Assembly: GCF_022807975.1 (NCBI RefSeq)
Contig: NZ_CP094358.1
Location: 930,001-994,000, forward strand
Source of the DNA: Abyssalbus ytuae
GTDB taxonomy: Bacteria; Bacteroidota; Bacteroidia; Flavobacteriales; Flavobacteriaceae
Direction of reading: 5' to 3'
Length of the DNA stretch: 64,000 nucleotides
The notes under the pieces were generated by a model, which was given only the letters and a program-made list of their open reading frames with translations, was not told the DNA's origin and made no database searches. The stretch's first letter is position 1; each line of letters begins with the position of its first letter. The translations under genes and the position numbers were made by a program. Below are positions 1 through 64,000 of this stretch, piece after piece.

Positions 1-410
1 TGCAGCTTCAAACAATGGAATTGTAATCATAATTCATCTTTTTTTGGCTTTCCAGATGTATATTCACTATTTTAAATCTGGTATTTTGTTTAAGAATATG
101 TTTACATATTTTTGTAACGCACTAATAAATACTGAAATATGTATCTGCCAAAAATAATTTCCCTCTTTATTAATTCAAACTAAAGAGGGTATACAAAAAG
201 TTACACCTATTTTGTAGAAATCTTACAAATGGTATGAAAATGAGATGAATAATAGAATGATCACTAAGCATTAGCCTATACTACAAGTTATATCACCGAA
301 ATAAAAAAATCTCATTGTAACATCATGCTGCGGGAGCTATATTAAGACTAAGATAAAATGTGTATGAACAGATTACTAAAAAATTATTTCATTTATAAAT
401 AAAGATAATT
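1..410. other. Non-coding left edge
   Basis: No convincing gene is visible. All frames are short; the plus-strand frames close within the first ~170 bases. A possible minus-strand start at base 30 runs off the left edge after ten codons, too short to judge. The stretch is AT-rich. It holds one G+C-containing inverted repeat (161-189) and an AT-only near-palindrome (381-410) directly after the phosphatase stop codon. Confidence 0.5.
161..189 (-). terminator. Possible hairpin terminator downstream of the phosphatase gene
   Basis: A perfect 9-bp inverted repeat (CCCTCTTTA at 161-169, TAAAGAGGG at 181-189) with an 11-base loop. Read on the minus strand it is followed by AAATTATTTTTGG, a loose T-rich tail. 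It lies about 220 bases beyond the alkaline phosphatase stop codon, so it may end that transcript. The tail is weak, so the call is tentative. Confidence 0.3.
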
Positions 411-1529
411 TTACTTTCTCCATTGTGTAACTTTCAATATTTTCTCAAAAATATCATTATTTTCATACACTCCTTTAAATTCTTCAGATCCCGGGCCATA
501 TGCAAATACAGGGATTAATGTGGCTGAATGCCCCCCTGTGGAAAAAGTCATTCCGATTTCACGGTAATCACTGTACTCACTGCCATCGTCTCTTTTCTTC
601 TTTTTGGCGGCCAGTGTAAAACCTCCTGTTTCATGATCGGAAGTTACTATAACCAGGGTATTTCCGTCTTCTTTAGCAAAATCAAGGACTTTGCCAACTG
701 CTTCATCAAAATCTATCATTTCGGATACCAGGTAAGAGGCATTATTTTCATGACCTCCCCAATCTACCTGAGAACCTTCTGACATTATAAAAAATCCGGA
801 ATTATCTTTACTTAGATATTTAATTCCCAACTCTGTTGCCTGCGACAGAAAACCTCCTCTACCCTCTGAAATTCTGGGCATCTCCTTTTCTGCCAATAAA
901 AATCCTACCTTTTCTTCAGATTTAATTTCTGAAAAATCGCTAAGAGCTTTGGTATCGATAGTAAAGTTCTTTTCTTTTAATGTAGTTAACAAATTTTGGC
1001 CATCTTTGCGATCATTAAAATATTTAAGTCCCCCTGCTGCAAAAAAATCTACTTCAGACTGAGTGAGGTGTCGGGCTATGTCTTCTTCTAACCCCCTGTT
1101 TAAAACGTGTGCATAAAAACAAGCCGGAGTGGCATGGGTTATTGAACTCGTGGCAATTACTCCAGTTTTAATATTTTTTAGTGAAGCAATCTCTACCATA
1201 TTCTTTACAACGGTTGAGTCAGTAGCTAAACCAATGGCACCATTATAGGTTTTTACCCCGCAAGCAAAGGCTGTTGCGCCGGCGGCAGAATCGGTGACAT
1301 CTTCTTTTGAAGAGGAGGTTTTTATAAGACCTATATTCTCAAACCGGGTATAATTGGGCAGAGATTCCTTGAAGTAAAATGTTGATGAGATTTGTGACAA
1401 GCCCGCTCCATCGCTAATAAGGAGAATTACATTTTTTGGAGTGTCAACTTTTGTATTACCAATATTTGAAGATTTGCAACTAAGTAACACGAAAACGAGA
1501 CAAATAAAAATACTTTTTTTTAATTTCAT
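411..1529 (-). CDS. Secreted alkaline phosphatase (PhoA superfamily) lipoprotein
   Basis: A phosphomonoesterase releasing inorganic phosphate from phosphorylated sugars or other organics outside the cytoplasm. The 372-residue protein starts with a lipoprotein signal (cleavage before Cys18, LLSC). Family hallmarks are visible: the first metal ligand in LLISDGAG (Asp40), the nucleophile in VTDSAAGATAF (Ser81 after Asp80), the metal-binding VDWGGHENN, and TSDHETGGF near the C-terminus. Length is a little short for the family, but all metal sites are present. It is transcribed away from the SusC gene at 2291; the shared 761-base gap holds two LacI-type palindromes, the imperfect one nearer to this gene. 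It could scavenge phosphate generally or finish dephosphorylating sugars released by the neighbouring enzymes; the second idea is inference. Confidence 0.9.
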   Translation of the reverse strand: MKLKKSIFICLVFVLLSCKSSNIGNTKVDTPKNVILLISDGAGLSQISSTFYFKESLPNYTRFENIGLIKTSSSKEDVTDSAAGATAFACGVKTYNGAIGLATDSTVVKNMVEIASLKNIKTGVIATSSITHATPACFYAHVLNRGLEEDIARHLTQSEVDFFAAGGLKYFNDRKDGQNLLTTLKEKNFTIDTKALSDFSEIKSEEKVGFLLAEKEMPRISEGRGGFLSQATELGIKYLSKDNSGFFIMSEGSQVDWGGHENNASYLVSEMIDFDEAVGKVLDFAKEDGNTLVIVTSDHETGGFTLAAKKKKRDDGSEYSDYREIGMTFSTGGHSATLIPVFAYGPGSEEFKGVYENNDIFEKILKVTQWRK

Positions 1530-1769
1530 GGGTTTTATATTTTAAAAAATAATCATTTGTTATTTAAATATGAATTTCGTTTGACCTTCTCACCATATTA
1601 TATAGTATTTATAGTCATAGGCACATATTAACATTTCTTTAATTAGGAAAAGAAAAACCGATATATATTGAAAGTTTTCATATCTATATACAACTATCTT
1701 TCTTTAACTTTCCTATGACATGTCAAGCTAAATTAAAGTAAAAGTATATTATTAAAGAAATATTTTTAG

Positions 1770-1781
1770 TAAATCGTTTTA
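1770..1781. promoter_or_regulatory. Imperfect LacI-type operator
   Basis: TAAATCGTTTTA matches 11 of the 12 bases of the perfect palindrome TAAAACGTTTTA found four more times in this window. It is about 240 bases upstream of the phosphatase start and 283 bases from the perfect copy at 2053-2064, a spacing that could allow two-site binding by a tetrameric repressor. The role is inferred from similarity. Confidence 0.4.
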
Positions 1782-2052
1782 GTCTTTTAATTAAAAAAAT
1801 ACAATATTAATTTTAATACCTACTGTTTTTCTCCTTTAAAAGACACAAATCAATTTTATTCTTTAGATATCAATAAAAAACATACAAATAATGTCCTTTA
1901 TAGTAATAATAGCGGGCATTCTTAAAAATCTAATAATGATGTTTTGCCCTACAAACTTATTAAATACAAATACAATATTCGTAAAATATAGTTTTATTTT
2001 GAATAATTTGATAAAAATTTTAAGTAAAAATTAACAAATTATTTTTTTTTAT

Positions 2053-2064
2053 TAAAACGTTTTA
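2053..2064. promoter_or_regulatory. LacI-family operator (TAAAACGTTTTA)
   Basis: A perfect 12-bp palindrome centred on CG, the layout typical of LacI-family repressor sites. It lies 226 bases upstream of the SusC start at 2291. Identical cores precede the SusC gene at 27742, the mutarotase gene at 40856 and the GH2 gene at 54983. No LacI-family regulator is encoded in the window. Confidence 0.65.
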
Positions 2065-2290
2065 CTAGTTTTATATTCATCAAAATGACTAACTCCCAAG
2101 CCATAGATGAAAAAGCTAATTTTATTTAAGAATCTTTACCCCCTTGGTATCAGAATTTTATGTTCACCAAAGATTTTTTTTAACAACAGTCTTCTTCCCT
2201 TAAAAAAATGTAATCTATTCATTTTCAAGCAAACTGAACTTATTATTATTTTCTAAGAAGAGGATTAACACCAATAAATTAAAGTAAATT

Positions 2291-5200
2291 ATGAGAAAAA
2301 TTATCCCCTGTTTATTCATTTTTGTCTTTGGGCTCACATATGCCCAAAGACAAGAAAAATTGGTTGCCGGAACTGTTTTCGATGAGAACGGCACTCCTTT
2401 ACCTGGTGCTTCAGTACTTATAAAGGGTACAGATACCGGGGTAGCAACAGATTTTGACGGTCAATATGCTATTGCTGCAAAAGATAACGATGTTTTAATT
2501 ATTTCATTCATTGGCTACCAAACCCAAGAAGTTACAGTAGGAACACAAACTACAATTAACGTTTCTTTAGAGGTTGATGTAAGTAGTTTAGATGAAGTCG
2601 TTTTAGTAAGTTTTGGTAAACAGACAAAGAAGAATGTAACTTCTTCTATTAGTACTATAAAACCTACTGAATTGAAAGTTCCTTCCAGTAATTTGACCAC
2701 CGCACTCGCAGGAAGAATACCAGGCATAATATCATACCAAAGGGGGGGAGAACCGGGAAATGATAATGCTGAGTTTTTCATCAGAGGGGTTACCACATTT
2801 GGTTATGGATCAAGTCCATTAATACTCATTGACGGAGTAGAATTAACCGTTGATGATCTTAGAAAGATTCAACCCGATGATATCGATTCTTTTTCAATAA
2901 TGAAAGATGCTTCTGCAACAGCTTTGTACGGAGCCAGGGGTGCAAACGGGGTAATCTATGTCACCACTAAAGAAGGAGTTGAAGGAAAAGTCAGATTATC
3001 AGCAAGATTTGAAACTTCATTTTCAATGCCTACAAGAGAGATAGAGCTGGCTGATCCTATTACGTATATGAAAATGGGGAACGAAGCTGTTAAAACACGT
3101 GACCCCCTGGCGGTATTGCCTTATTCTTTAGAAAAAATAGCCAAAACCGAAGCGGGGGTCGATCCGATCTTATATCCTACTACGGATTGGTACAAAGAAT
3201 TGTTTAAGGATTATACAGTAAACAATCGTTTTAATGTAAGTATGAATGGGGGGGGCAAACTGGCCCGTTATTATATCTCTTTAGCTGGCAGCCAGGATAA
3301 TGGTATTTTAAAAGTGCCGGAAAAAAATGAATTTAACAATAATATTAAGTACAAGCAATACAATGTACGTTCTAATATTAATCTGGATTTAACACCAACA
3401 ACAGAGTTAAAAATAAGTTTCAATCTTAACTCTGATGATTTTAACGGCCCCAGACAAGGCGGTACTGAAACGTATAAACGTGTAATGCGGGCCAATCCCG
3501 TTTTATTTAAGCCTTACTATGCAAATGAAGGAGAGTATGAATTTACCAATCATGTTTTGTTTGGAAATTATAATACCAACCCGCTTGGAGGGCCTGCCTA
3601 TTTAAATCCGTATGCCGACATGGTGTCTGGTTATACAGAAGGAACAAAAACAAAACTAATTGCACAGGTACAACTTTCTCAAGATTTGGATTTTTTAACT
3701 GACGGATTAGATTTGCAATTTATGTTTAATACCACAAAAGAATCATCTTATCAAGTAGACAGAGCTTATAACCCCTATTACTATTCGGCTCGAGAAGACG
3801 TAATTAATGGTGGTATTACATTAACACCCTTAAATGAAGAAAGCGGGACAGAATATTTAGATTTCTATCAAAGAGACAGGTTTAGTGCCTCTACTACATA
3901 TGTAGAATCAAGGTTAACTTACGCAAAGGATATCGATGATGATAACACGATTTCTGCTTTGGCGGTATTTACATTAAATAACAGACTAGCTTCTCTCCCG
4001 GAAGATGACTCCAGAAATCTCGAAAAGTCCCTACCCTATAGAAATATGGGCGTATCAGGTCGGTTCACCTATGCCTACCTTCAAAGGTATTTCTTCGAAT
4101 GGAACTTTGGATATAATGGTTCCGAAAGATTTGCAAAAAGTGAACGTTGGGGCTATTTCCCATCTCTTGCATTAGGTTGGTTAGTTTCCGATGAAAAGTT
4201 CATGAAAGGAACTGAAAATATCATTACTAATTTGAAACTTAAAGCCTCATATGGTTGGGTAGGAAATGACCGAATTGGTAGTGATGATGACAGGTTCTTT
4301 TATCTGTCGAGAGTAGAATTGAACAGAGATGGTTATACATTTGGAGAAGATTTTGATAATGGTCTGAGCGGAGTGGAAATTTGGCGGTATGGAAATGACA
4401 AAATAACCTGGGAAACAGCCAAAAAATTTAATTTTGGTATTGAACTTGGCCTATTTAATGATTTAGACCTTACTGTAGAGTTGTTTTCAGAAAAGAGATC
4501 CGATATTTTATGGGATAGAGTTTTACCGTCAACTTTAGGATTACAAGCAGGTGTACGCGATAATATTGGTGAAGCAAAAAGTGGGGGTATCGACGGATCC
4601 CTGGTGTATACAAAAGCCTTTAACAGCGGATCATGGATTCAGATAAGGGGAAACTATACATACGCAACTAACAAAATCACAAAAATTGATGAACCGGATT
4701 ATTCAGCCACACCCTGGTTGTCCCGTATAGGGAAGCCCATCGATCAACAATGGGGGTATGTAGCAGAACGATTGTTTATTGACGAAGAGGAAGTAAACAA
4801 TTCTCCTACCCAGTTTGGAGAATACTCCGCCGGAGATATAAAATATAAAGATATTAATGGCGATGGCCGAATTACCGGATTAGACCAGGTACCAATCGGT
4901 AATCCTTCACGTCCAGAAATTGTATATGGTATAGGATTCTCCGCCGGAGTTAAGAATTTTGATATTTCATGTTTTTTCCAAGGAGCAGCAAACTCAACTT
5001 TTTGGCTAAATACATCTAATGGAATTGCAGGTTCAGACCCTAATGATTATATCATTCCATTTTGGCAACAACGCCAGTTATTAAAAGCTATTGCAGATGA
5101 TTATTGGTCTGAAACCAACAGAAACAGTTATGCATTTTGGCCAAGACTTTCTCCTGAGCGCTTAGAAAACAATTTTGTACCCAATACCTGGTTTATGCAA

Positions 5201-5419
5201 GACGGTGCATTTCTAAGGTTAAAGCAAGCAGAAATCGGGTATAGTCTTCCAGAAAAAATAATTTCAAAATGGAAAATGAATAAGGTTAGATTCTATGTCT
5301 CAGGCACAAATTTATTTGTTCTGAGCAAATTTAAACTATGGGATCCGGAATTGGCTGGTAATGGGCTGGAATATCCTAATCAAAGAGTGTTTAACATAGG
5401 AGCAAATATTTCACTTTAA
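2291..5419 (+). CDS. SusC/RagA-like TonB-dependent outer-membrane receptor
   Basis: The outer-membrane channel of a SusCD complex, importing oligosaccharides with energy from TonB. The 1042-residue protein has a signal peptide ending near ...LTYAQ (residue 18), a carboxypeptidase-regulatory-like beta-sandwich (about 25-105), a plug domain (about 115-230) with the SusC hallmark ATALYGARGANGV, and a long C-terminal beta-barrel. It lacks the N-terminal STN signalling domain present in its paralogue at 47144-50599, which otherwise matches it closely through the plug (shared stretches such as PSSNLTTALAGR and AEFFIRGVTTFGY). The SusD gene follows after 12 bases. The leader contains a LacI-type palindrome, so control by a LacI repressor rather than an ECF/FecR system is likely. 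Confidence 0.95.
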   Translation: MRKIIPCLFIFVFGLTYAQRQEKLVAGTVFDENGTPLPGASVLIKGTDTGVATDFDGQYAIAAKDNDVLIISFIGYQTQEVTVGTQTTINVSLEVDVSSLDEVVLVSFGKQTKKNVTSSISTIKPTELKVPSSNLTTALAGRIPGIISYQRGGEPGNDNAEFFIRGVTTFGYGSSPLILIDGVELTVDDLRKIQPDDIDSFSIMKDASATALYGARGANGVIYVTTKEGVEGKVRLSARFETSFSMPTREIELADPITYMKMGNEAVKTRDPLAVLPYSLEKIAKTEAGVDPILYPTTDWYKELFKDYTVNNRFNVSMNGGGKLARYYISLAGSQDNGILKVPEKNEFNNNIKYKQYNVRSNINLDLTPTTELKISFNLNSDDFNGPRQGGTETYKRVMRANPVLFKPYYANEGEYEFTNHVLFGNYNTNPLGGPAYLNPYADMVSGYTEGTKTKLIAQVQLSQDLDFLTDGLDLQFMFNTTKESSYQVDRAYNPYYYSAREDVINGGITLTPLNEESGTEYLDFYQRDRFSASTTYVESRLTYAKDIDDDNTISALAVFTLNNRLASLPEDDSRNLEKSLPYRNMGVSGRFTYAYLQRYFFEWNFGYNGSERFAKSERWGYFPSLALGWLVSDEKFMKGTENIITNLKLKASYGWVGNDRIGSDDDRFFYLSRVELNRDGYTFGEDFDNGLSGVEIWRYGNDKITWETAKKFNFGIELGLFNDLDLTVELFSEKRSDILWDRVLPSTLGLQAGVRDNIGEAKSGGIDGSLVYTKAFNSGSWIQIRGNYTYATNKITKIDEPDYSATPWLSRIGKPIDQQWGYVAERLFIDEEEVNNSPTQFGEYSAGDIKYKDINGDGRITGLDQVPIGNPSRPEIVYGIGFSAGVKNFDISCFFQGAANSTFWLNTSNGIAGSDPNDYIIPFWQQRQLLKAIADDYWSETNRNSYAFWPRLSPERLENNFVPNTWFMQDGAFLRLKQAEIGYSLPEKIISKWKMNKVRFYVSGTNLFVLSKFKLWDPELAGNGLEYPNQRVFNIGANISL

Positions 5420-5431
5420 AAAATTAAAACT

Positions 5432-7324
5432 ATGAAAAAAAATATTTATATATCTGTAATTTTAATGGCAAGTATGCTCTTATCGTGTGAAAACGATTAC
5501 TTAGATGTAGTTCCTGATAATGTAGCCGTACTAGACAACGCATTCTCAGATAGATATAATGCACAAAAGTTTTTATATACTATTTATAGAGCAATACCGG
5601 CTCCCGGAGATCAAAATAATCCCGCTTTATCTGCAATGGATGAGATATGGTGGCCCGAAACGGAAGATTGGAGACCCGGGCCTATAATTGCCCAAGGATT
5701 TCAAAGTGTAACCAATCCTGTTTATAATAAATGGGAAGGTCGGGGTACCGCAGATTTATATGTAGGTATTAGAAATTGTAACATTTTCTTAGATAATATA
5801 GAAAAAGTACAAGGTATGCAGCAATACGAAAAAACCCAATGGAGTGCAGAAGTTAAATTTTTAAAGGCCTATTACCATTTTTATCTATTACAAATGTACG
5901 GACCGATAGTAATTAACGATGAGGCAACAGAAATCCAGGAGCTACCAAATGCTCCTGCTCCAACGAGAGAAAAGACCGACGAAACTTTTTCCTATATTGT
6001 AAATTTAATCGATGAGGCAATAAAAGATTTGCCACTACTTTTACAATTTGAAGCTGAAGATTTAGGAAGAATTACCAAACCCATAGCCGCATCCATAAAG
6101 GCCAGAGTTTTAATGACCCAGGCAAGTCCGTTATTTAATGGAAATACCGTTTATGCAGGTTTTGTAAATGAAAACGGTCAACCTTTTTTTCCACAAAATT
6201 ATGATGCAAACAAATGGCAATTGGCGGCTACAGCTTGTAAAGAAGCAATTGATATATGCCATGAAGCAGGAATGAGGCTATATCAAACAGGGGATTATAT
6301 TAATCCATTTACACTATCAGATATCACATTGTTAAAAGCTGCATTAAGAGGCAGGGTTACAGAAAAATGGAATCCTGAAATCATATGGGGAAGTACTAAC
6401 GACACATGGGATATACAAAATATATCCATACCTCGCTTGTATAGTTATGTCACCAGCCCTACCGCCTCACGTCACGCACCTACTATAGGAACTGTAGAAA
6501 TGTATTATACAAAAAACGGGATTCCAATTAATGAAGATACTTCATATGATTATTCCAACAGGTATAAATTAAGAACTGCCGAAGATACTGATAAATACCT
6601 CATTGAGATTGGCCAGGAAACCGCCATTTTAAATTTTGACAGAGAAACCCGTTTTTATGCAGATATAGCTTTTGACAGAGGAGTGTGGTTTGGAAACGGA
6701 AAAGATAAAACAGATGAAGACCCTTGGTATATACATGGGAGATACGGAGAATTTGCATCTATCTTTAATCCGGATCAATACTCAGTAACCGGGTATTGGG
6801 CAAAAAAACTGGTTAATATAGAATCCCAAGTTGAAGGAGGAACAGACTTTAATCAAGTACGCTATTCCTTCCCAATTATTCGTTTGGCCGACTTATATCT
6901 ATATTATGCAGAAGCTTTAAATGAAGTAAAAGCAGCACCGGATGCAGAAGTTTATGAGTATATTGATTTAGTCAGGAAAAGAGCAGGACTGGAATCTGTA
7001 GTTGATAGTTGGAGCTCTCCGTTTAGCAAAAATCCTTCTAAACCACTTACTAAAGATGGTATGAGAAAAATAATTCAACAAGAAAGACTAATTGAATTAT
7101 CTTTTGAAGGTAGCCGATTTTGGGATTTAAGAAGATGGAAATTAGCAAAAGATTATATGAATAAACCTATAAAGGGGTGGAATGTTCGTGAAAGTGAGGC
7201 TATTGATTATTATACCCCCAGGGTATTGTATAATCCCACTTTCTCTGAAAGAGATTATTTGTGGCCCATACCAGAAAACGAAATAATAAAGACACCTAGT
7301 ATCATCCAAAATCCCGGATGGTAA
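5432..7324 (+). CDS. SusD/RagB-like surface glycan-binding lipoprotein
   Basis: Partner of the SusC-like receptor 12 bases upstream; it captures glycan at the cell surface and caps the channel. The 630-residue protein has a lipoprotein signal (LLSC, then ENDYLDVVP, the usual start of mature SusD proteins), a helical N-terminal region with AEVKFLKAYYHFYLLQMYGP, and typical C-terminal motifs (LADLYLYYAEALNE, VRKRAGL, QERLIELSFEGSRFWDLRRW, ending in IIQNPGW). Its closest relative in the window is the SusD at 45248-47131. The ligand cannot be read from sequence. Confidence 0.95.
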   Translation: MKKNIYISVILMASMLLSCENDYLDVVPDNVAVLDNAFSDRYNAQKFLYTIYRAIPAPGDQNNPALSAMDEIWWPETEDWRPGPIIAQGFQSVTNPVYNKWEGRGTADLYVGIRNCNIFLDNIEKVQGMQQYEKTQWSAEVKFLKAYYHFYLLQMYGPIVINDEATEIQELPNAPAPTREKTDETFSYIVNLIDEAIKDLPLLLQFEAEDLGRITKPIAASIKARVLMTQASPLFNGNTVYAGFVNENGQPFFPQNYDANKWQLAATACKEAIDICHEAGMRLYQTGDYINPFTLSDITLLKAALRGRVTEKWNPEIIWGSTNDTWDIQNISIPRLYSYVTSPTASRHAPTIGTVEMYYTKNGIPINEDTSYDYSNRYKLRTAEDTDKYLIEIGQETAILNFDRETRFYADIAFDRGVWFGNGKDKTDEDPWYIHGRYGEFASIFNPDQYSVTGYWAKKLVNIESQVEGGTDFNQVRYSFPIIRLADLYLYYAEALNEVKAAPDAEVYEYIDLVRKRAGLESVVDSWSSPFSKNPSKPLTKDGMRKIIQQERLIELSFEGSRFWDLRRWKLAKDYMNKPIKGWNVRESEAIDYYTPRVLYNPTFSERDYLWPIPENEIIKTPSIIQNPGW

Positions 7325-7349
7325 TTTATTGTAAATTAAAAAAATTAAG

Positions 7350-8540
7350 ATGATGAAAAATAAGTTAAAATTATTGGTATTACCGCTAGCTATACTGATA
7401 CTGGTATTTGCTTGCGAAGAACATGACCACGAACCAATATCTTCCGATGACTCTAAGCCAACTCCACCGGAAAATATTGTTGTAACCCCTATTAATGGTG
7501 GGTTCGATATATCGTATGATTTACCAGCCGACAACGACCTTCTATTTGTAAAGGCGGTTTACACCAATTCAAAAGGAGAGGAAGCAGAAGTGAAAACTTC
7601 CAGATATGACAATAAAATTCAAATTCTGGGATTAGGAGATACTTCAGAAAAGACTATCACCCTTTATTCCGGTGATCGAGCTGAAAATTTATCCGACCCT
7701 GTTACCGTCAAAGAGTCCCCTTTAACACCCCCTATTTATCTCATTCAGGAAACCATGGAAATAGCACAAGATTGGGGAGGTGCGAAATTTTCATGGGTCA
7801 ATAACCTAAAAACGCCTGTTGCCATTGAATTGCTAGCCGAAGGCAACAATAGTGAAATAGCACTTGTAGATACATATTATACAGAGTCAGATTCATTTTC
7901 GGCATCAATTAGAGGCTTCGAAGCTGTACCCACCCTATTTGCTGCTGTGATAAGAGACAGATATGATAACTTTTCAGATACTATTTATGCAGATACTCCC
8001 GATAAGCTAATTACACCTTTACATGAAGAGCGCTTAGATAAAACAAAATTTGTAAAAATAGTGTTGGATAATGATAATGATTGGGGACGTTGGGATAATA
8101 ACTATTCAAATTTCTATGATGATGATATAGAAACCGTTGTACACACACAAGGGGGTGAACCATTTCCACAAACTTTATCTGTAGACCTGGGGCAGAATGT
8201 TATATTAAGCAGAATTGTGGTAAATATGAGACGTGGTTGGCCCTATGACCATGGTAATCCAAAAAAATATAATCTGTATGGTGCCAAAGAATTTCCGGGT
8301 ACTGATGGCAACTTTGATAACTGGACCTTACTAAAAGAATGTGAATCCATAAAACCTTCCGGATTACCCATTGGCACAAATACCGATGAAGATATGGCAC
8401 ATTTTGAAGCCGGTGATGAGTATACTTTTGATGAACAGACCGAAATAAGATATTTCCGATTTTCTGTAACACAGACTTGGGACGGTGCTACGTATGTAGA
8501 TTTTGCGGAAATTACTTTTTGGGGAAATGTTGTTGACTAA
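7350..8540 (+). CDS. DUF4959/DUF5126/DUF5000 surface lipoprotein (SusE-position)
   Basis: A likely surface glycan-binding accessory protein of the PUL. The 396-residue product has a lipoprotein signal with an acidic stretch after the cysteine (ACEEHDHE), which in Bacteroidota favours export to the cell surface. The domain order matches a well-known PUL family: fibronectin-III-like DUF4959 (about 35-130, with NGGFDISYDLPADNDLLFV), DUF5126 (about 130-235), and a C-terminal discoidin-like DUF5000 (about 240-395, with LSVDLGQ and YFRFSVTQTW). It follows SusD after 25 bases. The start may be the second Met (7353). A paralogue sits in the same position of the second quartet (44000-45223). Binding specificity is unknown. 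Confidence 0.85.
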   Translation: MMKNKLKLLVLPLAILILVFACEEHDHEPISSDDSKPTPPENIVVTPINGGFDISYDLPADNDLLFVKAVYTNSKGEEAEVKTSRYDNKIQILGLGDTSEKTITLYSGDRAENLSDPVTVKESPLTPPIYLIQETMEIAQDWGGAKFSWVNNLKTPVAIELLAEGNNSEIALVDTYYTESDSFSASIRGFEAVPTLFAAVIRDRYDNFSDTIYADTPDKLITPLHEERLDKTKFVKIVLDNDNDWGRWDNNYSNFYDDDIETVVHTQGGEPFPQTLSVDLGQNVILSRIVVNMRRGWPYDHGNPKKYNLYGAKEFPGTDGNFDNWTLLKECESIKPSGLPIGTNTDEDMAHFEAGDEYTFDEQTEIRYFRFSVTQTWDGATYVDFAEITFWGNVVD

Positions 8541-8556
8541 TTTAAAAAGATAAATT

Positions 8557-9960
8557 ATGAAAAAAATCAGATATTATATAATAGTATTACCTTTCTTATT
8601 TGGTTTCTTAACTTCTTGTAATGATACGTTTGAGTTTCATGAAAAATATATTAATGAAGGAGAAACCATATACGCAACAAAGGTAGATTCAATAAAAACA
8701 TTCCCAGGCAATCAGAGAATTCAATTATCAGGTTACTTGTCAACAGCATTTGATGTAGAAATAATAACTGTTTATTGGGACAATAAAGCCCATAATCGGG
8801 TTTTTCCTTATTCAAAATCTGAAAATGACATTGATTCCCTTGATTTAATTATTGAGGATCTTGAAGAAAAGTCTTATGAATTCGAAATATATACTAGTGA
8901 TTCTGATGGTAATAACTCTATTAAAGTAACTGCCTTCGGAACCGTTTATGGCGAAAACTACCGATCCAATTTAGAGGCAAGGTTAATAAATAGTTTTTCT
9001 TTAGATTCAAACAATAATGCCTTGGTAAATTTTAATATAGCTTCAGAATTAACCAGGGCTACTGAGGTTAAATTCACCAATTTTAGTGGTGAAGAAGTTG
9101 TTAATACAGTTTTAAGTGACGAATCTGAAACCATCTTGGAACAAGTGGATATAACGGCCCCTATTATGTACAGAACATTTTATGTGCCTATAGCCGCTAC
9201 TGAGGATGGCAATGAAACCACTATTGATGAATTTGATTCTGATTGGGAAATATATACTCTCCCCGCCAATATCGATGCAATATTAGAGAGTATCACTATT
9301 GAACCTATTTTAGCAGGGGTCATTATAAATTGGGAAAATCCAAACAATTCTGAAATGAACTTTTCTTTTGAAAAAATGGTTGATGGAAATCCTGTCACTG
9401 ATACTACCTCTTCAAGTGAATCAACAGATAGTTTTATTTTAGGAGCTATGGAGGAAGGTACCCAAAATATTGAAATAACCATATCTGATTTATTAGGCAA
9501 CTCAAAAAGTGCATTTTTTGAAGTAACTCCGTTGCCAATTATAGAACTTGATAAATCCTCATGGTTAATTGTTGATTTCTCATCTGAGGAAGCAAATGAT
9601 TTTATCACATCAGTTATTGATGGTGATACAGGTACTTTTTGGCATACTCAGTGGCGAGATGCACAACCTGGCTATCCACACCACTTTACCATTGATTTAG
9701 GAGAGGAAAAAGATATTGCTTATTTTGAAATATTCAGAAGACCCGGTGATGATCGTGGGGCTACTGTCCATGAATTTTGGGTAAGTAATGATAATATTAA
9801 CTTTACCAAAGTGGCTACCCTAAATGCGAAATTAGAAAATGATAATGGATATATTGCAACAGCCGATGCATTTACTAAAGGAAGGTATATAAAGTATATT
9901 GCTACTCAAGGCCCAGACTTTTTTACCTTTTTGGCAGAGATTAATATTTATGGCAACTAA
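8557..9960 (+). CDS. DUF4998 and discoidin-domain surface lipoprotein
   Basis: Fourth gene of the SusC-SusD quartet and probably another surface glycan-binding protein. The 467-residue product has a lipoprotein signal (LTSC), a DUF4998 domain (about 25-215; KYINEGETIYATKVDSI and GNQRIQLSG are typical), a fibronectin-like middle section (about 230-325) and a C-terminal F5/8 type C discoidin fold (about 330-467; TGTFWHTQW and HHFTIDLGEEKDIAYFEIFR). The paralogue at 42794-43954 is about 80 residues shorter and seems to lack the extra middle domain. The gene lies 16 bases after its neighbour and is followed by a strong hairpin terminator, so the operon probably ends here. Confidence 0.85.
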   Translation: MKKIRYYIIVLPFLFGFLTSCNDTFEFHEKYINEGETIYATKVDSIKTFPGNQRIQLSGYLSTAFDVEIITVYWDNKAHNRVFPYSKSENDIDSLDLIIEDLEEKSYEFEIYTSDSDGNNSIKVTAFGTVYGENYRSNLEARLINSFSLDSNNNALVNFNIASELTRATEVKFTNFSGEEVVNTVLSDESETILEQVDITAPIMYRTFYVPIAATEDGNETTIDEFDSDWEIYTLPANIDAILESITIEPILAGVIINWENPNNSEMNFSFEKMVDGNPVTDTTSSSESTDSFILGAMEEGTQNIEITISDLLGNSKSAFFEVTPLPIIELDKSSWLIVDFSSEEANDFITSVIDGDTGTFWHTQWRDAQPGYPHHFTIDLGEEKDIAYFEIFRRPGDDRGATVHEFWVSNDNINFTKVATLNAKLENDNGYIATADAFTKGRYIKYIATQGPDFFTFLAEINIYGN

Positions 9961-9979
9961 AATTTATTTTGAATATTAA

Positions 9980-10025
9980 AAAGTGGGGGTTATATAATTT
10001 TTAATAATCCCCACTTTCGTTTTTA
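9980..10025 (+). terminator. Rho-independent terminator of the first SusCD quartet
   Basis: A 14-bp inverted repeat with one mismatch (arms 9980-9993 and 10004-10017, core AAAGTGGGG/CCCCACTTT, 10-base loop), followed on the plus strand by CGTTTTTAT. It starts 20 bases after the DUF4998 gene stop and separates the quartet from the macroglobulin-like gene. Confidence 0.8.
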
Positions 10026-10047
10026 TAATATATAAACCAATTGGACA

Positions 10048-10055
10048 TATTTTTG
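10048..10055 (+). promoter_or_regulatory. Possible Bacteroidota promoter -7 element (TATTTTTG)
   Basis: TATTTTTG matches the Bacteroidota -7 consensus TAnnTTTG. It sits between the terminator at 9980-10025 and the ATG at 10071, where a promoter is needed if the next gene is transcribed separately. No clear -33 TTTG is seen, and in AT-rich DNA such matches occur by chance. If real, the leader is only about ten bases and the in-frame TTG at 10041 cannot be the start. Confidence 0.35.
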
Positions 10056-10070
10056 ATAAAAAAACAACTC

Positions 10071-12545
10071 ATGGCCTTAAGCAAAGTTTTTATAATAAAA
10101 AAAGTTCCTCAATTAATCTTGTTGTCAGGAATTGTATTGCTAAATTCTTTTAATTTAATTTCTCAAAATACTTTACAAGAAAATAAACCTGCCATTCCAA
10201 ACATAGAAAAGGTTTATCTTCATACGGACAGGTCTTATTACAACATAGGAGAATCACTTTGGTACAAAGCTTATATGGTTTATGGTTATACAAATATACT
10301 TTTTGATAATAGTAATGTTTTATACGTTGAATTAATTTCTCCCGATTCTAAAATAATAACACGCAATATTACCAGATTAGAAACCGGCCTTGGGCATGGT
10401 GATATTAAACTTTCTGATTCTCTTGGTATTTCCGCCGGAACTTATCAATTAAGAGCTTATACTAACTGGATGCGAAATTTTGGGAATGACTTTATTTTTA
10501 AAAAAGAAATAGAAATTTTTGACCTTAAAAAGAATGAAACCTATGACGGTGAAAATATTGTATCAGATATACCTGAAAACAATGAACAAGATAAAATTCA
10601 TTCAAAAGAAAATATAAAACCTTTCAATATTCAGTTTTTTCCCGAAGGTGGTTCTTTAGTAGAAGATGTTGTAAGTATGGTTGCATTTAAAGCAACCGAC
10701 AATAAAGGGAATCCTGTTACTATATCAGGATTAGTCTTTGACACCAACAAAAATACTGTTGCACGATTAAAAAGTACTCATGAGGGAATGGGCATATTTA
10801 GATTAACACCCACTAAAAATCAACAATATAAAGCAGAAATACAGGTTGCTGATGGCAAAAAATTAGAAGTTTTACTCCCAAAACCTGAAAAAACAGGATA
10901 TGTAATGAGCCTTAAAAATTATAAGGGAAAACATGTAATTACCATAGCAACCAATGAAGAAACATTCAAACAAAACTCTAATACACCCTTAACAATGATT
11001 TGTACTACACGAGGTATAACGTATTTTGAAGGCAGTCAGGTGCTAAATCAACAAAACGCTTCTTTTTTACTTCCTACTGAAAATATCCCGGAGGGAATTT
11101 CTAAAATAACGCTTTATAATGAAAAATCGATTCCACAATGTGAGCGTTTGGTTTATATTGAAAAAGATCATAAAATAAACGTTTCTATTACACCAAATAA
11201 AAATCAATATGAACCAAAAGAAAAAGTAATACTTAACATCTCTGCAAAAGCTGAACATGAAAATCCACTGACAGCCAGTTTTTCAATAGCAGCCGTAGAT
11301 AAAAATGGTATTGAGGATGGTGAAGATTACACTACAAATATTTGCTCTTATTTTCTAATGGAATCAGAAATAAAAGGAAGTGTTCATAACCCAGGATATT
11401 ATTTTAATAAAGCAAATCCCAATAGGTTATACGATTTGGATTTGTTATTGCTTACTCAGGGATGGCGAGATTTTTTATGGAAAACATTACCAGAAATAAA
11501 AGATAGCTTAAGCTATAAAGCAGAAAAAGGTTTCAAAATTTCAGGTATTGTTAAAGAATTACTTGGAAAAGATCCGAAAGAAAATCATAATGTACGCCTG
11601 ATTTTAATAAACGAAGAAGGAGAATCCATAATGTTAGACGATACAACAAATGTTGAGGGAAGGTTTAAATTTGACAATATTGTTTTTACAGGAAATTCAA
11701 CCATGCTGTTAAATACACAAAATGAAAAAGGTAAAAATAGGGGAATGTTTATTCTGGATTCAATAACACAACCTCCTGTTGCTGTAGATTACAAAAAAAA
11801 CAATAGTATATCTTCTACAAAATCTAATACAATTGAAGAGAATATTTACAAAAAACATGTACTTTTTGATGTTCCTGTTATGAATCTTCTAGATGAAGTT
11901 GTTTTACACGGAAAAAAAACAGATGGCATAAGAAGCAAATATGGTTTAGCAGATCATACATACATACCTAAAGAAAACAGTCCGAATTTTAGGGATATTT
12001 ATCAACTCATCCAGTTTGCTATTCCTGGCATTTCTGTATCAGGAAATACAGTTCGTTTTTCCAGGTACAACAGCCCTACGTTAATTGTAATAGACGATGT
12101 TATTTCTGAAATGGAAGATCTGGAATTTGTTATCCCGGATGATGTAGCAAAAATTGAAGCATTGAACTCCTCAAGGGCTGCTATTTTTGGATCTCGTGGA
12201 GCCAATGGGGCTTTGGTTATTTATACAAAAGAAGGTTCAGGCGGTTCATCAAAAAGGAACAAAACTTTTCATTCTATAGTAAAAGAAATTCAAGGATTTT
12301 ACAACGCCAGAATTTTTTACTCTCCAAATTACGATAAGCCTGCTAAAGACATTTTTGAAGAAGAAAAAGCTGATATTAGAAATACCCTGTATTGGAACCC
12401 AGATGTGCACCCAGATGAAAATGGAAAAGCAGAAGTTTCCTATTATAATAGTGAAGTAGATACCACTGTTAAAATAACTTTAGAAGGCATTACAGATACG
12501 GGTATTCCTATAGTGGTAAAAAATGATTATACTGTTGAAAATTGA
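10071..12545 (+). CDS. Secreted macroglobulin-like protein with a TonB plug-like domain
   Basis: Function unknown; probably cell-envelope associated. The frame opens with TTG at 10041, but ATG at 10071 gives a proper signal peptide (MALSKVFIIKK, hydrophobic core, ending near LISQ), so I start there (824 residues). The N-terminal part has the MG2-like motif VYLHTDRSYYNIGESLWYKAYM, common in Bacteroidota macroglobulin-type proteins. Middle beta domains follow, including a carboxypeptidase-regulatory-like segment. Near residues 620-740 comes a plug-like segment (LLDEVVLHG, TLIVIDDV, AIFGSRGANGALVIYTKEG) as in SusC plugs, but without a beta-barrel, then a macroglobulin-like C-terminus (YWNPDVHPDENGKAEVSYYN). 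A terminator separates it from the quartet upstream and a bidirectional hairpin follows it. Confidence 0.75.
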   Translation: MALSKVFIIKKVPQLILLSGIVLLNSFNLISQNTLQENKPAIPNIEKVYLHTDRSYYNIGESLWYKAYMVYGYTNILFDNSNVLYVELISPDSKIITRNITRLETGLGHGDIKLSDSLGISAGTYQLRAYTNWMRNFGNDFIFKKEIEIFDLKKNETYDGENIVSDIPENNEQDKIHSKENIKPFNIQFFPEGGSLVEDVVSMVAFKATDNKGNPVTISGLVFDTNKNTVARLKSTHEGMGIFRLTPTKNQQYKAEIQVADGKKLEVLLPKPEKTGYVMSLKNYKGKHVITIATNEETFKQNSNTPLTMICTTRGITYFEGSQVLNQQNASFLLPTENIPEGISKITLYNEKSIPQCERLVYIEKDHKINVSITPNKNQYEPKEKVILNISAKAEHENPLTASFSIAAVDKNGIEDGEDYTTNICSYFLMESEIKGSVHNPGYYFNKANPNRLYDLDLLLLTQGWRDFLWKTLPEIKDSLSYKAEKGFKISGIVKELLGKDPKENHNVRLILINEEGESIMLDDTTNVEGRFKFDNIVFTGNSTMLLNTQNEKGKNRGMFILDSITQPPVAVDYKKNNSISSTKSNTIEENIYKKHVLFDVPVMNLLDEVVLHGKKTDGIRSKYGLADHTYIPKENSPNFRDIYQLIQFAIPGISVSGNTVRFSRYNSPTLIVIDDVISEMEDLEFVIPDDVAKIEALNSSRAAIFGSRGANGALVIYTKEGSGGSSKRNKTFHSIVKEIQGFYNARIFYSPNYDKPAKDIFEEEKADIRNTLYWNPDVHPDENGKAEVSYYNSEVDTTVKITLEGITDTGIPIVVKNDYTVEN

Positions 12546-12558
12546 GATCTAAATCAAA

Positions 12559-12588
12559 GCCTAAAAAGATAGTCCTATCTTTTTAGGC
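12559..12588. terminator. Bidirectional terminator between convergent genes
   Basis: A perfect 13-bp inverted repeat (GCCTAAAAAGATA at 12559-12571, TATCTTTTTAGGC at 12576-12588) with a 4-base loop. It lies 14 bases after the macroglobulin-like gene (plus) and 17 bases beyond the end of the GH110 gene (minus), so it can serve both. Confidence 0.75.
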
Positions 12589-12604
12589 CTCATATTGACT
12601 TTCT

Positions 12605-14470
12605 TTATTGATGATCATCTTCCATCTCAATTTTTAGTTCAGATTGTACTTGTATCAACTCATCTTTTTGCATCGATTTCAGCAAACCATTTTTCCCAAG
12701 TACGTCTTTGTCAATTTTATTTTTACTTATTTCTACATTTTTACATGCATCTAAAAGGAAATTATGCTTGTTAAGATGCCATGGCTTAAAATCATAACTT
12801 CTGGTTATCGAATTTCCTTTAAAAATCAAACCATTTACAGATTTAGCATAAAGAATTGGATAATCTGAAGGATTAAAACTATTATTTATTATTTTGATAT
12901 TCTTGTGGTACGGGTTTAATGGATCGGCATGTGGAATTTCCGGATAAATACTAATTACGGCTTCACAAAATTGATAGGGAGAAGAATTACAAGAAGACCT
13001 AAATTCATTATTTCTTATCGTTATATCTTTTACGGCTCCACTCTCGTACCAATAATTGGCATCTCCGGCAATAAGTATTGCAGAACCACTTGTTTCAAAA
13101 ATATTATTTTCAACAAGTACTTTCCCAGGGGTTGAAATTAAAAATCCTCTGGCTCTATTACTACCCACAAAACAGTTTGTAATGATAACATTAGGTGTAC
13201 AACTTAAATTTTCCAGGGAATACTCATTAGATAGTATTTCCGGAATTTTATTTTGAAACTCCAAGTGAAATTTTTCACTATTTAACGGTGTAAACTTACT
13301 TACAACCCCCACTCCTATTGGGTTCAATGTTTTTTTATCAATAAAACCAATTGAATCTCCTTTTTTCGCCCAAATTAATCCACAACTCATATCATGGGCA
13401 TACCTACACTTTAAAGTATTATCATTTAGTTTTTCAGTAACTGGAACATAAGTGCCATGAATGTTTATTGGGTCGTCCATTAAACCTTGCGAATCGCAAT
13501 AGTTAATTACGATTTCACCTTTACATCCCATAAAATGTAATCCATCATCATGGCCGCTCAAATATCTGTTTTTATGTGGATTTGGAATCATGTTAACTTT
13601 TTCCATTTTAATATTTTCACAATACTGAGAAAGAATTCCTAATCCCGATGTATGATATACATTGATATTTTCTAGATTCGTATTTTTTGAGTGATATAAT
13701 AATATTCCGGAATGGTCGCGGGTACTATGCCTCATAATTAAATAATTACCTACCGATGGCAATTTTGTAAAATTTCCTTTCATTAACACTATACCAGGGC
13801 TGGTCTCAGAATAATAAACATTATCCAAATCTCCATTAACAGCACCAAAATCTCCAGTCGCTGCCGGAATTATATGCTTTTTGTTAAATTCAATCAACCA
13901 TGAACCACCTGATAGCCTCCACTCTGCCTCCCAATCATCTGCAGCAAATGTTATACCTTTATCATGTACTGCATACGGGAACTGCTTTTTGTCGATCTTT
14001 ACAAGTATATGAGTGGAATCAGCTTCAATAACTTCAGCTTCTGCCGTTAAAGGTTGATCCCAATCAATGTTCACATTCTTTATACTAATGTTTTCAGAAT
14101 TATCAACTGTAAAAGGCTGTATATGATCATGATAAATAAAATCTGAGCCCTGGGCATCAATGGTAATATTCTTTTTTTTCTCGATTAGAATTGCTAATCT
14201 TTTTGGATTAAGGTCGTAAGTATTAGTTTCATAATAAGGTCTGAAATATAATGAATGAGGATAAAAATCGTACCTGCCTTTTGGGAAAAGAATAGTTACC
14301 GGTTCATCATTCAAGTTATAAATTAACTCATTAATTTCCTTCGTAAAGTTTTTTTTAGTGTTGGGAACTATTCCATAGTCACTTACATTAATTTCTTTAA
14401 TTTTTAGTTTTTCGGCACACCCACTAAATAAAATTGCAATTAGAATATATTTGTAAATAGTTTTCATCAT
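12605..14470 (-). CDS. GH110 exo-alpha-1,3-galactosidase, lipoprotein
   Basis: Removes terminal alpha-1,3-linked galactose by inversion. Known family members act on blood-group B or linear alpha-Gal structures, or on galactose units of marine galactans. The 621-residue protein has a lipoprotein signal (LFSGC) and is a right-handed beta-helix throughout. It follows the Bacteroides GalA/GalB enzymes as I remember them: DYGIVPNTKKN near the N-terminus, NITIDAQGSDF, SGHDDGLHFMGCKG (Asp308/Asp309), GLMDDPINIHGTYV (Asp332/Asp333), and NRARGFLISTPGKVLVENN. The spacing of Asp309 and Asp332/333 matches the catalytic acidic trio reported for the family (from memory). It is last in the minus operon, 32 bases after the sulfatase, suggesting desulfation before galactose release. 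Confidence 0.9.
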   Translation of the reverse strand: MMKTIYKYILIAILFSGCAEKLKIKEINVSDYGIVPNTKKNFTKEINELIYNLNDEPVTILFPKGRYDFYPHSLYFRPYYETNTYDLNPKRLAILIEKKKNITIDAQGSDFIYHDHIQPFTVDNSENISIKNVNIDWDQPLTAEAEVIEADSTHILVKIDKKQFPYAVHDKGITFAADDWEAEWRLSGGSWLIEFNKKHIIPAATGDFGAVNGDLDNVYYSETSPGIVLMKGNFTKLPSVGNYLIMRHSTRDHSGILLYHSKNTNLENINVYHTSGLGILSQYCENIKMEKVNMIPNPHKNRYLSGHDDGLHFMGCKGEIVINYCDSQGLMDDPINIHGTYVPVTEKLNDNTLKCRYAHDMSCGLIWAKKGDSIGFIDKKTLNPIGVGVVSKFTPLNSEKFHLEFQNKIPEILSNEYSLENLSCTPNVIITNCFVGSNRARGFLISTPGKVLVENNIFETSGSAILIAGDANYWYESGAVKDITIRNNEFRSSCNSSPYQFCEAVISIYPEIPHADPLNPYHKNIKIINNSFNPSDYPILYAKSVNGLIFKGNSITRSYDFKPWHLNKHNFLLDACKNVEISKNKIDKDVLGKNGLLKSMQKDELIQVQSELKIEMEDDHQ

Positions 14471-14502
14471 TAAGTTAAAATATCAGAATGCTTAAAGCTA
14501 TT

Positions 14503-15963
14503 TTAATTCATTTCATATTTAAAACTAAATTCTTTTGAAGGAGTATGCTCTTTTTCCATAATGTGAGATATTTTTTTTACTACTTCCGGGTTTTGTTCAG
14601 CTACATTATTTTTCTCATCAGGGTCTAAGGCAAGATTATAAAGTTCAATCGAAGAATCGGGATTTTCAGACATATTCAAACGCACACCTTTCCAATCTCC
14701 CAGTCTAACTGCTTGTTTTCCTCCATGTTCGTGAAATTCCCAATACAAATATTCATGCTTTTTTTGAGGTTTACCAAGTAGTTCTGGCAAAAAGGAAATC
14801 CCATCAATATTTTCAGGTTTATCTATCCAGGCTATATCACAAGCGGTAGGGAAAAAATCCCAAAATGCCGATACGTGATCTGAAGTGATGTTAGGTTTTA
14901 TTTTCCCTTTCCACGAAGCAATTAGAGGCACCCTTATTCCTCCTTCATATAAATCCCGTTTATACCCTCTAAATTGCGCATTGCTATTAAAATAATCAGG
15001 ATCAGCTCCACCTTCCTGATGTGGGCCATTATCTGAAGTAAATAAGATTATGGTATTTTCAGCTATACCCATATCTTCAACTTTTTTTCTGATTTCACCT
15101 ACTTGTTCATCCAAAATATACATCATGGCGGCAAAAGCAGCATGAGTATCTTTTTGAGAGCCATATCCACCGTTTTTATAACCAGGGCCCTCATCTACCC
15201 CTTTATATTCTTTTTCCGGTAACAATTTCCCTCTGAACTTATCTATATACTCTTCAGGAGCAGCAAGTTCGGCATGAGGAATAATGGATGGGTAATACAT
15301 AAAAAAAGGATTGTCTTTATTTTTTTCAATAAAAGAAAGTGCTTTTTGATGTATAATTTCCGGACCATACACATTTGTATTTTTTACTTTATTACCTTCA
15401 ATTATTTCTTTGGTTTCGTTATTCCACATATGATATGGGTAATAATTGTGTCCTATCCGCTGACAATTATATCCGTAAAATTCATCAAACCCCTGGTTAT
15501 TAGGATTACCTTCAGAAAGCGGGTAACCCAAGCCCCATTTACCAAAGGCTCCCGTTACATACCCTGCTTCTTTCAAACGTTCAGCAATTGTAACCACCGT
15601 TGAGTCGAGGGGGTATTGTCCTTCAGGTTCTATTTCTTTATTTCCTCTTATAAAAGTATGTCCGGTATGAAGTCCTGTCATTAATGATGAGCGGGAAGGG
15701 GCACAAACTGTAGAACCTGAATAATGTTGAGTAAAAAATATGCCGTCTCTGGCTAATTTATCAATGTTAGGTGTTTGGAACTTTTCTTGTCCCGTAAAAC
15801 TCAGATCGCCATAGCCTAAGTCATCTGCCATAATATAGATAATATTAGGTCTAAGTGGAGGATTCTCCGGTTTTGTCTTATGCTGACTTTTACAACTTAT
15901 GAAAAGATAATTAGAAAAAATTAAAAGAATCCAAAACTTTGGAGTTAATATCTTATTCATCAT
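14503..15963 (-). CDS. Type I (S1) formylglycine-dependent sulfatase, lipoprotein
   Basis: Hydrolyses sulfate esters, here probably on a sugar. The 486-residue protein has a lipoprotein signal (LFISC, Cys24). The FGly motif is CAPSR (Cys87, Arg91) followed by SSLMTGLHTGH; metal ligands are visible in MADDLGYGD (Asp47/Asp48) and FTSDNGPHQEGG. The Cys-type motif requires a maturase, which is not in this window. Length is normal for the S1 family; the subfamily and therefore the sulfate position cannot be assigned by eye. It lies between GH92 (195-base gap, no clear hairpin) and GH110 (32 bases), so a sulfated galactose or mannose unit is a reasonable substrate guess. Confidence 0.9.
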   Translation of the reverse strand: MMNKILTPKFWILLIFSNYLFISCKSQHKTKPENPPLRPNIIYIMADDLGYGDLSFTGQEKFQTPNIDKLARDGIFFTQHYSGSTVCAPSRSSLMTGLHTGHTFIRGNKEIEPEGQYPLDSTVVTIAERLKEAGYVTGAFGKWGLGYPLSEGNPNNQGFDEFYGYNCQRIGHNYYPYHMWNNETKEIIEGNKVKNTNVYGPEIIHQKALSFIEKNKDNPFFMYYPSIIPHAELAAPEEYIDKFRGKLLPEKEYKGVDEGPGYKNGGYGSQKDTHAAFAAMMYILDEQVGEIRKKVEDMGIAENTIILFTSDNGPHQEGGADPDYFNSNAQFRGYKRDLYEGGIRVPLIASWKGKIKPNITSDHVSAFWDFFPTACDIAWIDKPENIDGISFLPELLGKPQKKHEYLYWEFHEHGGKQAVRLGDWKGVRLNMSENPDSSIELYNLALDPDEKNNVAEQNPEVVKKISHIMEKEHTPSKEFSFKYEMN

Positions 15964-16158
15964 TTTAAATTTATCCTTTAACTAAAATATTATTAATATG
16001 GGCATTTACAAACCATAACACTTTCCTTTTTTTGGAGTGAATACAATCACAGAAACTCTAAAATCCTTACAAATTTGTTTAAAATTTACTAGCAACTACT
16101 TTCTCTCAAACATACTTCAACATATCCTATACCCTAATATTTGAAGAGAATAAGATTT

Positions 16159-18441
16159 TTAATCAGATAAAGAGAAAGGTTTATCTTCTTCATTTACTCC
16201 TCTACTTTTATTAGGATGATCTGACATCAAAAATTGTAAAGTCCCACCATTTATTATCTCACTATATCTGATATAGTTTTTTGTAAATAATTTCTCATTT
16301 AATAAACCTTTTTCAAGGTAAACATTATTTTCACTATTATTTTTGGCTTCAACTACGAATCTATTTCCATTTTCAAGAGTTATAGTCGCTTTCTTAAATA
16401 CAGGACTTCCGATAACATATTGGTCAGTACCTGGGCATACACTGTAAAAACCTAAAGCACTTAACACATACCATGAAGATGTTTGCCCCTGGTCTTCATC
16501 ACCTGGATATCCGTCTTCTGTATAACTGTAAAGCCTGGACATAACTTCTCTAACCCGATTCTGTGCTTTCCATGGCTGACCTGAATAATTATACAGGTAA
16601 ATGGCATGTTGAATGGGTTGATTTCCATGAGCATATTGCCCCATATCAGCCACTTCCATCTCAGTCATTTCATGGATTCTTCCCCCATAGGTTCCTACAA
16701 CAATTTTATTGGGGACAGTAAAAACCGAATCGAGTTTTTTATTAAAATTATCTTCTCCTCCCATAAGATTGATAAGTCCTTTTGGATCGTGAAATACAGA
16801 CCATAGATAATGCCATGCGTTCCCTTCTGTAAAAGGGCCTCCCCACTCAAAAGGATCAAAATTCCTTTTCCAGTTTCCTTTTTTATCTTTTCCGTTCATA
16901 AAACCGGTTGAACTATCAAAAACATTTCGGTAATTGTACATATGTCTGGAGAAAATATCTTTGTAAAATTGGTTGTTGGTCATATCTGCCAGAATATATC
17001 CACAAAAATCATCGTAGGCGTATTCCAAAGTCTTTGCAGTAGCTTCCTTTACTTCGGGGTATGGCACGTATCCCAAAGTAAAATATTCTTTCCATCCTTC
17101 TCTTCCGTTAGCAGGGCCCCAAGGTCCCTTATTAGTTACTTCATGAAAATATGCTTCCAATGCCTCTTTAGAATCAAAAGTTTGAATTCCTTTTGCCCAT
17201 GCATCTGCCAAAAGAGATATGGCATGATTTCCTATCATACTTCCTCCCTCACTTGGAAAAGACCACGAGGGCAACCATCCACACTGTTCCTGAGCATCTA
17301 ACAACGCAGAAACATAGCGGCCATGCATTTCAGGATATAATAGTGCATTAAGAGGAAATTGTGCCCGGAAAGTATCCCAAAATCCGGTATCGGTATACAT
17401 ATAACCCTGATGAATTTTCCCATCATACGGGCTATAATAATAAGGTTCTCCGCTTTGATCAATCTCATAAAATTTTCTGGAAAAAAGACTTGCCCTGAAA
17501 AAGCACGAATAAAAGGTTTTAAATTGTTCTTCGGTACCTCCTTCTACAAGAATTTTAGAAAGATGATCATTCCATACTTTTTTGGCTTTAGCTTTGGTGA
17601 CTTCTAATTTTTTGTCTTTCCCCAGCTCATGTTTAAGTGTTAATTTTGCTTGCTCAACACTAATGTAAGATGAAGCAATTTTAGTTTGAATTTTTTGCCC
17701 GGGTTTAAATTGAATATATGCCCCGATCCCTCTCCCTTCTTTAGAAAGTTCGTCATTCCATTTCTGGTTATCTCTATTTTCCCAAATTCCACTAGCTATA
17801 AAAGGTTTATCAAACTGAATAACAAAATAATTCTTAAAGTTTTCAAATCTTTTCAATCCTCCTCCATTCCTAACGTAACCCGTAATTCTTCGGTTTTTGA
17901 CATCGATATTTATTTCGCTGGCTCCAGTGTAACCATCGATAACAATCCATGCCTTCTCTTTTTTGGGAAAAGTAAAACGAAGATGTGCGCCCCGTTCTGT
18001 GGGAGAGATTTCAGTATTAACCCCATTTTCCAATAGCACTTGGTAATAATAAGGTTTAGCTGTTTCATTATCATGACTGAATCCCACCTCTCTGGCTTTA
18101 TGGTTCAACTTAAGTTCATTGGTAACAGGCATTAAAGAAAAAACCGCATAATCTCTGGTCCAGGAACTGCATTGATGCGCCTGTTGGAATCCTCTTATTT
18201 TATCTTTAAAATACTGGTATTTCCAACCATCACCGTTTTCTCCTGTCTGGGGTGTCCATGTATGCATCCCGAAAGGGAGGGCTGTGGTAGGATAGGTATT
18301 ACCCCTTGTAAGTTCAAACCTGGAATTTGTTCCCTGTAGGGTATTTACATAATCTGCAAGGTCATTTTCAGGTGGTTGCTTTCCCCATACATGAGAATTA
18401 CTTATAATAAATATTATTAGAATAATTTTTTTTAGCTTCAT
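16159..18441 (-). CDS. GH92 exo-alpha-mannosidase, secreted
   Basis: A calcium-dependent inverting exo-alpha-mannosidase family acting on alpha-1,2/1,3/1,4/1,6-mannosides. I start at the ATG at 18441 (MKLKKIILIIFIISNSHVWG, a clear signal peptide); a longer frame from 18501 would overlap the preceding gene by 44 bases. The 760-residue protein carries GNTYPTTALPFGMHTWTPQTG in the N-terminal beta-sandwich domain, then the (alpha/alpha)6 barrel with GFWDTFRAQFPL, YDDFCGYILA, FTEGNAWHYLWSVFHD (general acid Glu, residue 539 here) and GDEDQGQTSSWYVLSALGFY (catalytic-base Asp region). Unlike the GH92 at 28042-30153 it keeps the general acid. The linkage is not predictable. It lies 16 bases after the unassigned enzyme gene. 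Confidence 0.92.
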   Translation of the reverse strand: MKLKKIILIIFIISNSHVWGKQPPENDLADYVNTLQGTNSRFELTRGNTYPTTALPFGMHTWTPQTGENGDGWKYQYFKDKIRGFQQAHQCSSWTRDYAVFSLMPVTNELKLNHKAREVGFSHDNETAKPYYYQVLLENGVNTEISPTERGAHLRFTFPKKEKAWIVIDGYTGASEINIDVKNRRITGYVRNGGGLKRFENFKNYFVIQFDKPFIASGIWENRDNQKWNDELSKEGRGIGAYIQFKPGQKIQTKIASSYISVEQAKLTLKHELGKDKKLEVTKAKAKKVWNDHLSKILVEGGTEEQFKTFYSCFFRASLFSRKFYEIDQSGEPYYYSPYDGKIHQGYMYTDTGFWDTFRAQFPLNALLYPEMHGRYVSALLDAQEQCGWLPSWSFPSEGGSMIGNHAISLLADAWAKGIQTFDSKEALEAYFHEVTNKGPWGPANGREGWKEYFTLGYVPYPEVKEATAKTLEYAYDDFCGYILADMTNNQFYKDIFSRHMYNYRNVFDSSTGFMNGKDKKGNWKRNFDPFEWGGPFTEGNAWHYLWSVFHDPKGLINLMGGEDNFNKKLDSVFTVPNKIVVGTYGGRIHEMTEMEVADMGQYAHGNQPIQHAIYLYNYSGQPWKAQNRVREVMSRLYSYTEDGYPGDEDQGQTSSWYVLSALGFYSVCPGTDQYVIGSPVFKKATITLENGNRFVVEAKNNSENNVYLEKGLLNEKLFTKNYIRYSEIINGGTLQFLMSDHPNKSRGVNEEDKPFSLSD

Positions 18442-18457
18442 GGTATTAGCGTATTTT

Positions 18458-20668
18458 TTATAGATTAAATTGTACATACACTCCTTCAGGTGAATTCTCA
18501 AATTGTAAATAAAATGTTTTTGAATTATTGTCCCAACCTGCCCCCTTTGGGGTTATTTCTTTTCCCTGAGAATTCATCAACTTTACTGTTTTGGGAACTG
18601 AAGGAAAATATATACGCATACTGTTTATGGTATTTACGGGGCTTTTACATATAAATGAATACCGGTCTTCTTCAATTTTTTCGTCAGATATTCTGGCTGC
18701 TGTTGCCAAAACTTTAGGCTTATTTTGATTATAAGCATATTTAAGGTCATATAAGAAAGCTTGTTCTCCCGGAACTACCATTTTTTGAGTATATACAGGT
18801 AAACGAGGATCAAAAAGGTCAATAACCGGCCCTTGTGCAAAATATGGCTCTTCACTAACACTTTCATCCATAACAGCAATAATTTTATAAGGGCCTCTGT
18901 GAAGTACCAGATTATTTTTAAATTTCAATTCTGTGCCTATACTTTCAAAAGCATTTTTTACTGTATTAATAAATTTTGAATCTCCGTCTTTTTCCATAAC
19001 AAACTTCTTAGGGTTTTGCCTGATAATAAAGACCTTACCTTTCTCTACATTAAAACTTCCTTCACCAGCATTTATAGAAATTCCAAGGTGTTGAAAAAGA
19101 TTCTCTGATGGGGTTTTGAATTTATTCCTCTTCTGGTTCCACCACTCCATCACATCCTGATACGGGTCATCATCTTTTCCCGTATAGATTAGTACTCCAC
19201 CGTTTTTCACCCATCTTGCCAGGTTTGTATGTACTTCTTCTGAGTAGGGTTTCATATTGGAATAGCTCATAATTAAAACCTTAATATTTTTTAAGGTTTC
19301 GTCATATCCAAGGTTTTCCATATGAACCGTTTGAACCGGTACTCCTCTTTTTAAAAGTGGAAGGGTTTGTCCGTAAAAATTAGAAAAACGTGGGTCATCA
19401 TAATTTTCATGCACAGGAAAGCGTTGAAACATCATAGAGTTTCCCATAAGTACTCCTATGTTGTTATTACCACTTACTTCATTATCTGATATAGTGATGT
19501 CGTTAAGAGCATTCACCATTATTTGCATTTGTGTAGAATAATTATGTGAAATAAGTTGCTCTTTATCTGTTCCGGCAACTTTGTATGGCCTGGTATAGAT
19601 ACGTTCCGGCCAGGGCATTACCTCATAATTTTCCACCTGAGGATAAAGTAGCTGCGCTGTGAAAGTGGCCTGATAATTCTTTTTATAATCTTCCCATGAT
19701 TTTCTTCTGTCTTCAATCGGATCGGTTAAAAAAAACATTTTCCTGCTGGTTGGTGCTGTCATAGATGCCATAGACCCATATTCTAAAAATGCATTCTCAA
19801 AAGTTCTTTCTTTTACTTTACCATTATAGAATGTAGCTTCACGCGAAGTTCCGGTCCACACCTGGGCTATATAACCATCTATACCAGATAAGGAAGCAAG
19901 ACTAGCCTCAGGGCTGACAATCATCCAGGAAGAATAATTAACCAGCGAATGAGTTGGAATGTAAATTTTTACGTCAAGTCCCTTTTTCTTTCCATATGAC
20001 TTTGCATAACGAGAAACCTCATCTAAGGTTTTATAATAAAGATGATATTTTAATTTATTAGAAAGCCATGTATTTTCGGGAGATTCATGTTGAGATCTCC
20101 AGGAAAATTTATAATAATTTTTCCATTCTTCTTTAAAAGCAGTACCATAACCACCACGAGCCCAAAACTCCGGTTCTTCAAGATAGATGGAAGTAATACC
20201 GGCATCAATTACACGTTCAATAACTGCCTTCTTCATATACTTAATAAAGCTCTTTTGAGGGACAATATAAGGCACATAGTGACCGTGCCATATAGTGTCC
20301 CCGTTTCTCTGTACCTGTCCTTCATCAAGATGGTTTTTACCATCCCATTTTCCCAAAAAATAATCCTGGTAGGAACCCCAGGCAATACCGGTCATAAAGT
20401 GTGCAGTATAGCCTCGGTCTTTCCATGATTTTACCCGGGCTTCAAAACCTGATTTGCTGTCATGATCCGATGGATTTCCATTAACTCCATATACAATAGC
20501 CACATCAGATCGTACGTCAATTTCAGGTATCCATTTACTCGATGTCTGAAAAACAGTTTTAGCTTTTTCAGCAGTACTCTTAATTTTATTTTGAGCAGAT
20601 AATAGTTGGAAAATAAAAAATGAGCTTATTACAGTTAGTGTTGTTTTATTTAAAATTTTGATTAACAT
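18458..20668 (-). CDS. Putative secreted glycoside hydrolase, TIM barrel plus amidotransferase-like domain; family not assigned
   Basis: I do not recognise a CAZy family. The 736-residue protein has a signal peptide ending near LLSAQ (residue 26). The N-terminal two thirds look like a TIM barrel of the GH-A/GH42 kind: GITSIYLEEPEFWARGGYG (Glu164, Glu165, Glu167) sits where such enzymes place an acidic catalytic residue after a beta strand, followed by KIYIPTHSLVNYSSW and SGIDGYIAQVWTGTSR. Residues about 410-520 resemble the class I amidotransferase-like trimerisation domain of GH42 enzymes (NIGVLMGNSMMF, VLIMSYSNMKPYSEEV, WVKNGGVLIYTG). The rest is beta-rich. Its place between the discoidin protein and GH92 in a PUL supports a carbohydrate role. 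It could be an exo-galactosidase-like enzyme or a new family. Confidence 0.6.
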   Translation of the reverse strand: MLIKILNKTTLTVISSFFIFQLLSAQNKIKSTAEKAKTVFQTSSKWIPEIDVRSDVAIVYGVNGNPSDHDSKSGFEARVKSWKDRGYTAHFMTGIAWGSYQDYFLGKWDGKNHLDEGQVQRNGDTIWHGHYVPYIVPQKSFIKYMKKAVIERVIDAGITSIYLEEPEFWARGGYGTAFKEEWKNYYKFSWRSQHESPENTWLSNKLKYHLYYKTLDEVSRYAKSYGKKKGLDVKIYIPTHSLVNYSSWMIVSPEASLASLSGIDGYIAQVWTGTSREATFYNGKVKERTFENAFLEYGSMASMTAPTSRKMFFLTDPIEDRRKSWEDYKKNYQATFTAQLLYPQVENYEVMPWPERIYTRPYKVAGTDKEQLISHNYSTQMQIMVNALNDITISDNEVSGNNNIGVLMGNSMMFQRFPVHENYDDPRFSNFYGQTLPLLKRGVPVQTVHMENLGYDETLKNIKVLIMSYSNMKPYSEEVHTNLARWVKNGGVLIYTGKDDDPYQDVMEWWNQKRNKFKTPSENLFQHLGISINAGEGSFNVEKGKVFIIRQNPKKFVMEKDGDSKFINTVKNAFESIGTELKFKNNLVLHRGPYKIIAVMDESVSEEPYFAQGPVIDLFDPRLPVYTQKMVVPGEQAFLYDLKYAYNQNKPKVLATAARISDEKIEEDRYSFICKSPVNTINSMRIYFPSVPKTVKLMNSQGKEITPKGAGWDNNSKTFYLQFENSPEGVYVQFNL

Positions 20669-20772
20669 TTTAACGGTTATTTAATATTGAGTATTGAAAA
20701 TCATAAATCAAATACAAGTATTTTAACACGATGTTATTTATACATCTGAATTTTGTCATATAAATTGGAACT

Positions 20773-22599
20773 TTAATTACTTCCCAAAAGCCTCCATTCA
20801 CTTAACTGCATACCATCACTACCATTATTTTCATTGATAGAAATCCGGTAATACAAATATTCTGTATCATTGGTGATGATATATAATTTTGTTTGTTGAC
20901 GTTCTTCAAAAATCTGTCCTGTCTGAGTGTCTAACGATATCCAACTAGCACCATCATTAGAGGCCTCTAATTCCCATGCCTTCGGATCTCTGGATTCTTC
21001 ATCGTCAGCTGAAGTTAAGGTATATTGGGTTACTCTTTTTGCATTAGAGAATTCCTGCTGCATCCAGATAGGATCATCCGGATAGCCTCCAATTAAAAAC
21101 TTAGTGTTAATATCTCCATCAACCACTTTAAGTGATCCTTCTGCACTCTCCGGGCCACTATCATTGTCCCTGCTCACTGTTAAAGTAGCCTGTCCCGTAT
21201 AATCGGGGTTTCTTATTTCCTGTATTGAAAAATACCTGATTTCACTTAATTGCATAAGTCCACTACCACCGTTTTCTAAAATATGTAGTCTATAATACCT
21301 GTAAGATTCTTCATTAGAAAATGAATATGTTTTTGTCTGTTTCCTTTCATTGAAAATTTCATTTTCTTTTGTGTCTAATGTCACCCAGTTTGTTTCATCA
21401 TTTGAGGCAACCAACTCCCACTTTTTGGGATCTCTATCTACTGCATCATTGGCAGAGGAAATTGAATACTGACTTATTGCTATTTCTTCGGGGAATTCCA
21501 GCTGTATCCACATCGGATCCGGATAACCCTCTACTAAAAATTTAGTGTCAATGCTACCATCTACCACATGGGGCGAACTCTCTCCATGCCCTATTCCATT
21601 GGGATTTTCTCTGCTTACAGAAAGGATTCCATCGGAGGTAACATCTACAATTTCAGTAACAGGATCAAAAGGATAGTCCAGATTGGGAAATTGGGCCTTA
21701 GCCTGAAATAACAATTCTGCATATTCATCATTCCATCCAAAAGCCGCTTCTGCCATGGGTTGTAAATCTTCTCCTGTGGCGCCACTAAAGAAGTGAATCA
21801 TTTCGCCCATGTTCAGATCTCTGGCATAAGCATTACCTGATAATGGATATTTTTCCGAGAGTAATTCAAAAAAGGTATCGAATACTACGGGTCCATTATT
21901 ATTTTCATAAAGTGGTAAAAACCAGTCACGAAACCAAAAAGTTCCTGCCGTGGGATATGAAACTTCCTGTGCTATGGCGTCATTATAGATTCGTTGTGCA
22001 TCTTCTTCCATTCCCAGAGATGAATACAGGTCATAAACAAAAATCTTTGCAAACTGGTTTTTCCAAAGTTCTTTCCCAATAGCATTTTTTACCCCTTTGA
22101 TAGAATTTTCGGCTATGTCTTCAATAAGAAATACTATTTTATCTTTATTGGTAATATTCATTTCACCACCTTCTAAAGAAAAATCAATAAGACTCTCAAA
22201 ATCAGAAACTTCATCAAAATAGGTTGAAAAATAAGGGTCAGACCCGAGATTTTGATGTATTACGGTATAAAGTCTGCTTCCTTCGTCCCCAAAATTACCA
22301 TAAGTATTTAACACATGGCTCCACGCACCACTTATAAAGGTATATGGCCACTCTATTTGACGGTTTACTTCATCTCCATAATAAATAGCAACGTTACTAT
22401 CAAAATATTTACGTAATACCTGTTCGGAATGACCATTCCATTTTTCTATAAGACCTCTTGACGGAGATCCCGGAGGGTCATCATTCACAACAGAATCGGG
22501 GTATCCTGTCAAATTAAAGCCTCCTTCATCTTTTGAACAGGAATACAAGACTAGTGTTATTCCTGTGAATATTAATATTGTATTGAAAATTTTTTTCAT
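20773..22599 (-). CDS. Surface lipoprotein with unassigned N-terminal domain and two tandem discoidin domains
   Basis: Probably a surface glycan-binding protein or a multimodular enzyme; function not established. The 608-residue protein has a lipoprotein signal (LYSC). Residues about 45-320 form a helix-rich, Trp/Tyr-rich domain that I cannot assign (FISGAWSHVLNTYGNFGDEG, GTFWFRDWFLPLYENN); no HExxH metalloprotease motif is present. Two consecutive F5/8 type C domains follow (about 330-470 and 475-608), clear tandem duplicates: each starts with VSR, has HVVDGSIDTKF or KVVDGDINTKF, YPD, DPKKWELVASND or DPKAWELEASND, and ends with MQLSE. It follows SusD after 152 bases that contain a terminator, so it is probably expressed at a lower level than the SusCD pair. 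Confidence 0.7.
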   Translation of the reverse strand: MKKIFNTILIFTGITLVLYSCSKDEGGFNLTGYPDSVVNDDPPGSPSRGLIEKWNGHSEQVLRKYFDSNVAIYYGDEVNRQIEWPYTFISGAWSHVLNTYGNFGDEGSRLYTVIHQNLGSDPYFSTYFDEVSDFESLIDFSLEGGEMNITNKDKIVFLIEDIAENSIKGVKNAIGKELWKNQFAKIFVYDLYSSLGMEEDAQRIYNDAIAQEVSYPTAGTFWFRDWFLPLYENNNGPVVFDTFFELLSEKYPLSGNAYARDLNMGEMIHFFSGATGEDLQPMAEAAFGWNDEYAELLFQAKAQFPNLDYPFDPVTEIVDVTSDGILSVSRENPNGIGHGESSPHVVDGSIDTKFLVEGYPDPMWIQLEFPEEIAISQYSISSANDAVDRDPKKWELVASNDETNWVTLDTKENEIFNERKQTKTYSFSNEESYRYYRLHILENGGSGLMQLSEIRYFSIQEIRNPDYTGQATLTVSRDNDSGPESAEGSLKVVDGDINTKFLIGGYPDDPIWMQQEFSNAKRVTQYTLTSADDEESRDPKAWELEASNDGASWISLDTQTGQIFEERQQTKLYIITNDTEYLYYRISINENNGSDGMQLSEWRLLGSN

Positions 22600-22684
22600 A
22601 ATCTTACTTTTACTGTTAAATCTAAAACGATAAAATTATTTACCTTTTATCATCCTGCTTATTATAAAATTTCAGGATGTTTTT

Positions 22685-22720
22685 AAAAAAGCCCCTCTTC
22701 ACTCTCAATGAAGAGGAGCT
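22685..22720 (-). terminator. Intrinsic terminator/attenuator between SusD and downstream enzyme genes
   Basis: On the minus strand a 12-bp stem with one mismatch (arms 22709-22720 and 22690-22701, core CTCTTCA/TGAAGAG, 7-base loop) is followed directly by TTTTTT and then AAAAAC. It lies 31 bases after the SusD stop. Terminators at this position usually let SusCD be made in excess over downstream genes through partial read-through. Confidence 0.8.
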
Positions 22721-22751
22721 CTTCATCAAATTAACCAATAAATAAATATTA

Positions 22752-24551
22752 TTACCACCCGGTATTCTGGATAAGTTCGGGATTGCTATTAAGTTCATCC
22801 TGTGGAATTGGCCACAGATAGTGATTTTTACTAAAAATACGTTGCTCAAAAACTATCTTATTATAAAAGTTTTCTTCTTCCTTTGCATTAATATCCATAC
22901 TGTGGAAAGGTCCTGCCAGAACCTCTTCGGCTATTTTCCATCTTCTTACATCAAAATATCTTACGCTTTCAAAAGCTAATTCCACTCTTCTTTCTTTCCA
23001 GATAGCTTCACGCATTTCTTCCTGACCAGAAGGAACAGGTAAGTCTTCACCATATTCCGCAATTCCGGCTCTTTCTCTAATTAAATTCAGATACTTTAAA
23101 ATATCAGGATTGCCTGGATCGTATTCATTTAACGCTTCTGCATAATCCAAATAAATTTCGGCCAGTCTTAAATAAGGTATATTGGTACTCCCTTGAGCGT
23201 CTTTCCAATGTTGAGGTGGAAGAAATTTTCTTATGATATAGCCAGTTGGGGGGTAATCGTTAGCACCGGCTTGTTTTCCTGAATTACCGGCATACCAGGT
23301 TGTGGTAATGACATCTCCGTAAGTTCGGTCTATCCATAAACTGTTATTATAAGTAATTCCCACATAAAATCTTGGTTCGCGTCCCACCCATTGATTAAAG
23401 GTAGATCTTGATTCGAAGTCAAAAGGAGCCTGATAGTCTTTAAATCCTGTCTCCTGATATCCCGATAGAGGATCATCTATGGAACGGCCATTGGCCATAA
23501 AATATGCATCTACCATTTCCTGGGTAGGGCTTAATCCACCGCCTCCCCTTACTTCAGAAGGATACCCCAAATGATAGGGTGTACATTCGTAAAAATGAGA
23601 ATTACCTCCCCGTAATCTCGCAAAAATCATTTCTTCATTTAAATTCTCGAACATAACATTTCTACAGGATAAATACGGATCGTAGGTTCCATTTTCATCA
23701 TATTCCTTATAAAGATCAAATGTGTGTGGAACATATGTGTTTATAAATTCTTTAGCAACATCTGCAGCCATTTTCCATTTATTCACATCATAATTTTGTG
23801 GGATTAATGGCTCCCCCTCAGCATTCACCAAAGTGGCATAATCTGAATTACCATTAAATAAAGGACTTGCATAGAATAGCAATGTTTTTTCCTTAATTGC
23901 CATTGCAAACGGATCATCCATCCTGCCTATTTCATCCTTACCCTGAGTGTATTTACTTAATACTTCAATTCCTTTATCCAGTTCACTAATTATATAGTTA
24001 ACACATTCATCCAATGTGTTTCTTCTAAGGCCCAAAGCATCCAAATCGGCATCAGCTTCTACCGGCGTTTCCGGCATAATAAGCACGGGGCCATAAAGCC
24101 TAATCAAATTATAATAGTAAAAAGCCCTGAGGACACGTGCTTCTGCTGTAAATTTTTCGATATCCGTCGGAGTACAATCCTGACATTTGTTGACATTTAG
24201 CATAAAAGTTGATGCTGACCTGATAGCCTGATAAAAATTAGACCATAAAGTATTTACATGCCCGGTTGTGGGATTCCAATCTCCTATATTAAAATAATTC
24301 CCTAAGTGAAAAGACCACACATACTCTCCTTCATCAGAACCTCCGGTAGCAGGTACTGAGTTACTTGCAGAATACCTCTGGTCAAAATTACTGGGGACAT
24401 GGTTATACACTGCTGTCAAGTACATTTCGACAGTTGTCTTTTTGGAGAATGTTTCCTCAAAAGTTAACCGGTCATCCGGAACCTGATCAAAAAAATCATC
24501 GTTACATGATAATGCTAAGAGCACTAAAAGTGTCATTATTATTTTTTTCAT
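22752..24551 (-). CDS. SusD/RagB-like surface glycan-binding lipoprotein
   Basis: Surface partner of the SusC-like receptor encoded 11 bases upstream. The 599-residue protein has a lipoprotein signal (LLALSC, then NDDFFDQVPDDRLTFEETF), AEARVLRAFYYYNLIRLYGP in the helical core, and C-terminal motifs YLRLAEIYLDYAEALNEY, IRERAGI, KERRVELAFESVRYFDVRRW, ending in LIQNTGW. It is clearly less similar to the other SusD proteins of the window than those at 5432 and 45248 are to each other. A terminator follows the stop codon. Confidence 0.95.
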   Translation of the reverse strand: MKKIIMTLLVLLALSCNDDFFDQVPDDRLTFEETFSKKTTVEMYLTAVYNHVPSNFDQRYSASNSVPATGGSDEGEYVWSFHLGNYFNIGDWNPTTGHVNTLWSNFYQAIRSASTFMLNVNKCQDCTPTDIEKFTAEARVLRAFYYYNLIRLYGPVLIMPETPVEADADLDALGLRRNTLDECVNYIISELDKGIEVLSKYTQGKDEIGRMDDPFAMAIKEKTLLFYASPLFNGNSDYATLVNAEGEPLIPQNYDVNKWKMAADVAKEFINTYVPHTFDLYKEYDENGTYDPYLSCRNVMFENLNEEMIFARLRGGNSHFYECTPYHLGYPSEVRGGGGLSPTQEMVDAYFMANGRSIDDPLSGYQETGFKDYQAPFDFESRSTFNQWVGREPRFYVGITYNNSLWIDRTYGDVITTTWYAGNSGKQAGANDYPPTGYIIRKFLPPQHWKDAQGSTNIPYLRLAEIYLDYAEALNEYDPGNPDILKYLNLIRERAGIAEYGEDLPVPSGQEEMREAIWKERRVELAFESVRYFDVRRWKIAEEVLAGPFHSMDINAKEEENFYNKIVFEQRIFSKNHYLWPIPQDELNSNPELIQNTGW

Positions 24552-24562
24552 ACCTCTTTTTT

Positions 24563-27500
24563 TTAAAATAAAACATTAAAACCAAAAGATACCACCGATA
24601 CGTTCGGGTAAGCGGTACCGTTACCTGTATTTAATTCAGGATCCCAAAGATCAAAATTGGTGAATGTTATCAAATTGGTGCCCCGCAAATAAAATCGGGT
24701 ATTTTCTACACCAATGTTATTAGAAAATGTTTCAGACATGGTGTATCCAATCTCAGCGGTTTTTAATCTTACAAAGTCAATATCTTTTAACCACCAGGTA
24801 CTGGTTTGTGAATTATTGTTTTGGCCAATTCCGGTGTCTCCAAAAGATAACCGGGGATAAAAAGCATTTACATTGTTATTTTCCGGTGTCCATCTATCAA
24901 CAGCGATAGCATACATATTTGTGGTTCCGCCACCACCATCAAACGGCCTGATGCCACTACCCTTTATTATCCTGTCGGCTTCATGCTGACCCTGAAAAAA
25001 CATACTTACATCAAAACCTTTATATTCAGCAGTAATCCCAAATCCATAGGTAAGTGCGGGTACATCTCCCTGACCAATTTCTTTTTGGTCAAAAGCATCA
25101 ATCTGGCCATCTCCGTTAAGGTCTTTATATCTAATATCACCCGGCATTATCTGACCAAACTGAGTGGGAAAATCACCATCATCAGGAGTAATAAAACCAT
25201 CACCATTCGTATCATCTTCCAGAGAATACAATCCCACCGCCTCATAGCCGAATATAGCCAGTAATGGGGTGCCTACGTGATCCAGCCACTCATAGCGCTG
25301 CTCAGGTTCACCGTTTTGAAGGATTTTGTTTCTATTAAAAGAAAAAGTACCTCTGAACCCCATATTTAGCTTTCCGAAAGAATTATTGAAATTAATACTT
25401 CCATCAAAACCTTTATTTTCGACAATTCCCAAGTTTCCATACGGATCTCCTGTCAGACCTAAATAGTTAGGTAAATCACTTCTTTCAAGAAAAGCACCTT
25501 CCGTACGTTCTTTAAAGACATCAAAAATTATTTGCAATCTATTATTAAACATGTTTAACTCCAGGCCTATGTCTTGTTTTCTCGCCTCAGCCCAGGTTAC
25601 ATCCACTCCATAATAAGTTTCACGTATACCATCCTGATCGGTATAGCTATCTCCGAAAGTATACTCAAAATCTTTTTTTCGTTCCACTTTATCCAGGTAA
25701 GCAAATCTTCCTGCGCCTGATTCGGAACCCACAAGACCATCTGAATACCTGATTTTCAAATAATTAATAGTATTGGTTAAGGGCTCAAAAAACTTCTCAT
25801 TTGAAATTACCCACCCAACTGCTAATGAAGGAAAAAAACCATACCTGTTAGATGGCGCAAAATTTTCGGATCCGTTATAACCGGCATTGACTTCAAAGAA
25901 ATACCTGTCATCGTACGCATATGTAGCCCGTCCTGCAATTCCCCTATTTCTGAATGGAATAGATTCGATAAAATCACCTGCAAAGGCATTCACATAATCT
26001 GATTGATTGTATAGTAACAAACCACTCACCGAATGTTTACCAAAATTTCGATTATAATTAAAAGAGGTCTCTATATAAAATCTCCTGTTACCTCCATTAT
26101 CTCTCTCATAACCTAAATAATTCTGACCTGAATATGTTTCATTTAACAAAAGTTCCCCGTTTTCAGTGTAAGGATAATTTTCATCCACAAAATAAGTAGA
26201 CTCCCTTTTTTCCCTTTTTATGATTTGCTCATTATAAGCATCAAAAGCAAACATTCCGGACCAGGACAAACCTTCGGTTAAAAAACTTAGTTGCTGAGTT
26301 AAACGGATATTAGAGTTTAATTGGCTTTTTACTTCTTGTTTATATCCTCTTCGAGCCACATCGGCATAAGGATTCCTTAACCCTCCGTTTGAGCTTCTAC
26401 CCGGTACAAAACCGCCGGGATATAATATTGGGTATACTACCGGCGGAGCATCCATAGCGGCACTAAAAACCGAACCTGTACCTGCTCCAGGATAAGTACC
26501 GTTAGATACATATCCCTGCATTCCTACATGAACATTGGTCGTTTTAGTTATATCTACTGTTAAATTAGATGTAAAATTGTATCGTTTAAATCTGGTATCA
26601 GAATCATAATCTTCTAATCCATCTGTTACAAATAAACCCGTTTCATCATAATAACTTGCCGAAACATAATAAACAGCATCTTCAACACCACCCGTCACAT
26701 TTATAAAAGCCTGCCTGGTTTGCCCAAAATCATTAAAAACAGCGTCCAGCCAGTCCACATCCGGATAGAGGAAAGGATCTACCTTATTTACTGTATTTCG
26801 TATATATTCTTCAGAATACTTTGGTTCCTGACCACGGGTAACGAGGGCTTCGTTAGCCAACCTCATATAGGTTTCACCATCGGCCAAGTCGGGAATTTTT
26901 GTAAAAAAAGTATATCCTTCATTATAATCTATAGTAACCTGAGGTTTTCCCAATGCTCCTTTTTTAGTTTCTATAAGAATAACCCCGTTTGCACCCCGAA
27001 TACCATATACAGCTGTTGCAGAGGCATCTTTCAGAATAGTAAAAGAAGATATATCGTTAGGGTTTAAATTATCTAAAGATCTTTCAACTCCATCTACCAA
27101 TACCAAGGGATGAGTAGCATCGCCAAATGTGGAAATACCCCGTATCCAAATATCGGCTCCATCATAACCCGGCACCCCATCACGCTGGACACCCGTTAAA
27201 CCTGACACCCTACCGGCAAGCATGGTACCTATATTGGCTACCGGCTGTTTGAGTTCAGCAGGTTTTATTGTAGATTGAGCTCCCACCACACTGATTTTCT
27301 TTTGCTTACCGTAACCTACAATTACTACTTCATCAAGAGACTGCATGTCCTCCTCCATTGTTACGTTTATAACGGTACGTTCTCCTACCGTAACTTCATA
27401 GGTTTTCATTCCTAAATAAGAGAACACAATAACTGAGTTTTTTGAATCAACTCTTATAACATATTCTCCATCAAAATCAGTTTGAATACCATTAGTGGTG

Positions 27501-27742
27501 TTTTTCTCCACTACTGCTACTCCCGGAAGAACTTCTCCTTTTTCGTCAGTAACAACCCCCGAAATAGTAATATCTCCTTGTGGAGGTTGTTGAAAATCAA
27601 ATGCAAAAACACTTTGATTTGTTGTTATAACTAAAAAAGAATAAACCAAGAGTACATGTAATATACTACCTCTCAGGCAGCTTACAATATGACTCCTCTT
27701 TCTTTTTAGAATAAGGTTAAGAATGTTAAAATTTTTCATCAA
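24563..27742 (-). CDS. SusC/RagA-like TonB-dependent outer-membrane receptor
   Basis: Oligosaccharide importer leading the GH92/sulfatase/GH110 operon. The 1059-residue protein starts MMKN (either Met possible) and has an unusually long basic N-terminus before the hydrophobic signal segment (LLVYSFLVITTNQSVFA). Then come a carboxypeptidase-regulatory-like domain (about 58-135), the plug (about 140-250; EVVIVGYGKQKK, DASATAVYGIRGANGVILIETKKG) and the barrel, ending in a C-terminal Phe. No STN domain. A LacI-type palindrome 36 bases upstream of the start would overlap or adjoin the promoter, so repression by a LacI-family protein is likely. Confidence 0.95.
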   Translation of the reverse strand: MMKNFNILNLILKRKRSHIVSCLRGSILHVLLVYSFLVITTNQSVFAFDFQQPPQGDITISGVVTDEKGEVLPGVAVVEKNTTNGIQTDFDGEYVIRVDSKNSVIVFSYLGMKTYEVTVGERTVINVTMEEDMQSLDEVVIVGYGKQKKISVVGAQSTIKPAELKQPVANIGTMLAGRVSGLTGVQRDGVPGYDGADIWIRGISTFGDATHPLVLVDGVERSLDNLNPNDISSFTILKDASATAVYGIRGANGVILIETKKGALGKPQVTIDYNEGYTFFTKIPDLADGETYMRLANEALVTRGQEPKYSEEYIRNTVNKVDPFLYPDVDWLDAVFNDFGQTRQAFINVTGGVEDAVYYVSASYYDETGLFVTDGLEDYDSDTRFKRYNFTSNLTVDITKTTNVHVGMQGYVSNGTYPGAGTGSVFSAAMDAPPVVYPILYPGGFVPGRSSNGGLRNPYADVARRGYKQEVKSQLNSNIRLTQQLSFLTEGLSWSGMFAFDAYNEQIIKREKRESTYFVDENYPYTENGELLLNETYSGQNYLGYERDNGGNRRFYIETSFNYNRNFGKHSVSGLLLYNQSDYVNAFAGDFIESIPFRNRGIAGRATYAYDDRYFFEVNAGYNGSENFAPSNRYGFFPSLAVGWVISNEKFFEPLTNTINYLKIRYSDGLVGSESGAGRFAYLDKVERKKDFEYTFGDSYTDQDGIRETYYGVDVTWAEARKQDIGLELNMFNNRLQIIFDVFKERTEGAFLERSDLPNYLGLTGDPYGNLGIVENKGFDGSINFNNSFGKLNMGFRGTFSFNRNKILQNGEPEQRYEWLDHVGTPLLAIFGYEAVGLYSLEDDTNGDGFITPDDGDFPTQFGQIMPGDIRYKDLNGDGQIDAFDQKEIGQGDVPALTYGFGITAEYKGFDVSMFFQGQHEADRIIKGSGIRPFDGGGGTTNMYAIAVDRWTPENNNVNAFYPRLSFGDTGIGQNNNSQTSTWWLKDIDFVRLKTAEIGYTMSETFSNNIGVENTRFYLRGTNLITFTNFDLWDPELNTGNGTAYPNVSVVSFGFNVLF

Positions 27743-27778
27743 AAGTTAATTTTAGGTTAAATCTGCATAGCTAATATA

Positions 27779-27792
27779 CTAAAACGTTTTAG
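27779..27792. promoter_or_regulatory. LacI-family operator (CTAAAACGTTTTAG)
   Basis: A perfect 14-bp palindrome, the longest copy of the repeated motif in this window. It lies 36 bases before the SusC start at 27742, a position where a bound repressor would block transcription. Confidence 0.7.
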
Positions 27793-28041
27793 CTAAACAA
27801 AATATATCCTAAAATTTGACTTTAATTATTGTCATATGATTAAAAAAATTGTCTTTAAAATGATATATAATTTAATTTTGACTTATTCCATTGATTACGA
27901 GATTATAATAGGGAAGATTTACGAAAAAATGGACATGTTAAATCTATCCTAAAATCTTAGCATCTGTTTATTTTTCTACTATTTACGAAGATATGACAAC
28001 ATAAAAATGATAAATTATTAATTTAAAAAAAGGTGATTTTA

Positions 28042-30153
28042 TCAATCTATTTTAGTAGCAAAACTATTTTGTTTTCCCCAATTTTTGTCAGGTTGAGCAG
28101 ATGTTTCGATTATCATTTCTCCTCCATTGGATATTTCTTTATGTGTAAGCCAGTTTCTTTTTAATTCCTTACCATTTAACCATACTGATTTAATATAATA
28201 GTGATGCGGATGGTAGTTTTTAACCTGAATAACAAACTTCTCTTTATGGGTCCAGTTAATTTCAACTTTTTTAAAAATGGGAGCTGTAATATAATAAGTT
28301 GGTGTACCTACATTTACAGGTGACAAACCCATACTGCGCATCACAAACCATGATGACATTGTTCCCGCATCATCATCCATAGTACGTAAATAGGCTTTGG
28401 GTTTATTTTGATAAATTCGTCCTATATACGGATCTATACCTTTACTGTTATTGTTGAAATACGCCTGCACCATGGTATCCAATAGAATCTGCCGGAACAA
28501 TTTCTGAGATTTCCAGGGTTGTGAAGTTGCATTGTATAAACCCGGAACCTGAAGATCAGGTTGGTTGGCATGATTATAATTATGTTCTGCAAAAAAGAGG
28601 TCTAATTGTTCTGTGAATTTTTCTTCTCCTCCGGTAAGCTGCTTTAATCCTTCAATATCAAATGGCACAAACCAGCGGTATTGCCAGATGGTTCCCTGAT
28701 ATAGTCCACGGGCCTGCATTCTGTCAACATCACCACGGCTTAAATCGGCAAAATCTTTTTTCCAGTGTTCTTTATACTTTTTGGCCTCGCTTAAATAAAC
28801 GTCAGCCAGATTTTTTTCTCCAATAAATCGAAGTATTTCGGACATGGCCCACTTATCATAAGAAGTTTCTAAAGCTTTATCAGGAGAATCGTACTTTAAA
28901 GAATTGGCCTCTTCTACCAACTTATCTTTTATTTCTTTTAAATTAACATCATAACCCTTTTTAACGGCATCCAGTAGCACAACCATTGCATGTTCTGTTC
29001 TAACAGTTGGAGAGGGCTCATGCCTGGTAGCCCATTCCTGTTTACCATATTTATACATATTAGCGATGGACCAAACAATATTTTTATACTTTTCAGGATA
29101 CAATAAAGAGAGCATGGGAAGTTGCTCCCTGTAATTATCCCAAATGGCCCAGCCATTGTAAACAGTATTATTGGCATGTTGAAGCGATCCGTCTATAGCC
29201 CTGTATGAGCCGTTTTTCTCAGAAATTGAATAAGGTGATTGCAATCCCCGGTATAAAAGCGAATAAAATAAATCTATTCTATCCTGCTCACCTTCAACTT
29301 TTACTCTTCCCAGAGTTTTATTCCATTCTCTTTGGGTTTCCACAAACAGATCTCTACTTTCATTTTCCAGAATACGCTGTAAAGCATATTCTTCATTTAC
29401 TGAAGAAAAAGCAATTTCAACCAAGACATTGCTTGAATTCCCGTTTATAAGATATTGATGAACTTCTTTTTTTTCTATTTGATAATCCTGGGGAAAGCGT
29501 ATGGCAAAATAAATTCTATATATACCTCTGCTACAGGTTGTTTCGGTATCTATCCACCCTTTAATTATGTTTCCGGTAACCTGATGTTCCTCGTTTTTAA
29601 ATCTTCCTGACAAAGCAAATGCCAAATCCAGGTACAGTCCGTTTGAAGTTTTGGGAAAATAAAAATGGTGAATTCCATAATTAGCTCCCGCCACCATATC
29701 GGCAATAATTCCATTTTCAAATTCTACACGATAATTTCCCGGTTTGCCATGTTGTTTCTTTTTAATTAGTTTAGTGTCCGGATTTTGGCCTGAAAAAGGT
29801 TTTATCAAAATATTCCCCCCACTACCAGTGCAGCCTACTCCTTCAATACGCGTGTGAGTAAATCCTAAAAATTCTTTTGCATAATATTCATAACCTGTAT
29901 GGATATGAGGATTGGTTTGAGGGCCAATACTCATCATACTAAACGGATAAGAAGCAGAAGGGGACATCTGGCCATGGTCGCCGGAAGTACCCAAAAAAAC
30001 ATTTACTCTTTCACTAGCATTTACCGCCTCCTCCTTTCCTTTTTCTAATGGTTTACAGGAGAAAACTACTAACATCAGAAGTAAAAAAAATACTTTGGTA
30101 TTGAATGAGCTTTCTTTTTTTGGTTTATTATTTTCAGAGTTTAATACATACAT
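28042..30153 (-). CDS. GH92-family glycosidase with Gln in place of the general acid
   Basis: A lipoprotein (VVFSC, Cys33) of 703 residues with the GH92 layout: N-terminal beta-sandwich (VNVFLGTSGDHGQMSPSASYP, HTRIEGVGCTGSGG) and a helical barrel (YNGWAIWDNYREQLPML, DDDAGTMSSWFVMRSMGLSPV). In the motif that normally reads EGNxWQY, this protein has GLYQGTIWQYRW: Gln486 replaces the expected general acid Glu. The second GH92 here (16159-18441) keeps Glu. In a characterised GH92 from Cellulosimicrobium a Gln at this site goes with hydrolysis of mannose-1-phosphate-6-mannose, where the phosphate leaving group needs no acid (from memory). So a phosphomannan-type activity is possible; loss of activity is the alternative. 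It is the last gene of the mutarotase-led operon, 24 bases after GH31. Confidence 0.85.
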   Translation of the reverse strand: MYVLNSENNKPKKESSFNTKVFFLLLMLVVFSCKPLEKGKEEAVNASERVNVFLGTSGDHGQMSPSASYPFSMMSIGPQTNPHIHTGYEYYAKEFLGFTHTRIEGVGCTGSGGNILIKPFSGQNPDTKLIKKKQHGKPGNYRVEFENGIIADMVAGANYGIHHFYFPKTSNGLYLDLAFALSGRFKNEEHQVTGNIIKGWIDTETTCSRGIYRIYFAIRFPQDYQIEKKEVHQYLINGNSSNVLVEIAFSSVNEEYALQRILENESRDLFVETQREWNKTLGRVKVEGEQDRIDLFYSLLYRGLQSPYSISEKNGSYRAIDGSLQHANNTVYNGWAIWDNYREQLPMLSLLYPEKYKNIVWSIANMYKYGKQEWATRHEPSPTVRTEHAMVVLLDAVKKGYDVNLKEIKDKLVEEANSLKYDSPDKALETSYDKWAMSEILRFIGEKNLADVYLSEAKKYKEHWKKDFADLSRGDVDRMQARGLYQGTIWQYRWFVPFDIEGLKQLTGGEEKFTEQLDLFFAEHNYNHANQPDLQVPGLYNATSQPWKSQKLFRQILLDTMVQAYFNNNSKGIDPYIGRIYQNKPKAYLRTMDDDAGTMSSWFVMRSMGLSPVNVGTPTYYITAPIFKKVEINWTHKEKFVIQVKNYHPHHYYIKSVWLNGKELKRNWLTHKEISNGGEMIIETSAQPDKNWGKQNSFATKID

Positions 30154-30177
30154 ATTAACAGATTTAAAACTTTATTT

Positions 30178-32763
30178 TTATTTATCATTCAGGTTATTTA
30201 ATTCTAAATATTCGATAACCGGCCGAACACTTTCCGGTGGCAATGTTGGTATTGAAAGTAATACACCAGCCATAGAACTTTTAAGTGTATTAAGTCTTTC
30301 CATTAGGGTATATGTTTTTTCAGGATAATAAAAAATCCGGTTCGTAATATTACCCACTTCGTAAACGGGATCAGGCAAGGTACCTATCATATTCTTAGAT
30401 GCTACTTCAAATTTTAGTTTTTCTGTTGCCTGTACCACCCTTTTTAAGAAACCCTTATTTCCATTAAAAATTTTTAACTGATCGGCAAAAGAGGTATCAA
30501 ATATCATTTCTATATCTATTTTTTCCGTAACAGGCATTTCAGGAATTTCTACAGATACTGTTAATTCCCTGCTCAAATAATTAGCTTTTACAGTTTTTCC
30601 GTTAATAATTACGGCTTGTGGCAATGTTGAATTTAATAACTTTAACTCAAAAGCTTGTTTTTGGGGCATCCCGTTATAATATCCTGTAGCCGGGTTAATA
30701 GTTATTTTCATAGTCCTATCACTGGTATTTTCACGTATAACAGTTCTGGTTGAAAAACTACCTTTTTGATACTCATTGGTAGCTTCATCATCACCATATA
30801 ATTCTGTTTTGGCCCTTGAAGTACCCGGAATAAAAGAAATTACCTGAACCGCTGGTTTTTCCTGAAGGTTTTTCACCTCCGGATTCATATGAATAATAGA
30901 TCCTGCTTTTATAAAAAAGGGTATTTCTTCTTGTGAATAAAAACGTTCTACTTCCCTGTTACCTTGTAGTAAAGTACCAGAATGGTATTCAAACCAATCT
31001 CCTTCCGGAAGCCATATCTTTTTTGAAGCTAACCAGTTCAACTTTGATAAGGGAGTAGTAACCGGAGATACTAATATATCGTCACCAAACATATATTGGC
31101 CTTTATAAGTATAAGCTTTTTCCTTCTCAGGATAATCGTAGTACATTGGCCGGCAAACAGATATTCCTGTTTTATAGGCTTGAAAAGCAGTATGATATAT
31201 ATAGGGGGCAAGAGTATATCTAAGCTTAATGGCGCCTCTCATATCATGAAAATATTGAGGAAACATCCAAAACCGGCGTTCTATCTCAGATATTTTAGAG
31301 GAGTGTGTGCGCAAAATAGGACTAAATACTCCGTATTGTATCCACCGTAAATATAATTCTCCATCAGTAGGACCGTTATTTGAAAAATGGCCTCCGATAT
31401 CATGGCTCCAATATCCGTATCCTACGTTAGATGCTGTGGAAGTAAAATAGGGTAAAAAGTCCAATGATTCCCAACTGGAATAAGTATCTCCTGAGAAACC
31501 AACCTGATAGCGGTGATTTCCCATTCCTCCCCACCTGTGAAATAATAACGGGCGCTGTTCCTTTTTTTCCATATTTGTAAAAAAAGTATAATTAAGCCAC
31601 CATGTATTACTGAGGTTTTTAAAGTTTTTATCTTCGAGATATTGTTGCCAATCTAGCCACCAGAAATCTACTCCCCATTCTTCCATAGGTTTGAGGATTA
31701 CATCAAAATAAGTTTTTGCCCATTTTTTATCGGACATATTGAAAGGAATGTATTCCTTTTTGGAAGTATCAAAACCATATACTCCGGCAAATTCTTCATA
31801 GTGTTTTTCCATATTGGATATTCCCGATGCAGGATGTAAATTCAAAGCAGTCTTTAAATGTTGTTTATTAGTCCATGCCATAAACTTCTGCGGTTCCGGA
31901 AACAGATCTTTGTTCCATGTATATCCTGTCCATCCTTTTAATTCGCCCATAGGGTCTCTTTCGTTAAGACCGTATGTATAATGCCAATCCATATCAATTA
32001 CCAATACATCTATAGGAATACCAAACCCTTTTATATCTTTTATCAATTCTCTAAATTCATTATCGTTGTAAGTCCAGTAACGGGACCACCAATATCCAAA
32101 TGCAAACTTGGGAGGCAACGGAATTTTTCCTGCTACTTTAGTGTAATCATTTAATGCTTTTTTATAATCATTTCCATAGGCAAAAAGATACCAGTCGATA
32201 GCTGTGGAATCTGTTCGTTGTGTTACCCAGTTCCAATCTACCGAACCATCAAATAAATTAGTTTTACTGTCATCTACCAAGGCCCAACCGCTGCGGGATA
32301 GTATACCTTGTTCAAGATGTTTTTCATAGTCCCAGCCCCGTGCATGATCAAGTGTTCTTAAAGTTCCTTTAAGATTCAAAGTATCTTTGGTTCCTGGTGT
32401 CCAAAGTATTTTTTTATGCTTGCTACCTTCAATCCTTACGAAAAGGTTCTCAGCATGAAAAGGGTTGCCATCATTTGTGTATTTTAGTAATAGCTTATCG
32501 GTTTTGAGGATGATCTCTTTGCCTTTTTCCCTTTTTGTAAACTTTGGTACGGGGAGGTTTCTGTTTATAAATACCAGGGAGGCTTTGTCTTCAAATTTTC
32601 CAGACTGGGAATATTCCATACGGATCATTTCAGGAGTTAGCACCGTGAATCGTGCGTTACCCCAAACGATAGTGGAAGCAGGATTAGCTACCGGATTTTG
32701 TTGAGGAAATACGGCTATGGACCAACCTGATATTAAAAAGAAAAATAAAACATGTAATTTCAT
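30178..32763 (-). CDS. GH31 family alpha-glycosidase, secreted
   Basis: A retaining alpha-glycosidase of clan GH-D-like fold; family activities include alpha-glucosidase, alpha-xylosidase and alpha-galactosidase, and specificity cannot be fixed here. The 861-residue protein has a signal peptide ending near IAVFPQ (residue 21), an N-terminal beta-sandwich, then the catalytic barrel: PPKFAFGYWWSRYW, DVLVIDMDWH, the nucleophile in VDFWWLDWQ (Asp371), HRWGGMG, the acid/base in GFSGDT (Asp426) and YWSHDIGGH. C-terminal beta domains follow, with a helical tail of about 70 residues (EVASKNMIGTLPDPVYEVGN) not usual for the family. The gene lies 10 bases after GH3 and 24 before GH92. Confidence 0.9.
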   Translation of the reverse strand: MKLHVLFFFLISGWSIAVFPQQNPVANPASTIVWGNARFTVLTPEMIRMEYSQSGKFEDKASLVFINRNLPVPKFTKREKGKEIILKTDKLLLKYTNDGNPFHAENLFVRIEGSKHKKILWTPGTKDTLNLKGTLRTLDHARGWDYEKHLEQGILSRSGWALVDDSKTNLFDGSVDWNWVTQRTDSTAIDWYLFAYGNDYKKALNDYTKVAGKIPLPPKFAFGYWWSRYWTYNDNEFRELIKDIKGFGIPIDVLVIDMDWHYTYGLNERDPMGELKGWTGYTWNKDLFPEPQKFMAWTNKQHLKTALNLHPASGISNMEKHYEEFAGVYGFDTSKKEYIPFNMSDKKWAKTYFDVILKPMEEWGVDFWWLDWQQYLEDKNFKNLSNTWWLNYTFFTNMEKKEQRPLLFHRWGGMGNHRYQVGFSGDTYSSWESLDFLPYFTSTASNVGYGYWSHDIGGHFSNNGPTDGELYLRWIQYGVFSPILRTHSSKISEIERRFWMFPQYFHDMRGAIKLRYTLAPYIYHTAFQAYKTGISVCRPMYYDYPEKEKAYTYKGQYMFGDDILVSPVTTPLSKLNWLASKKIWLPEGDWFEYHSGTLLQGNREVERFYSQEEIPFFIKAGSIIHMNPEVKNLQEKPAVQVISFIPGTSRAKTELYGDDEATNEYQKGSFSTRTVIRENTSDRTMKITINPATGYYNGMPQKQAFELKLLNSTLPQAVIINGKTVKANYLSRELTVSVEIPEMPVTEKIDIEMIFDTSFADQLKIFNGNKGFLKRVVQATEKLKFEVASKNMIGTLPDPVYEVGNITNRIFYYPEKTYTLMERLNTLKSSMAGVLLSIPTLPPESVRPVIEYLELNNLNDK

Positions 32764-32773
32764 TTGAAAATAA

Positions 32774-34870
32774 TTATTTTATGTTCACCTCTTTATGAAG
32801 CTTAATATTTCTTGAAGATGATCCGACAAGAATATTATACTTTCCCGGTTCTGCTTTCCATCCCTTTGAATCAACATCCCAATACGAAAACGAACGTTTA
32901 TCCAGTTTCATTTCTATTTTTTTTGATTCACCCGGTTTCAGGTAAACTTTTGTGAAGCCTTTCAACTCTTTTTCCGGTCTTGGTACGGTAGCTTCAACAT
33001 CAGACACATACACCTGTACCACTTCTGCCCCGGCAACGCTTCCTGTATTTTTAACTTCAACAGATATCACCACCGGTTGATCAGCTATAAATGAGTTAGG
33101 GGTAACTTTAAGTTTTTTGTATGAAAATGCAGAATAAGATAATCCGAATCCAAACGGAAATAAGGGTTCTATCTTTTTTGAATCATGCCATCTATACCCT
33201 ACAAAAATTCCTTCTTTATAATGCACATTATATACAGGATGTTCGTGTTCCGGTGTAGTATCTGTCAGTTCTTCACCATTAGGAAGATAAGGATAGCCGG
33301 GAGTATCTTCAAAGCGTTTTTCAATGGATATGGGCAATTTGCCTGAAGGATTTACTTTCCCGGATAAAATTTCAGCAAGAGCAATATTTCCGGTTTGACC
33401 GGGATACCAACAATACAATATCGCGGCAGCTTTGGGTGCCCAATTTGTCATATGAATACCGGATCCCGAATTTACAATAACCACTGTATTTTTATTGGCT
33501 TCTACTATTTTAAGAATCAAGTTTTCATCTTTGTCAGGCAGAGTAAAGGGTCTGTCTGAACCTTCTTCGTCAAAAGTTCCTGTGCTCACTAATACGATAT
33601 CTGCCTTTTTCAACTCATCTATATCCGGATTTTCTATATATTGAATGCGGTTTCCAAATTCTTTTTTTAATGCATCTAATAAAATAATATTGTTATATCC
33701 TTTTACAAAAGCTGCTCCTCCGCCTCTTGCCATTTTATCAACATATTTACCCGTAACCAGAATTTTAGACGTGCCATTTTTTGATATTGGAAGAATATCC
33801 TGAGAATTTTTCAGTAAAACTATACCTTCTCTTGCTGTTTTTAATGCAACCTGCTCATGATTATCATAGTTAATTTTCGCTTTTATTTCACTTTTGTAAT
33901 CATCGTAAAGGTTCATCGCAAAACAAGTTCGCAAAATACTCTTCGCCATACGGTCTATATCTGATTTCAATATTTTGCCCTCTTCTACATCTTTCTTTAT
34001 TTCTTTTAATGCGGTAGCCCACGGCATCTCCAAATCAAGGCCGGATCTTGTAACTTTCTCTCCATTGTAAACCGACCACCAGTCGCTCATAACGAGCCAT
34101 TTAAAACCCAAATCTTTTCTAAGCAATTTATTTATTACATAATTACTTTCACCACACCACTCACCATTAATCTGATTATAAGCAGCCATAACAGCCATTG
34201 CGCCTGCATCTATTCCTGCTTCAAATGCAGGCATATATATTTCATGCAGGGTACGTTCATCTACTACCGTATTGCTTCGCCTGCGTTTAAACTCTGTTTG
34301 GTTTCCAAGAAAATGTTTAAGTGTTGCAACAGTTCCTGTACTCTGAAGGCCTATCACATAGTTTTCTATGATTCGTGCAGCTAGAAAAGGATCTTCTCCA
34401 AAATATTCAAAATTCCTGCCGCATTGCGATATACGGTATATGTTCATACCAGGCCCGAGTAGAAAACGTATCTTCCCGGCTCTGCACTCTTCTCCAATGC
34501 TTCTTGCATAATCATAGGCAATATCAGTATTCCAGGTTGATGCCAGTAAAATTGGCGCAGGAAAGGCGGTAGATTTTTCTATACCTACATTCCATTTAAT
34601 TTTACCTTGTTCATCCCAGGCAAGACGTACCCCCTGGGTAGCATCTGCCGTGGTTACTGACGGAATATTAAAGCGCTTTAAACCTCTGATGAGCATATCG
34701 TCACCAGCCAGTAATTCTACTTTTTCTTCAAGGGTCATTTGCTGCAAAATTACTTTTGCTCTTTTATCGGCCTCTTCATAACTTACAGGCGGGAAAAAGG
34801 GGTTTGTTTGACCATAATTGTTAAAAATAATCAGGCTTAAAATTAAGGTAACCAATGTTCTTAATGTCAT
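32774..34870 (-). CDS. GH3 family beta-glycosidase, secreted
   Basis: A retaining exo-beta-glycosidase (beta-glucosidase, beta-xylosidase or similar). I start at ATG 34870 (MTLRTLVTLILSLIIFNNYGQ, a good signal peptide) rather than 34903, giving 698 residues. The (beta/alpha)8 domain carries LKHFLGNQ and the nucleophile in VMSDWWSVY (Asp263 here); the alpha/beta sandwich has GTFDEEGSDRPF, the usual EGxDR region of the acid/base loop; a fibronectin-III-like domain closes the protein (VKNTGSVAGAEVVQVYVSD, ELKGFTKVYLKPGESK). All key residues are present and length is normal. It lies in the mutarotase-led operon, 120 bases after the GH127-like gene. Confidence 0.92.
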   Translation of the reverse strand: MTLRTLVTLILSLIIFNNYGQTNPFFPPVSYEEADKRAKVILQQMTLEEKVELLAGDDMLIRGLKRFNIPSVTTADATQGVRLAWDEQGKIKWNVGIEKSTAFPAPILLASTWNTDIAYDYARSIGEECRAGKIRFLLGPGMNIYRISQCGRNFEYFGEDPFLAARIIENYVIGLQSTGTVATLKHFLGNQTEFKRRRSNTVVDERTLHEIYMPAFEAGIDAGAMAVMAAYNQINGEWCGESNYVINKLLRKDLGFKWLVMSDWWSVYNGEKVTRSGLDLEMPWATALKEIKKDVEEGKILKSDIDRMAKSILRTCFAMNLYDDYKSEIKAKINYDNHEQVALKTAREGIVLLKNSQDILPISKNGTSKILVTGKYVDKMARGGGAAFVKGYNNIILLDALKKEFGNRIQYIENPDIDELKKADIVLVSTGTFDEEGSDRPFTLPDKDENLILKIVEANKNTVVIVNSGSGIHMTNWAPKAAAILYCWYPGQTGNIALAEILSGKVNPSGKLPISIEKRFEDTPGYPYLPNGEELTDTTPEHEHPVYNVHYKEGIFVGYRWHDSKKIEPLFPFGFGLSYSAFSYKKLKVTPNSFIADQPVVISVEVKNTGSVAGAEVVQVYVSDVEATVPRPEKELKGFTKVYLKPGESKKIEMKLDKRSFSYWDVDSKGWKAEPGKYNILVGSSSRNIKLHKEVNIK

Positions 34871-34990
34871 TATATTATAGTTAAAATGAGAAGTTGAAGA
34901 CATATGAAATTTTATATATTCTGCTTATCATCTCAGTAAATATTGTAAATAGAATGCCTGGTTTAAAACTCAGATTAAAAATTTTATTTT

Positions 34991-37168
34991 TCATTTTATT
35001 TTTAATTCCCACTTGTTTGCATTTGTCTCTTTGCCTATGACTGGAAAAGCAGATATTCTCAACCTCGCCGCCCCCATAGGAATAAGTTCAACGGTTTCTT
35101 CTTCCTGGGTAGAAAGTACAGGACTATCCTGTAACTCTCCAGCCAAACCAAATTGATCTATTGTCCATTCAGGAATTTTTTTTGCTTTTACTTTTATAAT
35201 AAAAGGCACTTCGTTTACGGTAAAAGGGAAATTGCTTTCCGGCCATTTCTTTTTTTCAATTGTAAACGATTCTTCCGGGTTATCCTCATTTAAAACCAAT
35301 CCGTAATTCCATGCTGTAGAAGGATAAATTTCATAGGAAGGCCACTTTTCTTTATTAACTCCTTCCTGCCATTTAGAATCGCCTATGGCTGTTTTATCAC
35401 TTTCTTTCTTTACATAGTTTTCTCCTATGTTGAGACTAAAAGTAAGTGGCCCATAATTAACACTTACACTATTATGATTTCTTTCCCATTTTTTTACTTT
35501 CAATTTTTTTGGTAAGGATAAAGTTACCACATCCCCATCTTTCCATTTTCGGTCAATACGGATATATTTTCCGGATTCAGCAGGTATTTCAACTTCTTTA
35601 TCGTTAATTTTCAACTTCTTTTTATCACTCCATGAAGGAATACGGAGATAAAGCGGAAAATGAACTTCTCCTTCCGGAACAGTCAATACAAATTTGAGAT
35701 CTTCTTCAAAAGGATAGTGGGTATTTGAAACAATTTCTATTTCTTTATTATCAGCTACCCTTGCTTTTACTTCTGAAGGCACATATAAAACGGCCGCTAA
35801 CCCATTATCGGGAGTGGCCATCCATGCATTTTCAACCAAATAAGGCCACCCTTGTCCGTGATTGTGCTGACAGCACCTTGAACTAAACGGATTCATCATT
35901 AGAAACGGTCCCTGATTCATAATTCCCGGCCTATGATTTTTATCATCATTAAGGACCATATTGGGGCTTGTAATATATCGAAGGGATTTTAAATCAGGCA
36001 TCATGGTAGCGGGCAGGGTATTAAATGCCACTTCTTCTACATGATCTGCCCAAAAGGTATCTCCGGTAATTCGTAAAAGATGTTCATCAGAATTCATTTG
36101 CTCCACTACACCACAGGTTTCAATTCCTTGTCTCGGATCATCATAACCGGGGCGGGCATTTTCATCAGCTCCAAACATTCCTCCGGGAACCTGGCCAAAA
36201 TATTTTCGTATGATATGAAAATTTTCATAAGTGGCCTCAAGATCATTATCATTATGGCTGAGCTGATAATATTGTGCAGATTCCCGGAAACACTGAGCCA
36301 CATTTACATTATGCCAATCTACCAGGTTTGAATACCAATCTGGCCAGTCGGTACTCTCTCTCTTTTCTTTCCAGTTATGAATGTCTTCAAGGGAATTGTC
36401 TCTTTTACTCCATGGAGCTGTATTTTTATGAATTTTTTCGGCCAGATCCAAAAGCCATTTTTCTCCTGTCCGATTGTAAAGCCATATGACACTATAGAGG
36501 TTGTCGCCTCCCCTAATTCTCTGCCAGTAATGGATTTTAGAAAGAAACAGTTCATCAGGTACACTCAACTGATATTTAAAATATTCAGACATCATCTCTA
36601 AAACCCTGCCGTCGTTGGTGTATTCATAATATGACTGCAAGCAGTATAGCATAATCATATTAGCCCAGAAATCCTGTGAACCATCTTCACCTATCCTCAC
36701 AGGACCAAAATTTCCGTCCGGTCGCTGGCTGGCAATGGCCGCTTCAATCCATTTCTTTGTTTCCTCAAGCATTTTTTCATCCTGAAGAACATAGGCAGTG
36801 TTACCATAACCTTTCAACCAGTATGGTACTTCTTCCCATCCCCCGGTTCCTTTTCCATCATCAGATAACCACGCATTGTTTTCATTCTGAAGCCATGCAC
36901 TGATTTCGTTAAGATGTCCCATAAGCCCTCCGGCCTGCCTTTGTAAAATAACTTCCATCCAGTTTTCAGGTTTTATCTGACCTACCGGAAGTTTAATCAA
37001 AACATTTGGTTTCAGGGGTTTTTTATTGCTTATATAATTAATATTAACAGACCCCGTGTCGGGTATTTTAACAATTGATATGGTTTCCTGTACTGTTTCA
37101 ACGGGGTTGCAGGATATCAAAATTGTAAAAAGTATAAAACCAAAGACGATTTTAAAAAAACTTTTCAT
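34991..37168 (-). CDS. GH127-superfamily (DUF1680) glycosidase, lipoprotein
   Basis: DUF1680 enzymes include beta-L-arabinofuranosidases (GH127/GH146) and, in marine bacteria, 3,6-anhydro-D-galactosidases of carrageenan breakdown. I start at ATG 37168 (MKSFFKIVFGFILFTILISC, lipoprotein signal); the longer frame from 37237 would overlap the preceding gene. The 725-residue protein has GGWEEVPYWLKGYGN, a Glu-x-Cys site (GIETCGVVEQM, Glu350 and Cys352 here) and a Cys pair (SRCCQHNHGQGWPYLVEN, Cys432/Cys433). These match the zinc-binding, cysteine-nucleophile arrangement of GH127 by order and spacing, although the usual CCPPN reads CCQHN. Substrate remains open. Gap to the preceding gene 43 bases. 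Confidence 0.8.
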   Translation of the reverse strand: MKSFFKIVFGFILFTILISCNPVETVQETISIVKIPDTGSVNINYISNKKPLKPNVLIKLPVGQIKPENWMEVILQRQAGGLMGHLNEISAWLQNENNAWLSDDGKGTGGWEEVPYWLKGYGNTAYVLQDEKMLEETKKWIEAAIASQRPDGNFGPVRIGEDGSQDFWANMIMLYCLQSYYEYTNDGRVLEMMSEYFKYQLSVPDELFLSKIHYWQRIRGGDNLYSVIWLYNRTGEKWLLDLAEKIHKNTAPWSKRDNSLEDIHNWKEKRESTDWPDWYSNLVDWHNVNVAQCFRESAQYYQLSHNDNDLEATYENFHIIRKYFGQVPGGMFGADENARPGYDDPRQGIETCGVVEQMNSDEHLLRITGDTFWADHVEEVAFNTLPATMMPDLKSLRYITSPNMVLNDDKNHRPGIMNQGPFLMMNPFSSRCCQHNHGQGWPYLVENAWMATPDNGLAAVLYVPSEVKARVADNKEIEIVSNTHYPFEEDLKFVLTVPEGEVHFPLYLRIPSWSDKKKLKINDKEVEIPAESGKYIRIDRKWKDGDVVTLSLPKKLKVKKWERNHNSVSVNYGPLTFSLNIGENYVKKESDKTAIGDSKWQEGVNKEKWPSYEIYPSTAWNYGLVLNEDNPEESFTIEKKKWPESNFPFTVNEVPFIIKVKAKKIPEWTIDQFGLAGELQDSPVLSTQEEETVELIPMGAARLRISAFPVIGKETNANKWELKIK

Positions 37169-37211
37169 CAGAAAGTTTTGATTTAAATTACTACATCTCA
37201 TAAGTTCTTCA

Positions 37212-39653
37212 TTATTTTGATTTCCATTCTTGTTCAATCATTTTAATGAAATATCCTCCTACTACACTTCTTGCTTTAAACCCTCTTAAATTCCCGCTGG
37301 TAGTCATATGCCAATCACTCATAGGAACACGATCGGGTGTTTCAACAGCAAATTTGTATACCGGATTTGCAATTTGTTTAAAAACAGCCAAGTCGTCGGC
37401 TAAAGTAGCCGTCCATAATATCCAGTCGGATTTTGTATAATCTGCTCTGTTATCGAGTGGTAATCCGTAGGCATTTTGTTTTGTTAAATAATATTTTAGT
37501 TCTTTAGAAATAACTTCTTCAGGAAAAGTATTCAGGTTCATAATTTTATCCCAAACCAGGTTATACTTCTGGCTCCAGGTATTTTTATCATTAAAAGTAA
37601 GCGCATAATGGTCTCCAGCATTGGCTAATTCCATCCATTCTTTTGCCATACTTTTTGACATTACAGAATATTTTTTTGCTACTTCTTTTTTCCCTAATAA
37701 ATCAGCTAAATAACTATAACCTGCGATAGCAACAATTGCTTTTACAGAGAGGTTTGCATTTCTGGCTAAATGTCCTGCAAAATCATCCGTACATAACTGA
37801 TTTGCAGGATCTAACCCTTCTTTACTCAAATAATCTATCCATTGTGTAAGGCTTTCCCAATGCTTTGCAGCATAATCTGCATTTCCTTCAGCCCTGGCAA
37901 TCGCCGCTGTTAGAATAATCATATTTCCGGCTTCTTCCACCGGCATATCACCTCCATATGTTTGCCCTGTTGCGATAGGGTATGTTCCCAGATCATGTGC
38001 GGGAAAAGGTTTGGTCCATTTCCCGCTTTCGGTATAGTAAAAAATTCCATTCAGCATTCCTTTTAAGAGATCGGGATTGTATACAAGATAAAGAGGGGCC
38101 GATGGATATGTAACATCTACTGTATTGATGGATCCGTTACTGTTATTTTCCTTAGAAAGAAATAAGATTTCCCCTTGCGGACTTTCTACCAGTTTATGTG
38201 CGGCAATACTCTGACGATAAGCTATTTCAAGAATACTGGCATATTCTTTTCCTCCTGCCTTCAAAGCATCCTCATATAATTTCTTATCAAATTCCGTACA
38301 TTTTTTGATTATTGACGTATATTCTTTATATGCTGATTGAAGTTCGTTTTCAATAGAATTACTACCATCTTTATTCCACCATGGACGAAGTTTTTTTCCA
38401 AAATAATTGATTGAATAAATATCGTCATACCCCAACATGATTGTTTGCTTTTTTACTGATTTTGAGACTCTCCCCATATTTATAAGTGTATTTAAAAATA
38501 TACTTTTCCCACTGGTAATATTTTTTTTGGAGGGAGAGAAAGGATCTGACAAACTTTTATCCGTAATGAATTGAGTGGTGAACTTTCCGGAAGGTACGGC
38601 TACATATAAATATCCCCAATCAATTCTTAAGTCATCGCCTTTTTTTATTAAAACCTGTTGCTCCATCGTACCTGCTTTCAGAATGCTTAATTTACCTGCA
38701 TTATATTTTTCTGCTGAAACATTTTGTATAATATTATTTACGGCAATATCGGATGAAGCGCCAAAGTATAATTCAACATCATGTTTTTTTCCGTCATTAG
38801 ATTTTACCTCAGTATCAATATATGAAACAGGTCTTGACATAAGATTCAAATTGTCCATTAACAATGGTGAGGTAAATGTGAGTTTCAAGTCTACATTTCC
38901 GCATTCAAATTCATAAATAGTTTGGGTAGCATTTACTTCGACCTTGTTTTGTTTTGCCTCTACGGCAATATCCGGAAGTATTATTTTTTCGGCAATACCG
39001 GCATCTAAATAAGCTGCTCCTCCTGTATTTACTACATGCATTGCTAATATATTTTTACCTTTTTTTAATTTGCCTTTCAACTTGTCTTTTATGGAAACCA
39101 TTTTATAAGCGTCATTACAACAACCGGCTTCAAAAACCAATTCTCCGTTGACATACAGAAAAATATCATCGTCGTTCCTTACTTTTAAAACGGGATCAAA
39201 ATCTGCATCATCTAAATTGAACTCCCTCCTTATCCAAATATCCCGGGTTTCCCACATGGTTTCGGATACCCCTTCTATATTGCCGATGGGAGAAGCAGCA
39301 GTATCCCAGGCACTATCATCAAACCCGGGCATCATCCAATTATCTTCCGGTTCCGTTTCCATACATTTCACCTGATAGTTTGTATGATCACTTGCGGGAA
39401 GTATTTCCTTGTACACGTCACTTTTCTTTCCTAAAAACCTGTATATCTTCCCATCTACTTTCAGCATTCCTACCAGCGAATGATCTCTCCCTGTCCAATG
39501 CTTAGTGGCTATTTGATTGACCTCATCTTCCATAGACCATATACTAAAATAAGGATCGTGGGTTATTAAGGGATACGCAGGGGCTTGTCGTTGTTGAGCA
39601 TTGAGTAATCCCTGGAAAAATATAAATGCATAAAGAAAAATATTTTTTCTCAT
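37212..39653 (-). CDS. Glutaminase A (GtaA)-like family protein, DUF4964/5127/4965/1793, with inserted beta-sandwich
   Basis: Annotated relatives are called glutaminase A after a fungal enzyme, but in Bacteroidota PULs the true substrate is unknown and the C-terminal part has an (alpha/alpha)6-like fold reminiscent of glycosidases. The 813-residue protein has a signal peptide ending near LLNAQ (residue 20), DUF4964 at the start (YPLITHDPYFSIWSMEDEVN), an inserted galactose-binding-like beta-sandwich (about 100-225; MMPGFDDSAWDTAASP, IWIRREFNL, DDIFLYVNGELV), then DUF5127, DUF4965 (about 430-610; AYRQSIAAHKLV) and DUF1793 (to ~800; DWILWTATL, PVYKFAVETPDRVPMSDWH). Second gene of the mutarotase-led operon, 18 bases after it. 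The operon context argues for a sugar substrate; that is inference. Confidence 0.8.
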   Translation of the reverse strand: MRKNIFLYAFIFFQGLLNAQQRQAPAYPLITHDPYFSIWSMEDEVNQIATKHWTGRDHSLVGMLKVDGKIYRFLGKKSDVYKEILPASDHTNYQVKCMETEPEDNWMMPGFDDSAWDTAASPIGNIEGVSETMWETRDIWIRREFNLDDADFDPVLKVRNDDDIFLYVNGELVFEAGCCNDAYKMVSIKDKLKGKLKKGKNILAMHVVNTGGAAYLDAGIAEKIILPDIAVEAKQNKVEVNATQTIYEFECGNVDLKLTFTSPLLMDNLNLMSRPVSYIDTEVKSNDGKKHDVELYFGASSDIAVNNIIQNVSAEKYNAGKLSILKAGTMEQQVLIKKGDDLRIDWGYLYVAVPSGKFTTQFITDKSLSDPFSPSKKNITSGKSIFLNTLINMGRVSKSVKKQTIMLGYDDIYSINYFGKKLRPWWNKDGSNSIENELQSAYKEYTSIIKKCTEFDKKLYEDALKAGGKEYASILEIAYRQSIAAHKLVESPQGEILFLSKENNSNGSINTVDVTYPSAPLYLVYNPDLLKGMLNGIFYYTESGKWTKPFPAHDLGTYPIATGQTYGGDMPVEEAGNMIILTAAIARAEGNADYAAKHWESLTQWIDYLSKEGLDPANQLCTDDFAGHLARNANLSVKAIVAIAGYSYLADLLGKKEVAKKYSVMSKSMAKEWMELANAGDHYALTFNDKNTWSQKYNLVWDKIMNLNTFPEEVISKELKYYLTKQNAYGLPLDNRADYTKSDWILWTATLADDLAVFKQIANPVYKFAVETPDRVPMSDWHMTTSGNLRGFKARSVVGGYFIKMIEQEWKSK

Positions 39654-39671
39654 AGTAGATATTTTTTAATA

Positions 39672-40856
39672 TTATTGATTTATTACTGTAAACTTATATT
39701 GGGAAATTGTATGGTATTTTTCATTGGGTTCCAGAATAATTGAAGGAAATTCAGGTTGATTGGGTGCATCGGGAAAATGCTGAGTTTCCATTGCAAAAGC
39801 AGTGCGGTATTCATCAGAAACTCCTGATTTGAATATGTTTTTGCCTTGCATAAAATTGCCACTATAAAATTGCAGACCCGGTTCCTTTGTATAAATATTC
39901 ATAACAATTCCAGATTTATCTCCAATTACTGTAGCAGCATGATTCATCCGGTTAAATTGTTTACCGGTCAGGACAAAATTATGATCATAGCCTCCACCAT
40001 TTTTCAATTGTTCATCATCAATTTCAATCCGCTCTCCTATGGTATGAGAATCTTTAAAGTCAAAAGGCGTTCCATTTACATCTATTAAGTTACCAAGCGG
40101 TATCAATGTACTGTCTACAGGTGTAAATTTATCGGCATAAATCTGCACTTTATGATTAAGAATACTTCCTTTTCCCTCTCCATTGAGATTAAAGAAAGCA
40201 TGATTGGTAAGGTTTACCGGAGTTGCCTTATCGGTAACCGCTTCATATTCCATTTGAAGTCCACGGTCAGACGTTAAAACATAAGTTACTGTGACGTCTA
40301 AATTTCCCGGAAAGCCTTCTTCCATATCAGGGGATTTATAGTGTAAGATCAAAGTACTGTCGTTAGGCTGTTTTGCTTCCCAAACTACATCCTGAAAACC
40401 TTTATTTCCACCGTGTAATGCATTTCCGTTATTATTTTGGGGTACTGTATAAGTTCTTCCTTTTAAAGTAAACTTTCCGCCTGCTATTCTATTACCAACA
40501 CGTCCTATTGTAGCTCCAAAATAAGGTTCGGTAGATTCTATAAAAGCTTTTACGGAATTCATTCCTACTACCACATCCGTCATTTGACCATTTACATCTG
40601 GCACCCAAAGGGCTGCCAAACGGCCACCATAGTTTGTGAAAGCTGCTTTTATCTTATCATTTTTTAGCCAATAAAGGTTTACTTGCTTATTATTTATAAT
40701 AGTGTCAAAATTTCCGGATGGCAATATTGCTTCTTGATTATGGATAATCTTGCTCCCGGAAGCCTGTATCTCTGCACCTGTTTCTTTACTTTTCTTACAT
40801 GAAAGAAACATACAAATTAATATAAAAGGCAAAAAGTAAGGTTGCTTTAATTTCAT
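39672..40856 (-). CDS. Aldose 1-epimerase (galactose mutarotase), lipoprotein
   Basis: Interconverts alpha and beta anomers of galactose or related aldoses. The 394-residue protein has a lipoprotein signal (FLSCKKS), so it acts outside the cytoplasm, unlike classical GalM. Family motifs: FTNYGGRLAALWVPD, YFGATIGRVGNRIAGGKF, NGNALHGGNKGF, NLTNHAFFNLNG (catalytic His), GLQFYSGNF, and ETQHFPDAPNQPEFPS with the catalytic Glu357. Length is normal after allowing for the leader. It is the first gene of a six-gene operon and a LacI-type palindrome lies 26 bases upstream of its start. It would speed conversion of the alpha-anomeric products of inverting galactosidases and mannosidases. Confidence 0.92.
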   Translation of the reverse strand: MKLKQPYFLPFILICMFLSCKKSKETGAEIQASGSKIIHNQEAILPSGNFDTIINNKQVNLYWLKNDKIKAAFTNYGGRLAALWVPDVNGQMTDVVVGMNSVKAFIESTEPYFGATIGRVGNRIAGGKFTLKGRTYTVPQNNNGNALHGGNKGFQDVVWEAKQPNDSTLILHYKSPDMEEGFPGNLDVTVTYVLTSDRGLQMEYEAVTDKATPVNLTNHAFFNLNGEGKGSILNHKVQIYADKFTPVDSTLIPLGNLIDVNGTPFDFKDSHTIGERIEIDDEQLKNGGGYDHNFVLTGKQFNRMNHAATVIGDKSGIVMNIYTKEPGLQFYSGNFMQGKNIFKSGVSDEYRTAFAMETQHFPDAPNQPEFPSIILEPNEKYHTISQYKFTVINQ

Positions 40857-40882
40857 TTTGGATTGGTTAGATTTTATAAAAC

Positions 40883-40894
40883 TAAAACGTTTTA
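40883..40894. promoter_or_regulatory. LacI-family operator (TAAAACGTTTTA)
   Basis: A perfect copy of the repeated palindrome, 26 bases upstream of the mutarotase start. The close distance fits repression of the six-gene operon running down to 28042. Confidence 0.7.
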
Positions 40895-41041
40895 TTTATT
40901 TTAATAAAAATACAAAAATTTAATAATTATTACATTTTATAATTAAATATTTCACTTCAAAAAATATTTACTATTTAAAATTGACCTATTCTGTAAATTT
41001 GTTTCAATAATTATTTTGAAGAGAAAATCCGGCTTGTTTCA

Positions 41042-42535
41042 TTACAATTTTATGTGTTGTATTCCTTCTTTAATTTTATGTTTAACATTATTAATTTTAA
41101 GAATATATTCAGCATTACTCACTACCTCAATATGAGTATTGTATGCCATTATATCTGTGCGTACATCACCAAACCGTAAATTCTTAATTCCATAGGTACC
41201 TTTTCTGTATTTGCGCCATTCTACAGTTTTGGTTTGGGCATTCACATAATGGAACCCCAGTACATTTTCAATGAACATTGAAATTGGTGCCAAAGCAGAC
41301 CAGCCACAAAAATCAGGTCTTACAACTTCCAGGTTTGAGCCATATACTCTTTGTGACGGCTCTGGTTTTGAAGGATTATAACATTCCCAAATAGTTGCAG
41401 GTTGATATGTTTGATAAGTTTCTGACATTAACAGAAGTAAATTATAGGCGTTTTTATCGGCTACATCATAAAACCCGTATTTTTCCAAAGCTTTTGTTGC
41501 CATATAAGCAGTTGGTACCCATATACTTCCTTTCCAATAGTCTCCATATTTATCGTTAAAGTCTTTATCTCTTCTGGAAACAGTCGGCCATGGATATTTA
41601 CCTCCAAACTCCATCGGGTCGTTGGCATATTCTAAAAGCTTTTTTGCCTGCGCTTTATCAGGAACTTCAGCCAGCATTACCCAGTAGGAGGCAGGTGTTC
41701 TTACTTTAACAAAAGAAGTATCTGTTTCTAAAATATCATAATAGAAACCATCTGTTTTGTCCCAATAATATTTGTTTAACAGTTTCCTTTTTTTAGTGTA
41801 TTCTTTCTTAAACAGTAAAGCTGTCTTCTTATCTTTTATTAATTCTGCAAGCCGTGAAATATATAATGCGGACAAGGCTTGTTGTGCAAGTGCATCTACC
41901 CATAATATCTGGTGTTGTTTTTTCCTTCCTCGTGGAGTATTGTCCATTCCACTTTGAATACCTCCCCATTTATATCCTTTTTCTTTTTTTTCTAACAAAA
42001 TACCAGCATGGTTAAAATGTAATTTCATCCCTGGCTTCAAAGACTCAAACCAATCATAATGCCTTTGTAAAAATTGATTTTCTTTGATTAGTGTTATTAA
42101 ATGGGATTTATCGTTTGTAAAATTATAATAGTCTGATTCTACCCAGGCAAAAAAAGGAGGATTGTCCGGATGCTGAATTTTTAAAGAACTTGATTTGCTA
42201 TTTAAAATTGACTCATAAAAATTGTTCAGGCTTTCTATACCGGGAAAAAGCTCGGGAGCATATTTGCAAAACAAAACCATAAATTCAGTATCCCAAATCC
42301 AGATGGTATCATCCCATAAAGCCTCATCCATATAAGGTGATTGAAAAATGCCTTCTTGTTCCCTGATATGGTTATAAGCCAACTCCCATGCTTTCCAATA
42401 TAAATCTACGAGTTCAGGTTTTTCCTCAAATACCGGTTGTGGGATTAGATCCTTATTGAAAGGGGTTTTTTGAGCATTGACATTAGAAGCAAATAAAGAT
42501 AATAGTATAAGTATGATCAAATTAAATATTTTCAT
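41042..42535 (-). CDS. GH63/GH37-like (alpha/alpha)6-barrel glycoside hydrolase, secreted
   Basis: Belongs to the trehalase/GH63/mannosylglycerate-hydrolase-like group of inverting alpha-glycosidases; the exact family and substrate cannot be told by eye. The 497-residue protein has a signal peptide ending near FASNVNAQ (residue 22). Visible features: LWDDTIWIWDTEF (acidic cluster near residues 75-85), ESDYYNFTND, MDNTPRGRKKQH, YWKGSIWVPTAYMATKAL and YQPATIWECYNP, the last two carrying conserved barrel and acid/base-region residues of these families. It follows the second SusCD quartet after a terminator (42655-42689), so it is either expressed by read-through or from its own promoter in the 258-base gap. 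Downstream it is separated from the mutarotase operon by 185 bases. Confidence 0.75.
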   Translation of the reverse strand: MKIFNLIILILLSLFASNVNAQKTPFNKDLIPQPVFEEKPELVDLYWKAWELAYNHIREQEGIFQSPYMDEALWDDTIWIWDTEFMVLFCKYAPELFPGIESLNNFYESILNSKSSSLKIQHPDNPPFFAWVESDYYNFTNDKSHLITLIKENQFLQRHYDWFESLKPGMKLHFNHAGILLEKKEKGYKWGGIQSGMDNTPRGRKKQHQILWVDALAQQALSALYISRLAELIKDKKTALLFKKEYTKKRKLLNKYYWDKTDGFYYDILETDTSFVKVRTPASYWVMLAEVPDKAQAKKLLEYANDPMEFGGKYPWPTVSRRDKDFNDKYGDYWKGSIWVPTAYMATKALEKYGFYDVADKNAYNLLLLMSETYQTYQPATIWECYNPSKPEPSQRVYGSNLEVVRPDFCGWSALAPISMFIENVLGFHYVNAQTKTVEWRKYRKGTYGIKNLRFGDVRTDIMAYNTHIEVVSNAEYILKINNVKHKIKEGIQHIKL

Positions 42536-42654
42536 TCTCTCTTGTAAATTTCATTTAGAGGTTAAACATAATAAAAGGCTAAAACTACCCTATGTTAATA
42601 GTGAATGGATTGAAAATTTTCACTCATTTTTTTATCTGTTTTTGATTTATTGAA

Positions 42655-42689
42655 GAAAAAAGGAAGAAATAAAAATCTTCTTCCTTTTT
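42655..42689 (-). terminator. Intrinsic terminator after the second SusCD quartet
   Basis: A perfect 12-bp inverted repeat (arms 42657-42668 and 42678-42689; AAAAAGGAAGAA against TTCTTCCTTTTT) with a 9-base loop and a T-rich tail on the minus strand. It lies 104 bases after the DUF4998 gene stop and mirrors the terminator that closes the first quartet at 9980-10025. Confidence 0.75.
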
Positions 42690-42793
42690 ATAATCAAAAA
42701 ATAATTAAATAAAAAAAATTCAATAATTTCAAATTAAAACATCTTCTTTCTAAAGTCTGAAAGTCAAGAATATAAAACAGGTTGTAAAAATAA

Positions 42794-43954
42794 TTATATA
42801 CCCTTAACATAAAATTCCCTGATCACTGCTTCAGATCCTGTTCCTTCTAAAAAAGTAACCCTGAAATATCTTGCCTGTACCGGTGATGCGAATGTAAAAA
42901 TCTGGGGAGCATCACTATCTGGGTCAGGGTTGTCATAAATGCCCAAACGGGTCCATGTCTCATTATCCAAGCTTATTTCGAAACTGGTTTTGGTAGGCAC
43001 CCTCCAATCCCATTTCCTGGCTATTTCAAATCCGTATAACAGTCTTTTCTTTCCTATATCAATGATGAAAGAATGCGGATAAGCGGTGCCATCCCATGGG
43101 GTGTGCCACGCAGTGTCAATATTACCGTCCCACATTCTTTCAATATTCCATCCTTCATATGCCTGTGAAGACTCTTTTATTGAAACCCAATCATTCCTCT
43201 CTAAAGTTGATGAATGAACCGGTTCTGTTTCAACAACCTTCCAATCTGAAGGAAATTCATCAATTGACGTTTCTACTAAGATAGTTTCACTCCCCTCTTT
43301 ATCTTCAACTGCCGGAGTTGGCACATATAATGTTCTATATTTTATTTCCTTATCCAAGTCCAGACCTGGTAATAAAATATCAAATTCATCGCTATTCATA
43401 ACCTCAGTCACCTCAACACCGGAGGTATTATAATACTTAACCTCGGTGCTTCTGGCAAGATTTGAACTCCCTCTAAAATTAATCCTCCCATTATTATCAA
43501 AAAAATAAAAAGAGTTGATACCCCTGGGGTTTAGAGTTTCCCTAAAATTCTCCCCATACACTGACATTGCTACAATTTCTTTAATGGATTCATTTCCTTC
43601 TTTATTAAATCCCCAAACTGAAAAAATATAATTTCCTTCTGCAATATCCTCTATTATATATTTTTTATCGGTTCCTTCTGCTTTATTATTAGGAAATGTA
43701 ACAGTTACATCATCATAAGTAATTATCCATTCATCTACTTTTTTGTTACTTGTAACTTCCCATTCTAATTGTATCCTGTGATTCCCCGTCCTACCAACTA
43801 AATTTAAAGGTTTGGGTATGTACAAAATTTCTCCCTCTTCTATATACTGCTGATAATTATCTTCCATTTTATCGCATGAAATAATGTATATACCTATAAA
43901 GGCTATGAAAAAAAGAAGAGAAATGTTACTTCTAGTATAGAATATTATTTTCAT
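42794..43954 (-). CDS. DUF4998 and discoidin-domain surface lipoprotein
   Basis: Last gene of the second SusC-SusD-lipoprotein-lipoprotein quartet and paralogue of 8557-9960. The 386-residue protein has a lipoprotein signal (YIISC), the DUF4998 start YIEEGEILYIPKPLNL and GNHRIQLEWEV, the shared segment VYGENFRETLNPRGI, and a C-terminal F5/8 type C domain (about 250-386; NIDTAWHTPWDG, SFIIDIGKKRLLYGFEIAR, ARYFRVTF). It lacks the extra middle domain of its paralogue. Probably a surface glycan-binding protein. It follows the preceding gene by 45 bases. Confidence 0.85.
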   Translation of the reverse strand: MKIIFYTRSNISLLFFIAFIGIYIISCDKMEDNYQQYIEEGEILYIPKPLNLVGRTGNHRIQLEWEVTSNKKVDEWIITYDDVTVTFPNNKAEGTDKKYIIEDIAEGNYIFSVWGFNKEGNESIKEIVAMSVYGENFRETLNPRGINSFYFFDNNGRINFRGSSNLARSTEVKYYNTSGVEVTEVMNSDEFDILLPGLDLDKEIKYRTLYVPTPAVEDKEGSETILVETSIDEFPSDWKVVETEPVHSSTLERNDWVSIKESSQAYEGWNIERMWDGNIDTAWHTPWDGTAYPHSFIIDIGKKRLLYGFEIARKWDWRVPTKTSFEISLDNETWTRLGIYDNPDPDSDAPQIFTFASPVQARYFRVTFLEGTGSEAVIREFYVKGI

Positions 43955-43999
43955 TTTTTTTGTTTTTTTATTACAATTTTACCTCATCAAATAGTCATA

Positions 44000-45223
44000 T
44001 CAATAATCCCCCCAAAAGGACATCTCGCCTGCTGACGCCCAATTTAAACCGGAAAATGTAGAATTCACTTTAATTCTGATATACCTGACAGGAGGGGTAT
44101 CAAACGGAAAATCAAAATCATGCCCTTTTAATGCTGCTTCTACATCTTCATCATTATAATTCTTTTTCCCCAGGGGCAATCCTGACGGTTTTATTATTTC
44201 ACAGTCCCTGAGTTTATACCATTTATCCCAGCTACCAGTCAAATCCAATTCGGTAGTACCCCATATTTCAAATTTTTTATATTGTGCATCATAATATAAA
44301 AAATCTAAAGCGTTAATGGTAAACTGCCAGAATTTCATTCGGCTCAATTTTACTTCAACCCCCAAATCAAAAGTGTAATAATAATTATCGGGCATATCCC
44401 CTGTAAGACCGGCTATTCTGTCCTCATCATTGTCATGTTCTTCATCCCATAAATTTGGTATTGTGGAATCTACGTCAGGGTTCCAAAAATATACCTGTTT
44501 AGTATCACCGGGAAGTATTATTTCTTTAAATAAACCCTTATCGAGTTCTCTTTCGTGTAAGGGAATAATTGTAACTTGTTTTGTGCCGGAGACATTATCC
44601 CATCTGTCCCGTATGCTTATGGCAAAACGATATTCCTGCGGGTCATATCCCCTGATGGATTCGTCTCCTATTGATGTTGAAGTATAAAGTGTTTCAACAA
44701 TTTCTAAAGGTCCGTCTACTCCATCTTCACTATTCGTGGATTGTACTGTAATAATAAATTGTTCTTTTGTTTCATTTTCCCATTGAAGCTTGGCTCCCCC
44801 AAAAGTTTCGGTGATGGTAAAACTATCAAAAACTTTAGCAATAGGTGATTTTAAGGGGGTTACTTGTACAGTGACAGGTTCTGACCGGTTTTCACTACGG
44901 TCTACACTAAAAATATCCACATTATAATTATCTGTATCTCCAAAACCCTCGAGTTTAAGGGAATCAGTATATATTGATGATCTTACCTTAAAATCTCTAT
45001 TCTTGGTATTGTAGACAGCTTCAATATACAATAGATCGTTATCATCCGGCAAATCATATTTTATAATTGCACCTCCGGACACACTTGTAACTTCAATATT
45101 TTTTACCGGTTTAGGTACAATTGAATCATTCTCTACAGGTTCATGTTTTTCATCTTCTGAACACCCAGCTAAGAAAATAGCTGCTAAAAAATATATATAT
45201 TTGATTTTTAGTTTCATAATCAT
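44000..45223 (-). CDS. DUF4959/DUF5126/DUF5000 surface lipoprotein (SusE-position)
   Basis: Third gene of the second quartet, paralogue of 7350-8540. The 407-residue protein has a lipoprotein signal followed by acidic residues (AGCSEDEKHE), DUF4959 (about 35-125; SGGAIIKYDLPDDNDLLYIEAVY), DUF5126 (about 125-225; GGAKLQWENETKEQF) and a discoidin-like DUF5000 (about 235-407; YYYTFDLGVEVKLSRMKFWQ, PPVRYIRIKV). The acidic stretch after the lipid-bearing Cys suggests cell-surface display. Start may be the third codon (ATG at 45217). Likely binds the imported glycan; specificity unknown. Confidence 0.85.
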   Translation of the reverse strand: MIMKLKIKYIYFLAAIFLAGCSEDEKHEPVENDSIVPKPVKNIEVTSVSGGAIIKYDLPDDNDLLYIEAVYNTKNRDFKVRSSIYTDSLKLEGFGDTDNYNVDIFSVDRSENRSEPVTVQVTPLKSPIAKVFDSFTITETFGGAKLQWENETKEQFIITVQSTNSEDGVDGPLEIVETLYTSTSIGDESIRGYDPQEYRFAISIRDRWDNVSGTKQVTIIPLHERELDKGLFKEIILPGDTKQVYFWNPDVDSTIPNLWDEEHDNDEDRIAGLTGDMPDNYYYTFDLGVEVKLSRMKFWQFTINALDFLYYDAQYKKFEIWGTTELDLTGSWDKWYKLRDCEIIKPSGLPLGKKNYNDEDVEAALKGHDFDFPFDTPPVRYIRIKVNSTFSGLNWASAGEMSFWGDY

Positions 45224-45247
45224 TAATATTAAATTGTTTATACAATT

Positions 45248-47131
45248 CTACCATCCCGGATTTTGCACCAGGTTTGTATTGACTGAAAGCGTTTCTGCTC
45301 TTATGGGCCACAAATAATCTCTAAATGAAAATTTTTGGTCATAAATAGTGATCAACGTATAAAAATCATTTTCTGTTTCTGCTGTTGCATTCCATCCTTC
45401 AATGGGCCCGTTCATATAATTACTTAGTAATTTCCATCTCCTCAGGTCCCAATATCTGTGGTTCTCAAAAGAAAACTCAATTAGCCTTTCTTTTTGAATT
45501 ATATCTCTTAAACCATCTTGAGTAGTAGGTTTACCTGCATCAATAGCATAGTCGTTCCAGCTTTCAACCACACCTTGTAAACCAGCCCGATTTCTTACCT
45601 TGTCTATATAATTATAAACTTCGGAAGATGGCCCCTGATATTCATTTAAAGCCTCTGCATAATTTAAATACAACCCGGCTAACCGTATGAAAGGAAAAGT
45701 ATATCTTACCGCAGTATATGAGCCATTTTCGGAAAAGGTATTTTTATAATTAATAACTTTTTTCGCAAAATAACCGGTAATAGAAAAATTATTAATACTC
45801 CCTTTTGCAGATGCCGCCCCATTAAAAGAATTGACAATATGCATATCACTTTCATTAAGCTTTCCTTGCCCGAACCATGTACCGTTATTAAAACCTAAAT
45901 CAGCATAAAACCGGGGTTCCCTTTCAAAATGTATTAATGGTACGTTTGCTCCTTCTTTGATGTCAAGAGATTCTGAAGCTGTTGCCGTTTTTAGTGACAA
46001 AATATCCCGGTTAACCCACTCCTTATCTTCGTTAATGGGAACACCGTGATTTGTATAATATTGCTTCACTATTTTAAATGTAGGTGCCAGCCACTGCCCC
46101 ACTTTGGTTTGCCCCTCGGTAAAAAAATTGGGTTGAGCCTGACTTTGCAAATCAGAACTTGCTGTATTACCCCATATAATTTCACTGTTCCAACGATCTG
46201 TGGCACGTCCTCTCAGCGTTAACTTTAAAATCGTTCTGTCTGATGGCACAGGAGTGATGAGATCAGAAAACTGATATAGCATATGGCCTGCACTTTCTGC
46301 CTCCTGAATAGCTTCTAAGCTGGCATCGGCTGCCCTCTTCCATTTCTCATTGTCGTATGGGCTGAAAAAAGCCGAACCATCACTATTTATAAAACTTACA
46401 TAATCCGGATTACCGTTAAACAAAGGGCTTGCAGCTGTTAGCAATACTTCCGATTTTAACGCAAGGGCAATTGGTTTAGTAATTCTTCCCAACTCTTCTG
46501 TTGTATTAAGAATACTTGAAGGTAAATCTTCAGCGGCTTCATCTAAAAGGGTTACAATAAAATCGACACAATCATCAAACGGCCGTCTTAAAGTTCTTAC
46601 TTCTTCTGGCTCTGCATTTACAGGCAAATTATCATCTACTAATGGAATAGGCCCATACATTCTCATTAAAAAATAATGATAATAAGCCTTCAGAAATTTC
46701 ACTTCTGCTTTCCATCTCCTTTTATCAACATCATCCATATTTCTAACATCATCTATGTTATCTATAAAAGTATTACAGGTGCGAATACCGCGAAACAATG
46801 ACCAGCCACCTTCCCTTCCTTCATAATAATTTAAAAGAGGTTCATTAGTATTTTGGCCATTTCTTGCTATTGTAATAGGTTTTTCTACGTTTTCAATACG
46901 AAGTCCATTTACCCAAAACTCGTCTCCTGTTAACCAACCCGGCATTTCATGAAGCCTGGTGGCATTGGGGATATAAGAATAACAGGTGAATAAATATTTT
47001 TTTGCCTGAACTTCATCACTAAAAGCATGGTCTAAAGTTGCCACATCATCCGGAACCACATCTAAATAATCTTCGCAGGACATAAAGATGACAGTTAAAA
47101 CAATAAGCGGCAGATATATTATATTTCTCAT
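45248..47131 (-). CDS. SusD/RagB-like surface glycan-binding lipoprotein
   Basis: Partner of the STN-containing SusC 12 bases upstream. The 627-residue protein has a lipoprotein signal (VIFMSC, then EDYLDVVPDDVATLDHAFSD), nearly the same mature start as the SusD at 5432. Other shared motifs: AEVKFLKAYYHYFLMRMYGP, LGRITKPIALALKSEVL, ASPLFNGN, IIQKERLIEFSFENHRYWDLRRW and the ending LVQNPGW. The strong match to 5432-7324 over the full length marks them as paralogues, so the two loci probably handle related but not identical ligands. Confidence 0.95.
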   Translation of the reverse strand: MRNIIYLPLIVLTVIFMSCEDYLDVVPDDVATLDHAFSDEVQAKKYLFTCYSYIPNATRLHEMPGWLTGDEFWVNGLRIENVEKPITIARNGQNTNEPLLNYYEGREGGWSLFRGIRTCNTFIDNIDDVRNMDDVDKRRWKAEVKFLKAYYHYFLMRMYGPIPLVDDNLPVNAEPEEVRTLRRPFDDCVDFIVTLLDEAAEDLPSSILNTTEELGRITKPIALALKSEVLLTAASPLFNGNPDYVSFINSDGSAFFSPYDNEKWKRAADASLEAIQEAESAGHMLYQFSDLITPVPSDRTILKLTLRGRATDRWNSEIIWGNTASSDLQSQAQPNFFTEGQTKVGQWLAPTFKIVKQYYTNHGVPINEDKEWVNRDILSLKTATASESLDIKEGANVPLIHFEREPRFYADLGFNNGTWFGQGKLNESDMHIVNSFNGAASAKGSINNFSITGYFAKKVINYKNTFSENGSYTAVRYTFPFIRLAGLYLNYAEALNEYQGPSSEVYNYIDKVRNRAGLQGVVESWNDYAIDAGKPTTQDGLRDIIQKERLIEFSFENHRYWDLRRWKLLSNYMNGPIEGWNATAETENDFYTLITIYDQKFSFRDYLWPIRAETLSVNTNLVQNPGW

Positions 47132-47143
47132 TTTTTGAATATT

Positions 47144-50100
47144 TTATAGGATAATTTGTAAACCAAAATTAAAAACCTTCTGGGTGGGATATCCCAATCC
47201 ATTTCCTCCCATCTCTACATCCCACATCTTAAACTTACTGAATGACAATAAGTTGGTTCCTGAAAAATAGAGCCTGAATGTTTGTATACCCCATTTATCG
47301 TAAACTAATGCTCTTGGCAAAGAATAACCGAATTCTACCTGTTTTAACCTTAGAAAAGCACCATTTCTCATAAACCAGGTATTTCTTACCTTATTGTTAT
47401 CAACAACGGTAGGTGATAACCTGGGCCATAAGGCATAAATATCCTGATTGTCTTCAGACCAATGACTATCTGCATAAGCTTTTAATAAGGCATTATTTCT
47501 AACATTCAGCTCACCTGCAAAAGGAGATGTTGCTTCGGGATCAATCCAAAAGGACACCCTGGCTGCCCCCTGAAAAAAGGCCGATACATCAAAATCTTTA
47601 TACCCCATGGAAAATCCGGCTCCATATACAATTTCAGGTACTGTTGGGTATCCTATTGGCACCTCATCTCTAAAGTCTATGACACCATCTTTATTTACAT
47701 CCCTGTATTTAATATCTCCTGCACCGTAAATTCCAAACTGTTGGGGAGAGTTAAGAACTTCAGCCTCATCAACAAATAGCCTTTCTGCAATATATCCCCA
47801 TTGCTGGTTTATAGATTGACCTACCCGCGATAACCATTGTGAATCAGGATTTTCGGCTTCTTCATATACTTTAAATTTGCCTGTTGCATAAGTAAAATTT
47901 GCTCTTCCGGCAAACCACCATGAATTACCAAAATCCTGGTTATAATCTATAGAAAAATCAAACCCTTCACTTTCTGCTTCCCCAACATTTGCCCGTACTG
48001 AGGCTTCCAGACCCATGCTGGCTGGTATATACGCCCTATTCATTAAAATATTTTCTCTCCGTTCAGAAAAAACATCAGCTATGATTTTTACCTTGTCATT
48101 AAAAAGGTTCATTTCTATACCTATATCTGTTTTCTTGGCCAGTTCCCAGGTAATCTCCCTGTTTTCATACCGGTCAATGCTTACGCCTGGCCTGAAATAA
48201 TCCAGGTCACTACCAAACGTATATCCTCGGTCTCCGTTATCCAGATTTACCTGGGATAAATAAAAGAACCTGTCATCCCGGTCCCCAATAGCATCATTCC
48301 CTACCAAACCATAACTCGCCCTGATTTTGAACAGACTAATTATCGGTTTCAATACTTCAAAGAATGGCTCTTCGGAAACTGTCCATCCTATACCGGCAGA
48401 GGGGAAAAACCCAAATCTGTTATTTTTTGAAAATCTTTCTGAACCATTGTATCCAAAATTAAATTCGGCAAAATACTTACGTTTAAAAGCGTAGGAAAAT
48501 CTTCCGGAGACCCCCATATTTCTATACGGTAATGATTTTTGAAGACTCTCAGTGTTATTTCGCAAAGAGGATCTCATATTATATACTAATAAACCGGCAA
48601 TATCGTGGATTTCATTAAATGTCCGGGTATAGTCAACAGCCCCTTCCAGATAAAAGCTTGTATATACATTGGGGGTTTCTTCAGAAAAGTTTAAATATTC
48701 CCTCCCTGATTCTTCATTTAAAGGAGTAAGGGTGTATGTATCGGTATCTTCATCATAAAAATAGATCTTATAAAAATAAGGCTGATATTCCCTTACTATA
48801 CTAAAATCGGAATTACGGGTAGTATTTAAAAGTAATCTTGCTTTAAGCCCCCCGGTTATTACAGATAAATCTTGCTTTACTTCCAACTGAGATAACAGTA
48901 ATGTTTTACTGTATTGTTTATACCCCCTTACCAAATCGGAATAAGGATTTAAATAAGTCCCTTCGCCTGCGTTACCAAATAAAATATGGTTGGTCTCTAA
49001 ATTAGCTTCATCCGGTTGGTAGTATTTGGGAAATAAAACAGGATTGGTTTCCCTTATTCTTGTATAAATATCAGCACCACCGTATTTAGGCCCTGTATAA
49101 TCTTCATAGGCTCCGTTATTTCTAAGTATTATCTCAGTGGTTTTGGTCAAATCAATATTAATATTTGACCTGACAGATAGTTTATTAAGACTGATATTAT
49201 TATTAAAATTGTTTCTTTTATCTACTTTCAGCAAACCCTGATCATTAGTATAGGAGGTAGCCAGATAATAGCGTACTGTATTACCTCCTCCACTAATATT
49301 GAAATTAACTCTTTGATTATTAGTATAATCCTTCAACAGTTCCTTTTGCCAGTCTACAGCAGGGTAAACCATGGGGTTTTTACCTGCTATGGTATTTTGA
49401 ATTTTCTTCTCCGTGTAGGGTTCCCCCCCAATTAACCCGAACATAACTCTTCTGGTTCTGAAGGCCTCATTGTGTAGTCTCATGTAAGTAATCGGATCTG
49501 CAAACTCTACATTCTTCGTAGCGGTAGAAATAGAATTTTCATAACGAACCGAGACTTTCATTTTTCCGGCTACTCCGGATTTTGTGGTAACCAGTATAAT
49601 TCCATTGGCTCCCCTGGCTCCATATATTGCTGTGGCTGTAGCATCTTTAAGAATTGAAAAGCTGGCTATGTCATCAGGTTGCAACCTGGAAAGGTCATCT
49701 ATTGTTAGTTCAACCCCATCAATTAAAATTAACGGATCCTTTTTATATCCAAAGGTTGTAACACCCCTTATAAAAAATTCAGCATTGTCTGCTCCTGGTT
49801 CACCGCTTCTTTGATATGATATCAAACCAGAAAGGCGTCCGGCCAAAGCGGTGGTTAAATTACTTGAAGGTATTCTTATTTCTGCCGGAGTTATGGATTC
49901 AACCGAACTTACAAGAGTACTTTTTTTCTGTGTACCAAATCCCATGATTACCACTTCATCCAGAATTGCCGTATCCTCCTCTAAAGTTATATTTAAATAG
50001 GTATTTCCGTTTATAGGCACTTCTTTTGTTTTATAACCTATGTATGAAACTACCAGTATGGCATTTTGATTAGAAATTTTTAATGAAAATTTTCCATCAA

Positions 50101-50599
50101 AATCAGTTTGAATACCATTATCGGTCCCTTTTTCAATTAAACTGGCACCGGGTAATACCTGCCTGTTAGTATCATTAACAATCCCCTCTACCAAAAACTG
50201 CTGCTGAAAAAAATTGTTAGTTTGCTTTGAAGAATCCTTGCCTTGTTTAAGTACAATTTGTTTTTTAATTATTTTAAACGTAATTTTTGTATCCTTAAAT
50301 AATTTGCTTAAAATGGAAGATATATCTTCATTATGAGCATTCACAGATACTCTTCTTTTATAATTTATATGTTCATAATCGTATATGAATTTAAAATCTG
50401 TTAAAGACTCTATTTTGTCTAAAACTTTTTCTACACTAACCTGTTCAAGATTTATTGAAATTTTTGTTTTTTGTGCGTAAGTATCGTTTGCCTGAAGCTG
50501 AAATAACGAAACTATTAAAAATAAGGTGGTTAATTTCATTCTTAATGTCACATTTAAAGGAAAAGAATCCCTCTCCTTTAACCCACGTATTTTTTTCAT
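47144..50599 (-). CDS. SusC-like TonB-dependent receptor with STN signal-transduction domain
   Basis: Outer-membrane importer that probably also senses its substrate. The 1151-residue protein has a signal segment (TLFLIVSLFQLQANDTYAQ, ending near residue 43), then an STN domain (about 48-115; ISINLEQVSVEKVLDKIESL, FKFIYDYEHINYKRRVSV) which contacts FecR-type anti-sigma factors in the periplasm. A carboxypeptidase-regulatory-like domain (about 133-210), plug (about 220-330; DATATAIYGARGANGIILVTTK) and beta-barrel follow. The plug and barrel are highly similar to the SusC at 2291, which lacks STN. FecR and the ECF sigma genes lie directly upstream, completing the trans-envelope switch. The 135-base gap before it holds a plus-strand hairpin with a T-run. 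Confidence 0.95.
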   Translation of the reverse strand: MKKIRGLKERDSFPLNVTLRMKLTTLFLIVSLFQLQANDTYAQKTKISINLEQVSVEKVLDKIESLTDFKFIYDYEHINYKRRVSVNAHNEDISSILSKLFKDTKITFKIIKKQIVLKQGKDSSKQTNNFFQQQFLVEGIVNDTNRQVLPGASLIEKGTDNGIQTDFDGKFSLKISNQNAILVVSYIGYKTKEVPINGNTYLNITLEEDTAILDEVVIMGFGTQKKSTLVSSVESITPAEIRIPSSNLTTALAGRLSGLISYQRSGEPGADNAEFFIRGVTTFGYKKDPLILIDGVELTIDDLSRLQPDDIASFSILKDATATAIYGARGANGIILVTTKSGVAGKMKVSVRYENSISTATKNVEFADPITYMRLHNEAFRTRRVMFGLIGGEPYTEKKIQNTIAGKNPMVYPAVDWQKELLKDYTNNQRVNFNISGGGNTVRYYLATSYTNDQGLLKVDKRNNFNNNISLNKLSVRSNINIDLTKTTEIILRNNGAYEDYTGPKYGGADIYTRIRETNPVLFPKYYQPDEANLETNHILFGNAGEGTYLNPYSDLVRGYKQYSKTLLLSQLEVKQDLSVITGGLKARLLLNTTRNSDFSIVREYQPYFYKIYFYDEDTDTYTLTPLNEESGREYLNFSEETPNVYTSFYLEGAVDYTRTFNEIHDIAGLLVYNMRSSLRNNTESLQKSLPYRNMGVSGRFSYAFKRKYFAEFNFGYNGSERFSKNNRFGFFPSAGIGWTVSEEPFFEVLKPIISLFKIRASYGLVGNDAIGDRDDRFFYLSQVNLDNGDRGYTFGSDLDYFRPGVSIDRYENREITWELAKKTDIGIEMNLFNDKVKIIADVFSERRENILMNRAYIPASMGLEASVRANVGEAESEGFDFSIDYNQDFGNSWWFAGRANFTYATGKFKVYEEAENPDSQWLSRVGQSINQQWGYIAERLFVDEAEVLNSPQQFGIYGAGDIKYRDVNKDGVIDFRDEVPIGYPTVPEIVYGAGFSMGYKDFDVSAFFQGAARVSFWIDPEATSPFAGELNVRNNALLKAYADSHWSEDNQDIYALWPRLSPTVVDNNKVRNTWFMRNGAFLRLKQVEFGYSLPRALVYDKWGIQTFRLYFSGTNLLSFSKFKMWDVEMGGNGLGYPTQKVFNFGLQIIL

Positions 50600-50612
50600 A
50601 TTTTTGTTATGT

Positions 50613-50684
50613 ATTTTTGGTGGTTAATAAATTTAATCACTCTTACAATCGGAAGATGTTCGCAGCATCTTTCGATTTTTTTAT
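50613..50684 (+). ncRNA. Candidate antisense small RNA opposite the SusC leader (speculative)
   Basis: On the plus strand, a perfect TAnnTTTG element (TATTTTTG, 50599-50606) with TTTA about 18 bases upstream precedes a hairpin (50647-50677) ended by seven T residues. A second TATTTTTG lies at 50612-50619. A transcript of about 50-70 bases would be antisense to the 5' leader of the STN-type SusC. In Bacteroides, DonS-type antisense RNAs occupy this place in ECF/anti-sigma-controlled PULs. No homology is claimed; only position, orientation and signals match, and AT-rich DNA gives chance promoter matches. Confidence 0.35.
50647..50684 (+). terminator. Hairpin with T-run oriented against the surrounding genes
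   Basis: Arms 50647-50658 (AATCGGAAGATG) and 50666-50677 (CATCTTTCGATT) pair over 12 positions with one G-U pair on the plus strand, loop of 7 bases, then TTTTTTT overlapping the stem end. Read on the minus strand the pair becomes an A-C mismatch and no T-run follows, so the structure is a proper terminator only on the plus strand, although fecR and susC are on the minus strand. Confidence 0.7.
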
Positions 50685-50734
50685 ATATTAATTTTGTGTG
50701 TATAGTTTACTTATTTCATAGGCATTAATAAATA

Positions 50735-51874
50735 TTAGTTAATTATTATTTGGTTATTTATTATTGTATAGCTAATTCCGTAATACTCTTTAAAAACTTC
50801 AAATACTTCTTCAATAGTTTCTATATCAAAACTTGCTGCTATATATTTCTTACCTAATTCACTATTATTATTAGTAATTTCAACATTGTAATGTCTCTCT
50901 AACTTTTTTATAATATTATTAAATGTTGTGTGTCTAAAAATAATCTTGCCATCTAACCATGCCGTGTGCATTTCTATATCAGCTTTTTCAATATTTATTT
51001 TGTGTTGATTTTTGTTCCAAGATGCTTTTAATCCCGGGGTTAATATAACAGAAGATTCAAGAGTATAAGGAACTTCTTTTTCATAAATACTTACTGATCC
51101 TTCAACTAATACGGTATTTATATTATTATCTTCAGGATATGATGATACATTAAATTGTGTTCCCAAAACCCTTATATTAATTTCATTAGAGTTTACAATA
51201 AACGGGGAACTATAATTCTTTTTTACGTTAAAATAGGCTTCTCCCTTTAAAAACACCTGACGATGCTGACCTTTAACGAACTCAACAGGATATTTCAATG
51301 AAGAGCCTGCATTTAAATTTACTATAGTACTATCTGACAGCACGATCTCAAAATGTTTTCCGTAAGGTACCCTCAAAGTGTTATAAACCAATTCTTCGGT
51401 TTTGGTATTAATAGCTGCTTCTTTTCTATAAATTAATTGACTGCCTTTTTGAGTACCAACTAAGTTTCCATTTTTATCAACTACATTTAATGAACCTTCC
51501 TCTTTTATTATCTCTATATTACCGTTATCTAATTGAATTGTTATATTTTCATCAGGAATTACAAGCTGGGGATGCATGGGAAAAAAAATCTTTTGGCATA
51601 CAAAACCCAACCCTATAAAAATTACAGCAACTGCAGCATATTTGAGATAAGATTTTAAAAAGTGACTTTTCTTTTTTCTTTTATAAATCTTAGATTCAAT
51701 ACTCAACCACGAGTTTTTCTTAAATACTTCCTCATCTCCTAATAATGATTCAACCCAATTGTTATTTTTGCCCTGATAAGAATTAAAAAAGATATCTAAT
51801 AACTCTTGCTCCTCTGCAGAGCACTCATTATTAACGTATTTTTTAAAGAGTTTTTTTGCTTCTTTTTTATTCAT
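50735..51874 (-). CDS. FecR-family anti-sigma factor
   Basis: Inner-membrane regulator that holds the ECF sigma factor until the STN domain of the neighbouring SusC signals substrate. The 379-residue protein has a cytoplasmic N-terminal helical region (about 1-75), one membrane segment (YAAVAVIFIGLGFVC, about 78-95), a periplasmic FecR domain (about 165-265; LRVPYGKHFEIVLSDSTIVNLNAGSSLKYP, split here across the fold, and GEAYFNVKK, VLGTQFNVSSY) and the C-terminal DUF4974 domain (about 305-379; FNNIIKKLERHYNVEI). It sits between the sigma gene (131 bases) and susC (135 bases). Confidence 0.93.
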   Translation of the reverse strand: MNKKEAKKLFKKYVNNECSAEEQELLDIFFNSYQGKNNNWVESLLGDEEVFKKNSWLSIESKIYKRKKKSHFLKSYLKYAAVAVIFIGLGFVCQKIFFPMHPQLVIPDENITIQLDNGNIEIIKEEGSLNVVDKNGNLVGTQKGSQLIYRKEAAINTKTEELVYNTLRVPYGKHFEIVLSDSTIVNLNAGSSLKYPVEFVKGQHRQVFLKGEAYFNVKKNYSSPFIVNSNEINIRVLGTQFNVSSYPEDNNINTVLVEGSVSIYEKEVPYTLESSVILTPGLKASWNKNQHKINIEKADIEMHTAWLDGKIIFRHTTFNNIIKKLERHYNVEITNNNSELGKKYIAASFDIETIEEVFEVFKEYYGISYTIINNQIIIN

Positions 51875-52005
51875 CTCTTTTGAATAATATGCATGGAAAA
51901 AATGTTGTTGTTAATAGTAAGTAACAAAAAACGATAGGGAGTACACTTTAAATATTGACTTTTTTTATCATTTATTTAAAAAAGAGTATGGAAAAATATC
52001 AAAAA

Positions 52006-52593
52006 CTAAATTAAATTGCCTAAAATTGATGATAAGGAAATAAAGCTAATGACATATCCCTGTTCATGAAGATCTTTTTTAATACTGGAAAGAGCTTTGG
52101 AAATTTGATTTTTTACTGCCTGAATTGAAATTTTTAATTCTTCTGAAATTTCTTTATGAGATTTATTCTGGTATCTACTCAATTCAAAAATTTCCTTACA
52201 TCGCTTAGGCAATTTAAGATATGAAATGTAAACAGCTTCTTCAAGCTCATCATATTCCATTTTTTTTGAGGCATTTAAAGATACATCTATGATATTTAAC
52301 CTGGTAATATCTTCATTAGAAATTTTCTGATCTCTAAAATAATTACACAATTGGTATTTAACCGCTCTAAATAAATAAGATTTAATATTGGTTATTTTAG
52401 CCTCTTTTCGTTTGGACCAAAGGTCAATAAAAATATTTTGAATAATATCTTCACATACTTGTTTATTTTTTAAAACATTAAATGCATACACAAACATTTT
52501 AGAAGAGTACATATCATGTAATACTTTAAATGCATGTGAATTATCAAGGGCTATTTGCTCAAAAAGCTCTTTATCACTATATGATTTTAACAT
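52006..52593 (-). CDS. ECF RNA polymerase sigma factor (FecI-like, Bacteroidota type)
   Basis: Directs transcription of the adjacent SusC-SusD quartet when released by FecR. The 195-residue protein has sigma region 2 (about 10-85; SKMFVYAFNVLKNKQVCEDI, QNIFIDLWSKR) and region 4 (about 120-175; LPKRCKEIFELSRYQNKSHKEISEELKIS is the helix-turn-helix, split here only for reading). A short hydrophobic tail follows. It is transcribed in the same direction as fecR and susC, the usual sigma/anti-sigma/receptor order in Bacteroidota PULs. Why this start: it gives standard family length, and no in-frame Met precedes it closely. Confidence 0.93.
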   Translation of the reverse strand: MLKSYSDKELFEQIALDNSHAFKVLHDMYSSKMFVYAFNVLKNKQVCEDIIQNIFIDLWSKRKEAKITNIKSYLFRAVKYQLCNYFRDQKISNEDITRLNIIDVSLNASKKMEYDELEEAVYISYLKLPKRCKEIFELSRYQNKSHKEISEELKISIQAVKNQISKALSSIKKDLHEQGYVISFISLSSILGNLI

Positions 52594-52826
52594 TTTAAAT
52601 TGGCCTATATCCTTTTTCTAACTGTTGAGGGATTTACAATATTAAGTAAATTTTGTAAATCTTTAATTTCTTAAAAGGTAATTATATCTTTTAACACACA
52701 GAATTTATTGAAGAATAAAAAAAATCCTCCTTCAATTTTTTAATGATATAAAAAATAAGCTCTACTTATTCTTTTCTAAAATGTTAGGAAGTAAAAGGTA
52801 TAAGTGTAATTCATAAAAAAGTAAAA

Positions 52827-53087
52827 TCACCATATGTCATCCAATTCGTAAACTTCTATTTTAGAAAATGAAACAGAGCCATTTTTAATGGGGAAGAGCA
52901 ACCATTTACGTTCTGCTTTTACTTTTATTTTTGCTATACCTATTTCCTGTATGGGTAAAACCGAATAAGCAGCAAAGGATTTATTTAATTGAGCAGTCAG
53001 AACATATAAAACAAATATGATCAAATAAGAAATTTGTCTGCAACTCTTAATCCACTTTCGTTCGTAAAAAAAACCAGATACATACAT
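52827..53087 (-). pseudogene. Small secreted ORF, probable remnant of a larger gene
   Basis: Starting at ATG 53087 gives 86 residues, seven bases after the stop of the preceding gene; the longer frame from 53171 would run inside that gene. The product has a hydrophobic signal-like segment (ISYLIIFVLYVLTA) and then about 50 residues ending in KWLLFPIKNGSVSFSKIEVYELDDIW and a stop. The PIKNG pattern recalls the first beta strands of domains that begin some larger secreted Bacteroidota glycosidases (for instance of GH32 type), so I suspect a truncated gene. No continuation is visible in the next 230 bases. It may also be a genuine small protein. Confidence 0.4.
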
Positions 53088-53094
53088 AAACTTT

Positions 53095-54783
53095 TTATTT
53101 TTTAAGTATACGCTTTGAAAAATCCAATTTAATAGCATTATCGGTTGGTGATATTCTAAAAATCTCTCCATCTCCCGGTGTTGAAAAGTTCCCTTTTATT
53201 GCATTGAATGAATATTTTCTTCCCTGGAATTCGGAAATTATATGATTTTCATTAATTGATATAAAGGGTAATTCTTCTTTTTTGGGAGAGGTAAAATCTA
53301 AAAACCAGTCAATCCCGGTAATGCCTTCAGTTTCAATTTCTATGGTTTTCTCATTCAATGTAAGAATTAAGGATCCCTCAAATGTGGATAGCGGCCACAG
53401 GATTTGGAGTGTCCCGGTTTCAGGGCTTGTAACAATAGGAGTTTTCCCTTTTAATAGTTTCTTCTCTCCATTTTTAATCACATAACACCGAATGCCGGCC
53501 AATTGTTCAGAAGTACTCCAAAGATATCCGTCGACAATTGGCTGCGTAAAAAACAATGCCTGGCTAGATTCTAGTTTTTTATCCAGATATGGAGACTCTA
53601 TATCTTCATCAAACATATGAATATCACGTATACGAAGAGTTCCATCTTCCCATAAAAAATTTGTTCTAAAAAAACGACTGTTAAACCAAACCGTTTTATA
53701 ATTGCTCCCCTGTATATCTTCTGTAACAGTAACTGAAGTAGCAGGTGTTACTTCATATTTTTTTCTAAACCATTCACCAGATTCTTTCAAAGTTTCCACT
53801 TTTATTTTTGCTTCATCTCTTAGCTTAGCTATCAAAGGCATCTGAATTTCAAAACCATTTTCCATGTTTTTCCATGTAAATGAATTTTCCTGACCAGCCT
53901 GTACATAAGCAAATTCCATAGCTTCACCATTTATAAATTCTTTAAAATACCATTCTACCCACTCTCTATTTCCCCCTGCATCTTTATAAACAGGCTCTAA
54001 CGTTATTACTCCCTGACGATCTGACTCTAACCCTGTATCGTACTGTCTTACCGGATCACTTCCCAACATTCTGAAAACCGGCACGGGTATCTGATTTTTT
54101 TTATTTTGAGCTGGCATATAGGAATTTTTTATGCTGGGATAATAAGCCTGATTCCAGTACCCACCCCACAAGGTGTATCCATCAGTACCATATTGATCTT
54201 TACAATTGGCAGAAGCTACAATATGATATTTTTGGTATAAATAGTTTAAGGTATAAGTATCAATAAACCAGGAAGCAACTGACCTGGGATAATAACCAAA
54301 TATCTTCTTAAAATCTTCCATATAAATATCAGCTATTTTTTCTCTTTCGGCGGGTGTATATCCTGTCGAAAAACCAACATCAGCATGCCAATCCCACAAA
54401 TAACGTCCCCTCCAGTTAAGTCCTGCTTTCTCAACCAAAGGTTGTGGGATTTCCCACCAGGCTCCTATTTCAACAGAATCTCGAGGGAGCTGTTTTAGTA
54501 GTTCCTGGTAATGTTTATTCATTAATGCATCATATTGCAGCAAAAAAGTGCCTTTTAAACGATACTTCTTCATCAATTCAACCTGCTTATAAACGGTTTG
54601 ATAAAGAACATCCTCCGTGATAGTTGAATCTCTAGGTTCAAGCAGCCTAATAAAATTCACAATATTTACAATTTTAGGCTTAGAACTTGTATTGTCTTTA
54701 TATTTTTTACAGGAAAAGAAGAAAAAGAGACTTAAACCAGTTAAAAAAATTGTTAATAATACAATTGAATCTTTCTTCAGCAT
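53095..54783 (-). CDS. Secreted lipoprotein with possible polysaccharide-deacetylase-like barrel; family uncertain
   Basis: Not recognised with confidence; it recalls the uncharacterised DUF3863/DUF3864 pair of Bacteroidota, stated from memory. The 562-residue protein has a lipoprotein signal (LFFFFSC). Residues about 40-300 look like a NodB/GH57-type irregular barrel: VNFIRLLEPRD, YRLKGTFLLQYDALM, EIGAWWEIPQP, WDWHADVGFSTGYTP (His-Asp region) and YYPRSVASWFIDTYTLNYLY, with alternating strands and helices. The C-terminal part is beta-rich. Its start is 199 bases from the divergent GH2 gene; the shared gap holds a LacI-type palindrome, so both may belong to the regulon. A carbohydrate-active role is likely from context, but the reaction is unknown. 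Confidence 0.55.
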   Translation of the reverse strand: MLKKDSIVLLTIFLTGLSLFFFFSCKKYKDNTSSKPKIVNIVNFIRLLEPRDSTITEDVLYQTVYKQVELMKKYRLKGTFLLQYDALMNKHYQELLKQLPRDSVEIGAWWEIPQPLVEKAGLNWRGRYLWDWHADVGFSTGYTPAEREKIADIYMEDFKKIFGYYPRSVASWFIDTYTLNYLYQKYHIVASANCKDQYGTDGYTLWGGYWNQAYYPSIKNSYMPAQNKKNQIPVPVFRMLGSDPVRQYDTGLESDRQGVITLEPVYKDAGGNREWVEWYFKEFINGEAMEFAYVQAGQENSFTWKNMENGFEIQMPLIAKLRDEAKIKVETLKESGEWFRKKYEVTPATSVTVTEDIQGSNYKTVWFNSRFFRTNFLWEDGTLRIRDIHMFDEDIESPYLDKKLESSQALFFTQPIVDGYLWSTSEQLAGIRCYVIKNGEKKLLKGKTPIVTSPETGTLQILWPLSTFEGSLILTLNEKTIEIETEGITGIDWFLDFTSPKKEELPFISINENHIISEFQGRKYSFNAIKGNFSTPGDGEIFRISPTDNAIKLDFSKRILKK

Positions 54784-54877
54784 TTTTTTAAGTTGATATT
54801 GATTATAAGGTTAATTTCTTTTTTAAATAAAAAAAGGATATATTATCTTATTCTAATTATTAAGCGATTAATTTTAG

Positions 54878-58570
<3,693 letters not shown>

Positions 58571-58620
58571 AGTATTCCGGAAAAAGTATTAAAAAAACAT
58601 ATTTCCACTCGTTCTAAGTA

Positions 58621-58664
58621 AAAAACCAAAACCAAAGGAGCTTCTCCCTCCGGTTTTGGTTTTT
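58621..58664. terminator. Bidirectional terminator between convergent genes
   Basis: AAAACCAAAACC (58621-58632) pairs with GGTTTTGGTTTT (58651-58662); the loop contains a short inner GGAG/CTCC stem. A T-run follows on the plus strand (after GH2), and A residues before it give T residues on the minus strand (after the small lipoprotein gene). It lies 50 bases after the GH2 stop and 13 before the end of the minus gene. Confidence 0.75.
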
Positions 58665-58675
58665 AATATTTGTGG

Positions 58676-59515
58676 CTACTGCTTTATATAGGTAGAAGTA
58701 TAATCACCATAACCAAAAAGAGCATCATTATGTTGTAATGTTAATGTACCGGAATTTTCATCCCAGGTTCCGCCTGTAATGCATCCGATACCATAGTTAC
58801 CGCAAAAACTCAAATCATCAGACGCTAACACTTCACCACAAACAATAATAATACTTCCCGAATTCACCAATCCTGAATTGGAAGTACAATACTGAAGTAA
58901 GCCGCCATCCGCTGTGGAAAGATCCCATCCTCCCTCTTCATTTTTAGTAATGGTAATACCGGATACCTGCGGGTCACACACACTGTTGGTCATGATATAT
59001 GTCCCGTTCAGGTCTGCAAAACATATATAACTTATATTAACTACAGAGGTCTTGCCGGTGTCACTTATCACTAATTTATTCGAATCTGATGAAATAGTTG
59101 TGATATTAAATGCCAACACCTTTTCTTCCGGAGCCTGGATACCTGCGGTAAATATGGTAACAGGTATGGTTGTGCTGTATTCATTCTCTTCATTTAAAAC
59201 CACAGAAGTGGTTGGCAATGAATAATTCACCCCATCAACAGCAGTTGTTTTGTTATTGTCTATTTCTATATTTACTGTGATATCTCCTTTAAAAGTTTCT
59301 CTTCCGGGTCCACGAAGATCAATAGTAAGATTATATGTCTTGGCTTCACCGTCAGTTTCAAAAGGAGCTGTAACTTCTGTCCGCGCAAAAGTTATAAAGT
59401 CAGGACCTGTGCCAAAATCGGTTTCATCATCATCCAGTAAACATGAACTTAGTACTGCTGTGCTTACAAAAAGCAGAAATATGGGTTTCAGGTATTTGAA
59501 TATATCTATTTTCAT
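58676..59515 (-). CDS. Small lipoprotein with DUF1735/DUF4843-like beta domain
   Basis: Third gene of the right-hand SusCD locus; probably a surface accessory protein, function unknown. The 279-residue protein has a lipoprotein signal (AVLSSCLLDDDETDFG, with acidic residues after the Cys favouring surface export). Residues about 35-165 form an immunoglobulin-like beta-sandwich (YNLTIDLRGPG, DGVNYSLPTTSVVLNEEN, IPVTIFTAG) of the kind seen in Calx-beta or DUF4843 domains. The rest (about 165-279) is a separate beta domain with five cysteines (YICFADLNGTY, GGTWDENSGTLTLQHND) resembling C-terminal parts of similar PUL lipoproteins. It lies 12 bases after the SusD-like gene. Confidence 0.75.
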   Translation of the reverse strand: MKIDIFKYLKPIFLLFVSTAVLSSCLLDDDETDFGTGPDFITFARTEVTAPFETDGEAKTYNLTIDLRGPGRETFKGDITVNIEIDNNKTTAVDGVNYSLPTTSVVLNEENEYSTTIPVTIFTAGIQAPEEKVLAFNITTISSDSNKLVISDTGKTSVVNISYICFADLNGTYIMTNSVCDPQVSGITITKNEEGGWDLSTADGGLLQYCTSNSGLVNSGSIIIVCGEVLASDDLSFCGNYGIGCITGGTWDENSGTLTLQHNDALFGYGDYTSTYIKQ

Positions 59516-59527
59516 AATGTATCTGTT

Positions 59528-61018
59528 TTATTTCCAAAAAGGATTTTGAGTAAATGCATCGTCTTTAGATTGAGAAGGAACATTATTGCTATTCCTGGCC
59601 ACTTCAGAAGCAGGGTATAACAATCTTACCGGCCTTACACCATCCGACTCGGCAGGTATTGGCAAATCAGAAGGAAAACCGGTTCTGGTAAGTTCTATCC
59701 ACGCCTCTATAGTTGAAGTTCCTATCAGGGCTAACCATTTTTGGGTGATAATTGCTTCAATTTTATCAGACGAAGCCGCCCAGGAAATATTCTCATCTGC
59801 CTGACTGTAATAGGTTAGAGCTTCATTTTCTGCATCTTCTACTCCCAAATAGATAAATGATTCTGTAATGGCCTCTTCGTATAAGGCTTGAGCATCACCA
59901 CTCATATAACCTCTTTCAACCGCCTCTGCCTGGGTAAATAAACTTTCGGACAATAACATAATAATCTGATCCTGCTCGGAACTTTTTAAAAGGCCGGGAC
60001 CTACTTTTGACAGATCGTTGTTGGTAAATCCGGTTCCCGGCAAAGTAGATGATTGTGGTGCACCCTGGTATCCTCCGTTAGCAGCTTCCAAAAACAACCT
60101 TTCTAAACGAGGATCATTGGTGTCTACCAGGTAATCAATAAGAAAATCGGAGGCAACCGTATAATCGTTTCGGTCTCTTTGATTTCCCGTAGTGGGCTGT
60201 ATAAAATAACCGTAAAACGGACTTTGTTTTTCGGTAGCATCAGAATAACCCGGGTTAGCAGATACATCAGATTGAATATATCCTAATCCGTTTGCGTTAA
60301 TTAATTCGATCTCATCTTCGATGTATTGATCCTGCCCGGTATTACTAAGCCTCACTAACATTCTTAATTTGATAGAATTCGCAAACCTCCCCCAGGCTGT
60401 CATATTTCCGCCAAAAATAATATCCTGCCCTTCCGGGTCTTCTGCATTGTCGGGTAAATCTTGAACTGTTAAAGCCGCTTCGGTCAGTTTATCAATTAAA
60501 TCTTTATAAATGGTCTCTGCATCATCATATGCAGGAGTAGGATTATTTCCCCGCTGATTGGCTTCAGTATAAGGAACATCTCCATATAAATCTACCAAAT
60601 ATTGATATTGATACGCTTTAAGCACTGTAGATATGACTTTGTATGTGGTATAATCTACCGCCCCGGTAGGATCCTCATAGTTCTCTACATACGTTAAATT
60701 TTTAAAAATCGAAGCATAGGATTTTTCAAAAATGTCTGTTAAAAAATTAGTAGTTATATTATATCTGAAAAAATTCTGATTAGCAGACCAATTAGAGGGT
60801 GTTGCCCAGTTGTATACAAAATAATTTCCGGCATACGTCATGGTCGTGCCATTTAAGTCGGCTAATCCCTGTTGGGCCGCCGGCAGTGTTAAACTCGGAG
60901 TCGATATTGGGGGATTATTAGGATTGTCATTAACATCCAGATAATCACTACAGCTTATACTAACTAACACTAAAGTCAAGAGTGTAATAGTTAATTTAAT
61001 AATATTTCTTGCTCTCAT
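59528..61018 (-). CDS. SusD-like_2 family surface lipoprotein
   Basis: Substrate-capturing partner of the SusC-like receptor at the right edge. The 496-residue protein has a lipoprotein signal (LVSISC, then SDYLDVNDNPNNP). The DVNxNPN start, FVYNWATPSNW, YQYLVDLYGDVPYTEANQ, and WGRFANSIKLRMLVRLSN identify the SusD-like_2 branch, distinct from the RagB-type SusD proteins elsewhere in this window. This branch often occurs with three-gene loci and is not always linked to glycan enzymes; in some species it imports peptides or other ligands. It lies nine bases after susC. Confidence 0.92.
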   Translation of the reverse strand: MRARNIIKLTITLLTLVLVSISCSDYLDVNDNPNNPPISTPSLTLPAAQQGLADLNGTTMTYAGNYFVYNWATPSNWSANQNFFRYNITTNFLTDIFEKSYASIFKNLTYVENYEDPTGAVDYTTYKVISTVLKAYQYQYLVDLYGDVPYTEANQRGNNPTPAYDDAETIYKDLIDKLTEAALTVQDLPDNAEDPEGQDIIFGGNMTAWGRFANSIKLRMLVRLSNTGQDQYIEDEIELINANGLGYIQSDVSANPGYSDATEKQSPFYGYFIQPTTGNQRDRNDYTVASDFLIDYLVDTNDPRLERLFLEAANGGYQGAPQSSTLPGTGFTNNDLSKVGPGLLKSSEQDQIIMLLSESLFTQAEAVERGYMSGDAQALYEEAITESFIYLGVEDAENEALTYYSQADENISWAASSDKIEAIITQKWLALIGTSTIEAWIELTRTGFPSDLPIPAESDGVRPVRLLYPASEVARNSNNVPSQSKDDAFTQNPFWK

Positions 61019-61027
61019 AAGTTTTTT

Positions 61028-64000
61028 TTAAAATTTAGCAGTTAAAGTAATTCCATACTGTCTTGTGGGTGGAGTCTGGGATTGTGTCCCGACACCAATG
61101 GCATTACCGGTAGTAAAGTTGAATTCAGGATCTGTATACACATTCTCAGCAGGCCTGAATGTAAACAGGTTTCTTCCGAACACCCCTATAGAAAGGTTTT
61201 GTAAACCTATTTTATCCATCAAATGCTCATCAAAATTATAAGTAAGTGCTACTTCCCTTATTTTTAAGGTAGTTGCATCAGTTACATAATTTTCTTTAAC
61301 ATCATTATACGCATCCCAAAAAGAGTTACCTCCACTGGAAGTTGGACGATCGGTATTGGCTACATACCCTCCATTTCCATCAGAATAAGAAGAATTCGGA
61401 AAAATAAAAGGTTCGCGGTTTGAGCTTGCACTATGTTTGGTAAGCCCGGTAAATTCAAGGGCATCAACAATACTGTTGTAAAATACGTGGCCGGTTCGGT
61501 AATCGGCTACTGCATAAAAGCTAAAATTTTTAAATTGAATGTTGGTATTTAACCCGATTATATAATCAGGAGTTGTTTTTCCCTGAGTAACTAATTCACT
61601 GCTTTGTATAGGGTCTCCGTCATCTCCTACTATTACCCTTCCCTGGTCATCTCTTTCATAAGCGGTAGTTCTTATTTGCGGATAAGGTTTTCCAACCTCT
61701 GCTACAATTTGAGCAGTAGAAAAACCTCCGATATCTACCATATTCACACCGCCGGTTAAGGAGAGTACTTCTGATTTAAAACCTGAATAATTAACCCCTA
61801 CCTCCCATTTAAAATCTTTATTTCTGAAGATTTTAGCGAGCAAATCAATTTCAATACCCTGATTTTGAATTTCGCCAATATTGGTCCATATGCTAGTGGC
61901 CCCGGATGAAGGTGCAATATTTATAGGCACAATTTGATCGGTAGTGTTGGTTTGGTATAAAGTAATATTACCATTTAACCTGCTTTTAAATAAACCAAAC
62001 TCTAAACCGGCTTCATAAGCAGTGGTGAATTCAGGATTCAGGTCAGGAGCCGATTCTCTGTAAGATTGTGCCAACCCCACTGTACTGCCATAAGGAAAAC
62101 TATAAGGTTCATCATCATAGTTCGCACTATTATCATTAGGCGCATAAAAAACAGGATTAGTCACATAAGGCCGGGGGTCATTTCCTGTTTCGGTAATATT
62201 AAAACTGGCTTTTAAATAACTGAGTCCCTTATCTCCCTTAATCCCCGGAAATGCATCGCTCACTACAAATGAAATCCCTCCTCCAGGATAAAAGTAAGAT
62301 TGTTCGTCTTTGGGTAAGGCAGAAGACCAGTCATTTCTTGCCGTTACATTTAAAAACAGGTAATCATTAAAACCAATTGTAAGGTCGCCGTATACACCTG
62401 CTTTTCTGTAAAGCTGAGATTCTTCTCCTCCGGCCAGATCACCAGTACGGGAGGAAACATTATAAAAGTCGGGAATTATAAGGTTCTCACCCGATACGTT
62501 CACCGCTTTATAAGTAGTAAGACGGATATTTTGCCCGATATTTGCATTTACCGAGAAATGTTCATCAATATCTTTTGTAATATTCAGGATAACATCACTG
62601 TTAAACCGGGTAGTATTACTTGTTTCATCATATACGCTGGCACCATAGGGGTCCATTTCGGAATACGGATGAGGGACATGAAATGCATAGGTAAAAGCAC
62701 CTAATTCCCGCTTAAAATTTTCAGATCCGCCAGTATACCCACCTCTCCAGTTCAAATTTAACCAGTCTGTAAAATCGTATTTCATGTGGGCTATAATGGT
62801 AAACTCCTGGTAATCGGTTTTTTCTCTTTGAGTATCTACAATAAAATAGGGATTTTCATAAAACCTGTAATAAGAAACTTCGTTTCTTGTAAACTCACCC
62901 GTTCTCCAATTTTTCATTTCTGTAATCGGAATATGTAAAGGAGTATTTAATACATTCCAGTAAAGAGGCCTGCCCTGTCTGCCCCCTACATCAGAAACCA
63001 CATTTGCATGAGACCGGAAGAAGGAAAAATTTCCTCCTATTTCAAATTTTTCAAAGTTTCTGCTTGCTTTTAATCTAACGTTGGTTCGGTTATAAGTATC
63101 TTTAGGAACAATACCTTTTACATTGGTCTGATCAAGAGAGAACATAAAATCACTGATATCATCACCTCCCTGAACTGTTAGCCCATGACGCACGGTAGAC
63201 CCCCTGTTAAAAAAGTTTTTATGGTTATCCTTAATAGGGGTAAAAGGCACCAGCCAAACTCTGCCATCTTCATAGGTTTCACTGGCTTCAACCAGCCGCC
63301 CGTCAAACCTGGGGCCCCAATTTACGTTTTCCAACGGGTAAAGTGTTCCGTCGGGAAAACCACCGGCTCCAAATTTATCCTGAAGCTCGGGCATATATGA
63401 TACACTTTCCTCCTGGTAGGAAGTAGTATAAGTAAGATTTAATTTTCCTTTACCTTTTATAGTTGAAATAAGGATAACACCGTTTGCTGCATCAGAACCG
63501 TATAAAGCCGAGGCATTCGCCCCTTTAAGTACACTTATATCGGCAATGTCGCTTGGGTTAATCCTGTCAAGTACCCCCCTGGAAGAAGGATAACCGTCAA
63601 TAACAATTAATGCTTCATTATTCCCTAACAAGGATCTGTTTCCCCTAAGTACCACACGTGTATTGGGGTTAACTCCGTTATTGGTAGTATTTACCTGTAA
63701 GCCGGAAACTTTTCCTACCATTACAGTGGCTGCATTTACAGCTTTGGTTTTGTTTACCTCTTCTCCCCCAACTTCCTGCACCGAATAGGATAACTCCTTA
63801 GGCTTTCTTTCAATTCCCAGGGCAGTAACCACCACTTCTTCCAGTGCCTGGGTATCTTCAGTCATTTGCACATTAATAACATTTGACTGTCCAACTGTTC
63901 GCTCCTCGGTCATCTGACCAATGAAAGAAAAAACAATAACCTGCCCCGGGGCTGCAGAAATGGAGTAAGTTCCGTCAAAATCCGTTTGTGTTCCGGTAGA
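61028..64000 (-). CDS. SusC/RagA-like TonB-dependent receptor, cut by the right window edge
   Basis: The reading frame remains open to base 64000, so the N-terminus lies outside. The visible 991 codons begin in a carboxypeptidase-regulatory-like domain (TQTDFDGTYSISAAPGQV), continue with the plug (ALEEVVVTALGIERKPKEL, GANASALYGSDAANGVILIST) and the beta-barrel, ending with GITLTAKF and a C-terminal Phe, the usual outer-membrane signature. An internal Met at 63913 is not the start. It differs from the other three SusC proteins (TALGIERK type) and pairs with a SusD-like_2 protein, so it probably serves another substrate. Confidence 0.95.
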   Translation of the reverse strand, partial: STGTQTDFDGTYSISAAPGQVIVFSFIGQMTEERTVGQSNVINVQMTEDTQALEEVVVTALGIERKPKELSYSVQEVGGEEVNKTKAVNAATVMVGKVSGLQVNTTNNGVNPNTRVVLRGNRSLLGNNEALIVIDGYPSSRGVLDRINPSDIADISVLKGANASALYGSDAANGVILISTIKGKGKLNLTYTTSYQEESVSYMPELQDKFGAGGFPDGTLYPLENVNWGPRFDGRLVEASETYEDGRVWLVPFTPIKDNHKNFFNRGSTVRHGLTVQGGDDISDFMFSLDQTNVKGIVPKDTYNRTNVRLKASRNFEKFEIGGNFSFFRSHANVVSDVGGRQGRPLYWNVLNTPLHIPITEMKNWRTGEFTRNEVSYYRFYENPYFIVDTQREKTDYQEFTIIAHMKYDFTDWLNLNWRGGYTGGSENFKRELGAFTYAFHVPHPYSEMDPYGASVYDETSNTTRFNSDVILNITKDIDEHFSVNANIGQNIRLTTYKAVNVSGENLIIPDFYNVSSRTGDLAGGEESQLYRKAGVYGDLTIGFNDYLFLNVTARNDWSSALPKDEQSYFYPGGGISFVVSDAFPGIKGDKGLSYLKASFNITETGNDPRPYVTNPVFYAPNDNSANYDDEPYSFPYGSTVGLAQSYRESAPDLNPEFTTAYEAGLEFGLFKSRLNGNITLYQTNTTDQIVPINIAPSSGATSIWTNIGEIQNQGIEIDLLAKIFRNKDFKWEVGVNYSGFKSEVLSLTGGVNMVDIGGFSTAQIVAEVGKPYPQIRTTAYERDDQGRVIVGDDGDPIQSSELVTQGKTTPDYIIGLNTNIQFKNFSFYAVADYRTGHVFYNSIVDALEFTGLTKHSASSNREPFIFPNSSYSDGNGGYVANTDRPTSSGGNSFWDAYNDVKENYVTDATTLKIREVALTYNFDEHLMDKIGLQNLSIGVFGRNLFTFRPAENVYTDPEFNFTTGNAIGVGTQSQTPPTRQYGITLTAKF

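Follow-up and report, generated by a model that had tools for sequence, protein, structure and literature searches.

A glutamine-bearing GH92 protein of Abyssalbus ytuae is a predicted hydrolase of mannose-1-phosphate diesters

The GH92 protein encoded at 28042..30153 on the minus strand of the window, by which we mean the whole stretch of 64,000 nucleotides analysed here (positions 930,001 to 994,000 of contig NZ_CP094358.1 of A. ytuae), is probably an exo-acting glycosyl-phosphate hydrolase of the CcMan5 type, which is predicted from its sequence and modelled structure to free mannose from mannose-1-phosphate (Man-1-P) diesters. The open reading frame specifies 703 amino acids, and both GH92 Pfam domains score above their curated cut-offs (PF07971, 289.2 bits; PF17678, 112.1 bits), as does NCBIfam TIGR01180 (288.5 against a cut-off of 249.55). 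By eye, the hydrophobic N-terminus, which ends in LVVFSC, reads as a lipoprotein signal.

The first-pass annotation had placed a glutamine at the position of the catalytic acid, and this reading holds. The codon at 28698-28696 on the minus strand is CAG and encodes Gln486 within ARGLYQGTIWQYRW, in the general-acid column that contains Glu in 32/32 canonical GH92 rows of our alignment (BT3130 included), and no other Glu of the protein takes the aligned position. The annotation gave the usual flank of this site as EGNxWQY; the Glu stands, and the surrounding residues are more varied than this wording (EGNxW, EANxW, ESNxW and others), which is without effect on the point about the acid site. The second GH92 protein of the window (16159..18501, minus strand) keeps its Glu, in FTEGNAWHY, as had been stated. 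Asp595 (28369..28371, minus strand) aligns to Asp637 of BT3130, which is named as the general base of that enzyme (PMC5930347), and an Asp occupies this column in every row of the alignment, including 84/84 rows of the Bacteroidota Gln clade.

This clade was assembled from a seed alignment (A1) of the window protein, three relatives of 60-62% identity that have Gln and two relatives of 38% identity that have Glu. A profile search with A1 of the GTDB genome collection, with one genome per GTDB species, gave 263 confirmed relatives; the 80 most similar to the window protein were kept, and the counts therefore describe constraint within the clade and are no census of GH92. Together with the window protein and L012-L014, these 80 loci make up 84 rows, the others sharing 51-69% identity with the window protein and coming from the Flavobacteriaceae, Sphingobacteriaceae, Hymenobacteraceae, Chitinophagaceae, Prolixibacteraceae, Marinifilaceae and other families. 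Gln is found at the acid column in 84/84 of these rows, and also in all four outlying rows (CcMan5, Streptomyces L125, Novosphingobium L123 and Persicobacter L124). Invariant columns number 118 of the 657 that are well filled, and 8 of the 75 columns at which the window protein has Glu or Gln are invariant in the clade, Gln486 among them. The same 80 loci contain 20 further GH92 genes, spread over 11 loci, and all 20 encode Glu. Since Gln recurs in 84/84 rows from separate genomes, we can rule out for practical purposes that it comes from an error in sequencing or assembly, or from a local substitution that arose by chance. Four Gln members (L067, L071, L074 and L110) have Leu in place of Trp after the site (GTILQY versus GTIWQY).

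In canonical GH92 enzymes a Glu protonates the leaving sugar, an Asp activates water and Ca2+ is needed, as is reported for several members and generally understood for the family (PMC5930347, PMC12858847, PMC10167667). Replacement of this Glu by Gln abolished the activity of AnGH92A on mannosides (PMC12858847), and the E533Q form of BT3990 is reported to have substantially lowered activity, which was not fully lost (PMC10167667). A fixed Gln therefore argues for another leaving group, while the residual activity of the BT3990 variant leaves cleavage of ordinary mannosides possible for an enzyme with Gln. Phosphate, as a leaving group, does not have to be protonated. Mannosylphosphate caps come off even in mild acid (PMC5992200), and on these two grounds an enzyme for mannosylphosphate can do without the acid.

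We propose that the window protein is an inverting, presumably Ca2+-dependent hydrolase of GH92 fold that would take terminal alpha-mannose off Man-alpha-1-P-O-R. Asp595 would activate the water molecule that attacks C1; a phosphomonoester would leave, for which protonation is not required, and Gln486 would stand in for the general acid and keep negative charge away from the phosphate. Arg385 and a glycine-rich loop (residues 105-113) probably hold the phosphate, with the usual +1-sugar loop gone. The R-O-phosphate product would then be dephosphorylated by a partner enzyme, which in the window may be an alkaline phosphatase (411..1529, minus strand), and which in some relatives may be an adjacent purple acid phosphatase, alkaline phosphatase or GDPD-type phosphodiesterase. 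The remaining mannoses would presumably be removed by Glu-type GH92 enzymes.

The first-pass annotation had cited, as a precedent, a Gln-bearing GH92 enzyme that cleaves mannose-1-phosphate-6-mannose. This enzyme is real: it is CcMan5 (also CcGH92; 2xsg/4aq0) of Cellulosimicrobium cellulans, which has its Gln in GLYQGT and which Tiels et al. reportedly described in 2012 as a Man-1-P-6-Man hydrolase. The papers differ on the linkage, with Man-alpha-1,6-PO4-Man given as the target in one (PMC5930347) and mannose-alpha1,4-PO4-mannose in another (PMC9522356). CcMan5 is the best PDB sequence match of the window protein (phmmer 1.9e-64; next GH92 1.4e-57). The structure-based comparison with characterised GH92 enzymes, run by VIA-align on an AlphaFold model of the window protein (pLDDT 86.8), also ranked CcMan5 first among solved structures (Z 43.8 over 653 residues, rmsd 2.1), ahead of BT2199 (39.4), in a list headed by 16 GH92 entries with Z of 34-44. 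The motifs GLYQGT and TMDxDAGTMS are common to the two proteins. Like the window protein, CcMan5 has Gln in GLYQGTxWQY, an Asp base and counterparts of Arg385 and Glu387; unlike it, CcMan5 is actinobacterial, has DND where the window protein has DDD at the base motif and NEIDLQ where it has NQPDLQ, and carries a longer loop before the latter motif. Raw identity between the two is 28%, no higher than the 25-28% seen with canonical GH92 enzymes, and the A1 profile scores BT3130 (363 bits) slightly above CcMan5 (351 bits).

In a tree of 30 rows, the Bacteroidota Gln clade, CcMan5 with L125, Persicobacter L124, Novosphingobium L123 and the divergent Glu rows group together against nine canonical enzymes (100/100), and the same split was obtained with another sample of rows (100/99). 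The CcMan5 branch is long (3.37), and long branches are general in this tree; L125, a 65% relative of CcMan5, lies on a Streptomyces plasmid. The kinship with CcMan5 bears on a reading in which the window protein is an inactive GH92 fold that serves as a mannose-binding protein. Such a reading would fit the loss of the general acid, the inactive Glu-to-Gln form of AnGH92A (PMC12858847) and the crystallization of an E. faecalis GH92 Glu-to-Gln form with ligand (title of entry 7fe2). It sits poorly with the conservation of the base in the whole Gln clade and with the reported activity of CcMan5, which has the same Gln (PMC5930347); we reject the protein as a pseudoenzyme and regard this reading as very improbable.

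The superclade thus delimited in the tree comprises 91 rows and is set apart from canonical GH92 at 18 columns by the cut-offs we chose. Arg385, Glu387, Asp533, Asp593, Gly110 and Gly112 are each present in 91/91 superclade rows, and among the canonical rows Arg385, Glu387 and Asp533 occur in 0/32 and Asp593 in 3/32. Arg385 (28999..29001, minus strand) is two residues past Thr383, which aligns to Cys399 of BT3130, a residue on the plane that separates the -1 subsite from the +1 subsite (PMC5930347). Since a phosphodiester substrate would call for an Arg beside the scissile bond, Arg385 is a candidate phosphate ligand. Residues 383-387 read Thr-Val-Arg-Thr-Glu in the window protein, TVRWE in CcMan5 and Cys-Met-Ile-Gly-Asn in BT3130; Glu387 (28993..28995, minus strand), a candidate relocated acid or partner of the Arg, stands in a column where canonical rows have Tyr or Asn (Tyr in 26/32). 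The superclade-specific glycines 110 and 112 belong to the loop GVGCTGSGG (residues 105-113; 29815..29841, minus strand). A short loop, LFFAEHNYNHANQPD up to Asp533 (about residues 519-533; 28555..28602, minus strand), measures 15 residues in the compared stretch, against 23 in CcMan5 and 30 in BT3130. The canonical +1-subsite loop, which lies ahead of the NEP motif in BT3130 (where a 580-loop is described; PMC5930347) and so before Gln531-Asp533, is missing from the window protein; with this loop cut to 15 residues, the protein must bind the second sugar in another way. A second Glu-to-Gln change is found in the same region, at Gln531 in NQP (28561-28563), a column with Glu in 30/32 canonical rows and with Gln in 54/84 and Glu in 30/84 rows of the Gln clade.

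The superclade also contains members with Glu at the acid column (3/3 rows of the divergent Glu group): a paralogue in this genome (L008, G000:C1:2434602-2436572), L015 from another genome of the family, and L122 from Catenovulum. They keep the counterparts of Arg385, Glu387 and Asp533, and the superclade residues alone therefore do not dictate Gln. These rows also weigh on the reading of the window protein as an ordinary alpha-mannosidase whose general acid has been relocated to another carboxylate, Glu387, Asp533 or Asp593. The invariance of the three residues in the superclade and their absence or rarity in canonical rows are what such an enzyme would be expected to display, but the Glu members, which carry the same residues, would then have two acids, and CcMan5, which carries them as well, is reported to cleave a phosphodiester (PMC5930347). 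We consider a relocated acid unlikely, and retain the glycosyl-phosphate hydrolase as the preferred assignment.

The free tree nests the Glu rows inside the Gln rows, with at least three changes at the acid site, and a simple single-origin story for Gln was not retained on this account; a tree constrained to a single Gln clade is worse by 19.4 log units, yet is not rejected (AU p 0.086). Gln in both of the deepest lineages (that of CcMan5 and L125, followed by L124) favours an ancestral Gln with Glu regained; the long branches limit this reading. A strict 36-base pattern for the Glu members, with synonyms and few residue changes allowed, matched only the paralogue of this genome among 395 genomes of the phylum; the Glu pattern alone was run, and the result gives no ratio of Glu to Gln.

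A GH28 gene adjoins the Glu member both in L164 (18 kb around L015) and in L122 (a Catenovulum plasmid). GH125 and a PI-PLC-C1 phospholipase are also found near the Glu member in L164, and an inositol oxygenase and a metallophosphoesterase in L122; these surroundings hint at a mannose-inositol-phosphate substrate. The paralogue of this genome (L163) has a GH31 gene directly upstream. It is our speculation that the Glu members may cleave an ordinary glycosidic bond in the vicinity of a phosphate. The presence of a Glu paralogue in the same genome and scaffold provides a natural comparison of Glu and Gln, and makes the idea that a good leaving group needs no acid directly testable.

The gene context of the Gln members was compared by calling and clustering the open reading frames in the flanks of the 80 loci, each cluster being named from one Pfam-scanned member. 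The adjacent gene on the same strand encodes a phosphoesterase in at least 18 of the 80 loci: a GDPD protein (with DUF4996) in nine, a purple acid phosphatase in seven and an alkaline phosphatase in two. Recognised phosphoesterase clusters occur anywhere in the flanks in 20/80 loci, with at least 60/80 lacking one, and neighbours from unlabelled clusters (47 of 54 Pfam-scanned, counted over 25 of 95 families) include at least two Exo_endo_phos proteins, which stand outside the count of 18. As a control, the 76 neighbours, on either strand, of 38 canonical GH92 genes included at least two metallophosphoesterases; this count is a lower bound, taken over 25 of 41 and 25 of 58 neighbour families, and all control loci are from the family of the window. 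The excess has a Fisher p of 0.019; because the loci share ancestry and one sample is taxonomically broader than the other, we read it as about four gene lineages or associations rather than 18 independent events, and not as a test. In L041, the nearest relative, a purple acid phosphatase gene lies about 50 bp downstream of the Gln GH92 gene. The proposal of the first-pass annotation that the substrate is a phosphodiester-linked mannose thus draws predictive support from the tree, the modelled fold, the superclade-specific residues and the phosphoesterase neighbours.

A DUF218 protein of about 420 residues (for example L047:1041-2300, plus strand) is encoded in 44/80 Gln-GH92 loci, in 35 of them adjacent and on the same strand, and the gene order SusC-SusD-DUF218-GH92Q is seen in 26/80; the protein seems to be one of the partners of a compact locus for uptake. 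Within their flanks, 69/80 loci have no second GH92 of the cluster. GH76 is present in L091, L109 and L118 (one member Pfam-scanned), and GH125 adjoins the Gln gene in L098. The Rufibacter loci L109 and L118 combine GH76, two Glu-type GH92 proteins and a ROK protein, as expected for alpha-mannan.

Within the window, the immediate neighbours of the Gln GH92 gene are GH31 and SusC genes. The GH31 gene (30178..32763, minus strand) is directly upstream, with 24 bases between; the SusD and SusC genes (22752..27742, minus strand; SusD by Pfam, SusC by clustering with a Pfam-scanned SusC of the window) are downstream and have 60-65% counterparts in Salegentibacter L041 and L042. The alkaline phosphatase gene is 27 kb from the Gln GH92 gene, and its counterparts in Flavivirga L054 (77%) and Maribacter L064 (72%) are directly beside the Gln GH92. 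The Glu-type GH92 of the window has counterparts of 69-76% in the Gln-GH92 loci L054, L109, L118 and L120, and a 736-residue protein with no Pfam or NCBIfam match (18458..20668, minus strand) has counterparts of 55-68% in 4/80 such loci. Since counterparts of these three genes (55-77%) occur in L054, L064, L109, L118 and L120, each of which has at least two of the three or similar genes, the window seems to contain this gene set as well, spread over 30 kb among GH31, GH3, GH127, GH2 and sulfatase genes.

The 736-residue protein contains invariant acidic motifs (such as EEPEFW) and could mark an undescribed glycoside hydrolase; its AlphaFold model, from five sequences, is poor (pLDDT 58.6). The same gene cluster encodes a sulfatase (14503..15963, minus strand; Pfam) and a protein with a GLAA-B beta-barrel and a beta-helix domain (12605-14470, minus strand), which we take to be GH110-like. 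Elsewhere in the window, 54983-58570 (plus strand) encodes a GH2 beta-galactosidase-like protein with an N-terminal ricin-type lectin domain.

The first-pass annotation had named fungal phosphomannan as a possible source of the substrate, and this fits some relatives better than it fits the window. Fungal phosphomannan is plausible for those relatives that have GH76 or GH125 in the locus. Among the 30 window proteins scanned there was no match to GH76, GH125 or GH38; against a GH76 cut-off of 25.9 bits, the genome has a partial match that scores 25.3 (27.7 together with its neighbours) and another at 19.5, and it has no GH38 match. A search for GH99 gave no match, and neither did its control. 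Outside the window it does encode GH125, five canonical GH92 proteins and the Glu paralogue; its GH26 was set aside as irrelevant. Because the GH76 match is marginal and GH38 had no match, the chemistry is supported for the window enzyme while the polymer is left unassigned. A variant of the main reading, which is not exclusive of it, keeps the chemistry and replaces phosphomannan by another compound, such as a mannosyl-phospho-glycerol, a mannosylated inositol-phosphate head group or a bacterial capsule repeat. The marginal GH76 match and the lack of a GH38 match in this genome, the compact SusC-SusD-DUF218-GH92Q loci, the many loci with a single GH92 of the cluster, the GDPD genes beside the Gln gene in 9/80 loci, the PI-PLC-C1 gene of L164 and the inositol oxygenase and metallophosphoesterase genes near the Glu member of Catenovulum all point this way; the GH76 and GH125 genes of L091, L109, L118 and L098 point back to mannan. 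We regard such a compound as a serious candidate, somewhat short of probable.

The canonical enzymes BT3990, BT2199, BT3130, BT3965, EfMan-I and NnGH92 share with the window protein the fold (Z 34-39), the base Asp and both Pfam domains; they differ in their Glu acid, in residues 383-387, in lacking the GVGxxGxGG loop and in their long +1 loop. PbGH92_1 of Polaribacter is, like the window protein, a GH92 from a marine member of the Bacteroidota, and it targets an anionic mannan, a C6-sulfated alpha-1,3-mannan; unlike in the reaction proposed here, the sulfate is on the mannose removed and not in the bond that is cleaved, and the text consulted mentions no change at the acid site (PMC13063451). 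Salegentibacter sp. Hel_I_6, from the genus of the nearest relatives L041 and L042, has a fungal alpha-mannan locus with several GH92 genes (six GH92, GH76 and GH125), and words beginning 'phosph' are absent from the main text of the paper that describes it (PMC9213526). The CcMan5-type enzyme is already known as a type, and what is newer here is the large clade from Bacteroidota; among the literature matches listed, we found no description of the Bacteroidota Gln clade, its phosphatase partners, the DUF218 loci or the switch between Glu and Gln.

A wider reading, which we offer tentatively and hold to be possible rather than likely, is that GH92 contains a large superclade of glycosyl-phosphate hydrolases, found in Bacteroidota, Pseudomonadota and Actinomycetota, whose core is an invariant Arg that binds phosphate and whose acid site changes between Gln and Glu to suit the leaving group. 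Its Bacteroidota members would often be fed by small, dedicated loci (SusC-SusD-DUF218-GH92Q, joined in some cases by a phosphatase or GDPD gene), which would take up and degrade a compound with phosphodiester-linked mannose that has yet to be reported as a nutrient. Demannosylation of Man-1-P diesters exposes mannose-6-phosphate on yeast-made therapeutic enzymes, and CcMan5 is the only enzyme named for it in the GH92 literature searched. If our reading is correct, the Bacteroidota clade, sampled here in 80 genomes (the best 80 of 263 relatives), would offer many new enzymes of this kind, and its pairing in places with phosphatases would suggest that bacteria regularly feed on mannose linked through phosphate.
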